From Lepraria neglecta (lineage: Eukaryota; Ascomycota; Lecanoromycetes; Lecanorales; Stereocaulaceae): a stretch of 64,000 bases of DNA. Position 1 is the first letter of the stretch. Every line of letters starts with the position of its first letter. Position numbers and translations under genes: made by a program. Below are positions 1 to 64,000 of this stretch, piece after piece. The stretch is from the NCBI GenBank assembly GCA_033220425.1, contig CM065650.1:1984001-2048000 (forward strand), read 5' to 3'. The notes beneath the pieces are model-generated. The model saw nothing but the letters and a program-made list of their open reading frames with translations, did no database searches and was not told the DNA's origin.

Positions 1-801
1 AGAAGGAGGCCGGCCTACGAGTAGATAAGAGTCTTTAGGAAGAGGATCGTATTATAGATATCGAAGAGTGGAGTGGGTCGGTGGAGAGGTACATCGCGCT
101 TTCCCAAAAGATTATGTTATTAGCGTCGCAGCTAGTTTTGCGCTATCAGCAGGCCGCATGGCGATCAGGGTCTGCATCCTATGTCGATTGCGGACCGAGA
201 AATCAGCCAAATCAGTAACTCGAGGTTGCCGACAGTAGTATCTGCAACCTCAAATTGCTGCGCTGGGCGCCTACAACATCAGCATCAAAAGTTGCTTTCG
301 TGGACCAACGCTACCATTGCGTATTTGTTCCGGAATGCGAAATATGTGCGCTTAGGTAGTATATCGACAACATTAGTAGATAAGAAGTCATCCGAGTCGG
401 ATAGTTCGGACACATCCTCCGCTGTAGTGGGTATATTCGAGTCGGACATCTTATCCAGAATTAACCTGCAGGCAGTATTATCCGAGCTAGGCAATTTTAA
501 AAGATAATGCGATAATCATTTTCATATTATACGTTCAATAGCTACATATTCGATTGCTGACAGCTTGATTCCGTCAGGCTTCCTCCCGCCCAAGCTTTAT
601 ACTCTATCGATCCATCCTCTATCCCCTCCGTAGTATCCTTAGTAGCCTAGTCCTCAGGTTCTTCTCCTATTGGAATAACATTCAGATATACTATTTTATC
701 CTCCATGATCCACCTCTCTACTAACCTACTCTACTCTTCGATGTCTATAATACGATCCTCTTCCTAAAGACTCTTATCTGCTCGTAGGCCGGCCTCCTTC
801 T
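1..801. repeat. Palindrome at window edge: 90 bp inverted arms around a 621 bp core
   Basis: Bases 1-90 are, with a few mismatches, the reverse complement of 712-801, and the core 91-711 between them is one copy of repeat E. The match runs to base 1, so the palindrome probably continues to the left of the window. The simplest reading is two oppositely oriented copies of the large element sharing one central repeat E, but only 90 bp of the left partner can be seen. Confidence 0.8.
92..711 (+). repeat. Repeat E, left copy (terminal repeat of the 17.8 kb unit)
   Basis: This ~620 bp repeat starts with CATCGCGCTTTCCCAAAAG directly after a TA dinucleotide and ends near CTCCATGATC. A second copy lies in opposite orientation at 17312-17930. 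Unlike the interior of the unit it keeps many CpA and TpG dinucleotides, so it is much less affected by RIP and looks younger. It carries a 108-codon open frame on the plus strand (181-507) with a Ser/Glu/Asp-rich stretch; its right-hand counterpart stays open for 175 codons. The peptide belongs to no family I recognise and may be incidental. Confidence 0.85.
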
Positions 802-859
802 GTATACGCTCGAAGTCCTATATTGAAAATACCTAGATATCTATTATCTCCGCTGAATT

Positions 860-3520
860 ATTACTAAAGGTAAGGGAAGCGAAAAAACTATCCTAGTTTC
901 TAAACTCTGAATTAGTCTTGTCGAGACCCTCCTCGGGAGATAGTTCTTTAGCCTTAATTTCAGTATTAGCCGATAATATATACCTATAATCGCTTCTTAT
1001 ATATACCGTATATTCTTTATTATTTCCGTACTCTTCTTCTTGGCCTATTATACTAGTATTATTTATTCCTATCTCCTCTAGAACGCTCTAAAGGTCCGGT
1101 TAATTTTTTAGATCTTCTAGGGAATCCTTAAACGTATTAGTAACTAGTAGTCGATAGTTCTTACTATACCTATTTATATAGTAGTAGTCTATTATTCGAT
1201 AATAAAGTAGTCCTGTAACTATCCGCGTTTTAATTTTACCTATATTATACTATACCTCTATTATATATTCGAATATAGCTTAAGGTATTATTAGTATATA
1301 GGTTATTCTTCAAGTATCAGGTTGACTTACTACTAACTAATATACTATCCTATCTCTTAATCCTATAGAAGCTATATTTATATTCTTCGAATATATAATA
1401 AAGCGCTATTATAACGAAAATAATAGTACTAGCAGGTAAAGGTTTCTATAGATCTATACTCTTATACCTGAGTCTAATAGCGCTTATTCTATTAGAAAAA
1501 AAACGCGATATAGACTTATTATAATTATTAGTACTAGAAAATAACCCTTATCTTAGACCTGTTAGCTATATATTTCATTCTCGTTTAGGAAAGAAGAATA
1601 CTTATACCTTTCTCTAGATCCGCGAAAGTAAATTATATATTAAATAGTAGGTTTAATATATTATTCTTCCGGTCCTCGACTATTAGGTATAGCTATTCTA
1701 CTACTATTTTAATAGTTAATCTTATTTTCCTTATTATAAAACTTCTAAATTCGCTTAGGCTATCTATAAGCTATAAAGATATTAGCTATTACGCGGTATT
1801 ATATAAATAGGTAGGGGTTTAGGAGTAATAACCTTACGAGCTTCTTTAGGAGTTAGTATATTACCTAAGGTATCTAGATTACCGATAACTTAAGGCCCCT
1901 TCGTTCTTTAGAGCTTAGCCTTCTATTCTCTCTATATTCTTATTATAAGGTTACTTAGAGCTACCGGGTTATATTCTAGCTATAGTAATAGGCTATTAGT
2001 ATTATTACTACCTATAATCTTAGAGAGGAATATAGGCTTCGTTATGTAGAAAATATATTAATATTCCTATAAGGATTAGTATCTTTGCGCTTGGCGACGC
2101 CTAGAACTACCCTAAGTAATAGGTCCCGCCGCCTCCTCCGTAGTTACCTCCTTATAGTCGTCTTTAGATTTAATATCTAATATATATATAGGTATAGGTA
2201 ACGAAGTTAATAATAGTCTAGGCCTTGTCTTTTTAGATAATAGAACCCGATTATTAGGATTAGATAATCGTCCTGTAGTCGCGGTACTGGAATTCGGCCG
2301 CTTGCGCCGTATAGGTAGTACGGTATAGGTTGGCTGTCGCTACTTATATTGTACCGACTATAACGATCAGTTATTATAAGACCTATATGCTAAGGTAAAT
2401 ATACTATTAATTTATCCTTCCGTCTGCTAATTAGATTCTCTCTCGATTTTCGATATTTCTTACTAGTAGATTTAAACTTATTAGTTATTATCTATTAGGG
2501 CGTCTAGGTAGGTTATCCGGTATACTAGCTATTCTGCTCTGTATATAAAGATATTCGGTTTCGTTGTTCCTATACTATCGGCTATTTCAGCTATATTTAA
2601 TAAATATATATCTCTAATTTATTATTTACCGAGCTGCGTAGGTAGTTCCTAGTATCTATATTCCCTTAAGGACCTCGTTTTATTATATAGTTCTATATTA
2701 TTTCCTTCTTTCTATATTAGCGTATTAAATATACATATAACATCGATAGGTAACTTACGGTCTTCTTTTAGGTAATACTCGTATTACTTTATAATACGGT
2801 ATTGATTCTAGATATTAACAGCTGCGTCTATTTACGCTGTACGGTGAATAGGTTATATCTATTATTATATACTAATTATACTTATAACAGAGAAGCCTAT
2901 CTTTTCTATCTCCTAAATATAGAGTTATCTAACAGACCGAATATAGGAGTATAGGGAAGTTATACCCCTATAACGATAGTAGGTACTAGTCTCTTTATAG
3001 GGCTGGTTATAGGGTTATTAGAAGATATTTTAATATCCTCAACGCTGGTTATCTTTAAAGAGACCTCTTCTTTATATATTTTTTTAGAGATATCCTTACT
3101 AAGGTTACTATTATATCTTCGACGTTTCCTAGGCTCTACTACTCCGTTATCCCCTTCGGTACTTCTCTTAGGTTCTAGCTACTTTTCTATAATAGCCTTA
3201 ATCTACTAATATATTAATATATAGAATAAGTTACTCGGTTCGAATCGTACCTTTCGCTTGTCCGCTTTGGTCTCCTAGGCTTTTCTAGTAGCTACTAGTC
3301 GTTCTCCCTTTATCTTAGCTATTATTAGAAGATCCCTATTATCTATCTAATATATATAAGGGTCTTTACTAGTAATAAGGTAGTATAAGGTATTAAGGAG
3401 TATGATCTACGATAATATAGCTAGTTATAGATAGCTAGATAGGCGAGGTTCTTAGGGGAAGAAGGCGAAGGTTTTCAGAAAGGGATAGGCTTCTTTAGTA
3501 TATTATTATTATATTATTTT
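860..3520 (-). pseudogene. Unrecognised RIP-degraded coding stretch
   Basis: On the minus strand this stretch keeps long runs of protein-like sequence broken by many stops of the CAG-to-TAG and CAA-to-TAA kind. A basic, glutamine-rich segment lies around 3100-3330. I find no catalytic motif and do not recognise the family. It lies downstream of the first SNF2-like relic on the same strand, so it may be a further cargo gene of the large element or the tail of another insertion. Almost no CpA or TpG remains here. Confidence 0.35.
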
Positions 3521-3799
3521 AATTAATATAATATTAATATAAAATCGAGTTAGCTTAAAGACTATTAATCGAGTTAGATAGAAACTTAGCTGAGTTAGAT
3601 AAAAGTCTATCCGAGTCGAACAAAATTTTCCTACCTTTTCGAATAGGTTACTACTAGGACTATATCTCTAGCTATAGTTCTCCTATATATAACGAATATT
3701 ACCGTTTCTTCTATATCCTCGACGAGTATATACCGCCTCTGCCCTATTAGCCCGGGACCTTAAGACCTTAGATACTACCTACTTAAGTATCTATCAATG

Positions 3800-6700
3800 A
3801 ATATATACAGAGCCGGACTTACCGGATTCGCTGTAGTATATTAATAATATATACTTTACCGCCGGCTCTTGAGTTATATAGGTAGGATATAGAGTTATAT
3901 TATCAGCTTAACTGATTAAATTAGTTCTTCGACTTAGTTAATAATAATTAGATACCTCTTTCTATTTATAATACGTCCTATAAAGAGAATCTCTACTAGT
4001 AGATATATATTGAGTTAGTAGAACTATATCCTCTATAGCGGTAACGGCGTTTAGATTTATTAGAGAAGACGAATCTAGGTTAGAAAAAGTAGCGGGTAGT
4101 ATTAGCTAGGTCTTTATAGCGGGATTCTAGGATATAAATATTATCTCAGTAACGTTAAGTTAAATAGTATAGTTTCTCTAGTCTCTAATTCGAATAACGA
4201 GGTCTACTATTTATAATATTTAAACTAGTCCTTAAATTTACTACTAGTAATACCTATAGGTTAATTCTATTATATTATACCTACTCTTACTAAGAGCTTT
4301 CTATCTACCTATCTAGATAATAATCGAATTAAGATCCCTTTGCCTTATCTAGAAATATACCGTACTTATATACCTTCTATCTTTACTATTACTACCGAAT
4401 AACCCGCCTATAGTATTAAATCCTATAGCACTTTATCTAGTCTATATCTATATTTATACTTCTAGAGGTATAGGTAAGGGTAATACCGGTTTTAAGAATG
4501 TAGTTCGTAGGGGGAACAAAGTGATAATAGTTATCTCCTTGGTATATCTGTACGAATAATTTATCTTGTTTCCCGGAAGGTAAGGCTAAGCTATACTATA
4601 GTTATTTATTAGGATAATACCTTTTAAACTACTAGAGTAAGGTTAGTATAAAGCTAAGACGAAATAGCGGAAGAGCTATAGACCTACTATCGCCAGAATA
4701 TATATAGTAGTAGATAGCTTAGTAATTATAGATAGTTATTACGGTCTTCCGACGATGTCCTCCCTTAGTTTAATAATTAAATCCTTCAATATAACTAACT
4801 TCGGACTATTATCAATAAAATATTCGATATAATAGATATAGATACTAGCTAGCGGGTATTTAGTCTAGTCTTCTCTTAGATTAGCTAACTCTATAAAGTT
4901 CGTGCAACCCTCGCCGCCGTTATATAAATCCCCCCTTCAAGCTTATCCGTATATAGAGATAGGTTATCAAGCCGAGCGAATCCTAGAAGGCTTAGGACTA
5001 TAGTAGCGGCGCGTAGTTTATATATATATTTGAAGTAGTTAGTAGTTATTAGCGCAGGTATCCTCTTGCTAGCCTTACAAGTAATTATATATTATCTAGT
5101 ATATTTTACTTTCGCTTCGTCTTAGATCCTTTAATTCTTAGCGCAAAGAGCTATATTTTATACTAGTAAAGGCGGGTATATAATATAACGAATCTTGTAG
5201 GGAGGTAGTTATACTAGATCGGTAGTCCCAGAGATATCTTGAGTATATAGCGTCCGCTTTATATTGATTATCTTCGTCTACTATTATAACTAATTGCCTA
5301 CTACTTTCGCTGGCACGATAGTAAGAATAATACCTGACTTTACTATACTAATATTCCGGGCGGCGCTGTTCTTGATATATAGATAACTAATATTCTATTT
5401 ATAAGCCGATAGATATATATTATAATAACTCCGTAGCTTTAATCTCTCTAGTAAGAGATACTTATTATAATAAGGCGACGTTTCGAATTATTAGATGATT
5501 TTGTATATATAGATTTCGATCTAGATAGAGTCGGATATTGGCGTTGCCTGAGTCGAATATCTATATTATCCGAGTCGACTAGAGTCCTTGATAGAAGTAA
5601 TAATTTAGTTTAGATATCCCTAAACTAGAATCTCGCCCGTAGATGGCTCCCCTCTATTAGAAAGCCTACTATCTTATCTAAGCTGCGTAGTATAGCTGAT
5701 AAATGAACGGTATAATCTTCTTTATTTTGCCGTTAGGGGCTATAATAGATAATAACCTATAGAGGTTTCGTATATTCTATATAGACTGGTTTCCCTTCTA
5801 TAGCTAAAATAATAACTCTATATACTACTACGTTTTCTGAGACTATTGCGGATAGTCCTCTACCTTAGTTATATTAATACTAGGGTAGTATTTAGTAGTA
5901 AGTAAATAGTAAGGTAGAGGTTAAAGTACTTATATCCTATTGTGATCCTCCTATTCTAATACCTCTAGATCTTTTATAGCTACTCTAGCTACTACTACCC
6001 TACCTATCTCGATATTATATAACCTCGGAACCCTACTATTATAAGCCTTACTAACCTTTAATACCTTCTCCTCGTCCTCTTCTATAGTATCCCCTTCCTC
6101 CTCTTACTCCTTCTCTTCCTAATTACTAGTATAGCTACTATTATTTATATCGGAACGGATAAGTATAGGATCGTTTAGAGGCCGGGTAGGAAATACTAGC
6201 AGGCTTACTTAATTAAGGGGGAGAATTTATAAGGCTTTAGGGCGGGGGATTTAGCGGGAGAGATAGTAGAGTCTTCGCGTAGAGGATTCTATATATTATA
6301 GGTTATATTCTTAGGTTATACTGTAAGAGAAGAATATCTAGCCCGGTAAGGTTATATAGAGGTATAATAGGGATAGTAATAATAGGAAGAATAAAATACG
6401 AAGAAGTAGAGGCCCTTCGCTAAGTTAGAACGAAGAAGAATACTAGAGTATATAATTTAGTAGTATCGGTGTACCGTAATTAACTAGGTTTACTAATATA
6501 CCGCGGAAACGGACGTAAGGTATACCTATTATTCAATATTTCACGCGGGCCTACCGTTTTACTAGAGTATAGTTAGTAGGAGCGCGATCGAAGTAAAGTA
6601 TAAGATATATACCTTATAGGCGCGTCTTAATATGAAACGAGATAGGATTCTCGCCTATATTATATATCTATAAGGTAGCCGCCTTGAATTTACGGGCGTA

Positions 6701-7260
6701 ATCAACTTTAATATCGTTTTTGCTAATATAATAAAGAATTCGGTCGGTCGAGCTATTATAGATACCGTCCTTATATAAGACCTCTTTAAATATTCTAAAT
6801 TCGATCTCGTCTAATATAATACTAGCTAGAGGTTTTTTCTCCTTAATAATATCGGAGGCAAAGAAAAGCGTATTTACTATTATCTCTATCGACCGGATAT
6901 AGAATCCTATTTTACTAAAGGTAAGCGGATACGCTATATATAGAGTACTATCTGTAGAGAGAGACGGTATAGTACGCCTTCTGCGATTACGATAGTAATT
7001 ATAGGTATTATTGATCTTTCTGGCTATACCTAATTTATAACTCTCCAGCTAGGGTTAGGGGATTCTAGGTATGAAAACGGAGGGAAATACTATTTCTAAC
7101 TGCTGTAAGGCCTTACTAAGCTTGGCCTAGTTCTCCGGTATCCCTAGAGACGTACTAACGATATATCTCCTTTCTATCTCTTTCTTTAATACTACTTGAA
7201 TCTCCTTATAGTAGGCCTATTTGACTATAAGGCTACGCGAAATAACTAAGACTGTCTAAT
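3800..7260 (-). pseudogene. SNF2-like helicase relic, copy A
   Basis: The minus strand keeps recognisable pieces of an SNF2-family ATPase: near 5290-5340 an ILTIVPAKVV-type segment, the usual hydrophobic strand ending in VPxxL/V of helicase motif Ia, and around 4700-4960 a segment matching the start of the C-terminal helicase lobe. A long amino-terminal region of unknown fold extends up to about 7260. SNF2 proteins are double-stranded-DNA translocases and chromatin remodellers; transposon-borne copies are known in fungi but their role in transposition is not established. The frame has many RIP-type stops, so the gene is dead. About 2 kb of it (4430-6330) is repeated in copy B. The Walker A and DExH boxes could not be placed with certainty. 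Confidence 0.5.
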
Positions 7261-7949
7261 TCCTAGGGTTAGTATTTTTATAGAATTCGGTAGAAGGTAA
7301 AGAGGCTAGAGAGGAGGGGGAAATACTAGCGGTAATAGCTGCGGGCTTATACTGGTATTCTATAGCGGGTATATATATAAGATATAGAGTATCGATCGAT
7401 ATATTAGTAGTAAGAGAAAGGAGTATAGGAAAGGATTAAAAGGTCGATATATAATATATAAAGAATAATTCCGTACTAAGCCTATAGTAATTAGCGTATA
7501 ATAAGCGATATCCGACTCGAATACTAAGTATATCAAGCGCTATTCGACTCGGATATTAAGAGTTATCCGACTCGAATACTATTTAATACTCAATATTGTT
7601 CGATACGTAGGCTGTTCCCTATATAGTATCTATATTAAGTATAGGTATAACTACTTGACTTTCGAGTAGGTTTCTCCCTTTATTTAATAATAGTCTTAGT
7701 TAAAAGAGTCTATATTAATAGAAGGGTATTATAAGGAAGATTATAACTTAAGATAATACGTTATAAAGGAGTATAGTAGTATATATAGTTCGTATTAAAT
7801 ACGATTATAATCTAGTAAGTTAGGGCTATAAATTATATTCCCTTTTACCTATAGCTTGTATTTAGTATATAAGTATATAGTATATCTAGATTTTGGTGGC
7901 GGATATTCAAGGAAGACTACAGCGCGAAATATCTACTAAAGATAGGAGA

Positions 7950-10900
7950 AAGTAAAGGGGAATAGCTAGTAATCTAAGTACTTTTAAGTCTTCCCGAACT
8001 AGTATAGATTAGATTTAATATTACTATAGAAGGGTAATAAGAGTCTTATATCTATCTTATACGAAGTTAAAGTACCGCCGAGTAGAAGAAAAGAAACCTG
8101 TAAAAGCGCGCTATTACTTAGCTAGAAATATCTAGCTTATTTATACGCCTATTACCTTGTTATATTATCTCTACTCTATTTAAATAATACCTTCTAATCT
8201 ACTCTATATTTATCGTCCGTAATAAAGTAGTAGTTATACATCTTTAGATTTCGCTGAGATAACCGAACTACCTACCTATCGTACTAAATATTATAGAATT
8301 ATATCTAGTCTATATCTATATTTATACTTCTGAATATATAGGTCAAGGTAATACTAGTTCTAAGGATATATTTCGTAGAGATAAGGAAGCGCTTATTATC
8401 CTCTTCTTAGAATAGCTATATATATAACTTATCTCGCTTCTCGGAAGGTACGGTCGAGCTATACTATAGCTATTTACTAGGAAAATGCTTTTTAAACTAC
8501 TAGAGTAAGGTTAGTATAAGGTTAAGGTAGAATAGCGGAAGAGATATAGACTTACTACCGCTAGAATATATACGATAATAGGAGAACTGGTAAATATAAC
8601 CAGTTTCTCTGGTTACCTATAGATATCTTCCCCTAGTAAGCCGATTAACTCTTTGAGTTTTACTAACTTCGGTGTATTACTAGTAAGTTCATCGATATAT
8701 TTAGTATAAATACTATCTAGCGGCATCTTGGCCTAATTCTATATCAGGCTAGCTAACTCTATAAAATCTATATAACCCTTTCCGCCGTTATATAAAGGCC
8801 CCTCTTTAAGCTCGTCCTAAGTAAGAGTAAGGTAGTTACGCCGAGAGAATTCTAGAAGGCTTAGGATAATAGTAGCAGCGCGTAGCTTATAGGCGCGTTT
8901 AAAGTAGTTATTAATCGCTAGCGTAGGTATCTCCTTGCCAGCCTTGCGAGTAATTATATATTCTCTAGTATATTCGGCTTTTACTATATCTTAGATCCTC
9001 TAATCCTTAGTACGAAGAGCTGCCTTTTACTCTAGATTAAGTAAGTATATAATATAACGAGTCTCGTGCGGAGGTAGCTTAATAAGCTCGGTAGTCCTAT
9101 TAATATCTATAGTTATAGGCGTCCGCTTAATTTTGATAGAGTTTAAGATAGCCTTTATATCTGCAATATTCTTATTATTCTTACTCTTATTAACCGGATT
9201 CTTTCGCTTTTAGTAGCTAGTAGTTAGTTTCCTAATAACCTCGACTTCGTTATAAGTTATATATTAATACTCTTTAACGGCGCACTACTAAGGCTACTCA
9301 ATTATATAGATTATAGCCGAGTAGTTAGTTAGGTCGCGTATCTACGGTATAGCGGAGAAACCCTATACCTAGGGTAAAGATAATCGGTATATTTTTATAC
9401 GCTGATTATCTATAGTATTCTACTCGTTCTCGTTATCCTCTAGTATTTTTACTAGGACTTAGGTACTAATCTTATCCTTAATACTAAGGACTATCTTAGG
9501 ATATTTACCCTTTACTATCCTTATCTTATAGAATTTATTAATAAAGATCTGGCCGATACGGAAGTTATAGACGAATAGAGACTTAGAGTCCTATAGTACT
9601 TCCTTAATATACCTATTATATAAGCCCTTAGTTATAAGGAGTAGAATACGCTCCTATCTAGGTTTAGGTTTTCTATCCTTTTTATATCGAAGTAGTTTAG
9701 TATTTTCCGATATAAGTAGGGTAGCGTTAATATTATTATATATTTTACCTATATAGGTATAGAAGCACCGTAGCTTCAATATTGGATATTAAGTATCGAT
9801 TATCTTCGTCCACTCTTGTAACTAGTTACCTATTACTTTCGCTGGTACGATAATAAGAATAATACCTTACTTCGGTACGCTAGTTAAATAGGCAGCGCTT
9901 TTCTCGATATACGGATAACCGATATCCTATTCATTAGTAGAGGGACATATATTATTACCGCTCTATACCTTTAATTTCGAGGGTAGGAGATACTTAGTAT
10001 AATAGATTGACGCTTTAAACTATTCGAGGTTTTTATAATCCTACTTATATATTTTAAAAACCTCGCGCTATCGTAAGGAGAGTTAATACTCGAGGATATA
10101 TATAATAAAAATCGTTAGAGTCTAGTTCGAGTCGGATATTAGTATTATCCGAGTTGATAGCAGGTTTTATTAAAAGCTAGGAATAGATACGAACCTTGCC
10201 AAAGCCGGGATCGTCCCTATTAATACCCCCCCTGCTAGTAAGCACACCGGTGTATCCAAGCAGCGCAGTAGAGTTGATGAATATATAGTATAATCTTTTT
10301 CATCTTGCCGTTAGGGGCTATAATAGATAATAACCTATAGAGGGTTCGTGTATTCTTAATAGACTAGTTTCCCTTCTACAGTTAGAATAATGACTCTATA
10401 TACTACTACGTTTTCTAAGACTATTGCGGACGGTCCTCTACCTTGGTTATATTAATACTAGGGTAGTATTTAGTAGTAAGCAAATAATAAGGCAGAGGCT
10501 AAAGCACTTACATCCTGTCGCGATCCTCCTATTCTAATACCTCTATATCTTTCGCAGCTACTCTGGCTACTACTACCCTACCTATCTCGATATTATATAA
10601 CCCTAGAGTCCTACCTATATAGGCCTTATTAATCTGTAACGCCTTCTACTCGTCCTTATCTATTAAATCCCCTTCCTTTCTATTATTCTCTTCCTTATTA
10701 TTTATACTACTACTACTATCCGAGCTAGAGCTAATATCTATAGGCTCCTTTAGATTCCCGGTAGACGGACTAGTATACTTATTAGTAAGAAGGGAAGGAT
10801 CGATAAAAGGCTTTAGGGTAGAGGGTTTAGTAGAAGAGGTAGCAGGGTCTTTACCTAGAGGATCCTATATATTAGAGGTTTTCTCTTTAGGTCCTGCCGT

Positions 10901-11800
10901 AAGAGAAGAATGTTTTAAGCGGTAGGAGAGGGTAAAACTACCTCGGTAAGGTTGATTTGGATAGGCCGTATTGCCCTCGATAGATACTATTACACCTGTC
11001 AGTTAATATCCTAACCATTGATTAACGTAGTATAACTAACGGAGTGCCCCTCGCACGATATAAAGCTCGTAGCGCCGGTAACCACGTAAATATATATCGC
11101 GGATGGCATTTTGTAGATCTTCGTTTGTAGTTACCTCTATAATCCTATTAGATATATAGATAAGGGTACTCCCCCAGGCATTATCTTCGGCGGTCTAGAA
11201 TTTCTTGGTTTCTAGGAACTGGATTAGAGTATTATAACTAAGTTAGTCCTAGAGCTAGTTAGTATTAGTAAGCGAAGTATTATATATAATATACCGTAGT
11301 TAGACAAGATAGAATTTATTATCGCGTATATAACCGATTCTAAGGATAATATAAGGCGGGTAGGTATCGTCTAGGGCTAGAGCTAGTATAAAGAATGGTC
11401 TAGTATAATCGGGTTACTTAGTATAGGTATTATCGTATCTAGGCTTTTTTGAACTAAACGAGTCGTGAGACTCCTCTAAGGGTCGTTTACTAGTATATCG
11501 GTTAGCTACTCTAGGTACTTCATTAAGTAGTCTTGCGAATATATATATTGCTTCGTCTCTGAAAGGTAGTATATAGTCGGGTAGAATAAAGTTAGTAGTA
11601 ACGGAGTTAAGGACCTTGGTAAAGTCCTAGCTAGAACCTCGAAGATTTTCGCCCTAAATAGCGGTACCCCGCAGGCGGTCTTTAAGTACTTGACGGAGGG
11701 TATTAAATAAGCTATTACTATACCGTAAGCCTCTACGGATATTGGGGAGGTTCTATAGGATTCCAGGCGGATTACTAGACTTTGGCCTGCCAATAAGCGT
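7950..11800 (-). pseudogene. SNF2-like helicase relic, copy B
   Basis: This is a paralogous copy of the preceding relic, on the same strand. The segment 8300-10900 aligns by eye with 4430-6330 but holds about 700 bp more between roughly 9120 and 9830. It shows the VPAKV-type motif followed by a Trp-Thr-Lys stretch (about 9800-9860) and, near 8570-8830, a segment ending in a Lys-Leu-Val-Ile-Phe-Thr core, as in the first strand of the SNF2 C-terminal lobe. Stops are fewer than in copy A: one frame is open for 95 codons at 11506-11793, and 9340-9830 reads nearly clean. The two copies imply a tandem gene duplication inside the element before RIP, or nesting of two related elements. Confidence 0.5.
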
Positions 11801-12639
11801 ATAGAAATTGGCCTCGGTTAGCGCAGGCTCTAGCGTTATATCGACCTGAGGGTCGATTAGAGAAGGACCGGCTATATTAGATGATATTATAGATAATTCT
11901 AACGCGTCTATAATAAGAAGAATAATAATAGGACGAATAAAATAGGGAGAAGTTAAGGATTCTTCGCTGAGTTAGAGGGATAAAGCAGGTAATACGACTA
12001 GTAGAGTCTATACCGGGTTTTTATTTATAATAGCGATTAGTCGGTAGTTAGTAAATATAATGCCAGTAAGGTAAATACGTTACGAAATAGTTTAATACTT
12101 AATACAATTGGGCGATATAGACCCTTCTCTATAGAATAGTACGTCGGAGTAGTTATAAGTAGGTAAGTTTAGCTATCGAAAGATTAAAAGCAGCGAGCTT
12201 TAATATAATAGATGAAGATATTGATTAAAAGCGGAACTTATATATATATAGTATATAGAAAGCGAATAGCTGATTTTAAATATACTATATCTAGCTTATA
12301 CTTAATACCTAATATCTAGTAAAGATAGAGTATTAAAACTTATTATCTACTTATAAAGATTAATTAGATTTCTTCTTCCGTTCTTCGAAATATAAGTCTT
12401 AATCAAGTACTCTATTATAAAAATAATCTAAGTTCGACTCAGATATATATTTTAGTAATAAAGGCATATACTATAAGGTTTATAACTAATTATATTTCCT
12501 AATAAGATAAGTAACCGAGGTATTTATTAAATATATTATATAGAAAGAAAATCCCCTTAAACTATCTATTAATCAATGCCTTCTACAGGATGATACTCTA
12601 CTATATATATATTATAATTTAATTGATAGTAATAGTTAA

Positions 12640-15080
12640 AAATAGGCTATATAAGGCGACGTAAGGATAGATTTATCCTAACCTATAGCGAGTTAGCTTA
12701 AAGGATCTAGTAGTGAATATATTTACTGATACCTGCCTAGACGCGTTGATCTTGATAATAATACCTCTATATTACGCCTGAGCTAGATGGATCGACAGTG
12801 TAAACGTTACTAGAAGTAGTATAGCAGCGGAAGCGGCCTAACTAGGCATCTACCACGCTGTAAGGGCCGGGACCCCAATTGGACGCGTAGGAGACAGGTA
12901 CGCCTTAATAAAGATAAAGTTGAGGGCCCTATTTATAAACGCTAAAGAGACGAGGTTAACGTAATTAGCGATAGTCCCCGTGAGGGCGAAGGTAGATGAG
13001 TCCCCTAGGAGGACCTAACTATTTTAATAGATAATAATGCTCTAGGGCGATTACTTAAACTCACCGACTCTACTAACAAGATCTAGCACCAGTAAGATAA
13101 GCTAGATATAGTACTTAATCAATCGAAGTCGATAACGGCGTCAAGTACTATAGGTACTATCTCTACCTTGACCGTTAGCTCTATAGAGTACTACCTATAG
13201 GAGCGAGGTACCGGGAGGCCTTTAGAGGAAGAGGACATAACCCTAGCCGAGTTATTGTCTATACCCCTGTCCGAGTCGATGTCCGAGTTGATACCCGAGT
13301 CGAACCCGGACTGGCACCCTTTCTATTTAGAAGCTGATTATACCCTAGCTTTATAGATATATAACACCCGACTATCTAGCGGTATAATAGACAATTTCTT
13401 CAAAGATACTTGATTACGACCTTTCTACGGACCCTATAGCTTTAATAGCGCTCTATAACTAAAAGCCAAGCTATATACTATAAAGTATTCTGCTGCTGCT
13501 AGTAGATAGTCTCGGTAAGCATTTAGTATCCTATCGATTCAACCGGACGAGACGACTAGAATATATTATATACTCTACTTCGATATAATAGGTATAATAC
13601 GAACTCTTATCGGATATAAACCTTTTAATTCGAGTATTAACTATATACCGATACGCCAGCGAAACCTCGACGGGGGTCTAATCGTTAGTAAGATATATAT
13701 AGCCCGCTAGTGGTAGGAGATACAAGATAAGCTCCCTAATGGCTTAATAGTAGTACCGGTTATAATATTATTAGATAAGACCTATTTATTACGGATACAC
13801 GGAGATTAATAGGCGTAGCCAGTCTATATTACTATCGGTAACCTCGATCGAGGTATTCGGCGGGTACAGGTTCGGCCGGGGATAATATTGCTTAGACTAG
13901 TACTATTAGTCTATAATAGTATGAAAGCCGAGGTATATTACTACGCTATAGGGCTTATAGTCGAGGGTAAGCCGGCCGAAATACGGATCTTACTTAATAT
14001 ACTAATAATATTCTTTTAAAGTACTTAAGGAGCTGGCGCCGAAGGGGATCCTTATTATATATATAGACGGATAAATATAACGATACTACCTAATACTCGT
14101 GTCTATACTAGGCGACTACGAGGAACAAGTTTTAATAACCTCGATCAAGAGCGGTAAATACTATCCGGTCTACTTAGTACCGCTAAATAAATAGGAACGA
14201 CTATATCCTGAAAAACTATATCTAAAGCGAATACCTGAATAGACTATAGAGTAGTTATAGATATAAAAAACGTACGATAAGAATACGCCCAGGGTGTTAC
14301 TAGATATAATAGTATATAACCGACCCAACTTTACAGACGGCTACTTCGTAGTTAACGTCTACTAACTATAGATATTTAATATATTATACTAATTAATGGT
14401 TAAAGGGCTATTAAACTACCTCCTAGACTGGCTTAGGGAGTATATCGGAGAGGGACGAATAAAGCTTGAGGTACAAGCCTTAATCGACGCCCGGTTTCGA
14501 GCTATACCTAAATTTACTAAGCTAAGGCGATTTCGGGAGTTTAGTAAGCTAAGCTAATAGATAGGAGAGGAGAGTAAAGAGATATTATAGATTATAATAC
14601 CCGTCTTCGCTCCTCTATTATCCGAAAAAAACCTAGATATACTATATATAGGACGAGCTATCGTTAACTTTATTATACTTATAAGATACCGATCCTACGA
14701 CGAAGCGATACTAGAATATATAAATATAGCGTTAGAAAGGATTAATCTACTTAAGGAGGTATTTCGAAAATATAGGCCAGTCAATAAGAAAACGGGCGAG
14801 CAAACTTTTAACTTTCCCAAATTCTATAGTATCAGTTATTATATTAATATGATTAGATACTATAGTCCGCTAGATAGATATAGCACCTAAGCCTCGGAAA
14901 GGGCACATCCGATATTACTAAAGAATTACTATAACTGAACAAATAAGTATAAGGATTACTAGGAGTAATTAATAGAATATAACGAACGCTATATCAAGTT
15001 AATAATTATACGGGATATTAAAAATTTCTAAGAGACGGAGCCTATATTACTTAGTTAGAGAAGAAAACAAGAAGACAAGA
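12640..15080 (+). pseudogene. Plavaka-type (CACTA-like) transposase relic
   Basis: The plus strand shows the hallmark block of fungal Plavaka transposases: a Leu-Leu-Asp-Lys-Thr stretch (about 13770) followed by a Pro-Val-Tyr-Ile-Thr-Ile-Gly-Asn-Leu segment with paired arginines about six residues on (13817-13865), and a later block whose residues resemble the conserved DILHQLLKG region, ending KGLLNYLLDWL (about 14370-14430). Plavaka enzymes are DDE-type cut-and-paste transposases. A less mutated part at about 12700-13000 encodes an upstream stretch of unclear role, and an acidic linker at 13255-13310 carries the GAGTCGA motif. More than twenty RIP-type stops (TAG and TAA for Gln or Trp) kill the frame. 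The family assignment rests on motif memory, not a search. Confidence 0.65.
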
Positions 15081-16130
15081 AAAGTATAAAGGCCGGGGTC
15101 CTTCTAGATCTATACTAACTAGGATAGCGAGTAGACACGGAAGAGTGCTATATATTAAGACACCTATATAAATATAATAGTTATTACTAGTAAACGGCGA
15201 GAGATATAGCTGAATGGCTAAATATAGCTAGGTTTCTCTAAAGCCTGGCTGCGTTTCTTAAGGCGTACTAAGCGAAAACGCTAAGCAGAGGTAGTATAAC
15301 CTCGAACCTAGATATCGATAGAAGGGAGGCAGACTGCAGCTGGGTTGAGAGCTACCCGGTCTATATCTATTCGGGCCTCGTATATTAGAAGACTACCGGA
15401 GAGGACTCCTCTAATTTAGGACGTCTCTATAAGGATTTGGTGGTCTGCAGACCTTATAAACATTCGTAGTATTTTACCTAGCGTAGAGATTGTGTATAGG
15501 TCCGAGAATAAGACTATAAGAGTCGAAACCCGGAAACTATACAGGAGGGAAAGTTAGTCGGTAAGGTCTTAGTCGTCGTAGAGGTAAAGGATCTTAGTAA
15601 TAGGGACTTTAAGCAACGACCTACTCGTATATAGACTGCCCTTATAGAAGTCTTTGATTATTAATATCTAGGGTAGGTACAAGACTACTATAGAATGGTC
15701 GAAGTTAAAAAGGCACGGGTGTCGCTTATACTTAATCCTCGAACGATAGGCGCTCGCCGCTTCTATAGACTACTAAATATCGAGCGAAGTACTTATCTAG
15801 TACTAGGAACGGTTAGAGGAAAAGAGATATTCTATATTAATAGTTTCATCGACTAGGAATAATATACTACGATATATCACCCTAAATTCCTAATAAACAA
15901 TTCTAAGGCAGCGCGACGAATCTACGCCAAATTCCTACTAAATCCTTCTTAGGCAATACTATAAACCTAAGTAAAAACCCTTAAAAGGAAGAGAGATAAT
16001 ACTATAAATATATCTGGGTCGATAGAGCAGAAGAGACGCTGCTACTGACTACCCTCGCCGTATCTAAAGTTAAGGCTTTAGTCTTAAGGAAAACCTCTAA
16101 TATAAAGAACTAACCTATAGTTTTAATTAC
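15080..16130 (+). pseudogene. Degraded coding stretch 3' of the Plavaka relic
   Basis: Protein-like plus-strand sequence continues past the transposase core, with several stretches open for 40-70 codons between RIP-type stops. It could be the carboxy-terminal part of the transposase or a separate small gene. No catalytic motif was recognised. Confidence 0.35.
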
Positions 16131-16439
16131 TATAGCGGTATTAATCCTCTCTTCGGCATATTTAATTATAGCTATATTATATTAGTAGGCTATATAGTAT
16201 CTTACGCGTATAATATTTACTTGCTTTAGTATCAAGTCTACGGCCCTCGTACGTTACTAATATTCGGGTACTTCGGTAAGCTGAGGAGTAGGGAGGTTAT
16301 TAAGCTCGCGGTATCGTATATAAAGTCTATCGGGGAAGACAGGGAGTAAATTCGTCGGATATTGAGTATCTATAGTAATACTTTGCTGAAATAATAGCGA
16401 CGAGACCGCAAACTACGAGAAGAAATATTAAGAAACGTC

Positions 16440-16566
16440 TAGCCAAATATTCATCCGACTCGGACAGGGTAAACCCGAGTTAGACACCACTCGGACAGTG
16501 TAAAACCTGAGTTAGATACTACTCGGACAGTATAAAACCCGAGTCGGATACCAATCGGACAAGGGC
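16440..16566. repeat. ~31 bp minisatellite of CTCGGACAG/CCGAGT units, about four copies
   Basis: Four imperfect units containing ACTCGGACAGT followed by AAAACCCGAGTTAGATAC stand in tandem. The same GAGTCGGA-type core recurs in clusters elsewhere in the large unit (about 390, 3570, 5520, 7510, 10120, 13260 and 17570). Confidence 0.75.
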
Positions 16567-17029
16567 AAAAAAGGGCGAAATACATACGCCCCTGATCTAC
16601 TAGAGTTTTGCTAGGTGCCGCTGACAGTTCGGTAACTAGGCGTCGTAACTCTCTATCTTAGTTATTTACTCGAATTATAAGGAGTAGAAGATATAGTCGG
16701 ATTGGCGGATAATAGGTTGTTATAGAATCGAGGAAAGCGTGGTTAAATAACCCGTGAAGAAGTTGAAGAAGGATTAGTATAAGCGCGAGTTAAACTTGTA
16801 TTAATATTACTGATAACGAGCTTTTATATACTAAAGGAGCTGTCGGCAGTAGCTATATTTCTAACAGATTATACATATAGAAGACTTTATTTAGATTCGA
16901 CTACCTACTTACACCTTGTATAGAAGATATACAGCTACTAATTAGTAGAAATGTATAGACTATATAAGAAGTAATTAATCATAATAAAAGAAAACTGGCA
17001 GCTGTATATTAGCAGCGTTGTATTATTGA

Positions 17030-17260
17030 TTGAGCTAATAGCTGGCTGAACGTATAATGGATATACTGATTGGTTAGACATTACACTGACAGTAACATCT
17101 AATTGCTGATTGGTTATACATTATACTAACAGCAATATCTAATTGCTAACTGACCTAACATCGTTAAATCAGCAGTATTGAGTTACAGATCGAGCTGATT
17201 TGATGCTGTCAGCAATATTGAGTTGCTGATTCCGCTGAACGTAACTGTCAGCCCTACCGG
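17030..17260. repeat. Subterminal tandem repeats with CAGCAATATTGAGTTGCTGA-type units
   Basis: Direct imperfect repeats of a TTGCTGATTGG..ACATTA unit and of a TCAGCAATATTGAGTTGCTGA-type unit lie just inside the right end of the large unit. CpA and TpG are frequent here, in contrast to the RIP-saturated interior. Position and form resemble the subterminal repeats that CACTA-type transposases bind, which is an inference. Confidence 0.6.
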
Positions 17261-17311
17261 CGCGCTCGGCAACTCGGGATTTCCCAGCAACTTTTGGGAA
17301 AGCGCGATGTA

Positions 17312-17931
17312 GATCATGGAGGATAAAATAGTATATCTGAATGTTGTTCTAATAGGAGAAGAACCTGAGGACTAGGCTGCTGAGGATACTGCGGAGGGGA
17401 TAGAGGATGGATCGATAGAGTATAAAGCTTAGGCGGGAGGAAGCCTGACGGAATCAAGCTGTCAGCAATCGAATATGTAGCTATTGAACGTATAATATAA
17501 AAATGATTATCGTATTGTCTTTTAAAATTGCCTAGCTCGGATAATACTGCCTGCAGGTTAATTCTGGATAAGATATCCGACTCGAATATACCCACTACAG
17601 CGGAGGATGTGTCCGAACTGTCCGACTCGGATGACTTCTCATCTACTAATATTGTCGATGTACTACCTAAGCGCACATGTTTCGTATTCCGGAACAAATG
17701 CGCAATGGTGGCGTTGGTCCACGAAAGCAACTTTTGATACTGATGTTGTAGGCGCCTAGCGCAGTAATTTGAGGTTGCAGATGCTGCTGTCGGCAACCTC
17801 GAGTTGCTGATTTGGCTGATTTCTCGGTCCGCAATCGACATGGGATGCAGACCCTGATCGCCATGCGGCCTGCTGATAGCGCAAAACTAGCTGCGACGCT
17901 AATGACATAATCTTTTGGGAAAGCGCGATGT
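17312..17931 (-). repeat. Repeat E, right copy, inverted relative to the left copy
   Basis: This copy ends at GGGAAAGCGCGATG followed by TA. Its minus strand carries a 175-codon open frame (17314-17841), whose first ~108 codons match the frame in the left copy closely. At 17291-17311 the terminal sequence CTTTTGGGAAAGCGCGATGTA is repeated, so E is flanked by two direct copies of its own end. Confidence 0.85.
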
Positions 17932-18005
17932 AATACTTCGCTTACTAATACTAACTAGCTCTAGGACTAACTTAGTTACGATACTCTAATCTAGTTCCTA
18001 GTGTT

Positions 18006-19557
18006 GAATTATAAGCTTATCTATAGCTTTATATAATGGCAACGGTTTTGGCATATATGAGAGCTGGCTATGTAAACAGCTCTAGGATGCAGAAATAATC
18101 TTTGAAGCTTTACATGGTTCGGATGGTTCCAGGATACTGACCGCCATATCGCCATGTGCGAATAGACAATCCAGCGCCATATCGCCATGTGCGAATAGGC
18201 AATCCACCGCCATATCGCCATCTGCGAATGAGCAATCCGGTGCCATATCGCTATGTGCGAATAGGCAATCCGGTGCCATATCGCCATGAGCAGAATGGGC
18301 AATCATGTAGACCGTGCGGTACGCTTGTCTCATGCCTCATGCGATACGCCTTGTATCATGTTTTATGCGATACGCTTGTTTCATGCGAGGGCTTGGCAAT
18401 GGAGCATATATATAGAGTTCTGCACTAAGGAGAACTCACCAAGTCAAATATTCATCTTCAGGGTATTTTATTTGCTTCGCTCTGACATCGACGAGCTTAG
18501 TACTATTTCATCTTCCACTACCTTTCTAGCTCTGCTTAGTCAGTATAACCCAACCTGCGCGAACAAGTAGACTGCTCTATAATCCTCTCCAGCTCTTCTA
18601 GTTAATAGTATTGGAAAGATTTCAAAAACGCAGGCCACCTTAGGGTATACTGATAAAGTAGAGCTAGAAAGGTAATAGATAGATAAGGACAATAAGAACC
18701 GATACATCAGAGCGAAGCAAATAGTAGGATATCCAATATCGATCAATTGAAATACCCTGAAGATTAATATTTAACTTAGTGAGCTTTTCTAGGTACAGAG
18801 ACTCCTGTATATACTCTATAGTCAAGCCCTCGTATAAAACAGGCTTTTCGCATGAAAAGCATGAAACAAGCGTATCGCATAAAACATGATACAAGGCGTA
18901 TCGCATGAAGCATGAGACAGGCGTACCGCACGGTCTACATGATTGCCCATTCTGCTCATGGCGATATGGCGGCGGATTGCTCATTCGATATGGTATACAC
19001 CGCCTATGATGCACATGGCGATATGGCGATGGATTGCCTATTCGATAGATTGCCTATTCGATGGATTGCCTATTCGCAGATGGCGATATGGCGGCGGATT
19101 ATTCATTCGCAGATGGCGATATGGCATACACTGCCTATGATGCACATGGCGATATGGCGATGGATTGCCTATTCGACACATGGCGATATGGCACCGGATT
19201 GCTCATTCGACAGATGGTGAGATGGCACCGGATGGCTCATTCGCAGATGGCGATATGGCCTATGATGCACATGGCGATATGGCGGCGGATTGCCTATCCG
19301 CACATGGCGATATGGTGATAGATTGCCTATTCGACACATGGTGATATGGCACCGGATTGCCTATTCGCAGATGGCGATATGGCGGCAGGTTGCCTGTTCG
19401 CACATGGCGATATGGCGGTCAGTATCCTGGAACCATCCGAACCATGTAAAGCTTCAAAGATTACTTCTGCATCCCAGAGCTGTCTTCATAGCCAGCTCTC
19501 ATATATACCAAAACCGTTGCCATTATATAAAGCTATAGATAAGCTTATAATTCAACA
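18006..19557. repeat. 1.55 kb imperfect palindrome (two inverted copies of one repeat)
   Basis: The left arm (about 18006-18560) and right arm (about 18620-19557) are reverse complements, both ending in TGTTGAATTATAAGC at the outer tips. The right arm is ~370 bp longer because its internal minisatellite has expanded. The short centre (about 18570-18608) is not palindromic and matches the Fot1/pogo family seen at 55571-55604. The right arm (18609-19557) is flanked by the pentamer AATAG on both sides (18604-18608 and 19558-19562), and the outside sequence resumes the Fot1-like copy, so it looks inserted into that relic. Confidence 0.8.
18950..19425. repeat. ~33 bp minisatellite of CACATGGCGATATGGC units
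   Basis: About a dozen imperfect units built on ATGGCGATATGGCNNCGGATTGCCTATTCG stand in tandem. Four to five units in inverse orientation are present in the left arm (18150-18300). The several 60-116 codon open frames here are by-products of the repeat. Confidence 0.85.
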
Positions 19558-19838
19558 AATAGGGCTCTATTTATATCATTCTAGGCTTCATAATTAAAGT
19601 CTACGTAAAGGTACTTAGATAGCCTACTAGATATTCGGGGTAACTGAGGATAGGTCGGTAGGTAGGGAGGCGACGGTAGGCTCGATAGTAGGGTCGGTAG
19701 TAGGTAGAGATGAGGTGATAGGCTCGGTCGGCGATATATTTGGACGTATTATTGTTGCAGAAAGGGTTTAAAACGTAAAAAACGCTCAGACCTCAGCCCT
19801 ATAGGGCTGATTGATTGGGTAGGGTGATCGGCAATAAT
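19558..19838 (-). mobile_element. Truncated Fot1/pogo-family copy
   Basis: This piece matches 55604-56030 of the full-length Fot1/pogo element, including the subterminal block with CAGCCCTATAGGGCTGA and about two units of the 30 bp minisatellite (against six or seven in the other copy). It stops short of the outer terminal repeat. A ~34 bp upstream piece lies at 18575-18608 on the far side of the inserted right palindrome arm. This is a plain DNA-transposon fragment at the edge of the gene island. Confidence 0.75.
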
Positions 19839-20177
19839 CTTCTGGTTAGAAGAGCGGGAGTTGGCTATTTCCGAGGCCACCAGAGAGCGCGCTTCAGGGT
19901 GTTTAAACCTTTGGGGTGGGGGTCAGTGGAAGGATGAGCGTAGAGTGCTCATCACCCAGATGGGGTGCTGTATCACTGCTCACCCTAAAAGCGGCAGACT
20001 CGGGTGAGCCCGACTGAGCTGGGGGCACATTTCTGTCGTCTTGTAGCGCCAAGCCTGGCCGTGAGCCGTTCCAGCCTCCCGCCTTTCTCCAAAACACCCA
20101 ACATCTCATTCTCGTGATTGCATGGCCGATTGGTGGCGGCACACCGACTACATTCTCTTCTATGGTTCTTCGTTAAC

Positions 20178-21576
20178 ATGTCTTACTCATACGAGCGTCA
20201 ACGCCGCCAGACCTATGGAGCTTCGACGCGAAGAACGGCTTGGGGCTATTGGATCCCTTTGGCTGTAACCGTTACAGTTGCAACAGCAGGACTTGTCGCT
20301 TGGGTGTGGAGCGAAAGAAAAGATAACGAAGAAGACGATCTGCCTCCAGGCCCACCTCCACCTGGCTATGGCAATGCTCCTCCTCCCGCTACAGGCTACG
20401 GTCCCCCACCACAAGGTTACGGCGCCCCTCCTCCAGGGTCTCAAGGGCCGCCAGGCTTTGACGGTCCTCCAGGACAACAACCATATGCTCCAGGCCAACC
20501 ACCATACGTGCCCGGCCCAGATGGGAGGGGCGCTGAAGATGAGAGCATTGTCGCACGGATGTCTGGAGTGCTGAGACGGACACCAAGCCCACAGCAGATC
20601 TTGGACGGAGCAGGTCGACGTGTCGTTGCGGGCGTGACAGCTGCTGGCGCTGCTGTTGGCGGTGCCTTGTCATCGATCCGAGAAGAGGATAAGACCGGCT
20701 ATGAAGACCATTCAAGATGGTCGGAGGAAGCCGATTCGCATACTGGCGCGACGACAGGTCGAGTAGGGCCTGAGATGCGAGATCTGGAAGGCTCAAGCTC
20801 TGCGACTGTCAGACAAGCGGCGTATTCTGGAGCCAAAACTGGGGGCAAGCGAAAGACTGTTGCGATTGTCGTCTCCGCCGAAACAGACTACGAACATAAT
20901 GAGGATGCTGATTATCATCAAGAGCATGCCGTGAGTCTCCAATGTAGTTTTTGACTTCTACAGGCGCTGACAACCATTACAGTCAATCTTATCACATTTG
21001 CCAGAACATATAGACACCGAGTCGCGCATCTTTGTGCTCATCTACGCCCCAGATCTCAAGCAGCACCCTCTTGCTGGATCCCCATCTGGCCAAACTCCCT
21101 TGTCCATTGCTTCCTCATACTCAAACATCGGTCACGAAGATGCGCAGAGTCAAGGCGGGAAGTCTCCTGAACCTGAGTTTCCCCCCACCAGGTCCAAGAT
21201 GTTCGATACGCTCTACACCCAAGCCCAAGCGCTGGTCCAGAAGGACACCATGATCATGCCATTCACTACCCCTACGGGCTACGTTCATCTTTTACGGCAC
21301 CTAGGGCCTGAAACTGTCTATCTTCAGCAAACCATCTCTGGAGAGCACGGTGGTGGCATTGACCAGATCAAAGGCTGGGTTGGCCAGATTGTACTTGTCG
21401 TTGGCGATGAGAGCGGTCATGGCGGGCTTGTCGATAGTGAGGATGAGCATGGAGAAGAGGCGAAGGATAAGTGGTGGCAAGACGATCCAAGGATTGGGCT
21501 AGGCAAGGGAATTGAAGTGGTGGAGAGTCTGCGCGTTGGAGAGGACTGGAAAAGACGCATCTCATTGCACGACTGA
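20178..21576 (+). CDS. Peroxin-22-like single-pass membrane protein
   Basis: Two exons, 20178-20930 and 20983-21576, with a 52 bp intron (GTGAGT..CAG, branch GCTGAC) joined in frame, give 448 residues. Residues ~20-46 form one hydrophobic helix (WGYWIPLAVTVTVATAGLVAW) followed by a Pro/Gly-rich spacer and then a conserved RMSG..RRTPSPQQ block at about residue 125. The layout of a short N-terminal anchor, proline-rich linker and Rossmann-like soluble domain (RIFVLIYAP, residues ~262-270) fits the fungal Pex22-like family, which anchors the ubiquitin-conjugating enzyme Pex4 at the peroxisome for recycling of the import receptor Pex5. The assignment rests on recalled family features; a generic membrane protein is the alternative. 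The start was chosen as the first ATG just before the helix; an upstream in-frame start at 20118 is less likely. Confidence 0.65.
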
Positions 21577-22165
21577 ACGAGAAGGATGGGGAGGAATATT
21601 CAAGAGAAGTTTGCGCGCAAGGTAGCTATTTACGATGCCTTTGTTTTGGATTCATGACTTGGGCTGGGGCCAGCAATTGATCATTTTGGGCCATTGCAAT
21701 ATCATGTAGTATTTATAGTGCATAGGCGATTAGTATAATAGGATGCTCCGCAAATTTTGCGAGGTTATGGTAAGCCATTATGAGTAATGTTGATAATTAA
21801 TTCTTACGACTTTCGCATTGTTCCGAAAAGGCGCTAGCGTGTGCCCTTGTGATATCGGGACTTCGAACTGCACTACTGCCTCACTTTTCGTCATACCACC
21901 CATCGCTCGCTACCACTCATCGTATTGCTTCACATATCTACTAGCATTTGCGGCTCAAATCTGAGGGCTAGCATCACTTTCGGGACCCCTTAGCAGGTTC
22001 CTCCAAGAACCGCTCATTCACGTATTGCATTCGTCTCCCCGCTCTCCAATGCGCCCTTCCTGGGAGAGAGCTCAACCACATTGGGCGCGCCGGTAGCCAT
22101 TGGAGGGCTCTACACTCATTTGCTGAAGCTAGCCTGTCCTACGTACTTCGAAAACGTCACACACC
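21577..22165. other. Intergenic, 589 bp
   Basis: This holds the 3' end of the Pex22-like gene and the promoter and leader of SPT20. I see no further gene or structured element. Confidence 0.5.
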
Positions 22166-24993
22166 ATGGCCACTGCCGTAGCGACAAAGCCTTCGGCTCC
22201 CCACCAGCAGAAAATGAAGCGCCCACCCCTCCCCAATGTCCAGACCAATGGGGTGCAGTCTTCTCAGTCATCCAGATCACCCTCAATAAGTTCCAAGAGG
22301 CCGCCTTCCGGTTTCCAGCATCCATCTGCGGCTGCGACGAATGGTCTCAATGGCGATGTCAATGGGCTAGGGTCTCGGCTGGGCAGTCGGAGAAGGGATT
22401 CTCAGAAGCCGGGGGACGCTCAGCTACGCAATCGAAATGGGAAAGGTGGACCAGATGGGGAGAGAAGAGTTGTCAGGAGGATGACGGAACCGTTTGGTAC
22501 CTCAGACAGCCCTGCGTCTGTATGGAAGTATACTAATAGAACTACACAGTAAAAACCCAATCCCACATCCTGAAGAGATACAAAACCAGGCCTCCTTCAC
22601 TGATCATACATCTCCACCTCACACACTTCCGCTTCGACCAGCAAGACGGCAGCTTCTCCTACAATTCGCCCATGAAGTTCATCTTAGAGCACCTGAAGTC
22701 CCAAACAATACCACATGACATGCTCGAGGAACTGCAGAACGCCCAAGTACGATTTTACGAGGGCTGCCTGATTGTCCAGGTCCAGGATCACAGGACCAAC
22801 GCGGGGACGTCGTCTTCTACGTCGGCAAATACCTCCAAATCCGACAAAAACATCCCTTTCTCCATTCACAACTACAACCAGCACCTTACTCCTTCACCTT
22901 ATGTACCATATCCACAGAAGGAAGATGCAGTGGCCGAGAGTGACAAGAACAAGGACGCTAGTCAAGCGGGCTCAGACTCGGCAACGGCTTCGAAAGACAA
23001 GCAACCGGAGAAGGATCCAAAAATCTTCACCGTCGTTCTCTTCCCAACACCACTTTCATTGCACGAAGAAGTCTATATTCAAGCGAATACACCAGATCCG
23101 CGAAATAACCGTAAGCAGTCGACTGCTGTTCCCCGCACGCCCGCCTCTGCCACCGTACCAGCTACCCCTCTATCTGCTGTTCCTCCCACGCCATCTGCTA
23201 GTGGGCCTCCTCCATTCAAGAAGCTGAAAATGAGTATTAGCGGATCCGAGATACACGGGTTCGAAAGCAAAGCAGTCGCAACGACCGCTCCTCCACTATT
23301 CCTAGATCCAGTCGACAAAATTGAAGACACATTCAAAGTCCTTAACACTCTGACTGACCCAAGATACAGGGAAGATCATCCTGCTCCGAAAGCCCGAAAG
23401 CGAACCGAGGCTGAGTTGGCGGCCGACGAGGCTATCGCAGCACAAGAACAAGAGTTCATGCTCATTATGGATGAGAGATATGGTGCTTCCGGAGCTGCTG
23501 GCGTGAAAGCTGGGACGACCGATGGGGAGGCCGGTGGTGCAACCTTCGAACCTCGTTTCGAGACCTGGCAGGCTATCAAGAATATCAGAGCTGAGCACAA
23601 AGAACGAGCAGAGCGCGAAGCCATCGAGAAGGCTCAGAAAGAGGCACAAGCAGCAGACAACAAGAGACGGATGGAGCAACAAGAACGACTGAATAGGGAA
23701 CAAACTGAGCATAGAGCGGCACAAATGGCCCAAGAACAGCAAAACTTGCGTAATATTCAACGCCAGCAACAGATGACCAACGACCTGCAAGCGCGGGAAG
23801 CTCGACGACAGCAGCAGTTGGCAGCCGGTCAGAATCAACCGGCCCACGGTCATCCTATGCCCAATGGTATCTCGCAAGCTCAAAAATCTTCACCAGTAGT
23901 CAGGAACGTGACACCTCACAACAACTCTTCACCGCTGGTCAACAACATACCTATGAATGGACCAGTCACAAGCAGCCCGGCACGCCCCACATCAGCGATG
24001 CAACATGGGCATCCTGGTGGTGTTGCTATGGCCCAGCAGCGAAGCCGACAGCGAGCACCTAGTCGTACAAGTACGCCGCAGATGAACGGAACGCCATCTA
24101 TGCAGCAAGCAACCCCTCGCTTGCCGCAAGGCAGTCCGCCCGGGCCTATGGCTAGCAATCCTGTTATGAACCACAATGTAATTGCCAATCAGCATCTGAA
24201 TGGTCCTCCTCAACTTTCGTACCAACAGCAAATGGAAATAATGCAACATCGACAACAGCAACAATATCAGCAGCAACGAGCACTAATGCAACAACAACAG
24301 CAGCGAATGCAGAATGCATCTCCGAATCCGCAAATGTCCCCAGACCGCAATCCAGCCCACATGCAGACCCTCCAACAACAAGCTCAACTAAACCAGCAAC
24401 GTCAACAGCAACAGGAATACCAGCGGTCTCTGGCAATACACCATCAAGGTCTAGGTAACGGAGCAGGCCATCCCAATATCCCCAACGGTGCCTCGCCATC
24501 TCCTCAGCACCCTGGGCAGCCAGGTCATCCACAACCACACCTCCAACAGCAATTCAACCCCGTACAGAACCAAGCACAGCAAAACTATCTGCGCCAGCAA
24601 ACACAGAAAGCTATGGGCATACTCACGCAACAGTCTGCCGAGAGACACGGCGGCAACTCCGCCAACATTCCTCCCCAGGAGCTGATGATGATTAGACAGA
24701 AAGCTCAACAAATGGGGCAAGAGCAATTTCGGAGGGCTATGCAACAGAAACAACAGCAGGCGCAACAACAACTGCATTTGCAGCAAGTGCAGCAGATGCA
24801 GGGGATGGGTGGTATGAATATGCCCGGCGGAATCATGGGTGGTCAGCCTATGACTGAGGAGCAGGCGAGGACTTTCCAGGGCATGAGGCAGTTCACGCAG
24901 ATGCCGCATATAGGGGGTGCGGGGGTGCAGAATATGAATGGAGGGCAGCATACTCCGCATTTGAATGGGGGCGGTATGGGTGGTATGCAGTAG
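22166..24993 (+). CDS. SPT20: SAGA complex subunit Spt20
   Basis: Two exons, 22166-22496 and 22550-24993, with a 53 bp intron whose branch site is a perfect TACTAAT, give 924 residues. The junction rebuilds the conserved start of the Spt20 domain (VKTQSHILKRYKTRPPSLI, then the HFRFDQQDGSFSY block) at residues ~111-200. Spt20 is a structural subunit of the SAGA histone acetyltransferase coactivator. After the domain the protein becomes low-complexity: a charged coiled-coil-like part (about residues 450-560) and a long Gln/Pro/Met-rich tail with CAG/CAA runs, typical of fungal Spt20. A Lys-rich motif near KKLKMS may be a nuclear signal. The frame is intact and its base composition matches its neighbours. 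Confidence 0.92.
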
Positions 24994-25488
24994 GCTCTTC
25001 AAGAACCTAGACCTAGGTGAATTGGGAGATGGACAAATGATCTGGAGGGGTTGACTACGGAATTTGGGATTTGGATAACGATTCATGCGGCTTCTAGGAA
25101 TAAAGGGGGGATACATTGGACGTTAATGACGGTGGCATGTTTTGATGCGAGGAAACAAGCATCGGTGGCGTCTTTCTTGATCTTCTCAGGCGTACTTTTG
25201 ACGGCTTGGGTTATCTATACCACTGCATCCTGGCGTTTGTCATTTTAGGACCGGGCAAGACGACTGGAGATATACGGGTGGAAGGGTATGATATCAAGAG
25301 GGAGGCTTGCGTTACTTATGTGCCTTGCGATGTCTGTATGATGAAGCCAGCTAGTTCAGACAGATGAAGGTCAAAATTTGTTCCAATATCTACATGGTAC
25401 GGTGACTCAAAAACCTGCAATGATGGAAGCTGGTGATATACAATTTCCTATCTCAGACAGATCTACTTCCTATCTACACCTCAATCTC
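24994..25488. other. Convergent intergenic, 495 bp
   Basis: The 3' regions of SPT20 (+) and the PPR gene (-) meet here. A T-rich stretch occurs near 25190-25250. No gene was identified. Confidence 0.5.
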
Positions 25489-28149
25489 TCATTTCATCTC
25501 CTCAGCTGTAGGCTCACCCTCTACCGGTCCATTAACAACCCCCCTCCCCCTCAACTCATCCACCAGTCCCCAAAAACTGCTCTTCCCCCTCCAACTCCCA
25601 ACCCCATGCCTAAACAACCCCCTCGGCCCTTCATCCTCCACATCCCTCGCCAACTCCCCCGCCAACTCCCACTCCTCCCTCTCAGCCAGCGCTCTCAAAA
25701 CCTGATACAAAGCAATATACCCCGGTGTCTTGCCCTCCTCCGGCACCTTCCTCAGCCAGGAGAGCGCTTTCTCGATCTCCCCGTTGTAGGCATACCCCTC
25801 GATTATACGGTCGTAGAAAACGCTGTCGAGAGAAGCCCAGGTGTTGCTGCCGCGGATGTTTTCGAGCAGGGAGGCGATGGCGGGGTAGTCGGGGGGTGTG
25901 GTGGAGAAGTAGTGCGTTAGGAGTATTGTGTAGATGTGCGGGGAAGGGGGGATTTTGCGCGCTGCCATGTGAGCGAGAATCGTGCGGGCGGCGGGGATGT
26001 TGACAGATTTTTCTTTGTTGGGGTTCATTTTGCCGGTTAGGCCGTCGAGGAGGGTGGAGTATGTTTTGGGGGAGGGCGTGATGTTGTGGGATTCCATGTC
26101 TGCGAGGATGGATGTTATGGCGCTTTCTTGCTCTGCGGGCGTGAGGGAGTGGAATTGCGAGTCTGGGTTTGAGATAAGGCCGTTTAGGATTATCGTGAAT
26201 GTTATTACGTCGGGAGCGCAGGCGTGGGTTTGCATTTGGGCGAGGTGCGATTGGATGTGTGCGTGGGTGCCGGTGCGGACGAGGGGGCGGAGGAGGATGT
26301 TGAAGGTGTAGGTTTCTAGCCGTAGACCTTGGGCTTCTGCCCAGCGGATTACAGCTTGGTTGAGGTCGAAACGTTGGATTGTTATTAGGGCGGTGAGGGC
26401 GGCGTTCACTGGCTCCATGCTGGGTTTGAAGTATTCGGCGTTCCTTTCTTCTGTTTGAGCGCCTTGCTCGACTATGATGTTGGGAGAGCTCGCGCCCGAC
26501 TCTGCCTTCCAAGCCCTTCCTAGTTGCTCGAGAGCTTGGAAACCTTCCTGCACTTTGTTGCATTTTATGAGTCCATATATATAGGTAGTCCAAGTACTGT
26601 TAGCTGGCTTCACACCCGATCGCAACATATTCGACCAGATCTCCTGCATGGACTTGGTGTCTCTTGGTGGTAAACAGCCAGTAAGCATCGCACTCCAGTG
26701 TATCAGTTTGGGGATTCGTCCTGTACTGATCATAACGTTCCACACCTCGAGCGCTTGATCCGGACGACGTAGAGCCCAGAATGCGCGCAAGAGCCGCGAA
26801 AAGACTCTCTCGCCCAGTTCCGCGTCTTCGTGTGTCTTCAGATAGTTGTGAAAGCTCTGCCAAAATTTGATAATCTCCTCTGCGTCTTCCCGTTCGTATG
26901 CATGATCTATCTCTGTCAATCGCTTGGATAGTGATCTCACACTCCAGTCAAGCACGTCCAGCTGTGGTAGTCTCCGCTGTTGCCGTTTAATAGCGACCCT
27001 CGTTACAGCCTCCGTTGGTAGATGGCCCCAACTTGCTAAAGCTTTGTCGACAATATCCGAAGGCACGCCTGCATCTGCCAAGCAGCGTATCGCAGTTTGT
27101 CGACCCATTTTACAACCTTCCCTGAGGCGCTTGAAAAATTGACTTAATGCAGGGGCACTATTCGAACCTTCTGACTCCATGAGATCAAGAGTTAGAAAAG
27201 CAGCTGGTGGAATATGGCGGGCGTGCGTTCCCGGTGGGTGTTTTGGTACAAGTCGTAGGAATCGACTAACCATGTTTGGGGGAAGCCATGGGGCTTTGGT
27301 AGCGTTGGGGGAAGACTCCGGTACATCGCTGTGGACGGACATGGATGACGGTACAGCGCCATATCTTTGCAGGAAAAGATTCCATACGTCGATCATCTCT
27401 TTTAGCAAAGTGTGTATGTCTTTCGGCGACTCCTCCTCTGACATTTCATCTTTGTTCTGGTACTTGAGTCGCAACATCTGACCGAGTTGGGCCCACAGCA
27501 CTTCGTGCCACCAGTATTTCATCACTCCATTCTTCTGGTAGATCCGAATCACTTCTGCTGGCGTTGTAGTCTCGTCTTGTATCGTAAGACGCTGGTTCGA
27601 GCATATGGCTAGAAGGATATCTCGAAACACCGGATAGACGTTGATCGCATTCTCGTCATTTGTCTGGGGTTCTTTGAGGGGGTTCCATATCTTTTGACTG
27701 AGCAGCTCCTGGCATGATGTCCAAATATCCTCAATACTAGAGGTCCCCTGCTGTAGCTGAATTTGGAGTTCTTGGAGTCGGTGATCTAGAGACTTCTCGT
27801 GTGTCGCCGGTGCGATTTGCTGCTCTTTAGGCGTTCGCGAGTATCGAGATCTTTGTGGCGCCTCTTCCTGTACACGATTGGAGGAGAAGAGGGTTTCGAG
27901 GACTTTGTCAACTCCGGAAGGCTTTCGTCGTTCCTGGTACTGTTTTGCGAATGACAGCCGTTTCTTTGGCCATTGCTTCCGTATCTTCACAGTCTCATCG
28001 CCAGCACCCAACACCTGCTGTGCCGCCTGCTCTCCGCTGTCATTGTTGCTCACGAGCTTGCCTAGGGAGACGAAGCTCGACGTGCGAGTCTGCCGATTAG
28101 ATCGGAGGAGCTGTCGAGAGCGTCGCAGGCATATGAAGGGCGTGTTCAT
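25489..28149 (-). CDS. Mitochondrial pentatricopeptide repeat (PPR) protein
   Basis: This is one uninterrupted exon of 886 residues starting at ATG 28149 (MNTPFICLRRS). The N terminus is rich in Arg and Ser with few acidic residues, as expected for a mitochondrial targeting peptide. PPR-type helical hairpins are visible in the second half: TYTFNILLRPLVRTG and CAPDVITFTIILNGL (about residues 610-660), SPKTYSTLLDGL (~705), SPHIYTILLTHYF (~745) and VFYDRIIEGYAYNG (~785). PPR proteins bind organellar RNA and act in mitochondrial RNA processing, stability or translation. The exact orthologue is not clear. It is divergent from the phosphatase gene, with ~290 bp between start codons. Confidence 0.85.
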   Translation of the reverse strand: MNTPFICLRRSRQLLRSNRQTRTSSFVSLGKLVSNNDSGEQAAQQVLGAGDETVKIRKQWPKKRLSFAKQYQERRKPSGVDKVLETLFSSNRVQEEAPQRSRYSRTPKEQQIAPATHEKSLDHRLQELQIQLQQGTSSIEDIWTSCQELLSQKIWNPLKEPQTNDENAINVYPVFRDILLAICSNQRLTIQDETTTPAEVIRIYQKNGVMKYWWHEVLWAQLGQMLRLKYQNKDEMSEEESPKDIHTLLKEMIDVWNLFLQRYGAVPSSMSVHSDVPESSPNATKAPWLPPNMVSRFLRLVPKHPPGTHARHIPPAAFLTLDLMESEGSNSAPALSQFFKRLREGCKMGRQTAIRCLADAGVPSDIVDKALASWGHLPTEAVTRVAIKRQQRRLPQLDVLDWSVRSLSKRLTEIDHAYEREDAEEIIKFWQSFHNYLKTHEDAELGERVFSRLLRAFWALRRPDQALEVWNVMISTGRIPKLIHWSAMLTGCLPPRDTKSMQEIWSNMLRSGVKPANSTWTTYIYGLIKCNKVQEGFQALEQLGRAWKAESGASSPNIIVEQGAQTEERNAEYFKPSMEPVNAALTALITIQRFDLNQAVIRWAEAQGLRLETYTFNILLRPLVRTGTHAHIQSHLAQMQTHACAPDVITFTIILNGLISNPDSQFHSLTPAEQESAITSILADMESHNITPSPKTYSTLLDGLTGKMNPNKEKSVNIPAARTILAHMAARKIPPSPHIYTILLTHYFSTTPPDYPAIASLLENIRGSNTWASLDSVFYDRIIEGYAYNGEIEKALSWLRKVPEEGKTPGYIALYQVLRALAEREEWELAGELARDVEDEGPRGLFRHGVGSWRGKSSFWGLVDELRGRGVVNGPVEGEPTAEEMK

Positions 28150-28441
28150 CAATGCACTCGCAAACAGTAGAGTTCAGTGGCCTGTGTCAATGGCAATGTG
28201 TGCTCCCTCAGATTGAAGCCAACCATCTTTCGAGTCGTTCCTCGCCGTTGAAGCTTCTTACTAGCGCCTCCAGTTTATCTCCGCCTTAGACCCGGCTTGG
28301 CGTATTCCCAACCGTTGCTGCAAACCCTCGAAGACTTTTTTGTATTACCCGTAATGCTCTCCTCCGTGTTGATGCCAGATGCAAATAGGACCCTTTTCTT
28401 TGTGATTCTATCTTGAATATGCTGCCTTTGATTAATTCGCA
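28150..28441. promoter_or_regulatory. Shared divergent promoter region
   Basis: This 292 bp holds both 5' regions of the PPR gene (-) and the phosphatase gene (+). No specific binding site can be named from sequence alone. Confidence 0.5.
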
Positions 28442-30456
28442 ATGACGACCTTTATTCCCCTTCCAGCTTACAGCCAGGAGGAGTTAGACCGGCTCTATCC
28501 TAAGACATTGAAACTCCAATTGGTACAGATTGTACGTAGCCTTTGTTACGTAACCTGTGCTTCGTCACCCCCAGCAGACGCGTACTCTCTGTAGAAGCCA
28601 GATTGTTGACCTTGACTATTTACAGTTACTTCGGCATGGTACTTAACCCGTATGAACGCCAGAGAAAGATAACGTTCTGAATCTGAATCTTAGGCGAAAG
28701 GAGTCCTGTCTCTGCACGATTTCAAAATGTAAGCAACCTTACATTTTTTAGATTTTTGTAGTTTTCATATTCTCAGAACAGAGTTGACTCTGGGACCAGG
28801 CAGGCCTCTCTCCATGTATATGCCAGTCCATTCCCTTATTTCTAGTAGATGAACATTTCCTGACACTGCGAGAAGACTGGCCATATTGCAACGCGGCACG
28901 ACAACTATCAAGCGTTGCGGCGACAACGACAGACTGGTCTTCTTGGAGTCAGCTTCAATGGCGCCGGCGCCTTGAAACCTTCGGCGACAATGATGAATCT
29001 GTGTTGGCCTCAGGACCCAATGGGGAGATAGATGCCGTCTGGTGAGTCACGAAAAGAGCTAACGTACGGAAATGGTACTGAATGTTCCCAGCAATCTAGG
29101 CGAACTGACTGACATAGGTCACGAGACTACCCTAGCACTCGGCGAACGTCTTCGCCATCTTTACGTTGACCAGCTGAAATACATGCCGAAAATTATCGGT
29201 GATGCAGATATGATATACCTCAGGTCCACACCAATGCCGCGTGCTCTAGAGAGCATCCAGCAAAGTTTCTGGGGCATGTACCCTCTGTCAGCAAGAACGG
29301 CAGCCTTTCCTCCACCCACTATAATCACGCGAACTTTCCAGGAAGAGACTTTGTTCCCAAACGAAGCCAATTGTCGTAGATTCAGTCAGCTCAGTAAAGC
29401 GTTCGGCCAGCGTACTGCAGATCGATGTACGGCCCCTCCTTACTATTAGCTATCTGAGAGCACACTGATGCTCCGCAGGGAACGAAACAAACGAGATGCA
29501 GTATCTCAATTTTCTCATCCAGAAATGGATGCCGAATAACTCTAAAGTTCAGGTTGACTCCCATCCACGGCTATCAGGAATCATGGACACCATCAACTCA
29601 ACCCTAGCCCATGGACCCAAAACACGATTACCTACGCCTTTCTACGACAAGAAGGGCCGCGACATTATTGACAAGATCTGTGTTGAAGAATGGTTCTCCG
29701 GCTTCCAAGAGAGTAACGAGTATCGAAAAGTCGGCATTGGTGGGCTTGCTGGTGACATTGTTGCCCGCATGGTAGGCAGTATCGAGAAGAGTGGCAATGA
29801 TGGCCTCCTCGAAATTGGCGGAGAGGACGGTGCTCTGGGTACTGGAAGAGGAGGAGAGAAAGACATCAAGTTTGGCATGAGCGGATGTCATGACACCACT
29901 CTTGCAGCGCTACTGGCTAGTCTGGGCTGTTTCGAAGGAGAGAAATGGCCGCCTTACACCAGCCACATTGCTTTCGAGCTTTTCAAGGAAGCGCAAGCTG
30001 AGAGGGAATCTATCGATGGAGATAGGCTCGATGAGCCCGTCACGGCTCGCGCTGCTCACAAGCAGAATCAAGGTCGGCTCAGCACTTTCTTTGGCACCGG
30101 AGGGAAAGAGAAATTATCTACTGAAGGCGTATCGAGAAAATCCATAGATGAACTTACTGCCACGGAACGAGACAAGCTGAGTGGCCATTATGTACGCATA
30201 CGGTACAATGACCGTCCAATGGTCATACCAGGATGCAAGCTGCCAGGCAGACATCTTCACGGCGATGAGAGCTTTTGCACCTTAGTAAGTGCCTGGACTT
30301 GGAAGCCTTCTAGTGCTCGCTAACATCACCCAGGAGGCTTTCAAAGTCATTGTCGATAAGTTTACACCGAAGAACTGGAAGGAAGCGTGCCTTACCAACA
30401 TAGATGGACCAGCATTCCCAGCATTCCCAGCAGAGATAGAACGAGCTGGTTTGTGA
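28442..30456 (+). CDS. Histidine acid phosphatase (branch 2 histidine phosphatase)
   Basis: Seven exons are inferred: 28442-28531, 28626-28638, 28694-28728, 28827-29041, 29092-29426, 29479-30284 and 30334-30456, giving 538 residues. The second exon is only 13 bp, and splicing rebuilds the catalytic motif RHGERSP, whose histidine takes the phosphoryl group. The proton-donor HD pair is in SGCHDTTLAALL at about residue 367. The order of motifs and a late conserved block (CTLEAFKVIVDKFTPKNW) fit fungal acid phosphatases of the lysophosphatidic-acid-phosphatase/phytase clan. No signal peptide is apparent, which suggests an intracellular enzyme. The start of exon 4 (acceptor at 28826) is the weakest junction, because it adds ~16 residues I cannot match to the family. 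Confidence 0.85.
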
Positions 30457-30707
30457 ACATATGTGTTGACCCAAACTATACATAGACATAGATTAGAAAC
30501 ATCTGCACCAGTAAAATCTCCATCATATCGAACCCGGAGACGCCGGCATTCTTCATCCATAGCGAAACTGAGAATCCGACTTCGTCAACTAACCCCTAAG
30601 TCTTGGCATTGACGTCTCACGGCTAAACCTCGGTGAGCCTTTGTTTACTTTTCTCCGCTAACGACAACCAATCCGGTATAAGCGCTGATTGAGAAGACGA
30701 TGTTACA

Positions 30708-32440
30708 ATGACTCGCAAGGCCCAGCTATCGTGTAAGTCAGCTTACACTGGTCCTCGGGTTGACGTTCTGACAAGGTCTTCGCAGCTCAGCACTCTGTCT
30801 CCTCCCCAGATGGGGCGCTCATAGCGGTTCTCCAGCAATCTAGCCTAGTAGTCTCTTCGTATACCGGCACCCCTATTCGGACAATTTCCCTACCACAAGA
30901 TTTCGTCGCGAGATGCAGATTTATTCGTTGGTTTCGTCGAGGTGACAAAAGTAGAGGAGGGTCTCAAGAGCAAGGAAACGAGCAAGTACGATGGCCATGC
31001 AATCGCATATTGCTTGCCGACGATGACACGATCCGTGTATACGATGTCAACGACACGAAATGGTCTGCCTTGATCGAAAGAGCTGCCAGCAATTTCGGGA
31101 GGATAGCGGACGTTGCTTTCGGACACAACCCAAATGAATTCTTGGTATTCTCGGATTTTGGGGTCAAGCTTACGATTTGGTCGCTCATTACATGCCGTGG
31201 TATCGAGATAAGAGATCCGAAATACATGGTGCACTGCTACAGCTATAGGCCGCGGACGGGACACATGGCGATATTGACTCGACTGGCTGCGCAGGACAAT
31301 CTGATGCTGCTCAGTCCCAGAAACCATGAGTTGATCACAAGCGTGGAGTTGCCTACGGTGGATGCTCAGGAGGTGGCTTGGAGTCCGGATGGCTACTGGC
31401 TTGCGATTAGGGACGCGGCGAGTAGTGGCAATAAGGTTCTGGTTTATACTGCCGATGGACATCTTTTCAAGACCTACAACGGAGCTGGTTACGCTGAAGA
31501 CATCGGGTTGGGTGTCAAGCGTTTAGCGTGGAGTCCTTCCAACGGGATTCTAGCGCTGGGAGACTATAATGACAACGTTATAATACTCAGCAAGAACACC
31601 GTATGTAATTTTGACAGTGGTGGCCACAACTGCACGCTGACTCGCCTTTAGTTCTCCCTAGCAGCCACCTTTCACCACCCATCGACAATCCTACTACCCG
31701 AAATGAACATATGGCAAGAACAACTCAACGTGTCAAAATCGCGCACCTACGCCGCCGCACCACAGCCAGCAAGTCTACCAACGTCCGCTGCTCTAGGAAA
31801 ACCAAATAGTCCCGGTCATGGCATTTCAATCATGTCCTTCAACGGCGACGGGACCTTATTAGCTACGAAAGATGATTCCGTGCCAACTACGGTCTGGATA
31901 TGGTCGCTTCAATCCGGGAGACCAGTTGCCAATTTGATACATCATTCTCCGGTGAAACAGGTAGCTTGGCATTCCCAACAGTCTGATTTATTGCTCATAC
32001 ACTGTGCGATCCCGGAACCGGCTGTACATCTCTGGAAATCGACATGGGATGCACCACGAATCGTAACACTTCCACTCGAAAGAGCTGGCAGCAGATTGGA
32101 AGCCAGCTGGCTTCAAAGCCCACATAGCGATAGCTTCAATCTAATGATCACTTCAACACACCAATACGCCACAGCTCGAATCTCCAAGAACGGTGATCTC
32201 ATACCAGAAGTCGGCAACCTGGACTTAGGCTTCAGATCGGTAGGCACAGGCGCAGAAGACATGTTCGATGAAGGAAATTCGCTTGATTTGTCGCCTATCA
32301 AGATCACTCATGATGATACGATGGAAGTGCATGACAGCTATGACGATGGTAATGATAGCTCTGGATCGAGCTTTGAGATGGGGAACGAGATGATAGATGA
32401 TACATTTCATTATCGGAGGCATATTAAGGCGGCTGGTTGA
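30708..32440 (+). CDS. WD40-repeat protein, WRAP73/Wdr8 family
   Basis: Three exons, 30708-30732, 30786-31600 and 31652-32440, join in frame to give 542 residues. WD-type blades are visible: SPDGALIAVL, VAFGHNPNEFLVFSDFGVKLTIW, VAWSPDGYWLAIRD, RLAWSPSNGILALGDYNDNV, SFNGDGTLLATKDD..TVWIW and a blade with VAWHSQQSDLLLI..VHLW. The order and spacing fit the WRAP73/Wdr8 family. In fission yeast Wdr8 works with Msd1 and the kinesin-14 Pkl1 at the spindle pole body to anchor microtubule minus ends. The acidic C-terminal tail is unconserved. It lies ~250 bp downstream of the phosphatase gene on the same strand. Confidence 0.8.
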
Positions 32441-33578
32441 AGAAGAAGAAGGACGCGAAATGGGGATTTGGCGTTATAGGTGTGTTTTTATACATTTTGG
32501 ATACCCACGGAAGGTTGCTGGCGCCTTTCATATAGTGTGAATGCTAGGTTTTTATAGTATGGCAGATACCCGTCATTATGCCATGTCGCGCAATAAATCA
32601 TTGAGCTTAGGAAGGGGCTTAGCTCGTAGGCTATGGCACGGGCAAATTCATATTTGAAAAGAGCCGAAAGTATACAAGGTTACTGGCTCTTTGAGTAAAG
32701 ATGAGAATATTCGAGGGCAAGAGGAGCTGCAGAACGCCTGTTCTGGGAACTGCCTGAGCACCAAAGAGATGATCTATAATGAAGAGGATTGTGAGCTCCC
32801 TTGCTTTGTGTAATACATGATTGTCCAATTAAACGTTGATGCATTGCGTTCTCTTGTTTTGTCCTTTCTCATTGCTTCCTTGCTGAAAAATGTTTGCATC
32901 ATTCTCCGCCACACTGGGTGTCTAGCGGAATGTAGATTTCAAGTCTCGTCCTTGTTCAAGCGCCATAGTGTACATTTCCCATTCATTCAGCTGAGCACAT
33001 TGTATTTTTCTGGCTCCTCATAAACCGTATGTTCTTGACAAGTCCGACCGCTGATCTATGTACCTCTGTTTATGCTTCGGTTCTAAAAAGCCAAGGTCAG
33101 CCCGCTCGTTGCCATGGGTTTTGCGAGTGTCATACCAGTCGTTCTTTCCTGAGACGACGTCCTCGTGGATTTATTTCCGCTGCTTGCGTGTTACTCTTTA
33201 TACCGTATCACCGGATCCCATCTCCCTGCCGCTAGATTGAGAAGTTCCATCAGTGACATGTCTTATATTATCAGTAGACTGAGATTCATCGTCGCTAGGC
33301 TCAATCTCAGATTCGCTAGTAAAAGACTCCAGAGCCGGTTTCGTATATGTAGCTGTCAATGGATTCTAGTAGCCAACCTATCGCAAGGTACCTCTGAATT
33401 CTGGCTGTGTCCATGTGCTTATGGCTATTTCGATCTTGAAAGTTTGAATCCTGTTATCAGGATAGATAATGATAGACTTTATTGCCACCGAACCCGAGCG
33501 CAAATGTTTCGTTGGGCAAATCGTAGGAAGCTGTCATTGCGGCGTGCATGTGATTCGGCTGGAAAGGCGAAATCCCCT
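32441..33578. other. Intergenic, 1.1 kb
   Basis: This lies between the 3' end of WRAP73 and the 3' end of the NACHT-ankyrin gene. Only short frames without recognisable domains occur (for example 33165-33737, which overlaps the end of the next gene on the other strand). I see no RNA gene or repeat. Confidence 0.5.
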
Positions 33579-36500
33579 TTATCCAGAAGCATCAGCATTG
33601 AACGAGAGACCGGTCTCGGTATTCACAAGACGCTCAAACGCTTCCGCAGTCTGAACACCATTCCGTTGTCTAACAATATCGAGCGGCGTGCGGCCCTCCC
33701 AGTCCATGATAGTAGGAGAAGCCCGTCGTTCCATTAACAGCTTGACCAGCTCCGTAGGTGTAGAATCCCTCCAAGCCGGTGCAAAGTCCCTCGCAACGAC
33801 TATCAGAGGCGTCCTCCTCTGCCCTGTCATATTAGGATCAGCCCCAGCATCGAGAAGCATGCGGGACAAGGACAGCGTCTCCCCGGCCTCCCGCCGATGT
33901 TCTATAGTCCGCGTTAGAGGCGTGCTGCCTTCCGAACTCACGGTGTTGACAAGAGCACCCATCTTGATGAGTTTTTCGACCGCGCGCTCGTGCGCAGCTG
34001 ATGCAGCTGCACTGAGAGGAGTTTGACCCTTGAAATCTCTAGCGTCCACAAAAGATTTGGCGTCCAAAAGCATTTCAATCACAACCTCATGACCCCCCTC
34101 TGCGGCCCACCATAGAGGCGTCCGGCGATGCATATCTTCGGAATTGGTAGCAGCTCCTCTCTTGATTAGCACTCTGACTAGCGCCTCGTGTCCGTTGCCT
34201 GCAGCTGCCGAAAGCGGTGTCCTGCCAGATCCATCTTTGGATTCGATGTCAGCCCCTTGTCTGATCAATTGCTCAACTATAGCATTGTGACCAAAATAAC
34301 ATGCCAGATTGAGCGGCTCGGCTTTCGAGACAGGTCTTACGGAAGGCCGAGTGGCCCTGTAGATGTTGTACCATGTGTTGAAACGCTTGGAGTGGGTGTC
34401 ACAGATATACAACCAGGATTGTGATGCTTCGTCATCTTCCTTGCTGATGCTGAAATGCCAAGTCCAGTATTGTGCTGCATAGTCAATGAAGTCATGTTCT
34501 CGGATGTATGATAGTCTTTCGGCCGCATAGATGTAGTCACTCTTTATGACCATGGGCTCGGCTTCGAACATGGAAAATGAAAGGTAGCGAAGGCATGCTT
34601 TCGCAAGGACAAGATGTGAATCAAGAGGATCCAGCGAGACCTTCCAGCCTTTATGGCCCAGCTGAGGCTTTGTGGTCGACGGACCTTGCTGAAGAACCAG
34701 AAAATCCTTTGCTGTTTGGTGAAGAAGGTAGACCTTGGAATCATGAATGCTGACCAAAAGGCCGCAAAGGTTTTTGATGTATGTTCGAAAAGCTACTTCG
34801 GAATCAAGGTCCACTTCTTCGCGCGACTGATGGCATGCTTCAATGTTGAGGGCCATGTTCATTTCACGCAAGCTAAGAGGCCGTACAGCAGCAACGACGA
34901 TATGGAGTAATTTCATCGCCCGTCCAGGCTGTGGGCTTCGATCCAGCATAGCTTCGTAAGCATCATAGATTGTGTTTGGCATCTTCTCAATATATTCTTC
35001 CATCCTCTTTGGGGTACCAATTCCAAAGCCTTTCTCTACGCCCGCAAGCGTGAGATACAACCAGAGGTAAGTCCGGTTCTCCGTTCCCAGAAGACGGTCT
35101 TGGAGGAACATCTGCGTTTTTTGGTCGAACTTCTTTCTGGACGCAAGCTGCGCGACGCTGTCCACGATGACAAGGTCGATCTCTTTCTTTATCAGTTCAG
35201 ACTCATCCTCACCAGCGAGACGTATGGTGAACTCGTCAAAAAGCTCTTCAATATTGTAGTATGGGCGGCTAGTAACAAGGAACTTCAATTGGCAGTTGCT
35301 TTGGCCCTGAGTACCGTAAAAGCTATTCAAAGACTTGATCAAGGCTTGTTTTCCATTCTCTTCGCATTCATCGAGAGCATCCAGAACGCATATGACTTTA
35401 CCTGCTTCGGGACATTGGGCGATCTCCACGAGCAGCCGCCATAGGCTCGACAGAGACTGGATCAATCGCCTGCCATCGTTACGATAAGCGTCCATTATTT
35501 TCTGTAGCAGTGTACGATTTTGGCGGCATAGCTGATGCAATAGAGCGCATACAGCATTCGTCGGACTTCTTTGTTCTGGGCTCTCGTCCTTGAAGAAGAA
35601 ATAGCATGTCACGTGCGATGTCGTGCTTCGAAGCTCACCATCGACGAGCGACTTTGCTAGGACTGACTTTCCACAGCCTGGATCTGCGGTTACCCACAGT
35701 AGGCTCGAGCAAGGTTCTTCTCGCCACCGATCGTACTTGTCGTTTTCTAGGAACCAACGGCAAGTGCCCGGCACTCTCCTAGGATTTCGGTCTTTGTGGT
35801 CCTCATAGGTTGAAGTGCGCAGAGCCTGCAGACATGCGGCTTCCTCATCAGTCTGTGTCCAATCAATATTCCCAGGTTGACCTAAGGCCGTGAAGGAAGT
35901 TTGGACAGTCTGTCGTAGACTATGGTAGTGTTTCTCTTGCATGGAATAAAACTCACGCATGCGACGATCTTGCTCCTTCAGAGCAGTATCCAATCGCTCT
36001 GAATGAACGACTTGAGATGTGTATTGGCATGCTATCTCTGAGTTTTTCATGTCAGCAAGTAGTGCTGCCCAGTCATCCGCCTTGAGAACGTCTCGTCCGA
36101 ACCGGACTATCGTGGATCGTCGAAGCTGGCACACGACCTGAGCCTGATACCCAAGGATCTGCGAATATAGCTTCGTCACCTGCCTCTCAAACAAAGTATT
36201 GAGCTCGGTAAGGCCGCCTGTACTAAGTACCCTAGAAGGCTCTGTCTCCTGCTGACGGTAGACACGCTCAATAACAGTGAAGCGAACGATAAGGGAGGAG
36301 ATATAATCAAGGCCTTCCATAAGGGCTTTCTGTTGAATTGTAGGATGCAAAAGCAGTGGGAGGAGCATGCACACTCCAGCCCATGCCAGCGCAGCATGTG
36401 GCTCTGTGCCTACTGCCGAGGAGACGAAGTCCTTCCCAAATAATACAGCCTTCACAATTCGGTCCAGCTGCGCTTTCACCTCAACGGTCTTATCACCAAG

Positions 36501-36815
36501 GGAAAACTTCCATTGCGCATCATCGACGGCTTTCAATTTCTTTTGCACCAGCGCTGACATCTGACCCTCTCTCCTGGAGGTCCCCAAGCCGGCGGAGATG
36601 GTTGGAGAATCGTTTCCCTCCTCAAGCTCAGACAAAAGAATTTTCTCGTAGGCTTGAATGGCTTGCTTGCTATTCTCATCCTCGCGTAAAAGCTCGTAGG
36701 CTCGATCCCAAAGATCCTTAGGCGGACTTTCTGCTAATGATTGAGAATCGGAGGGTCCCCGGCTATGCGAGGCCTCGGCCGAAAACTTCTTGCGTCTGAA
36801 GGGAAGATGAGGCAT
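33579..36815 (-). CDS. NACHT-ankyrin NLR-like receptor (STAND protein)
   Basis: This is a single exon of 1078 residues. Residues ~35-330 form a helical N-terminal domain of the NWD type found in fungal NLR-like proteins. A NACHT NTPase follows, with Walker A in ADPGCGKS (~residue 381) and Walker B in ICVLDALDE (~477), then a helical middle region. Residues ~830-1065 hold about seven ankyrin repeats, with the TPL and GH hallmarks (GRTPLSAAAGNGHEALV, RRTPLWWAAEGGHEVVI). Such STAND proteins are ligand-triggered switches in fungal non-self recognition and incompatibility; the specific ligand is unknown. The ankyrin repeats differ from one another, so this is not a recently expanded high-identity repeat array. 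The frame is intact despite lying in a genome with strong RIP. Confidence 0.9.
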   Translation of the reverse strand: MPHLPFRRKKFSAEASHSRGPSDSQSLAESPPKDLWDRAYELLREDENSKQAIQAYEKILLSELEEGNDSPTISAGLGTSRREGQMSALVQKKLKAVDDAQWKFSLGDKTVEVKAQLDRIVKAVLFGKDFVSSAVGTEPHAALAWAGVCMLLPLLLHPTIQQKALMEGLDYISSLIVRFTVIERVYRQQETEPSRVLSTGGLTELNTLFERQVTKLYSQILGYQAQVVCQLRRSTIVRFGRDVLKADDWAALLADMKNSEIACQYTSQVVHSERLDTALKEQDRRMREFYSMQEKHYHSLRQTVQTSFTALGQPGNIDWTQTDEEAACLQALRTSTYEDHKDRNPRRVPGTCRWFLENDKYDRWREEPCSSLLWVTADPGCGKSVLAKSLVDGELRSTTSHVTCYFFFKDESPEQRSPTNAVCALLHQLCRQNRTLLQKIMDAYRNDGRRLIQSLSSLWRLLVEIAQCPEAGKVICVLDALDECEENGKQALIKSLNSFYGTQGQSNCQLKFLVTSRPYYNIEELFDEFTIRLAGEDESELIKKEIDLVIVDSVAQLASRKKFDQKTQMFLQDRLLGTENRTYLWLYLTLAGVEKGFGIGTPKRMEEYIEKMPNTIYDAYEAMLDRSPQPGRAMKLLHIVVAAVRPLSLREMNMALNIEACHQSREEVDLDSEVAFRTYIKNLCGLLVSIHDSKVYLLHQTAKDFLVLQQGPSTTKPQLGHKGWKVSLDPLDSHLVLAKACLRYLSFSMFEAEPMVIKSDYIYAAERLSYIREHDFIDYAAQYWTWHFSISKEDDEASQSWLYICDTHSKRFNTWYNIYRATRPSVRPVSKAEPLNLACYFGHNAIVEQLIRQGADIESKDGSGRTPLSAAAGNGHEALVRVLIKRGAATNSEDMHRRTPLWWAAEGGHEVVIEMLLDAKSFVDARDFKGQTPLSAAASAAHERAVEKLIKMGALVNTVSSEGSTPLTRTIEHRREAGETLSLSRMLLDAGADPNMTGQRRTPLIVVARDFAPAWRDSTPTELVKLLMERRASPTIMDWEGRTPLDIVRQRNGVQTAEAFERLVNTETGLSFNADASG

Positions 36816-37444
36816 AGCTGAAGACGACGAACAATCGACAACTGAAGATGTAGAAAGTTTGAAAGCGCTTTAGGTATCAAGAAAATAGAAGCAAATATCA
36901 ATCATTCAACGGCAAACAGAGAAAATTGAACACTTCGACACTCCAGGGTATTTTGATGTAGTGCTGGATTGACGATACCATCTCGAAGAGATAGAAATCA
37001 ACGTTCTTTGATTTGGGGCCGTGCCGGCACTGCCCCGCAGAATCGCAATGGAGGCTTCGGTAGCGCTCATGACGGGTTGCCTAGACCCATGGCGAATTGT
37101 ACATCGTCAGCCTTATCGTAGAGGCTTGGGGGCCAGAGCTGACACCAAATCGACAGGTTAGCGAGAGCTGCAGTCAGCACATTCGTGCAAAGCTGACTCA
37201 CTAATCGATTATAACAACATGCCATTCCAGTATGAGACGAGACACTGGTACTCTGATAGCCATAAAGTCTCCTCCACGTCCCGCTTGCTGACCATTCGCA
37301 ACCTGGACATTGTTGAATGAGATGGACATTCGATAAGCGTTTTCTACTGCCATAGGTGACGGTGCAATCGGCAAAAATCCTAAACATTTTTTTTGGAGGA
37401 GGCAGGAGAACGCCCGAAGGACTTGAGACATTTGGGTTCGCGCC
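36816..37444. promoter_or_regulatory. Divergent intergenic, 629 bp
   Basis: This holds the 5' regions of the NACHT-ankyrin gene (-) and the decarboxylase-like gene (+). A minus-strand frame at 37067-37387 has no recognisable domain and is probably chance. Confidence 0.5.
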
Positions 37445-38344
37445 ATGACTTCACTCCCTATCGCTCCTCCCCCATGGACCTGCAAATGCGAAGCCTACGT
37501 CCTCTCCTTCTACAACTCTGCCTCCTCAGGTGTCCCAATTGACATCGCCTACGACCCTCTTGAAGCCAACACGACGTCCTTCAGCTCCCAAGAAGATGCG
37601 GGGAAATACAAGGGGGGTTTGTGCATGGCACAGATACTCCGCTACAGCGAGACGCCGGTAGGACCATACGACGAGCTGGTAATCCTGCCGGGGTCTTTCA
37701 ACGGTATTGGGCCTAAGGGAGAGAAGAGGAAGGACTCCAGGATAACGGGCATATGGGTCAGCTCGAAGGAGACCTTGATCAATGGGAGGAGGAACTGGAA
37801 TGTTCCAAAGTTCGTTGTGACCACAATCCCCCCCGGTATACAAGAACATGTTGGCTAAAGAACGCTTCACGTCAGACATCTCGCCCGCTTTGTTTTCACA
37901 CCCACTGGATCTTCAGCTACGAAGGTCGAAGTTTTCCCTTCCGATCCCTCCTCTACCCGACCTTTCTTCAATACTACAATCCAGCCGATGAGCTACGTTC
38001 CCTCATTTCCATTCTCCAGTACTTGGATCAGTTATCTCGGTATATCGACGCATATACTACAGCCACCTCTTCCCGCAGGTGATCCAGCGGATCTGGTTGT
38101 CAAGACTGAAGGGTGGAGGCGGTCAGATCCGTCTATAAGATGCAGGAAGGCCAAGCTGGTTTGGATGGATATGAAGCAGCCCGATGGAGCGAGGAAGACC
38201 TCCAGCGAAGGGGAAGGGGAAGGAGTCGCGCTGTTGGCGAAGGAAGAGAACGAGAATTGGTGGCCTAGGATGAGGAGGTGGCATATTGGCCTCTACCTCC
38301 CGGACGCTACATTGGAGCTTGGCGAGCCGGAGACGTGGATATAG
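37445..38344 (+). CDS. Acetoacetate-decarboxylase-fold protein
   Basis: Two exons, 37445-37809 and 37876-38344, with a 66 bp intron (GTTCGT..CAG) give 277 residues. The join rebuilds NVPKHLARFVFTPTG, a block expected in fungal acetoacetate-decarboxylase-like proteins. Before it come LRYSETPVGPYDELVILPG and GIWVSSKETLINGRRNW, which fit the family beta-cone with its VGPYxE and GR motifs. Classical ADC forms acetone from acetoacetate through a Schiff-base lysine; many fungal members have unknown substrates. The conserved Lys of the bacterial enzyme is not clearly identifiable, so an enzymatic role is not proven. Confidence 0.75.
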
Positions 38345-38608
38345 TGAACTGCACCACTCGAAGACGATATGAACATGAATCATTTTGGGAAGTGTTGCGA
38401 GGTGATTGGCGATTTTCTAATCTCATTTTTTGGTAGAACCGTCTTCAGACCGGTCTTGACCTCAGAAATCAGTCGTAGTCATATCCGCAAATATAATGGT
38501 TTCTAACACCGGTAGGGCGCATCATACTCTCATGTTACTTTCCTCTGGATTTGAGAGCTTGCGGCGAGAACATCAAATGCCAAGACCGAAATCAAGGGCT
38601 AGCATGTA

Positions 38609-39727
38609 CTCGTATTGCCCCCCAAACCGCCACTCCCCCCAAACCGCCAGCCGCTAAGCCTAATTGGGAGCGCTAATAAATGATCTATCAATGCCACTAT
38701 TCAATGCCTCTATTCCATTGTATTGCATGGCTATGTGGCCCAATTAGAGCTCTACAAGAGGCCCGGAGGCAGTGGACTAGTAGTAGAAGAGGCCCTGCTA
38801 TTCAGACAGGCCATATCTCATGTGGTTGGTGCAGTATATCTATCCGAATCCTCGAATACATAACTCTGCTTGCGATATTATATTCTAATTCGAACTCGAA
38901 ATCAGGCCTGAAAACGCGATTGCAATGCTTTCCTCGACCTGCACCTCCTTCTTTATTAGGCATAGCGCCTATTCAAGGAGTCGCCGTGGCTTCCTGATAA
39001 TTCGACCTCCCTGTATAGCCACTAGAGTAGGCGATAGCTCTCGCATAAGGACTGGCTGCTCCGGCCTCGCTAATATATCTGATACGTTTCAGGGTCACTG
39101 GCGATATTGTTCCTATCTTTATCTATAGGCGAAAGGAATTTCGTTTTTAGATCAGGATAGCGATTGAAGAACTTCTTAACCTAGTGATTGCCTAGGTCTT
39201 TTATATAACCTCTCTTTCGAAGTATCTACTAGGCTATAGACCGCAATTACATAACCCTTAGTGGCCACCCCCATTTTCCGAGTTGTATTATCTATCTGGC
39301 GATTGCGGCTTCTTCTGCTGGTGATAGCAATTTTTGCTCCTGGCTGACTTCATTCCTTGATCTGGTATCCTTTGATTCGATCTCGTAGAGTAGTCCGACT
39401 AATTCGGAACCGAGTAGCGATCTGGCAAGTCGATTCGGCTTATAGTGTTCCAATGGTTTCGTGATAATAGTTTATAGCCAACAGGATCCTTTGCTCTTTC
39501 GGGAGCTCCAGAGGGCCTATCTGGAGGTCTTCTTGCTCTGGTAGATCAGATAGAAGGTCGGCAGGGTCGTCAGAGCCGTGGAGCGTTGATATAGCCATTA
39601 CGGTGGCATGCAATGGGTGGAATGGAGGAGTTTGAGTATGATTTTCGACATACCATTTGATAGCTTGCCTAATTAGGTTTAGCGGCTGGCGGTTTGGGGG
39701 GACTGGCGGTTGGGGGGGCAATACGAG
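38609..39727 (-). mobile_element. Internally deleted pogo/Fot1-type element (MITE-like)
   Basis: Terminal inverted repeats of at least 45 bp start with CTCGTATTGCCCCCC and contain CCAAACCGCCAGCCGCTAA; TA stands on both sides (38607-38608 and 39728-39729), the Tc1/mariner target duplication. At 1119 bp it is too short for a full pogo transposase. The minus strand keeps the N-terminal region: a proline-rich start, then KEQRILLAINYYHET, a stop, and a psq-like helix-turn-helix with RFRISRTTLRDRIKGYQ (39280-39720). The DDE core is missing, so it is non-autonomous. Its right end lies only 95 bp before the RPS25 start codon. Confidence 0.85.
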
Positions 39728-39822
39728 TATTCGGCAAGGCGTCGCTTAAACCACCCCACAGTCGAATCGCATCTGCGAACTTCATCAGACACAACGACGA
39801 CTACCTCTCTACGTACGCAAAC

Positions 39823-40341
39823 ATGGTGAGGAAGTCTGGGAGGAAGTACTCGATATTGTGAGGCTAACCCGCTCCGCAGGCACCCGCAGCAGCAACTGCC
39901 GGCAAGAAGCAAAAGAAAAAGTGGTCAAAGGGCAAGGGTACGTTGCGACTCCATCTCCATCTCTCTAAGTAGCCAGCATCAAAATTACGGTCGTACCTCT
40001 CAAAAAGAGAACTTTTGCGATTATGTGCTGATACGCTACTGTTTCATCAGTCAAGGACAAGGCCAACCACGCCGTCGTTCTCGATAAAGCAACCTCCGAC
40101 AAACTCTACAAAGACGTCCAATCCTACCGCCTCATCACAGTAGCAACCCTTGTGGACAGACTGAAGATCAATGGAAGCCTGGCACGGAAGGCGCTGAATG
40201 ATTTGGAAGAGAAGGGACAGATCAAGAAGGTTGTTGGGCACAGCAAGTTGAGCATCTACAGTGAGTGACCTGAAGTACCGCTGCGCGGGGATATACGAGT
40301 CTGACTGTTCAACAGCGAGGGCTGTTACTGCTGCTGAGTAA
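39823..40341 (+). CDS. RPS25: 40S ribosomal protein S25 (eS25)
   Basis: Four exons, 39823-39825, 39880-39937, 40051-40260 and 40316-40341, give 98 residues, the normal length for fungal eS25. The first exon is only the ATG codon, a common arrangement in fungal ribosomal protein genes. After splicing the basic N terminus (AGKKQKKKWSKGK) leads into VKDKANHAVVLDKAT and the winged-helix part LVDRLKINGSLARKAL..LEEKGQIKKVVGHSKLSIY. eS25 sits in the head of the small subunit near the tRNA exit site. All four exons join in frame with canonical sites. The pogo-type element ends 95 bp upstream, so core promoter sequence must be very compact or supplied by the element. Confidence 0.95.
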
Positions 40342-40536
40342 ATTGGGGATGGGATAAGATGAGGAGAATGGATGCGCGGTGGAAGATTGTACACATCGGA
40401 GTCCTTTGTCGAATAGCATCAATGGAGTACTTTTGACATCGGCACACAAGTCCTGAATCGCTAAATGCAACGACACAACACCAAATGCCCATCTAACCAC
40501 AGCTATCCAGCATCTCAATTCAAAGCCCTCTACCTC
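40342..40536. other. Convergent 3' intergenic, 195 bp
   Basis: The 3' ends of RPS25 (+) and the MAPR-like gene (-) meet here. No further feature is seen. Confidence 0.5.
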
Positions 40537-41402
40537 CTACGCAACCTCCTCAGCCGTCCTCCCCGGCCTCCCGGCCCTCGCCTTCTCGCACAACTCCTTG
40601 ACCTCCCCCCATCCCTCCCATCCACTTCCCTCCCCTCTCCACACCTTCCCAACCTTAAAATACTTCCCATCTTTCCCCCCATCAAACATCCTCTCCCACC
40701 CCCTCACCGTCTCCTCAACCTGCTTCTTTGCCAGTCTCCTCTCCCTCTCCTTTCTTAACTTCCGTTCCCTTTTCTCCTCCCTGGTGAACTCCGCACCAGA
40801 TGATAGATCCTCAGACATAAACATCTCCTCCACGCCTCTTAAGTCTCCATTGAGATCCGTATCAAAACAGCCTGTAACGAATGCGCGCGTGGCGTCCCGG
40901 CCGGAGAAAAATCCGTACATGCCGCCTGGGCCGTAGTAGTGTGGGGCTGCTGAGACGTCGTAGATGGTGCCGTTTACGGCGAGGAGGATAGGGAGGTTAG
41001 GGTCGGTGCCGTTATAGAGGGAGAGTTGAGCATCCGTTAGGTTGAGGGGACCCCGCTGTTCGTTGTATAGAGCGTTAGGTGTTGCTGGTTGAAGTGGAGG
41101 TAGCGTAGGGGTGTAGGGAGGGGACGTACAAGCCATGCTTTTATCCTCGCCGGCCGCGTGAATGCGGGACGGTAGCCCCAGGTGATTGAATTCCCGGTGA
41201 TGAAATAGGAGAGTGTAATGGAGAGGAGGATGAGACCGGCTAGAACGCGGAGGATGTCGACGACGAATAGGCGGCTTGGACCTTCGTCTTCGTCTGCGGT
41301 GAGCTTGGAGGCCGACGAAGGCTTCTCTGTAGATGATTTAGGGGAGTCATGCTGATTGTTGGCCGTGACATTGGCTCTTGAGCGGAGGTTGGAGGGCGCC
41401 AT
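40537..41402 (-). CDS. Membrane-anchored cytochrome b5-like (MAPR) protein
   Basis: Two exons, 41402-41130 and 41055-40537, with a 74 bp intron (GTACGT..CAG, branch CTAAC) give 263 residues. A hydrophilic N terminus is followed by one membrane helix (LFVVDILRVLAGLILLSI, residues ~46-70). Then comes the cytochrome b5-like haem/steroid-binding fold of the MAPR family: LTDAQLSLYNGTDPNLPILL, VNGTIYDVSA, YGPGGMYGFFSGRDATRAF and a final CFDTDL. The tyrosines of YYGPGGMYGFF are the expected haem-ligand type residues. MAPR proteins such as Dap1 and PGRMC1 bind haem and support cytochrome P450 and sterol enzymes in the ER. The C terminus is a charged helix. The junction rebuilds WLRGPLNLT, as expected for the family. 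Confidence 0.88.
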
Positions 41403-42887
41403 GGAGGTTGAGGGCAAGGTCGAAGCGCTTTCTAGGTTTTACTAGTGGATATTCCCACCTCTCGCCTCCCCATCTGCTCCAACGAGTTGACATAGTACAG
41501 TTGCGATCAACAGTTTGGTCTGCATGGTAGGAAGAGTAGGATACCAAGACATAAGACCCAGTCCAGACCATGTGCATATGTACGGCTGGAACCACACTGC
41601 TACTGTCTTCGCTGTCGGAGAGTATTCTACGGTGGACGTTCTTCATCTTGCATACATTCAATCTAATACTCTCTGCGTTCCAGCTTACTTCCTGATTATT
41701 CTCCAACACTGTCTGCTCCATCTTGCATACCATATTTCTCTTGCATTCAATCTGATATGTCCATTTTTACAGCGAGCATTATAATAGGCATACTGGCATG
41801 TTCCCCATTGATCTAGCTCCACGCTATTGCATATGGTGGTCACATAGCGTCCGGACTGCTGCTTCCCGATGGCCTGGCTAGACTAGTCATTTATTGTCAA
41901 ACAAGTGCTCGCGTACGTTGTATATGAGGGAAACCATGCGGGAAGAACTTCGATTCAGGACTCAAGATGACCTGTTCAGCCACCGGAACGTTGGAAAAGG
42001 GCTCGATAGACTCGCCATGCATGTAGTCTTCGGGTAGGGAGGATTTGAAAACTGGGAATCATCTTAGCCTGCACAAGCGCATTGACTTTCTATCTTGTGC
42101 AGTACGCCAGTCTTCTGATTCGTATTTCCATGGCTCGTGACTTGAAGACCTTCTGTTGTTGAAAGCTGCAAGCTGCAAGCTGTACCGCAAGCTCCAATGC
42201 TCAGGGTCTAGGTAGACCCTCGAAGCAGTGGCGAGCACGTTCGAGCTACCCCCTCCACTAATGTAAGCCATCACGACGTTGGTACAGCTGAATATTGTCC
42301 TAATCGAGCCCGACCGATCGGTCATTGGGCGAGATAGACCATTAGAGCCCCAGCTAGAGATGTTGGCGCCGTTGGGGGGGCTTGGATGGTGGGATGGGGC
42401 ATCGTGCAATGCAGAATCTGCCAATCTTCTCCGTTCTCGCTTGGAGATCCACTGATGTTGGTGTGTCTCATAATGCCACGTATGCGGGCCAGCTACATGA
42501 AAACGGCATCTAGTGTGGCTGCTTGCTGTGTCATTGGCTATTCCATGTCCTTTTGGGCTCTGATACATGATAACAATGTACCGTTTCCCTTATGAGCCAC
42601 CCACACCGAGAGCATGGGTTGTGGAAGATCTGCCGTTAATAATTGCTTTCCATAGGAACGCAGAGCCGCAATTTCTGCATTCTGGGCTTGAGTCAAGAAT
42701 TTTGACCTTAAAATGCACCGAGACAATAATTTTTCATTCGGATCACAGAGATTCGGTATCGAGTCAATGCCTGGTTTCCTGCATAGTGTGACCAGTGATA
42801 TATTTTATCTCTTGCTTTTTGCCTGAATTCCTTTGGCCTAGACAATTATCACTGATCTCTTCCCGAATCGGATATAAGATCGGCAGC
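41403..42887. other. Intergenic, 1.5 kb
   Basis: This lies between the divergent MAPR-like (-) and TauD (+) genes. A minus-strand frame of 169 codons at 42059-42568 has no recognisable domain; I do not call it a gene. No repeat or RNA gene was noticed. Confidence 0.45.
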
Positions 42888-44253
42888 ATGTCTCCACAAT
42901 TGAAAGGACTGATCGCCAGAGCCTCAATGGAAGGCCCATTAGCCACATTTCCTGCGTTATTGTCAGGCCCACTATGCTGGACTCCCACAACCTCCGGTCA
43001 GGCCCAGAAAGCTTACATCTTGCAACTGAGCACAGTCGACATCAGGTATATTGAATTAGCTATTGCTTCCTTCAAAGGTACACACAACTCCTTTCACGCT
43101 AGCCTTGAGATTGAAAGTTGCAGCACTTGGCAAAGAGCTTCCTTACTTGAGCCCTTCCACCTTCCCTCTGCCGGAGACCTTGAGCGCTCGACTTCGGGGC
43201 ATCAGTACTCAGCTGCATGACGGAATTGGTTTCGCCGTCCTTCGCGGACTAGACCCAAAGTGCTACGACAATGAAGAAATCGTTATTGCGTATTGCGGCG
43301 TGGCGTCGTACGTCGGAGTAGAGAGGATTACCAATGCGTTCGGGATGTCAATGAGTAGGTCATCCAGGCAGGATCTTGGCCTAACAGCGTTCTCGTAATA
43401 ATGTCGGTGAATGCTGACCATTGACTGTGTTGACCATCTCCGAAACGCCGAGAAAGACCCTAGACCGGAAGGCCGGGAGACTATGCAATTGAATGCCTCT
43501 AAGCGTTCGGGAGGATTGGTAGGAGCCACCCTTACCACCGGCCATTCCGTGAAGGCAACACAGCCCGAGCTTACAATTCTTGGTGGTGCAGAAGTTCCAT
43601 GCAGACCGCTACTATGCAGAGATAGTAGCAATGTTCATCAAAGAGAATGCGGCGATTGGAGGCGAGCAGTACCTTGCGAGTTTCTCCACCATATATAATC
43701 GGATGATGGAGGAGGAGCCCGAGAGTGTTGCAGTGCTGGCACAGGAGTGGCATTGGCCGAAGGATTGCATGTAAGCCTGAAGTCCTCTAGCTGCATGTGA
43801 TGGTGTAATCTGACCAAGTACCTCTGCAGCCGCGATCTCGATGGTCCTGTCATCTACCAATCATCTGGGCGTGTCCTAGTCCAACTGGTGTGGCAAGCCT
43901 TCATCGAGAATCCACAGCTGCTGTCACCGGCGCAGAAGCGGGCCCTTGAGACGGTCCAGCGCATTGCTGAAGAGGTCTCGATCGAGCTTGATCACCAAGC
44001 TGGGGACATTCAATTCGTCAACAACCTGGCTATCCTGCATGCTCGTAATAGTTTCCGGGACTCGCCAGAGAAAGCGAGACACATCTTGAGGTTGGGGTTG
44101 CGGGACCCAGAGAAGGGTTGGATACTCCCAGAACAGTACAGGTCGAGGACCGAATCAGCGTTCAAGAGTTTGGAGCATCAGTGCATCCCAGTGTGCGACT
44201 TTGATCCGTACTTCAAGACCACTGTCGCTACTACAGCTGCTCATCATGGCTGA
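42888..44253 (+). CDS. TauD/TfdA-family Fe(II)/2-oxoglutarate dioxygenase
   Basis: Five exons are inferred: 42888-43077, 43124-43354, 43472-43548, 43592-43770 and 43830-44253, giving 366 residues. Family marks are SGPLCW near the N terminus, GIGFAVLRGLDPKCY, the iron-binding HxD as FHAD (~residue 170), GGEQYLASFSTIYN, and near the end GDIQFVNNLAILHAR with the distal His, followed by an HILRLGLRD arginine block that binds 2-oxoglutarate. The exon 2-3 junction is the doubtful point: the sequence HLRNAEKDPRPEG (about 43434-43474) looks coding by comparison with the family but cannot be joined in frame with canonical sites. Either the protein has lost this segment or the gene is damaged there. 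It is tail-to-tail with the zinc-cluster regulator, 125 bp apart. The substrate is unknown. Confidence 0.75.
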
Positions 44254-44378
44254 TTGGGGAGGGATCGACTTGGGCTTTGGTTTAATGAATTATGACTTGA
44301 TATGAGTACGTCTAGTGTGAGAATGGGTACATGTTGGCTGAATATTTACTTGGATGTATGGAGCTCGAATTCTCAAGC

Positions 44379-46750
44379 TCAATCTGGTGTATGGTACTGG
44401 TCGGCGAATAGTTTTCGTATCCAATGATCACCCATTTCAGTCACTTCTCCAGTCAAAGGCCGGACAAAGCTTTCATCTGCGACTGTTAGCAAGCTGTCGT
44501 CTGCAATCGCACTATAAGTGATAAGACCACTATGACATGAACGATGGACCTACCCTGTTTTTGGAGAACTCCCAACACTCGCTGTACATATTCTGTTGAT
44601 TCTGAATCCAGCTGTTCGCGCTCAACAAGCTCTGTAATGTTTCTCTCTGCCACCTTAAGAGGTAATTCTCCTCGAAAGATAGACCTGAAGTGGTGAAGTA
44701 TGTTATTTGCTGAGTAGTTCCAATGTTCGATCATTTGTTTGGCGAGATAGCTAACGTGAACAGCCGCGTCCTATCAAGATCTCAGTACTTGCAGGAGTAG
44801 TTGAAGGTACGTATCAGTACTGACCGTTTGCTGTTGGCTTCTCATCCATCCTACTGCTTGGCCATGTATGTCTTGCACGTTGGCCAAAGCGATGAAAAAC
44901 GTAAGGAAAAGCTCAAGCCATGGCCTGCGTCCTTTGTTTTGATATAATTTCTTTTTGATCTGCCCAAGCAGCGTATGATGGTCGTCTCGTATAATCTCCC
45001 ACATAGCAACATCGATTTGATGATCTATTGCAGGTGGCAAGGGCCTCTCTCCAACATAGCCTGCTGCAGCATTCGCTACGCAGTCAATACCCAAGGTCTC
45101 ATCACCTCGCGGCGTACCTGAGCCAGCGCTCAGAATTGTGTTGGCGCGCAGACGTAAAGCACGTATCAATGTGTCGCTCTTGTATTTTCGGGCGTAACGG
45201 TATGCTTCTCCGAGTGTTAAACGTTCTAGCTCGTCTGTTGTCTGATTAATTAGGTCTGCCTCGATAGCATCACGAGCCGCCGCGAGGAATTGGCCAACAA
45301 TCTTAACGAGCTTATCGGTGTCTTTGCAAGCATAGGTAGGTAAAGGGACTTCTGTGAGCCGACCATTCTGCTGCCATTTGGCCTTCGTCACGTCGCGCAT
45401 CCGAGGGACGTATTCTTGACATTCAATCACAATTGGTGGTAATCTCGATGGGTTACCATCAAAAAGCGTCCAGCTTAGATGAAGAACTCTTGTAGCATCT
45501 CTCGTGGACTTCCAATAGTAGTCTCGGAAAGCCATAGTTTCTTGACCAAACTCGCTGTTTCCTGTCACATTCAATCAGTACTGCCGGATCTCGGGGTTAC
45601 GAGGGCATGCATACCTCGACGGACCATAATAATGTTGCAAATGTCCTCGCGATAACATGGTTGCAGGTATGTTCGAGCCTTGCCAATCATATCATAACAC
45701 TTTTTACAAGGGTAATCTTCATCGCACTGTGTTTGTTGTCAGTCTCATATCGTTCGGATGACGCTATGTTTTGGCAAAGCATAAAGGATCTCACCTTTAT
45801 TTTCATGACCTTGCACCGAACACAACTTCCTTTCTGTCTCACACCTCTGGTCTTTGCAGCACTATCAGGGCTCGACGGGCGTTTTCTTTTCGCCTTCTGC
45901 TTGGCGCCGTTTGGTGATTTTGCATCTACTGTACTGCTGATGGGGGTAAGTGGCTGTGAATGAGCGCTTTGTGTGCTTTTCAAACCTGGCGAAGAGGTAG
46001 AAGGGATTGCTGAAGATGAAAGTACGTCTGCTGCGCTGGTCGGCACGTGTAGAGAAAGATCAGGGTGACGACAGTACGAAGCTTTTGTTGGATTCCCCAT
46101 TTCTTCGCCATTGGATACGAGCTCGAAGCTTTCCGTCCGTGTACTATCAGCAATATCTGATGATTGAAGTTTATACCATGGGCTAGATAGAGGGCTAGAT
46201 GGAAATCTAGATGAGTTAGGTATACACCGTCTGTTGTACTGGGCCTGTGGAGGAGTTGTAGGTAAAGTTATTTGGTGCGCCACAGGCGCAAATGGTGTGT
46301 GACAGTTCCGATAGTAGGTTCGCGTTGGCTGTTCTGGAGGCTGAGAGTACGGCAGATCCTCTTGAAATCCTTGGCGTGATAGAGCGTAGGAAATCGCTGA
46401 TGCTGGAGGCTGACATGTATATGGCCCTTCGGCGGCCAGAGGACTCTGTAACGATGAATGCTTTATCATATCAGCATGAACCCCACTACTATCATTCATT
46501 CATATCTTACATCTAGGCTTCTTCCTGATGGTGAGATACTCAATTGTGTCCTAATAGTATAATCTTGGGGTTGAGAATATTGCGGATCCTTCTGGTCTAG
46601 CAGGATATCTGACTGGCCAAAGAGATTTGTAAAATAGGGTTCGAAGTCGGATTGCATCTCGGACACCTGAACAGAACCCAAATCTTGTCCATGCTCAATG
46701 CTCTCTAGCCTCATGTTCGGATACTGGTCCATTGGAAAAGACATTACCAT
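44379..46750 (-). CDS. Zn2Cys6 (fungal binuclear zinc cluster) transcription factor
   Basis: Six exons are inferred: 46750-46511, 46445-45795, 45726-45615, 45561-44825, 44770-44554 and 44476-44379, giving 684 residues; all junctions use GT..AG and keep frame. The DNA-binding domain has six cysteines spaced C-x2-C-x6-C-x5-C-x2-C-x13-C at residues ~287-320 and is split by the second intron, a usual place for an intron in this family. The last spacing (13) is longer than the usual 6-9. The domain lies internally after a long Ser/Pro-rich region with a basic KQKAKRKRP stretch just before the cluster (likely nuclear signal). The C-terminal half is helical (LFLTFFIALANVQDIHGQAVGWM), like fungal-specific regulator domains. 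The start at 46750 is one of two close in-frame ATGs. Confidence 0.82.
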
Positions 46751-47963
46751 CCTGAAGTGGCGACGCCTAGTTCTCTTCTTCAACGTGCTAGATGTACAAG
46801 AGTTTAGAGCTGGAAGAGTGGTATGTTTCGGCGGGAACTGGACTCTTAGAGTAATCTGTCGAGAGCGAACTGTGTGTGCCAAGTTTTCTACTCTCGAAAG
46901 TAAGATGTACCTCGAATTTGCCCTCCAAAACGATCCTGCGACTCCAGTAGAGGCAAGATTGAAGCAAAGTTATGCCATCTTCGTCCAAGGCAAGGAGAGG
47001 GCCTCTTGTTCTTGCCGAAAGCGAGGAGGTGTTCTCTAGCCGATTGGGTTCAAGCAAGGGACCAAGATCCTGGTAGTCGAGCGGTGCAAGGAACAGAGAC
47101 TGTAGTGCTTCAAAGAATTGAGGATCTCGTTTCATATTCACTGTGCTCGATGCATGAGCTTTTTGAGTTTGTCCCATGTTGAGCTGAATCTGCATTCCAA
47201 ACTTCACACAGCCGCAAACAGAGATTTTTCGTTAGAAGCCCACGCCACTCGGGCGCAGCATAGCCATGCTTAGATGACTGTTAGCGCTTTCTGCGCCCTG
47301 CACGCTCTGGGATCAAGTGCACCCGGGCTGCAGGGTGTGACAGTAGTTGATTGGCCAAGCTAGCTAACCGGTGAAGAGCTCTTTCGCTACCGTGTAGATA
47401 GCCTAGGTGGAGCCTAGCCAGCACATAGCACCTAAGCACAATTTAAACCAGCAGATTGGTTTTGAGCCGCGCGAGTGAGCTTATCAGAGATCAGCATATA
47501 TTGTGGACATGTAGAAAGGCGAGAGGGTGTCACTGAGTTGCCCTCGTTGTACCCAGTGGGGAGCCATTGCTGACCCCCTTTCCCGAGGTCGATCAATTCC
47601 CGTATACGTGGGTAGTTGCATTTGGATGGACCGGAGTCGCTCCTCAAGGTAATCCTCAATTTCCCTTGTAACATGTACCTTACTTACTTGCGTACTCCGA
47701 CGACTTTGCATGGACATGGCTTGCTGGGAAGCGGTGACGATGATCGACCCCATAAAATTAGGGCTACTTACCCCCAAGGCTGCTCTTAAAATTCTGTCCA
47801 CGCGCTTTTTCAATGAGGTGTTGGCTGCTTTGAATTTTTTTAATGTCATTTGCTGAACGTACGCAATCCACAGAGTGGAATATCAGAAACGTGGACCGTC
47901 TAGTTTGCGGTGTGGACGAATTCACGAAGCTGGGGGCAAATTACTGTCTCTCCATGCTCGAAG
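46751..47963. other. Divergent intergenic, 1.2 kb
   Basis: This lies between the zinc-cluster gene (-) and the GNAT gene (+). Minus-strand frames of 139 codons (46788-47207) and 121 codons (47484-47849) have no recognisable domain; the first may belong to the regulator's long 5' leader. Confidence 0.45.
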
Positions 47964-48923
47964 ATGGTGTCCCATCCATTCCCAAATCTAGATTCCCTTC
48001 GGTTTGCCAGATTGTCGGATGTTCCGCGCATCGGTGTTGTTGCTGCTGCCGGCTTCCATTCTTCGCCTGTGTTCCGGTTTGAGAGGCTACACCATAACAG
48101 ATATCCTCGAGATACATTGGCTAGCTATCGAACCTATTATGAGAAGGAAATACTGGATCCTAACACTGTTGTGCTTGTGAGCGAAGCTTGTTATAAGAAG
48201 AATGAGGTCAAAGATGTTTATGATGCACTTAGTGTGATCTACCCTTCATTGTATAATCAATTGGCTCCAATGGACTGGGAATCCGAGACAGTGATAGTGG
48301 GTGTTGCAAGCCTGACTCTACAAAGAGGGTCCGATCGGCAGGGACAGTTTCTTCTAGAGGATAAATGTAATTAACTAGTGAGCAACAGACCAGGCTTTTG
48401 ACGGGTATTAATTTGTCACAGCATCTTGTGCCAATGGCCCTTGGGACTGCGATCGGGACAGGAGTTTCGAAGCCAGTCAACAACTGGATAAGTACCTCAC
48501 AGCTCCTCAAAAGAGGTCCGTAAAGGTCAGGATCTTTGTCACAGAACAATGCTGACGGTCTATGGTTCCAGATGGTTCAGCCGTCGCATGGAGATCACTA
48601 CCATAGTAGTGCATCCGGCATATTGGCATCAAGGAAACGGCACGAAGCTGGCAAAGTGGTGTGTGGAGCTAGCGTTGATGGACCACACGGGTATTGGCGT
48701 GAGTGCGACGCCCATGGGGAAAAGGCTCTTTGAGCACATGGGCTTCATCGAGAAACAAGTCATCGAAGTGAAAGGTTACGAAGGCCACCGCGGGAGTATC
48801 AAACTCTGGATTGGTATCTACGACCGCGGGGTAGAAGAGATTGATGGTCACTGCTCTACACCGTCCTGCCGTACCTGCAGAAGCTACGAAGAAGATAACC
48901 CGTTCAGCGACGATTTGAGTTGA
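47964..48923 (+). CDS. GNAT-family N-acetyltransferase
   Basis: Three exons, 47964-48366, 48422-48515 and 48572-48923, give 282 residues. The N-terminal strand RFARLSDVPRIGVVAAAGF and the later EITTIVVHPAYWHQGNGTKL and GVSATPMGKRLFEHMGF blocks are the GNAT fold: acetyl-CoA-binding motif A and the following strand-helix. The pyrophosphate loop reads QGNGTK, so the usual last small residue (Gly or Ala) is Lys. The 56 bp second intron has a good CTGAC branch but a less common GTCCGT donor. The C-terminal tail has four cysteines in CSTPSCRTCRS plus one upstream. The substrate is unknown; most fungal members of this type are uncharacterised. Confidence 0.78.
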
Positions 48924-50171
48924 CATTTTGACCTCTCGAAACGAGCTTTATTGACACAAGTCTCCCGAATCAACAACTGCTCAGTATATTAAGGTAGTTG
49001 TTCGTCTTCTAAATAGACCAAAATATATCAATGGCTCTTGGACATCCAGGTGCACATATCTAAGGGTATAAGGAGGGTAACCGAAGACGTTACGCAGCGA
49101 GAACGCATGGTAGTTTAGGACAAGAAGACCTTGGGCATGATAGAAACTGCTGCATACTTTGAGGAATAGATGATAACTAAGCATGATCAGAAATACTACA
49201 AAAATTGGGGAACGGAAGAACTAGGCATGATAAGAACAGCTCCAAATAACAGGTTAGAAATTGCCTTATGTCATACATGGACGCCAATCAGACAGGTACC
49301 AGGAACAAGGAACTCCGCGATCATGCCTGGCTCGCCTGACGAACCTGCATCATGCATAGAACCCGATTGAGTCCAAACAATCTCAAGTATACTACAGAGC
49401 GATCTATTGTCTACGAACAATTATTATGTCTAGCCTTACCGATGATGGAGACTCGAGGTAGATCTAACTTCCGACGTCTTCGCACCCTTGGTGATTAGCG
49501 CCTGACGTGGGCAATTTAACATTTTAGACGCAGTCAAAGCCAGGGTGCCCAGGATCATAGTTCTGAAGAGCCTTAGCAATGAGCATGAAGATCTGGGCGC
49601 GGGCATTGCGCAAGGTTGAATTTCTCTCAAGGAGGTCCATAATTGCTAGCAAATCATTCGTTATAAAGCAGGCCCTCTTGACCGCAGGAGCTGAGCCAGA
49701 AAATGCCCAGAATACTCAGCACCGCAGTTGAAGTATAATAATTAGTTGGCAAATAGCAGCGTCAATGCCAGGACGGTAAGGCTGTTAGTCATCCACAGTG
49801 ATCCACCCCCAGAGGCTGAGCATTAAGAAAAAGTCAAACACCGAACAAGAGATGAACAAGACCTTAGAGCGTGACACCTAACTTGCACAGGTTCTAATCG
49901 GCGACGACGTTCATCTCAACGAACGTAACCGGCGAAGGTATACAGAGATGGCCGTCCGAATGGAATATAAAAGAGCAGGATGGGAGGCAAGAAGTGCTCT
50001 TGGCTATTTTACACCCCACCCGCAAAATTCAGACACATTGCAAAAGCGCAGCGATTTCGGGGAAGGCTACAGACAGTATTCGGACCTCGGTATGTTCTCC
50101 ACGGCTGGGCTTTGGTCTCCTGCTCTTGCTAATGCCGTCGCAGCCAAGACATTGCCGCCAAGGCTCCCATC
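48924..50171. other. Intergenic, 1.25 kb
   Basis: No gene was identified. A 48-codon frame starting at 49948 is followed by a good intron-like segment (GTATGT at 50091, GCTAATG branch, CAG at about 50146), but splicing it does not lead into the downstream repetitive frame. Confidence 0.4.
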
Positions 50172-50807
50172 ATGGCTCCAAAGGACTCAAACGGACATGG
50201 AGGAGACAGGGATCGCTCATTGAGAAGGTCACAGCAAAGCTCAAACAACTCAAGAGATAATGGCGGCATTCATGGACAAGGATCAAACGCACAAGAAGGA
50301 TACCATGAATACGGAGACAACGGATATTCCTCGTCCACTAGAGCGCAGCAAGGCTCATACTATTCGACTTCCAACAACGGCAATCATACGCAGGCATCAA
50401 GTGCGCAACAGGCATATCATGGATACGGAGACAATGGAGGTTACTCGTCCACAAGCGCGCAGCAGGCTTCGTACAATTCACCGTACAACAGCGGTGGATA
50501 TGCACAAGGATCAAATGGACAACAAGGTTATCATGGATACGGAGACAACACAGGCTACTCGTCCGCAAGCGCGCAGCAAGGGGCATACAATGCAATGTAC
50601 AACGGCGGTCCTACTGCGCAGGCACCCAACCCTCGGCGGAGAGATGACTTCGGGAGCGATTTGCAAAGAACCCCACAGTACTCCGCGGTGGAGAGGTTCA
50701 GGGATGATAAGGATGCGCCAATGTCCGACTACCTTGTGGAATATCCAAAGTCGGTGAATTATCTAGATATGAACATGATGTGCAATGCTAACCTTGGCTC
50801 TACCTAG
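50172..50807 (+). CDS. Tyr/Gly/Gln/Ser-rich repetitive hypothetical protein
   Basis: This 211-codon frame encodes three imperfect ~37-residue repeats with the core GYHGYGDNxGYSSxSAQQ, followed by a non-repetitive charged C terminus (RRRDDFGSDLQRTPQYSAVERFRDD). The composition resembles a low-complexity, condensate-forming or wall-associated protein, but there is no signal peptide. A second frame (50260-50757) is also open over the repeats, as often happens in tandem DNA, so coding status is not certain. The true start may lie in an upstream exon; ATG 50172 is simply the first in frame. No family is recognised. Confidence 0.45.
   Translation: MAPKDSNGHGGDRDRSLRRSQQSSNNSRDNGGIHGQGSNAQEGYHEYGDNGYSSSTRAQQGSYYSTSNNGNHTQASSAQQAYHGYGDNGGYSSTSAQQASYNSPYNSGGYAQGSNGQQGYHGYGDNTGYSSASAQQGAYNAMYNGGPTAQAPNPRRRDDFGSDLQRTPQYSAVERFRDDKDAPMSDYLVEYPKSVNYLDMNMMCNANLGST
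50285..50620. repeat. Three ~112 bp tandem units
   Basis: ATACGGAGACAA-type cores recur at about 50311, 50423 and 50537, giving a unit of 110-114 bp, a multiple close to 37-38 codons. The units encode the protein repeats of the overlapping frame. Confidence 0.75.
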
Positions 50808-51985
50808 GCGTCGTCGTCATCGTGACAAGTGAAGTCAGACGCAATCATTGGGGGTGAAAGGTTAGCAGAGTCCGAAGATCTGGTTCACGAATTTGTGTAT
50901 GAGTACATGGTGGCGTTGGATGAAGTCTTCTATGCATTTGTGGCATTCTATTCGGCGTTTTGTTAAGGCATTTTGACTGCTTAGCGAGCATTATACCGTG
51001 GTTGAGGCAACTGTCAACATTATTTGCAATTCGAGATAGACGGCGTTCAGTTAGAAAGGATATGGAGCGACAACGTCTTGAAGTCGTCGTCCCTCCATGA
51101 TGTGAAGCAAGAAGAATACAAAGCATCTAAGCGAGTTCCATGTATTGTCGCGTTTTGAGAATCGAAGAGGATGCGATGGGGAATGATCTTAAGGCAGCGT
51201 CTCCGGGGAGTGCCGGGGCCACATTTGTCTCCTGGACGACCAGCTAATGCGCTCACTTTAAGGCCCTCGCAGCTGCCAAAAAAACCGCAACCCTCAACTT
51301 CCAAATGCTGCTAGGTATCCTCAGCAAACAAGTTTGACACCAAAGCTTTGCGGATAGACTTGTACATATGGAGCTTTTGAGCAACGTTTGTAAGCAAAAA
51401 ACGCTTTCAGCTTCATCCGTTGAACATTTGTGCAGTTTTGGAGGGATGCGGGGAATGTATATTAGTTCTCTAGACCAAAGCTTTTCAAAACTGCCTGATT
51501 TACAACTTTGTTAGCACAACGGCTGTATCAGACGCATTCGTTGATGGTACAGAGCACCATTTGAAATTTGGGGGTTGGGATGCGGGAATTTTTCTGCATC
51601 TGCTCGCGTACCTTATTCCTTTAACTGCGACAAACCGTTTGTGAATCTCCTTCACAAGAGCACTGAACCTAACAATTATAAGCCTAATGGCATGCTCAAT
51701 CTGCAGGAATCGGAGGTTCGAGCGTGTCAGCTAAAGGATTCTCAACGCTGAGTCCAGGAAATTTTGAGCCACAACACGCGAATTTGAGCAAGAAGAGAAA
51801 CTCATACTTCGGAGACCAGACGATGGGGGCATCTTGAACTGCACAGTTGAAAGCGTCAGACAGGTAAATTCAAGGACGTTTGCAGGGTATCACGCAGTAG
51901 ATAAATACATTTGGAGAGACTTGGTCATCCTCCATGAATCTGGATCTATCCTAAGGCGGAGCTCCCTTCTAATGTGCACTTTCGT
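50808..51985. other. Intergenic, 1.2 kb
   Basis: Between the repetitive frame and the 3' end of GTR2. Only short frames without domains are present. Nothing further was seen. Confidence 0.45.
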
Positions 51986-53307
51986 TCAGGTCTGCTCGAG
52001 TTCTCCTCTAGCTAGTGCCAAGACCTTCAATATGCTGTTGATGAAGTATTGCGTATTTTGATCGATGACGGGTTTGGAGTCCTCAAAACCTCCAAATTTG
52101 GAGATTCCAATGAAAGCGAGGTTCCTGTTGTGCTGTCAGCATGTGTCTCCCCCCAGGGTGTAATGGAGAAAGCTTACACATTGATCTCGCGAAGGTAGAG
52201 ATGATGTCCCTTGAAGTTGATGACTTGCGATTCCGCCAATTGAACCTCCGGGTCAACCGGTTGCGTGAAATCCGCCTCAAATCCGCATTCTTCAATATAG
52301 ATTTGTTGCGCCTTCATCTTTGAATCTTGTGTGTTCCCGCGGTGCCACCCATGCACTTCTGAAAGATCTACAATGAGGTCAATGAAGTCAGAACCAAGTT
52401 CATAGGCGCTACCCGCTATGGGTGTGGTGTCTGACGCAATGTAAACCTTGCTGTAGACATCATAGAGGTATAACTTCTCAAAGTGGCAGCGATCTTTAAT
52501 AGTGTTGAGTAAATTTTCGAAAATCGGAAGCTGGGGCACGAGCCCCTGCATGACTCTGCTGAATCCCTCAAATATGCTGTGGTCGTAAATGGAAGTGCCG
52601 TAGTAGTTGATAGGAGGGTTCTCCAGGCCAGCATCATAGAGGTCATCTGTAATGCGTTGCATGATGTCTCGGATAACGTCTTCGCGGGAATCATCGGCAA
52701 TGGAGTCGATTTTGTGGATGAAAACGGTGAATTTGATGAATGGGTACGAATCTTGGAGGTGCAAAATGGTCTCTGTGAGACGTCCAATGGGCTCCATGTA
52801 GTTGTCAACAGCATCTAAGACCCACACCATGGCGCCAACACCCCCAAAGATGCTGTCTGGGTCGAAGTTTGGATCCAGATAGTCGATCTGGCCGGGCAGA
52901 TCCCACACTTGAAAGTCCATGAACGTACTACAAACTTCGTTTGGCCAACGGTCAAGCGCCTGAAAGAACCGACTCACTGCATTGATTCCTTAAGGATGGC
53001 CGTTGTCGTTGGGAGGAAAAGAGTATCCTGAGGCGGCATCTTTCGAAATACGACGTTTGAGATGGAAGACTTGCCGCTTCTGCATTTGTCCTCGTTAGCT
53101 TCTACGAGGTATCTTACACCGGTGATCTTAGCATACCTTTTCAAGCCCATCAGTAGCAAGCGCGGCTTACGCTCAATGGGAGCGAGTTTCTTGGAATCTG
53201 GGTCTTGAGGCCCATCGTCGGCCTACACACCAATTTTCCCTTGAGCCATGTTCTGCAAAGAGCTTCAGTGGCTTCCCTACCTGTTCGCCATCTTCGCCAC
53301 GCGACAT
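51986..53307 (-). CDS. GTR2: Rag-family small GTPase Gtr2 (RagC/D orthologue)
   Basis: Five exons, 53307-53281, 53222-53137, 53079-52978, 52927-52178 and 52124-51986, give 367 residues. Splicing rebuilds the G1 loop GLKRSGKSS (residues 35-43), the switch region ending in ESMHTFMDFQ and the G3 motif WDLPGQID (80-87). A G4-type HKID lies further on, with the Rag-specific blocks [19 protein letters not shown] and [13 protein letters not shown]; the second half is the roadblock-like Rag C-terminal domain. Gtr2 pairs with Gtr1 on the vacuole as part of the EGO/Ragulator system and signals amino-acid status to TORC1. The last exon is supported by frame and weak similarity only; the C terminus would be divergent from other Gtr2 proteins. 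Confidence 0.9.
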
Positions 53308-53606
53308 TCTGTCTCTAAGCACGTTTTCTCGCTCTATCGACCTACTTGATGGTTGTGAAACAAAGGTCAAGCGACTCCAAATTCGCGGGCAAATTATCTG
53401 CGGGATGCTTCCTTGTCTCTGGTGTGACGGTCAAGCCCTAACCCTCACGAGATCCATCCCTCTAGCGCCCATTGGGTTTCTACACTAAGCACTTCCGGTC
53501 CTGCCACTTGTCTATGGATTGGAACGATCCTCGTTTTGTGCTCTAGAGTAAGGCTCTTCCACTTGCAGTGCGAATAACCAGCTTACCCCTCCATTGAATA
53601 TACCCT
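53308..53606. promoter_or_regulatory. GTR2 upstream region
   Basis: This is 299 bp between the GTR2 start codon and the Fot1/pogo element. It is GC-normal and free of RIP, so the gene-island boundary falls exactly at the transposon end. No specific site is identified. Confidence 0.45.
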
Positions 53607-53734
53607 TAGAAGGGTTCACCCCCCAGCCGATCACCCTGCCCAACCGATCAGCCCTGTAGGGCTGACTACTGAACATAGTACTGAATATTTATATTTTATT
53701 GCAGATATCGACGTTTTACACCCTACCGAGTCGC

Positions 53735-55900
53735 TATATATATATATACGCCTTACGAGGCTGTCGAGTACGTTGCCCACGACCTAATGGCTGTCCAATA
53801 GGGTTGCTGCTCTGTTCCTTAGCTCGCTGCTGTCGCCTTGCGAGCTCCCCATTGGTTATCCTGACTGGTAACGCTATAATAAGCTTCCGCAAAGGAGTTG
53901 CTGAGGTCTCTGGGGCTCGTATAGCTGGTAACCGTGTCTTCGGCGCCCGCCTTGCTGGTGTAGATAGAGCGTATGCCGCTGGCGGCGCTAGGGTGTATAT
54001 TATTGGCGGCGCTGGGGCGTATATCGCTGGAGCTCGCCTTCTTAGTATTACTGTTTCTCGTTTTACTAGTCGTTCTATATACGTTTTCTTCATCTTTTGC
54101 CTCCCAAAGACATCCTTAGAGATATCACCGAGTCTTCTCTATACGGTATCCCAGTCCTAAGCTTCTCGCCTCTCGTCCAAGACCTCTTGATTTATAACTC
54201 GGGCACCCGTATAGAGGCTTTTTCTGCGTTTCTTTTTTGCCTCTTTCCTTTAGGCTAAGGCTAATAAGTCTAAGTTAGTATATTTAAGTAACGCGCCATC
54301 TGCTATTACAAGGATCGCGGATTTACCTACTTTTTGGATAATGGTCTTAGCGTCCTGCCCATTAAGCGCTTATTTCAATAAGTATCGAACTTGTTGCGTA
54401 TTTCTAGGAGTCAGAGGAGCCTCAATAAACCCTAATCTAACTGTTGCCCTAGGCGGTGTGTTAGGGCGTCTAGTGCCGGGGATAGTAATGTGTATTGCTC
54501 ATCTTCCGTTACCTTTAGTAGGAAATTTTGGATGATAAGATAAGGATTGTAAGGCGATAGCCCTGCTGTTTACCAGGCTTTTTAGATATTTATCGGTGTA
54601 ATAGTATCTTTGCGGGCAAGGCGGAGCATTTCTAAAAAGTCGACTTTATCGATTATATACCCAGCACCCAGGCAAGTTATTCTATAGACGTGATTTTTAT
54701 ATATAGTCGATAGTAGAGCGAAGATACTAACGTCTAATAGTTATAGAAGATGAGTTATATAAGGTAGTAGATATAGGAGGATGATTTTTCGGCTAACGCA
54801 GTACTCTACTATCTTAGTACTAATATACGATACATATCCGTTAAGCAGAAGTATCCGATATTCTCCTTCCTGGCCAATAGTAGTCTTAGGATCGAAGTAT
54901 TATACGAAATAGTAGAGTCCTATCTCGTTGTCGGTCCAGCCGTTATCGGTATAGGTAAAGTAGGCTTCAGAGTAGGCGTTTAACTAAGATAGTTATTGCC
55001 GTTTTACTTTAAAAATAATAAATAGGCGAAGAACTCTGCTAGTAAGAGAGATATACTCGATAAGAGATATCTATTCCCTATTACCGTATTAAGTCATATA
55101 TTTTTTAGCCTCGTATTTAGATAGTAAGACTCTTAGCTTAGCGATAACGCCTTGCAGAAAGCCTTTCTCGTCTATATTATAGATATCTCTATCTCTTACA
55201 TTATATTACGCCTTGATACGGCCGTAAAGCTCGAACTAATCCTTTAGAATCTGGGGATCCTGAGCTAAAGCACGTTCCTTGTCAAGTAGTAGTATATATT
55301 TAGTCTTTTATTTCTTTATATCGACTGAGGAACTTCTATACCCAATTTTTACTAAGTAGCTATATATCCTCTTTTACTCTAAGCAAATCTTCTGCTATAA
55401 ATCGTACTTATTTAATACGTACTAGCCAGCTCTAAGCTTATAGACGTATAATCTATTTGACTAAGATAGCCTCTTCTTTAGGAAAAAGACGTTACTACTC
55501 TTCCTGTCTAACTATCGCTGATTTTACTCCCTTAATATATCTATTAAGTATAGAGTAGGCTACCCTATAATCCTCTCCAGCTCTTCTAATTAATAGAGCT
55601 CTATTTACGTCGTTCCAGGCTTTATAAGTAAGGTCTATACGTTCTCGATAAGGTACTTAGATAGCCTACTGGATATTCGGGGTAGGTAAGGATGGGTCGG
55701 TGATAGACAGAGAGGCGACGGTAGGCTCGGTGGTAGGCAGGGAGGCGATAGTAGGCTCGGTGGTAGGCATGGAGGCGACGGTAGGCTCGGTAGTAGGCAG
55801 GGAGGCGATAGTAGGCTCGGTGGTAGGTATAGAGGCGACGGTAGGCTCGGTGGTAGGCATAGAGGCGATAGTAGGATCGATAGTAGGTAGGGAAGAGGTG
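53735..55900 (-). pseudogene. Fot1/pogo-type DDE transposase relic
   Basis: On the minus strand, from the N terminus, come a Thr/Pro repeat region, a psq-type helix-turn-helix (about 55480-55600), a CENPB-type DNA-binding segment (about 55390-55490), and DDE-domain pieces near 54640-54850 with the typical LLYLLPYITHLLQLLDV block (family form LPPHTTHLLQPLDV). The C-terminal Ala/Pro-rich basic part is open for 119 codons (53734-54093). About fifteen or more stops of the RIP type interrupt the rest. Confidence 0.8.
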
Positions 55901-55905
55901 ATAGG
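55690..55905 (-). repeat. 30 bp minisatellite in the transposase N terminus
   Basis: Six to seven units of a 30 bp repeat (core GTAGGCTCGGTGGTAGG) encode a PTTEPTVAS-type decapeptide on the minus strand. The truncated copy at 19.6 kb has about two units, so copy number varies within the family. Confidence 0.88.
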
Positions 55906-56236
55906 CTCGGTCGGCGATATATTTGGACGTATTATTGTTGCAGAAAGGGGTTAAAACGTCGATTTCTGCAAAGACAGAAAAAATGTTCAGATCTCAGCCC
56001 TATAGGGCTGATCGGTTGGATAGGGTGATCGGCTGGGGGGTGAACCCTTCTATCGTAGATCCGAAAAACCTGTTATAGCGTGGTTTTTTAGTTATCGATT
56101 GGCGCGCGCACACACCAAAATCTGAACAAAGTCGGCTTTTTACTAGATCTCCATCACCAGTAGTCAGAATCGTTCCTAAATGGGCAAAAGTGAAGCTCTT
56201 GGCATAGTGTTGCTTTTGCCCCCATAAACGGAGCTC

Positions 56237-57326
56237 TTGCCCGCGCTGTCGCTGCCTACCACCCTCGCCGCCGCCAAAATGCCACCCCTACTAGGCTCTC
56301 AGACACGTTTTGATATCGAGCACTATCTCGACCGCGGTGATACAGTCAAAGATATAGTAGACCGTACTGGTGTGACTCAACAGCAGATCTCCAAGATGAA
56401 GCGGAACCTGGAGGCGTGGGGGACGGTCGTTGCCCCATATATGGTGCAGGGCCGTCCCCGCCTTCTTACTGAAGTAATGGAGAAAGCCCTGACTAATTGG
56501 CTGGATGAAAAGCTACTGTCTTATCTCTTTGAAATGGTATATTTTCTATACGATATATATAGTCTGACGCTCGGTGAGTCTACTGTTTATGATACCCTGC
56601 GGCGATGTAATTGGTTATATAAAAAAGTAAGCCTCGCCTCCTATTTATATAAGGTATAGCCTGACTTACTTATTAATGTCTGGATAGGCTTCCTACCGAG
56701 CTTCTCAGCGAGACTAGCGCGAGCGCGATAAATAGAAAGCAAAGCTATATAGCTGGACCGCAAATCAGCTGATATTTCTGGATGAGACTGTATCCCATGA
56801 GCGTACCGCTGATAGGAAGTTTGGCTGGTCTCGTCTTGGTGTAGAGGTAGGGGTAAATACGCTATTCAAAAGATCAAAGAGGTGGTCAGTTCTTCCTGTA
56901 TATACGGTGGATGGATATATTGCCTGGACCACTATCTATGGTTCTCTCACCGAGACTTTATTCAATGATTTTATACGCAATAAGGTTCTCCTATAGTATA
57001 CCCCTGTAGCACTAGGAGGGCCTCGTTCAGTGCTTATCCTTGACAATACATCTATCTACTACTCGCAGGAATTAGTGGATATATACGAGGCTGCAGGTAT
57101 TACATTAGCTTATCTTCCACCGTACTTACCAGACTATAACCCTATTAAGACCTTATTTACTATCCTTAAGGGGTGGCTTAAAAGGAATGGTTATCTTATT
57201 AACATATATGGTCCTGAGCTGGTAGACTTCGAGAGATTTTTGAATAATGCGGTAAGGGCGCAGGGCGACCTTGCTGACTATGGGGCACTATTTCGAGTAG
57301 CGGGTATATATTATGAAGGGCGGTAA
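56237..57326 (+). pseudogene. Tc1-like (DD34E, DDE_3-type) transposase relic
   Basis: From the N terminus: a helix-turn-helix region (FDIEHYLDRGDTVKDIVDRTGVTQQQISKMKR read in two parts; about 56307-56400), open to ~56658, then a damaged middle, then a DDE core. The first catalytic Asp is in IFLDET (about 56775), the second in LILDNTS (57030-57060), and a third position follows after 34 residues in PDYNPIK, where the family has Glu. Here it is Lys, as a GAG-to-AAG change of the RIP type would give. At least one stop lies in the middle region. The C-terminal half is open from 57030. Terminal repeats could not be found by eye. This is a plain DNA transposon, dead by sequence. Confidence 0.78.
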
Positions 57327-58043
57327 ATGATAGCTAAATAGTAGAGAGATCTATATATAGACGGAGGGCTTAACAGAGTTGTAATCAGAAAAGTGCTTTT
57401 AATTGGTAGTTGGCAAATAAGAGATATATATATATAATTGTCTTATTGACGTCGATATAACTTGTAGCCTGCTTTTTCTCGCTCCCACTGCTAAGTCTTA
57501 ATACTCTATATAATTGTATCCTCGCTAAGGGGCCGCTGAGTCTCTAGTATATCGTTATCGTCGCTGCTACCTAACCTATAATCGTTATCTGCTCCATAGT
57601 TCTTTCGCGTATAGTACTGTCCTGTCTTATCCTAAGTCGTTACTTAAGATATAGGTACCTGGACCTGAGTAGATAGCGGTAGTAAGGATATTATATCAAA
57701 CGGTGAAGCTTGTATAGTACTTACTAAAATAAAGATATTAGCAAAATCAATTGATTGTGCTCTGTATAGCCTTCTCCGACTGCCAAGCCAAAAAAACACG
57801 AATTCTAGCGTATTATTTCATCTAGTTACAGATTACCCGTATATTTAATAACTAACTACAGCCAAATCTTTTGTGATAAAACGATAGTGCAGAAGCTAAT
57901 ATCTATAATATTTAGCGGCGGAGAAAGCCGCACAGCCAAAAGATTACTCTAATACCATATATTAACCGCTAAAATACTACTTATAAATAGAAATTAATAG
58001 TAGAATAAAAGTAGAACGACTGACGTTGATGACTGGCAGATTT
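57327..58043. other. AT-rich spacer, 0.7 kb
   Basis: RIP-affected sequence without recognisable coding. It probably holds the 3' end of the Tc1-like element. Confidence 0.4.
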
Positions 58044-58478
58044 CTACTTCTTATAAGCCTGATATTTACTGGTAAGTCGAGCGAGATGATGCCCAACTCC
58101 AGGTTTAATATCTATAGAATCCCAGTAAGCCTTATGCCCTAAGCCCTTCATTTCCTGTTGGATAGACTGAATTGATATATAAGCTTCTTCTAGGACATGT
58201 CCAGCGTGCTCAAAAGCTTCTTTTTTTGCCCCTATCCAGGTGTTTTCTATATTGTAAAGCCATGAGATATATCCAGCCTAATCTTTAGTAGTTACAGGGC
58301 TGCTGGGCCTTAATACGTTAGTATTAGGAAGATGTGATAAAGCGCGCGACCTGGAAGAAGACGCCGTATAGCGAGGATGCGGTAATAGTAGAGGAGATGG
58401 CGTATGAGCAGGCGTAGGCGCTAGTGCTGGCGCTGGTGTTGGCGTTAGATGAGAAGTCGGTGAAGTGTTACGACCCAC
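58044..58478 (-). pseudogene. Proline/alanine-rich unknown frame with one stop
   Basis: The minus strand keeps one continuous frame from a Pro/Ala/Thr-rich start (TPTPAPALAPTPAHTPS) to a helical tail (EMKGLGHKAYWDSIDIKPG) ending at 58044. It is interrupted once, at about 58277, by TAG where CAG is likely. The amino end is cut by the terminal repeat of the retroelement fossil. I do not recognise the family. Confidence 0.4.
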
Positions 58479-58851
58479 GTCTGGTCGTTTACCTAATGGT
58501 GCGATAACCGACGTAGGGGTTGCGTGTGTCTTATACTTCTATAGGAGAGGAGTCACTCAGGTAGAATGGCAGTCTTCGTTGTGGTAGATAATCAATACGT
58601 TCTATATTAATAACTAGTAAAGTATAGTACAAGGAGTACCAGGAAGATTAACCAAGTTGAACACGCTGTTCCAAACAGTAGGCAAAGCCCCGTATATATA
58701 GACATAAGAAATCCTGCCAAGCATTCTTGATAGCATTGCTCGCACTGCGATCATTACGATCATCATTCCTGATAGCATTGCTCGCACTACGATCATTACG
58801 ATCATCGCTTCACCTACCTATCCTGTCCGAAGTTATGAGTCCTTCGCGACA
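58466..58851 (-). repeat. Candidate long terminal repeat of the Gypsy fossil
   Basis: The segment starts TGTTACGACCC and ends TTCGCGACA, giving TG..CA ends with a short inverted match, and lies on the 3' side of the pol relic. It contains two ~41 bp tandem units (GCATTGCTCGCACT core, about 58725-58806). The partner repeat would lie outside the window, so this is a candidate only. Confidence 0.5.
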
Positions 58852-58899
58852 GTCCTATTAGAATCCCCTGGTTCTAACACTAGCCCCTCCTCTCAGATT

Positions 58900-59440
58900 T
58901 CTCGTCCCGAGAAACCATCCATCCTTCATACCACCTATTCGTACTAAACGATTATCTAACCCAGCCATCCGTTCGAAGGAGCTAGCCAGTAAACTTTCCG
59001 ACTTCGTTATAAGACCCTATTCCCGTTGCGTCGCCGGTGGCAAGCAGTATCTTATAGGTACTAATTCTAATAGATATTCGAGTTATATTACTAGTAGTAG
59101 GAAGTGCGACCTTATAGTGTCGCCCCTTGAAATACGTCGTATTAAGAAACGGTATAACGAACTGCGTAAAGAAATTACCGATACGCTTGCGAAGCTAGTA
59201 CGCCTCTAGGTATAGTTAAACTCTATTAAGAAAGAGAAGAAGAATATAGTAGACCGAGAATTACAGAACATAAAGGAATTAGAGGAGGACTAATACGTTA
59301 CTCCTAAGCTAAACGACCTAATGTTTAACGTCTTATCCGAGTAGTTCGATCTCCCCGACAGGATAGAAATCCCCGAGAGCTTCGACTAGTCTTCTCTTAT
59401 CTCCGATGAAACTCTTATAGGTATTCCCCGCAATTCCCCG
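58900..59440 (+). other. Degraded coiled-coil-like coding stretch inside the Gypsy fossil
   Basis: Between the candidate terminal repeat and the pol relic the opposite strand shows degraded protein-like sequence rich in Lys, Glu and Leu, with a coiled-coil look. It may be an antisense accessory frame or an older fragment. Family not recognised. Confidence 0.3.
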
Positions 59441-62400
59441 CAAGGTTCCTAAGAGGTTCCCAGGTACTTTCCGTTTCGTTATACCCTTTCTATTTAACTA
59501 GATAGAACTAATTCCTTCTATCTAGGATCCTCTCGACCTTATACTCTATTTCTTCCTTAATATCATAATAAAACATTTCTTAGAGTAGGGTATTAGAGTC
59601 TACTAGCTCTAGAAGTAAGACGTAGAATACCGGATATACTTTGGCGTCAGGTAGAAGCTCAAGTTTATAGTTAACGGCCCCCTTTACCTTCTTAATCAAG
59701 AATAGTCCGACCTTAATATAATCTAGTTTCTTACTTGGTCTTATTATCTTTATATTTTTTATTAGAAGGTATACTTTATCCCCTTCTTTAAGCTAAGGAA
59801 TATTCTTTCTTTTACTATTAATCTATCCCTTCAATTTATTATTTAAGCTTTCGATCGTCTTTTATATATCCTTATACAAACTTTTTAGCTCTTCTACCTT
59901 AACTAAGGCTTTTTCTACGTTAGGTCCTTCCCTAGGTTCTAGAAATATATTCGTATTCTTCCCGTAGTTGGCGAAGAATAGTATTAGACCCGTTATATCT
60001 AACTTCTTATCGTTATACGCTAGTTATACTATTAGAAGCAGTAAAACCTAATTATCTTACTTTAGGTTTATATAGTATCTTAGGTACGCTTCTATTATTT
60101 AGTTTGCACATTCTATTTATCCATTAGTTTGCAGATAGTACGCTATTAATATCCGAAGCTTAGTTCTAATTACTGCGATCAGCGTTTTCTAATAGTTAGA
60201 AGTAAATAATTTATCTCTGTCGGATATTATCGATTTAGGTATACTATAATCCCTTACCAACTTGTCGAGTAATATAAAGGCTAATTAATCCGCTTTGTAT
60301 ATTTCTTTGAAAGGTATTATAATTATATACTTCGTAAGTTTATCTATAATGACTATAATTGAATCGAAGGTGTCCTATATAGCTGGATCCTTCGAAGGTA
60401 GTAGCTTAACTATAAAGTCCATTGTGATATCATCCTATAGTGATTCTGGTACAGGTATAAACTAAATTTATCTATACTTGGCGTATCATGCCGCCTTGTT
60501 TTACTAGTACTGAATATATTCTTTGATATATTATTCAACGCGTATCTAAAGTTTCGGCGCTACGTATCCTTATCCTAGGAGTTCTATAGTCTTAGACACT
60601 CTAGGGTAACCTTGTAATAGGTTATTATAGTAATCTCTAATTACTTCTTCAACGTATATATCAGGTAAGTAAGTTTTATCCTGATATTTGAGCAATACTA
60701 AATATAGTTGATCTTGTCGTAGTTCTATTGCGAATATATCGTTATCGTAGGCCTTTACGATTTTGTTAGTCATATTAGGTCCTAATATACGAAGGGTCAT
60801 TACTAATACCTAGTATAGCACCAATAATCCATCGGCTTCTCGTTTTAGGATTGGTCGTTCCGTAATATTCTTCCCTTCCATATAGTCTAATCGCCTACTA
60901 AGCGTATCTACTCGACCATTATCTTTTCCTAGGGTGTATATTATCTTGAACTTATATTGTCTAAGTAGTTCTAACTATCTAACTTATCTTCTATTTAACT
61001 CTTTTATTATTATAAAGTTAAGAAGATTCTTATAATCCGTAAAGATAGTTAGGTCCGAGCAGCTTTCTACGTATACTCTCTAATTCTAAAGTATATATAC
61101 TATAGTAAGTAGCTCTTTGTCGTATATATTATAGTTTTATTCTACTACTAACATTTTTCGTGAAAAGTAGGTAACTAGATACTACTTTTAGTCCTTTATT
61201 TGACAAAGGCATACTCCTATTACAAGATCCGAGGCATCTATTTCGATACGAGCCGGTTCGTTAGCCTAAAAGGTACAGAGTACTAGTAGATCTGCATATA
61301 CTTTTTTTAACGTGTCAAACGACTTTTATTATTCTTATCTCTATATAAATCTAATATCTTTCTTAGTAATATCTATAAGTAGAAGTACTTTCTTTAAGTA
61401 GCCCTCGATAAACTTCCTATTAAAGTTGGCAAATCCCAAGAAACTTTGTACTATTTTGACGTCCTGTAGTATAGGCCATTCCGCTATAGCTTTAATCTTT
61501 TCTAGGCTTATACTAATACCTTTTATACTAACTATAAATCCTAGGAACTCGATAGAGTCCCTATAAAATTCGCACTTTTCTGGTTTAAGGAGAAGTCCCG
61601 CTTATAATAGGCATTCGATAACATCCTATATATACTTAATATATTCTTCCTTTTTCTTAGAGTAAATCAAGATATCGTCGAGGTACGCTATCGCTGTTCG
61701 ATCTAAGTATACTCGTACGACGTTATTAATAAGTACTTGGCAGGTTACTAGTGTATTAGTAAGTCTAAACAGTATTACTAAGTACTTATAGTAGCTATAT
61801 CTAGTTCGGAAGGTAGTTTTCCATTCTTCGCCTTCTTTTATCCGAATTAGATTATATATACCCCTAAGGTCTAGTTTCGTAAATATCTTTGCCTTACCGA
61901 GCCGATCCTATAGCTCGCTAATATTTAGTAAAGGATATCTATTCTTAATAGTAATGTCGTTCAACTTTCGATAGTCGACGTATAGCCTTAAGCTTCCGTC
62001 CTTCTTCAGCGCGAAGAGGATTAGATAACCTACTAGTAATTTAGATTCCCGAATAAATCCTTTCTTAAGGTTCTTATCGATATACCTACGAAGTATAGTA
62101 AGTTCCTTTTCCGATAATATATAGATAGGTCCAAATATTAGCGCCTTACTAGGTTCGAGTTCGATCTTATAATCCTATAGTTAGTGCTTAGGCAACGCTT
62201 TTGTACTCGTCTCTTCCTCGAATAGATATACCTATTATTTATATTCCCGAGGGATTATAGAAGGTTCGTCTTTTCCTTTAATAGCTCTCTCTTTAGTATC
62301 CTACTAACCTCTACTAGTAACTAAGGAGTCGAGCCTTCTCTCTTAGAAGTTACTCTTATTATTTAAGAATAAAGTAATATATACTTCGACCGGTCTTCGG

Positions 62401-64000
62401 TTCTTTCTCTTATCTATTATTATCTACTATCGACTAATAGGTCTAATACTAGTAATATCTCCAGATCATCCGAATTTAAGTACTTTTATCTTCTAGTTAA
62501 TTTCTAGGTTATATTTATTTAACCAAGGCATTCCCAAAATAATATTATAAGTAGCTATCCTAACTATATCGAATATAATCTCCTTATAGTATTACTAAAT
62601 TATTACTAGTAGGGAGCGTATCTCCTCCTCTACTTTTCCTATTAAGAATACTAACCCGTTAGCTAGGCGTAGCTCGTAAGATAATTTCTTCTTTCGGGTT
62701 GGTAGGCCGCTTAAGTCCACTAAGTTCCTTAAGATAAAATTTCCTATAGCCCCGCTGTCTATCATCGCCACGGTCCGCTATCCGTCAATATTTACTAGTA
62801 TAATAATATAAGTATAGTACTAGGCGGAACACAATTATTGTTTAGGGAATAATATATTAATCTCCTTATACTTCCCTGTAGCATAAGAGATTACTCTTTT
62901 CCCTATAATAGTAGGAAGCCGTATACTTCCTTTATACCCTTATACGGAATATATTTATCGTATAAGTAGCTATACTATAGTACTTGGTTACAAGCTCCTC
63001 GTTTAAAGACTTTAAGTAAGTTATTTCTTTCCTTTTCCTACTTCTCCGTAAAGTATAGGAAGTAATAATACTTCCTCTTGCTTACAAGATACTACTAGTA
63101 TCTATCTTCCTTATACTTATACTACTATATTTCTCTATAGTAAGCTTTCTTAAGTAGAGGTATCGTATATTCCTTTACTAGACAGCCTCTTTCCTCTCTA
63201 TATACTAAATAATCGGGTAATACGCACTTAGTATATAGAATCTCGCTATATTACTAATATTCCCTATCGTATCGATAGTCTCGTATAGGTTCGTCCCATT
63301 TGGGTTTTACAGATAATTACTTATTTAGTATACCTTATACTTTACTTTCGATTTCGTCGAAGAGTTTATATTCATCTTTATCCGATTAAAGTTCATTAAT
63401 TTCTAGCAATTTTCCTTCTATTTAGGATATAGTAGATCTAGGTTCGGGTGTCGACGCTAGTCTCTCCGGGCTAGCTTTCTGCTATTCCTAATCCGTCTTG
63501 TACTATTAAGATCTATTACTATCCCTATAGTAGTACCTCTATACTTCTTTATTAAATTCTGACTCGAAGGTATTATCTTCCGAATCCTGACTGAATTCTT
63601 CTTTATTATAGGGTTACTATATTTCTTCAGAGTCTTCCTCGTTATCTAGAGGTCCTCCTTCTATTATATTAATCTATAGTTAGTATACTATATTCTTCGA
63701 CCTATAGTCTCTAGCTATATAGCCCAGTTTACTATAGCTATAGTAAGTAATTACTTTCTTTCCCCCGTGCTGCTTTTTCCCTTTAAAGTTTCCTTTCTTC
63801 TTTCCTATTTAAATAAAGTTAATCTCTATTAGTACTATTCTATAGTAAGTGTTACGTTCTCTATTATCTTATTAGTAATTTCTTATTTTTAAAAAGAATC
63901 CCTCGTATTAGGTTCCGCTAACTCCTCCGTTATATTATTTCTCTATAGATTATTTAAATAGCTTATTATTAATCTTAATCGTATTTTTAATAAGTCTATC

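Follow-up and report, generated by a model that had tools for sequence, protein, structure and literature searches.

Positions 92 to 17309 of the window, by which we mean the whole 64,000-nucleotide stretch of Lepraria neglecta DNA analyzed here (contig CM065650.1, positions 1,984,001 to 2,048,000 of the forward strand), are a complete Plavaka-type transposon, element A, which is one member of a real family with dozens of copies in the genome. Taken as a whole, our explanation of this region as a 17.2-kb cut-and-paste DNA transposon carrying a Plavaka transposase and minus-strand cargo has a probability that we put at roughly 0.78. Element A was delimited by alignment of fetched copies and by end mapping:

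92 to 17309, plus strand: the entire 17,218-bp element A (copy alignment, ends, length)
90 to 91, unstranded: left target-site duplication, TA (end mapping)
92 to 110, plus strand: left terminal inverted repeat, 19 bp (end mapping; genome pattern count 148 vs 0)
17291 to 17309, minus strand: right terminal inverted repeat, 19 bp (end mapping; genome pattern count)
17310 to 17311, unstranded: right target-site duplication, TA (end mapping)

Nine of ten other fetched copies are colinear with the entire element at 91–93% identity; their alignments start at window positions 85–93 and stop at 17308–17321, and the 19-bp end is present at the right limit in all nine, with its last base changed in one. 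Insertions interrupt the tenth copy (c07), whose right end falls beyond the sequence fetched. The terminal inverted repeat, CATCGCGCTTTCCCAAAAG, gives ends that read CATCG..CGATG, with CA..TG as the outermost bases; allowing at most one mismatch, it occurs 148 times in the genome, against zero occurrences of a reversed-pattern control. Genome-wide, 19 of 39 left ends meet a right end at 17.1–17.4 kb, and an open frame at the left end was found in 6 of 11 copies. Nine of 11 copies have identical 2-bp flanks, and counting a further copy in which the first base is mutated brings this to 10; in copy c10 the flanks are unequal. The TA flanks reported in the first-pass annotation are indeed the target duplication of the window copy, but TA is not a fixed target: TT or CA is found at other copies, and the short derivatives add AG and AA. 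These MITE-like derivatives, which retain the element's ends, were recovered at five of eight isolated ends fetched, all five with equal 2-bp flanks. The flanks of the copies share only a dispersed minisatellite repeat with those of the window copy.

The first-pass annotation had taken inverted repeats of ~620 bp as the element's ends and had placed the right limit at 17931. The arms exist, as inverted copies at 90–716 and 17306–17932 that are 96% identical; however, the true end lies at 17309, and 17312–17930 is the inverted left end of a second element, B. Copy A is inserted in the left end of this inverted sister, and B is in turn inserted in a third copy, C; the apparent 620-bp inverted repeat is therefore a nesting scar:

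1 to 89, minus strand: interior of element B, continuing upstream of the window (nesting analysis)
17312 to 17930, minus strand: the 619 bp at B's left end, severed from the remainder by A (nesting analysis)
17931 to 17932, unstranded: target-site duplication TA of element B (end mapping)
17933 to 18001, minus strand: fragment of third copy C, the host site of B (nesting analysis)

Excising A rejoins B over 1,011 gap-free columns (96%), excising B rejoins 133 bp of C (95%), and the 10 kb fetched upstream of the window is an inverted copy of 712–10798. Empty sites, which had been suggested as a check on the element, can thus be restored both for A in B and for B in C. A 17.8-kb element with 620-bp inverted-repeat ends and TA flanks would account for the two arms, which are real and 96% complementary, but 9 of the 10 other copies stop at the 19-bp end matching window 17309, the second arm is present in none of those nine, and taking out 92–17309 gives back B without a gap; on these grounds 620-bp terminal repeats were rejected, and we regard such an element as extremely improbable.

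Within element A, one gene region lies on the plus strand and several on the minus strand:

767 to 3346 (limits approximate), minus strand: gene relic or relics in several open pieces; no Pfam match over cut-off
4347 to 6348, minus strand: putative SNF2-like relic A, lacking ~663 bp including motif II (or these were gained by B) and lacking the Walker-A lysine (copy comparison)
6617 to 7435, minus strand: gene X relic, ~270–300 aa; no Pfam match (conserved open pieces)
8155 to 12007, minus strand: putative SNF2-like relic B; motif I at ~10177–10230, motifs V–VI at 8155–8463 (copy comparison, profiles)
13003 to 15990 (outer limits approximate), plus strand: Plavaka transposase relic; PF18759 at 13543–13893 and 14015–14434 (Pfam)

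The plus-strand Plavaka relic proposed in the first-pass annotation is confirmed by a PF18759 match at 13543–13893 (59.7 bits, cut-off 26.3); a second match, at 14015–14434, falls just below the cut-off at 24.7 bits. RIP-type mutation has crippled each of the 10 full copies examined (transition/transversion ratio 83, mostly at CpA and CpG), and because none of them is intact, function is not readable from the open frames. At the presumed C(2)C site of the transposase, which was chosen by eye, 10 of 10 copies read Tyr-x-x-Tyr, the change that RIP would make from Cys. Four pieces of the 767–3346 region are conserved in the four copies compared; the part of relic B beyond ~11020 either extends its N terminus or is a gene of its own. 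Searches of the window for tRNA genes and Rfam families returned nothing.

The two larger minus-strand relics are paralogous, as previously annotated, with an identity of 37–82%; the SNF2 identity assigned to them at the same time is plausible, though weakly supported and not established by a curated model. In the best-preserved copies, relic B retains DDPGFGK, IVPAKVIGNW, NEFH, TGITLTRT, and RVVRLSQRNPK colinear on one strand, which we take to be motifs I, Ia, II, V, and VI, respectively. The triplet of the Walker-A lysine aligns in 10 of 10 copies, with the frame ahead of it shifted in five; Walker A reads GKV rather than the usual GKT, and in motif II the N is present in all 10 copies and the H in only two. 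Searched against PDB, a piece of SNF2-B matched 1z5z best (E 0.0046), and among the 14 chains listed with E below 1, 11 carried SNF2-family names. A profile of host SNF2 proteins matched best at motifs V–VI (E 0.037–0.092), and hhalign gave P values of 0.0064 and 0.036, compared with 0.42–0.71 for reversed pieces.

These motifs might instead be chance resemblances in some other protein family, a reading that we consider unlikely. In its favor, PF00176 had no match in the window (E 0.001) or in ten pieces (E 10), and no Pfam helicase was found in the window element, the ten pieces, or the first 13.5 kb of c06, the least mutated copy. With X put at stops, Pfam scans of the window element and of that part of c06 recovered Plavaka only, apart from DUF6532 below threshold (E 0.17, c06); with the limit relaxed to E 10, nothing in the ten pieces passed the cut-off, the weaker matches being to Plavaka and to four families taken as chance. 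Neither the 171-aa second piece of SNF2-B (no match) nor relic profiles A1–A3 (no significant SNF2 match) found support in PDB, hhalign with profile A2 was null (P 0.23), and the two matches of the host-SNF2 profile at motif Ia (E 2 and 2.5) did not improve on the top shuffled stretch (1.2). Against chance resemblance stand the colinearity of all five motifs on one strand and the fact that the top database and profile matches are SNF2.

The earlier proposal that Plavaka and SNF2-like parts belong to one mobile unit is borne out in this genome: 9 of the 10 other fetched copies align along the full length of the element, and at 31 of 39 left ends SNF2-B, Plavaka, and the right end all follow on one strand within 45 kb, though in 7 of these 31 the span exceeds 20 kb, such that parts may come from neighboring copies; at the other 8, at least one part is absent. 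The expected constant spacing was likewise observed, with SNF2-B and Plavaka 5,315–5,401 bp apart in 28 of 40 places. A same-strand Plavaka lies within 6 kb in 31 of these 40 places (contig C7 left out), against a mean of 0.18 and a maximum of 3 in 1000 trials of random placement. These data support a large DNA transposon whose Plavaka-type transposase and pair of SNF2-like relics move jointly at constant spacing. Of 23 unpaired Plavaka places, 17 have no SNF2-like relic within 10 kb.

Spread of the unit by segmental duplication or recombination could be entertained, as copies are in some cases closely spaced or inverted, including in the window; it is very unlikely relative to transposition, given ends that are sharp and shared between copies, 2-bp duplications at the flanks, restorable empty sites, a distribution over at least seven contigs, and short derivatives with the same ends. 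A less remote, though still rather improbable, alternative is that the SNF2-like genes began as part of the host or of some other mobile element, captured once by a founder Plavaka and carried since as a passenger without a role. Consistent with this, no SNF2-like relic lies within 33 kb of six Plavaka places that belong to other families (L010, L012, L013, L015, L017, and L019); co-occurrence was examined for a single family in a single genome. However, a protein search with a piece of SNF2-B, in which a host relative was sought, returned 110 matches assignable to the element, which hand-sorting distributed over 44 places of B and 44 of A, some of them matching in two pieces, with no independent mobile SNF2-like form among them, and the second paralogue and two further minus-strand gene regions belong to the same unit.

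The Starships of ascomycetes are likewise large, cargo-bearing mobile units, moved by a tyrosine recombinase captain; element A, in contrast, has a Plavaka transposase and inverted-repeat ends. We found no SNF2 cargo on Plavaka in the literature. In Kojima (2025; PMC12730594), Plavaka (CMCT clade) and PlavakaB share with element A the Plavaka transposase, CATC..GATG termini, and a 2-bp target duplication, and some PlavakaB families similarly carry an extra non-transposase gene. PlavakaB termini are there given as exactly 5'-CATCA..TGATG-3'; CATCG..CGATG is one base off, and element A is therefore not filed as PlavakaB. It further differs from PlavakaB in its 17.2-kb length, two SNF2-like genes, two more gene regions, and heavy RIP mutation, as well as in having no recognized TET/JBP gene. 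A search with PF12851 (TET/JBP) found no match in the genome, but control genomes gave none either. TET/JBP cargo on Plavaka is already published, and such fungal transposons likewise carry putative chromatin- or DNA-modification cargo, that of element A being helicase-like (PMC12730594). An analogy may also be drawn with Arabidopsis VANDAL elements, whose VANC is a transposon-borne protein working against silencing; VANC is a sequence-specific anti-silencing protein (PMC10398659) and not an SNF2 ATPase.

Under the transposon explanation, the Plavaka transposase would have acted on the 19-bp ends, moving the whole unit as well as the short derivatives. The transversion divergence between copies (0.084%) suggests that they spread recently, with RIP disabling them afterwards. 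By analogy with the supposed action of TET/JBP cargo in other fungal transposons, SNF2-B might have used ATP to remodel chromatin, opening silenced regions or aiding access of the transposase to the ends; SNF2-A, which has neither motif II nor the Walker lysine, may have been a partner without catalytic activity or a duplicate in decay. That this Plavaka lineage brought its own remodelling pair, a catalytic SNF2 and an ATPase-dead paralogue opening silenced chromatin for the element's expression and transposition, is a tentative proposal; equally speculative, as part of the same reading, is that such a pair would be the ATP-driven counterpart of TET/JBP cargo.

If DNA transposons do carry SNF2-type remodellers, anti-silencing self-defence would extend beyond acting on DNA methylation. 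The SNF2-cargo reading might also be relevant to Fusarium graminearum, in which large insertions were predicted to encode an SNF2 helicase-like protein (PMC11152077). The element family poses a testable question, namely whether the remodeller is needed for transposition, and its clear ends, fixed gene order, and copy number make it an easy search target in other species.

The right terminus CTTTTGGGAAAGCGCGATG is shared by element A, the window copy of the Plavaka-type transposon, and nine other copies (with the last base changed in one of them), and the left terminus, CATCGCGCTTTCCCAAAAG, is its complement; element A therefore occupies window positions 92–17309, a length of 17,218 bp. The other copies derive from a left-end search of the genome (42.0 Mb, 11 contigs), which gave at least 39 full-length matches (40 of 118 candidates scored); the next ten by score were fetched as 20-kb stretches (c02–c11). 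Nine of these ten align to the window from 85–93 through 17308–17321 at 91–93% identity; insertions break c07, whose right end falls outside the fetched 20 kb. The unit end at 17931 proposed in the first-pass annotation is contradicted by the nine copies that stop earlier with the same terminus as the window copy.

That annotation had also read ~620-bp inverted arms flanked by TA as terminal repeats. A repeat search recovers the arms (window 90–716 and 17306–17932), but they are the scar of a three-level nesting rather than termini. The 10-kb stretch that precedes the window repeats window 712–10798 in inverted orientation (94.8% identity), which places the left arm between the interiors of two oppositely oriented elements. 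Once A and one TA are removed, the joined flanks align gap-free over 1,011 columns with the left part of A (96% identical) and are 94% identical to c02; A thus landed within an inverted sister element, B, 619 bp inside its left end. The right end of B lies at C5:1967490 (locus L040, on the window's contig), which makes B ~17.2 kb long without A. B's own flanks, when joined, read gap-free through 133 bases belonging to a third copy (C); this stretch shares 95% identity with A and 89% with c02. The proposed empty-site check, run on these joined flanks, thus restored both sites without gaps, for A in B and for B in C.

Both ends were read in eleven copies, and in nine of these the 2-bp flanks are equal: the window copy, B, c02, and c03 carry TA; c04, c06, and c11 carry TT; c05 and c08 carry CA. 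The flanks of c09 are equal (AA) provided its first element base counts as mutated, and those of c10 are unequal (CT/TA). Five of the eight isolated ends fetched belong to elements of 557–617 bp with the same 19-bp ends (L047, L048, L050, L051, and L052), all with equal 2-bp flanks (TA, AG, TT, AA, and AA); no second end was seen within 1.4 kb at L045, L046, or L049. Given these varied equal flanks in full copies and short elements, the target-site duplication is 2 bp, without TA specificity. The short elements are MITE-like, resembling the large element only in the outer 115–156 bp on the left and ~60–90 bp on the right.

Among 45 pairs of ten full copies, transitions affect 7.0% of sites and transversions 0.084% (ratio 83); of 1,576 C/T sites, 905 are CpA and 574 CpG. 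By inference, nearly all divergence among copies reflects RIP, which probably struck copies that were still near-identical. Stop-free frames in the eleven copies examined reach 216 aa at most, so none of these copies is intact. Within window 92–710, the leftmost 500 bp of the element has the highest GC content of any of its 500-bp stretches (mean GC 0.46) and 75 variable transition sites; every other full 500-bp stretch except one has more. A stop-free frame of 123–168 aa is kept in this left end in six of eleven copies.

Gene content of the element
Plavaka transposase relic: plus strand
Gene region near the left end: minus strand, relics
SNF2-A (SNF2-like) and gene X: minus strand, relics
SNF2-B (SNF2-like), with a long N-terminal extension: minus strand, relic

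Four genome searches were combined, with the left end, the SNF2-B region, a Plavaka model, and the right end. The DNA searches, whose counts are lower bounds, gave at least 39 full left ends, at least 40 SNF2-B places, and at least 40 right-end places; the Plavaka model gave 84 matches, 58 of them used, mostly first-half matches. For 31 of the 39 left ends, a 45-kb range holds SNF2-B, Plavaka, and the right end, all in the same strand orientation, though in seven of these sets the span exceeds 20 kb and parts may come from adjacent copies. Two of the left ends, both on C3, have one right end in common. Element length is 17.1–17.4 kb for 19 of the 39. The first-pass proposal that the Plavaka and SNF2-like relics travel together is supported, at constant spacing: Plavaka follows SNF2-B within 40 kb at 38 of 40 places, with a spacing of 5,315–5,401 bp at 28 of the 40, and lies at most 6 kb away at 31, as against a mean of 0.18 and a maximum of 3 of 40 under random placement (1000 trials, contig C7 excluded). 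A protein search with an SNF2-B piece returned 110 matches, hand-sorted into 44 places for SNF2-B and 44 for SNF2-A; the latter lies 3.5–4.3 kb from SNF2-B in 30 of 44. No SNF2-like relic occurs within 10 kb of 17 of the 23 Plavaka places unpaired with a left end. At the DNA level, six of these 17 (L010, L012, L013, L015, L017, and L019) belong to other Plavaka families; in the compared stretches, five show 21–35% protein identity and L015 has no match; the nearest SNF2-like relic to the six is 33.8 kb off, and the element's ends are absent from their fetched flanks.

SNF2-A and SNF2-B are 37–82% identical in protein pieces and 74–85% in DNA. The spacing between paralogue repeat blocks shifts from 3,869 to 4,532, so 663 bp (221 codons), a segment containing SNF2-B motif II, is either absent from SNF2-A or was gained by SNF2-B. 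The Walker-A lysine position reads AAG in all ten SNF2-B copies, with a preceding G run that shifts frame in five of ten; the aligned SNF2-A position reads ATA or ATG in 10/10. At SNF2-B motif II, N is found in 10/10 copies and H in 2/10; RIP could account for N in place of D.

Two paralogous minus-strand relics are present as first annotated, and we consider it probable (roughly 0.85) that they are SNF2-like. The best PDB match of a stop-free 104-aa SNF2-B piece is 1z5z, an SNF2/Rad54 helicase (E 0.0046), and 11 of the 14 chains with E <1 are SNF2-family by name, another being named just "DNA repair protein"; ATRX, ISWI, RAD26, and Chd1, among the matched chains, we take to be SNF2 family members. 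With a profile built from four host SNF2 genes, the five best stretches all have the correct orientation: motifs V–VI account for three (E 0.037–0.092) and motif Ia for the other two (E 2 and 2.5). Shuffled sequence reached E 1.2 at best, so just the three motif V–VI stretches stand out. Profile alignment (hhalign) gave P 0.0064 at motifs V–VI and 0.036 at Ia, against 0.42–0.71 for reversed controls. On the other side, no Pfam match supported SNF2 at any scan step, a 171-aa SNF2-B piece had no PDB match and its profile gave P 0.23 in hhalign, and three relic profiles found no significant SNF2 match in PDB.

At window 18002–19557 lies an inverted-repeat element of 1,556 bp, with arms of 223 bp and minisatellite units of 33 bp. 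No fewer than 40 genome places match its first 129 bp (40 of 150 candidates were scored), and segments of the element match sequence flanking c05–c08. The gene-rich segment next to the transposon cluster encodes an NLR-like NACHT NTPase with ankyrin repeats (33582–36815, minus strand, 1078 aa), and an Spt20 gene was also identified; such genes, together with the RIP-type mutation, are consistent with a filamentous ascomycete. Both borders of this segment share a second repeat (19656–19832 and 55839–56033); a 30-bp tandem repeat lies at 55664–55941. A second AT-rich, RIP-type repeat region (59001–64000) matches, in parts, a stretch of c07 and a flank of c09.

PlavakaB elements are described with CATCA..TGATG ends, 2–3 bp duplications, and TET/JBP cargo; that text contains "helicase" once and "SNF2" never (Kojima, 2025; PMC12730594). 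Insertions in Fusarium graminearum are predicted to encode an SNF2 helicase-like protein, in a source that does not contain the word Plavaka (PMC11152077). Searches of an open-access collection yielded no report of SNF2 with Plavaka, KDZ, or CACTA, nor of an SNF2 family helicase on an ascomycete transposon with terminal inverted repeats. The ends, target duplication, empty sites, and same-end short derivatives are direct observations; in the mechanism we propose, the Plavaka transposase would act on the 19-bp ends, SNF2-B may help access to silenced chromatin, and SNF2-A would be a dead partner or duplicate.
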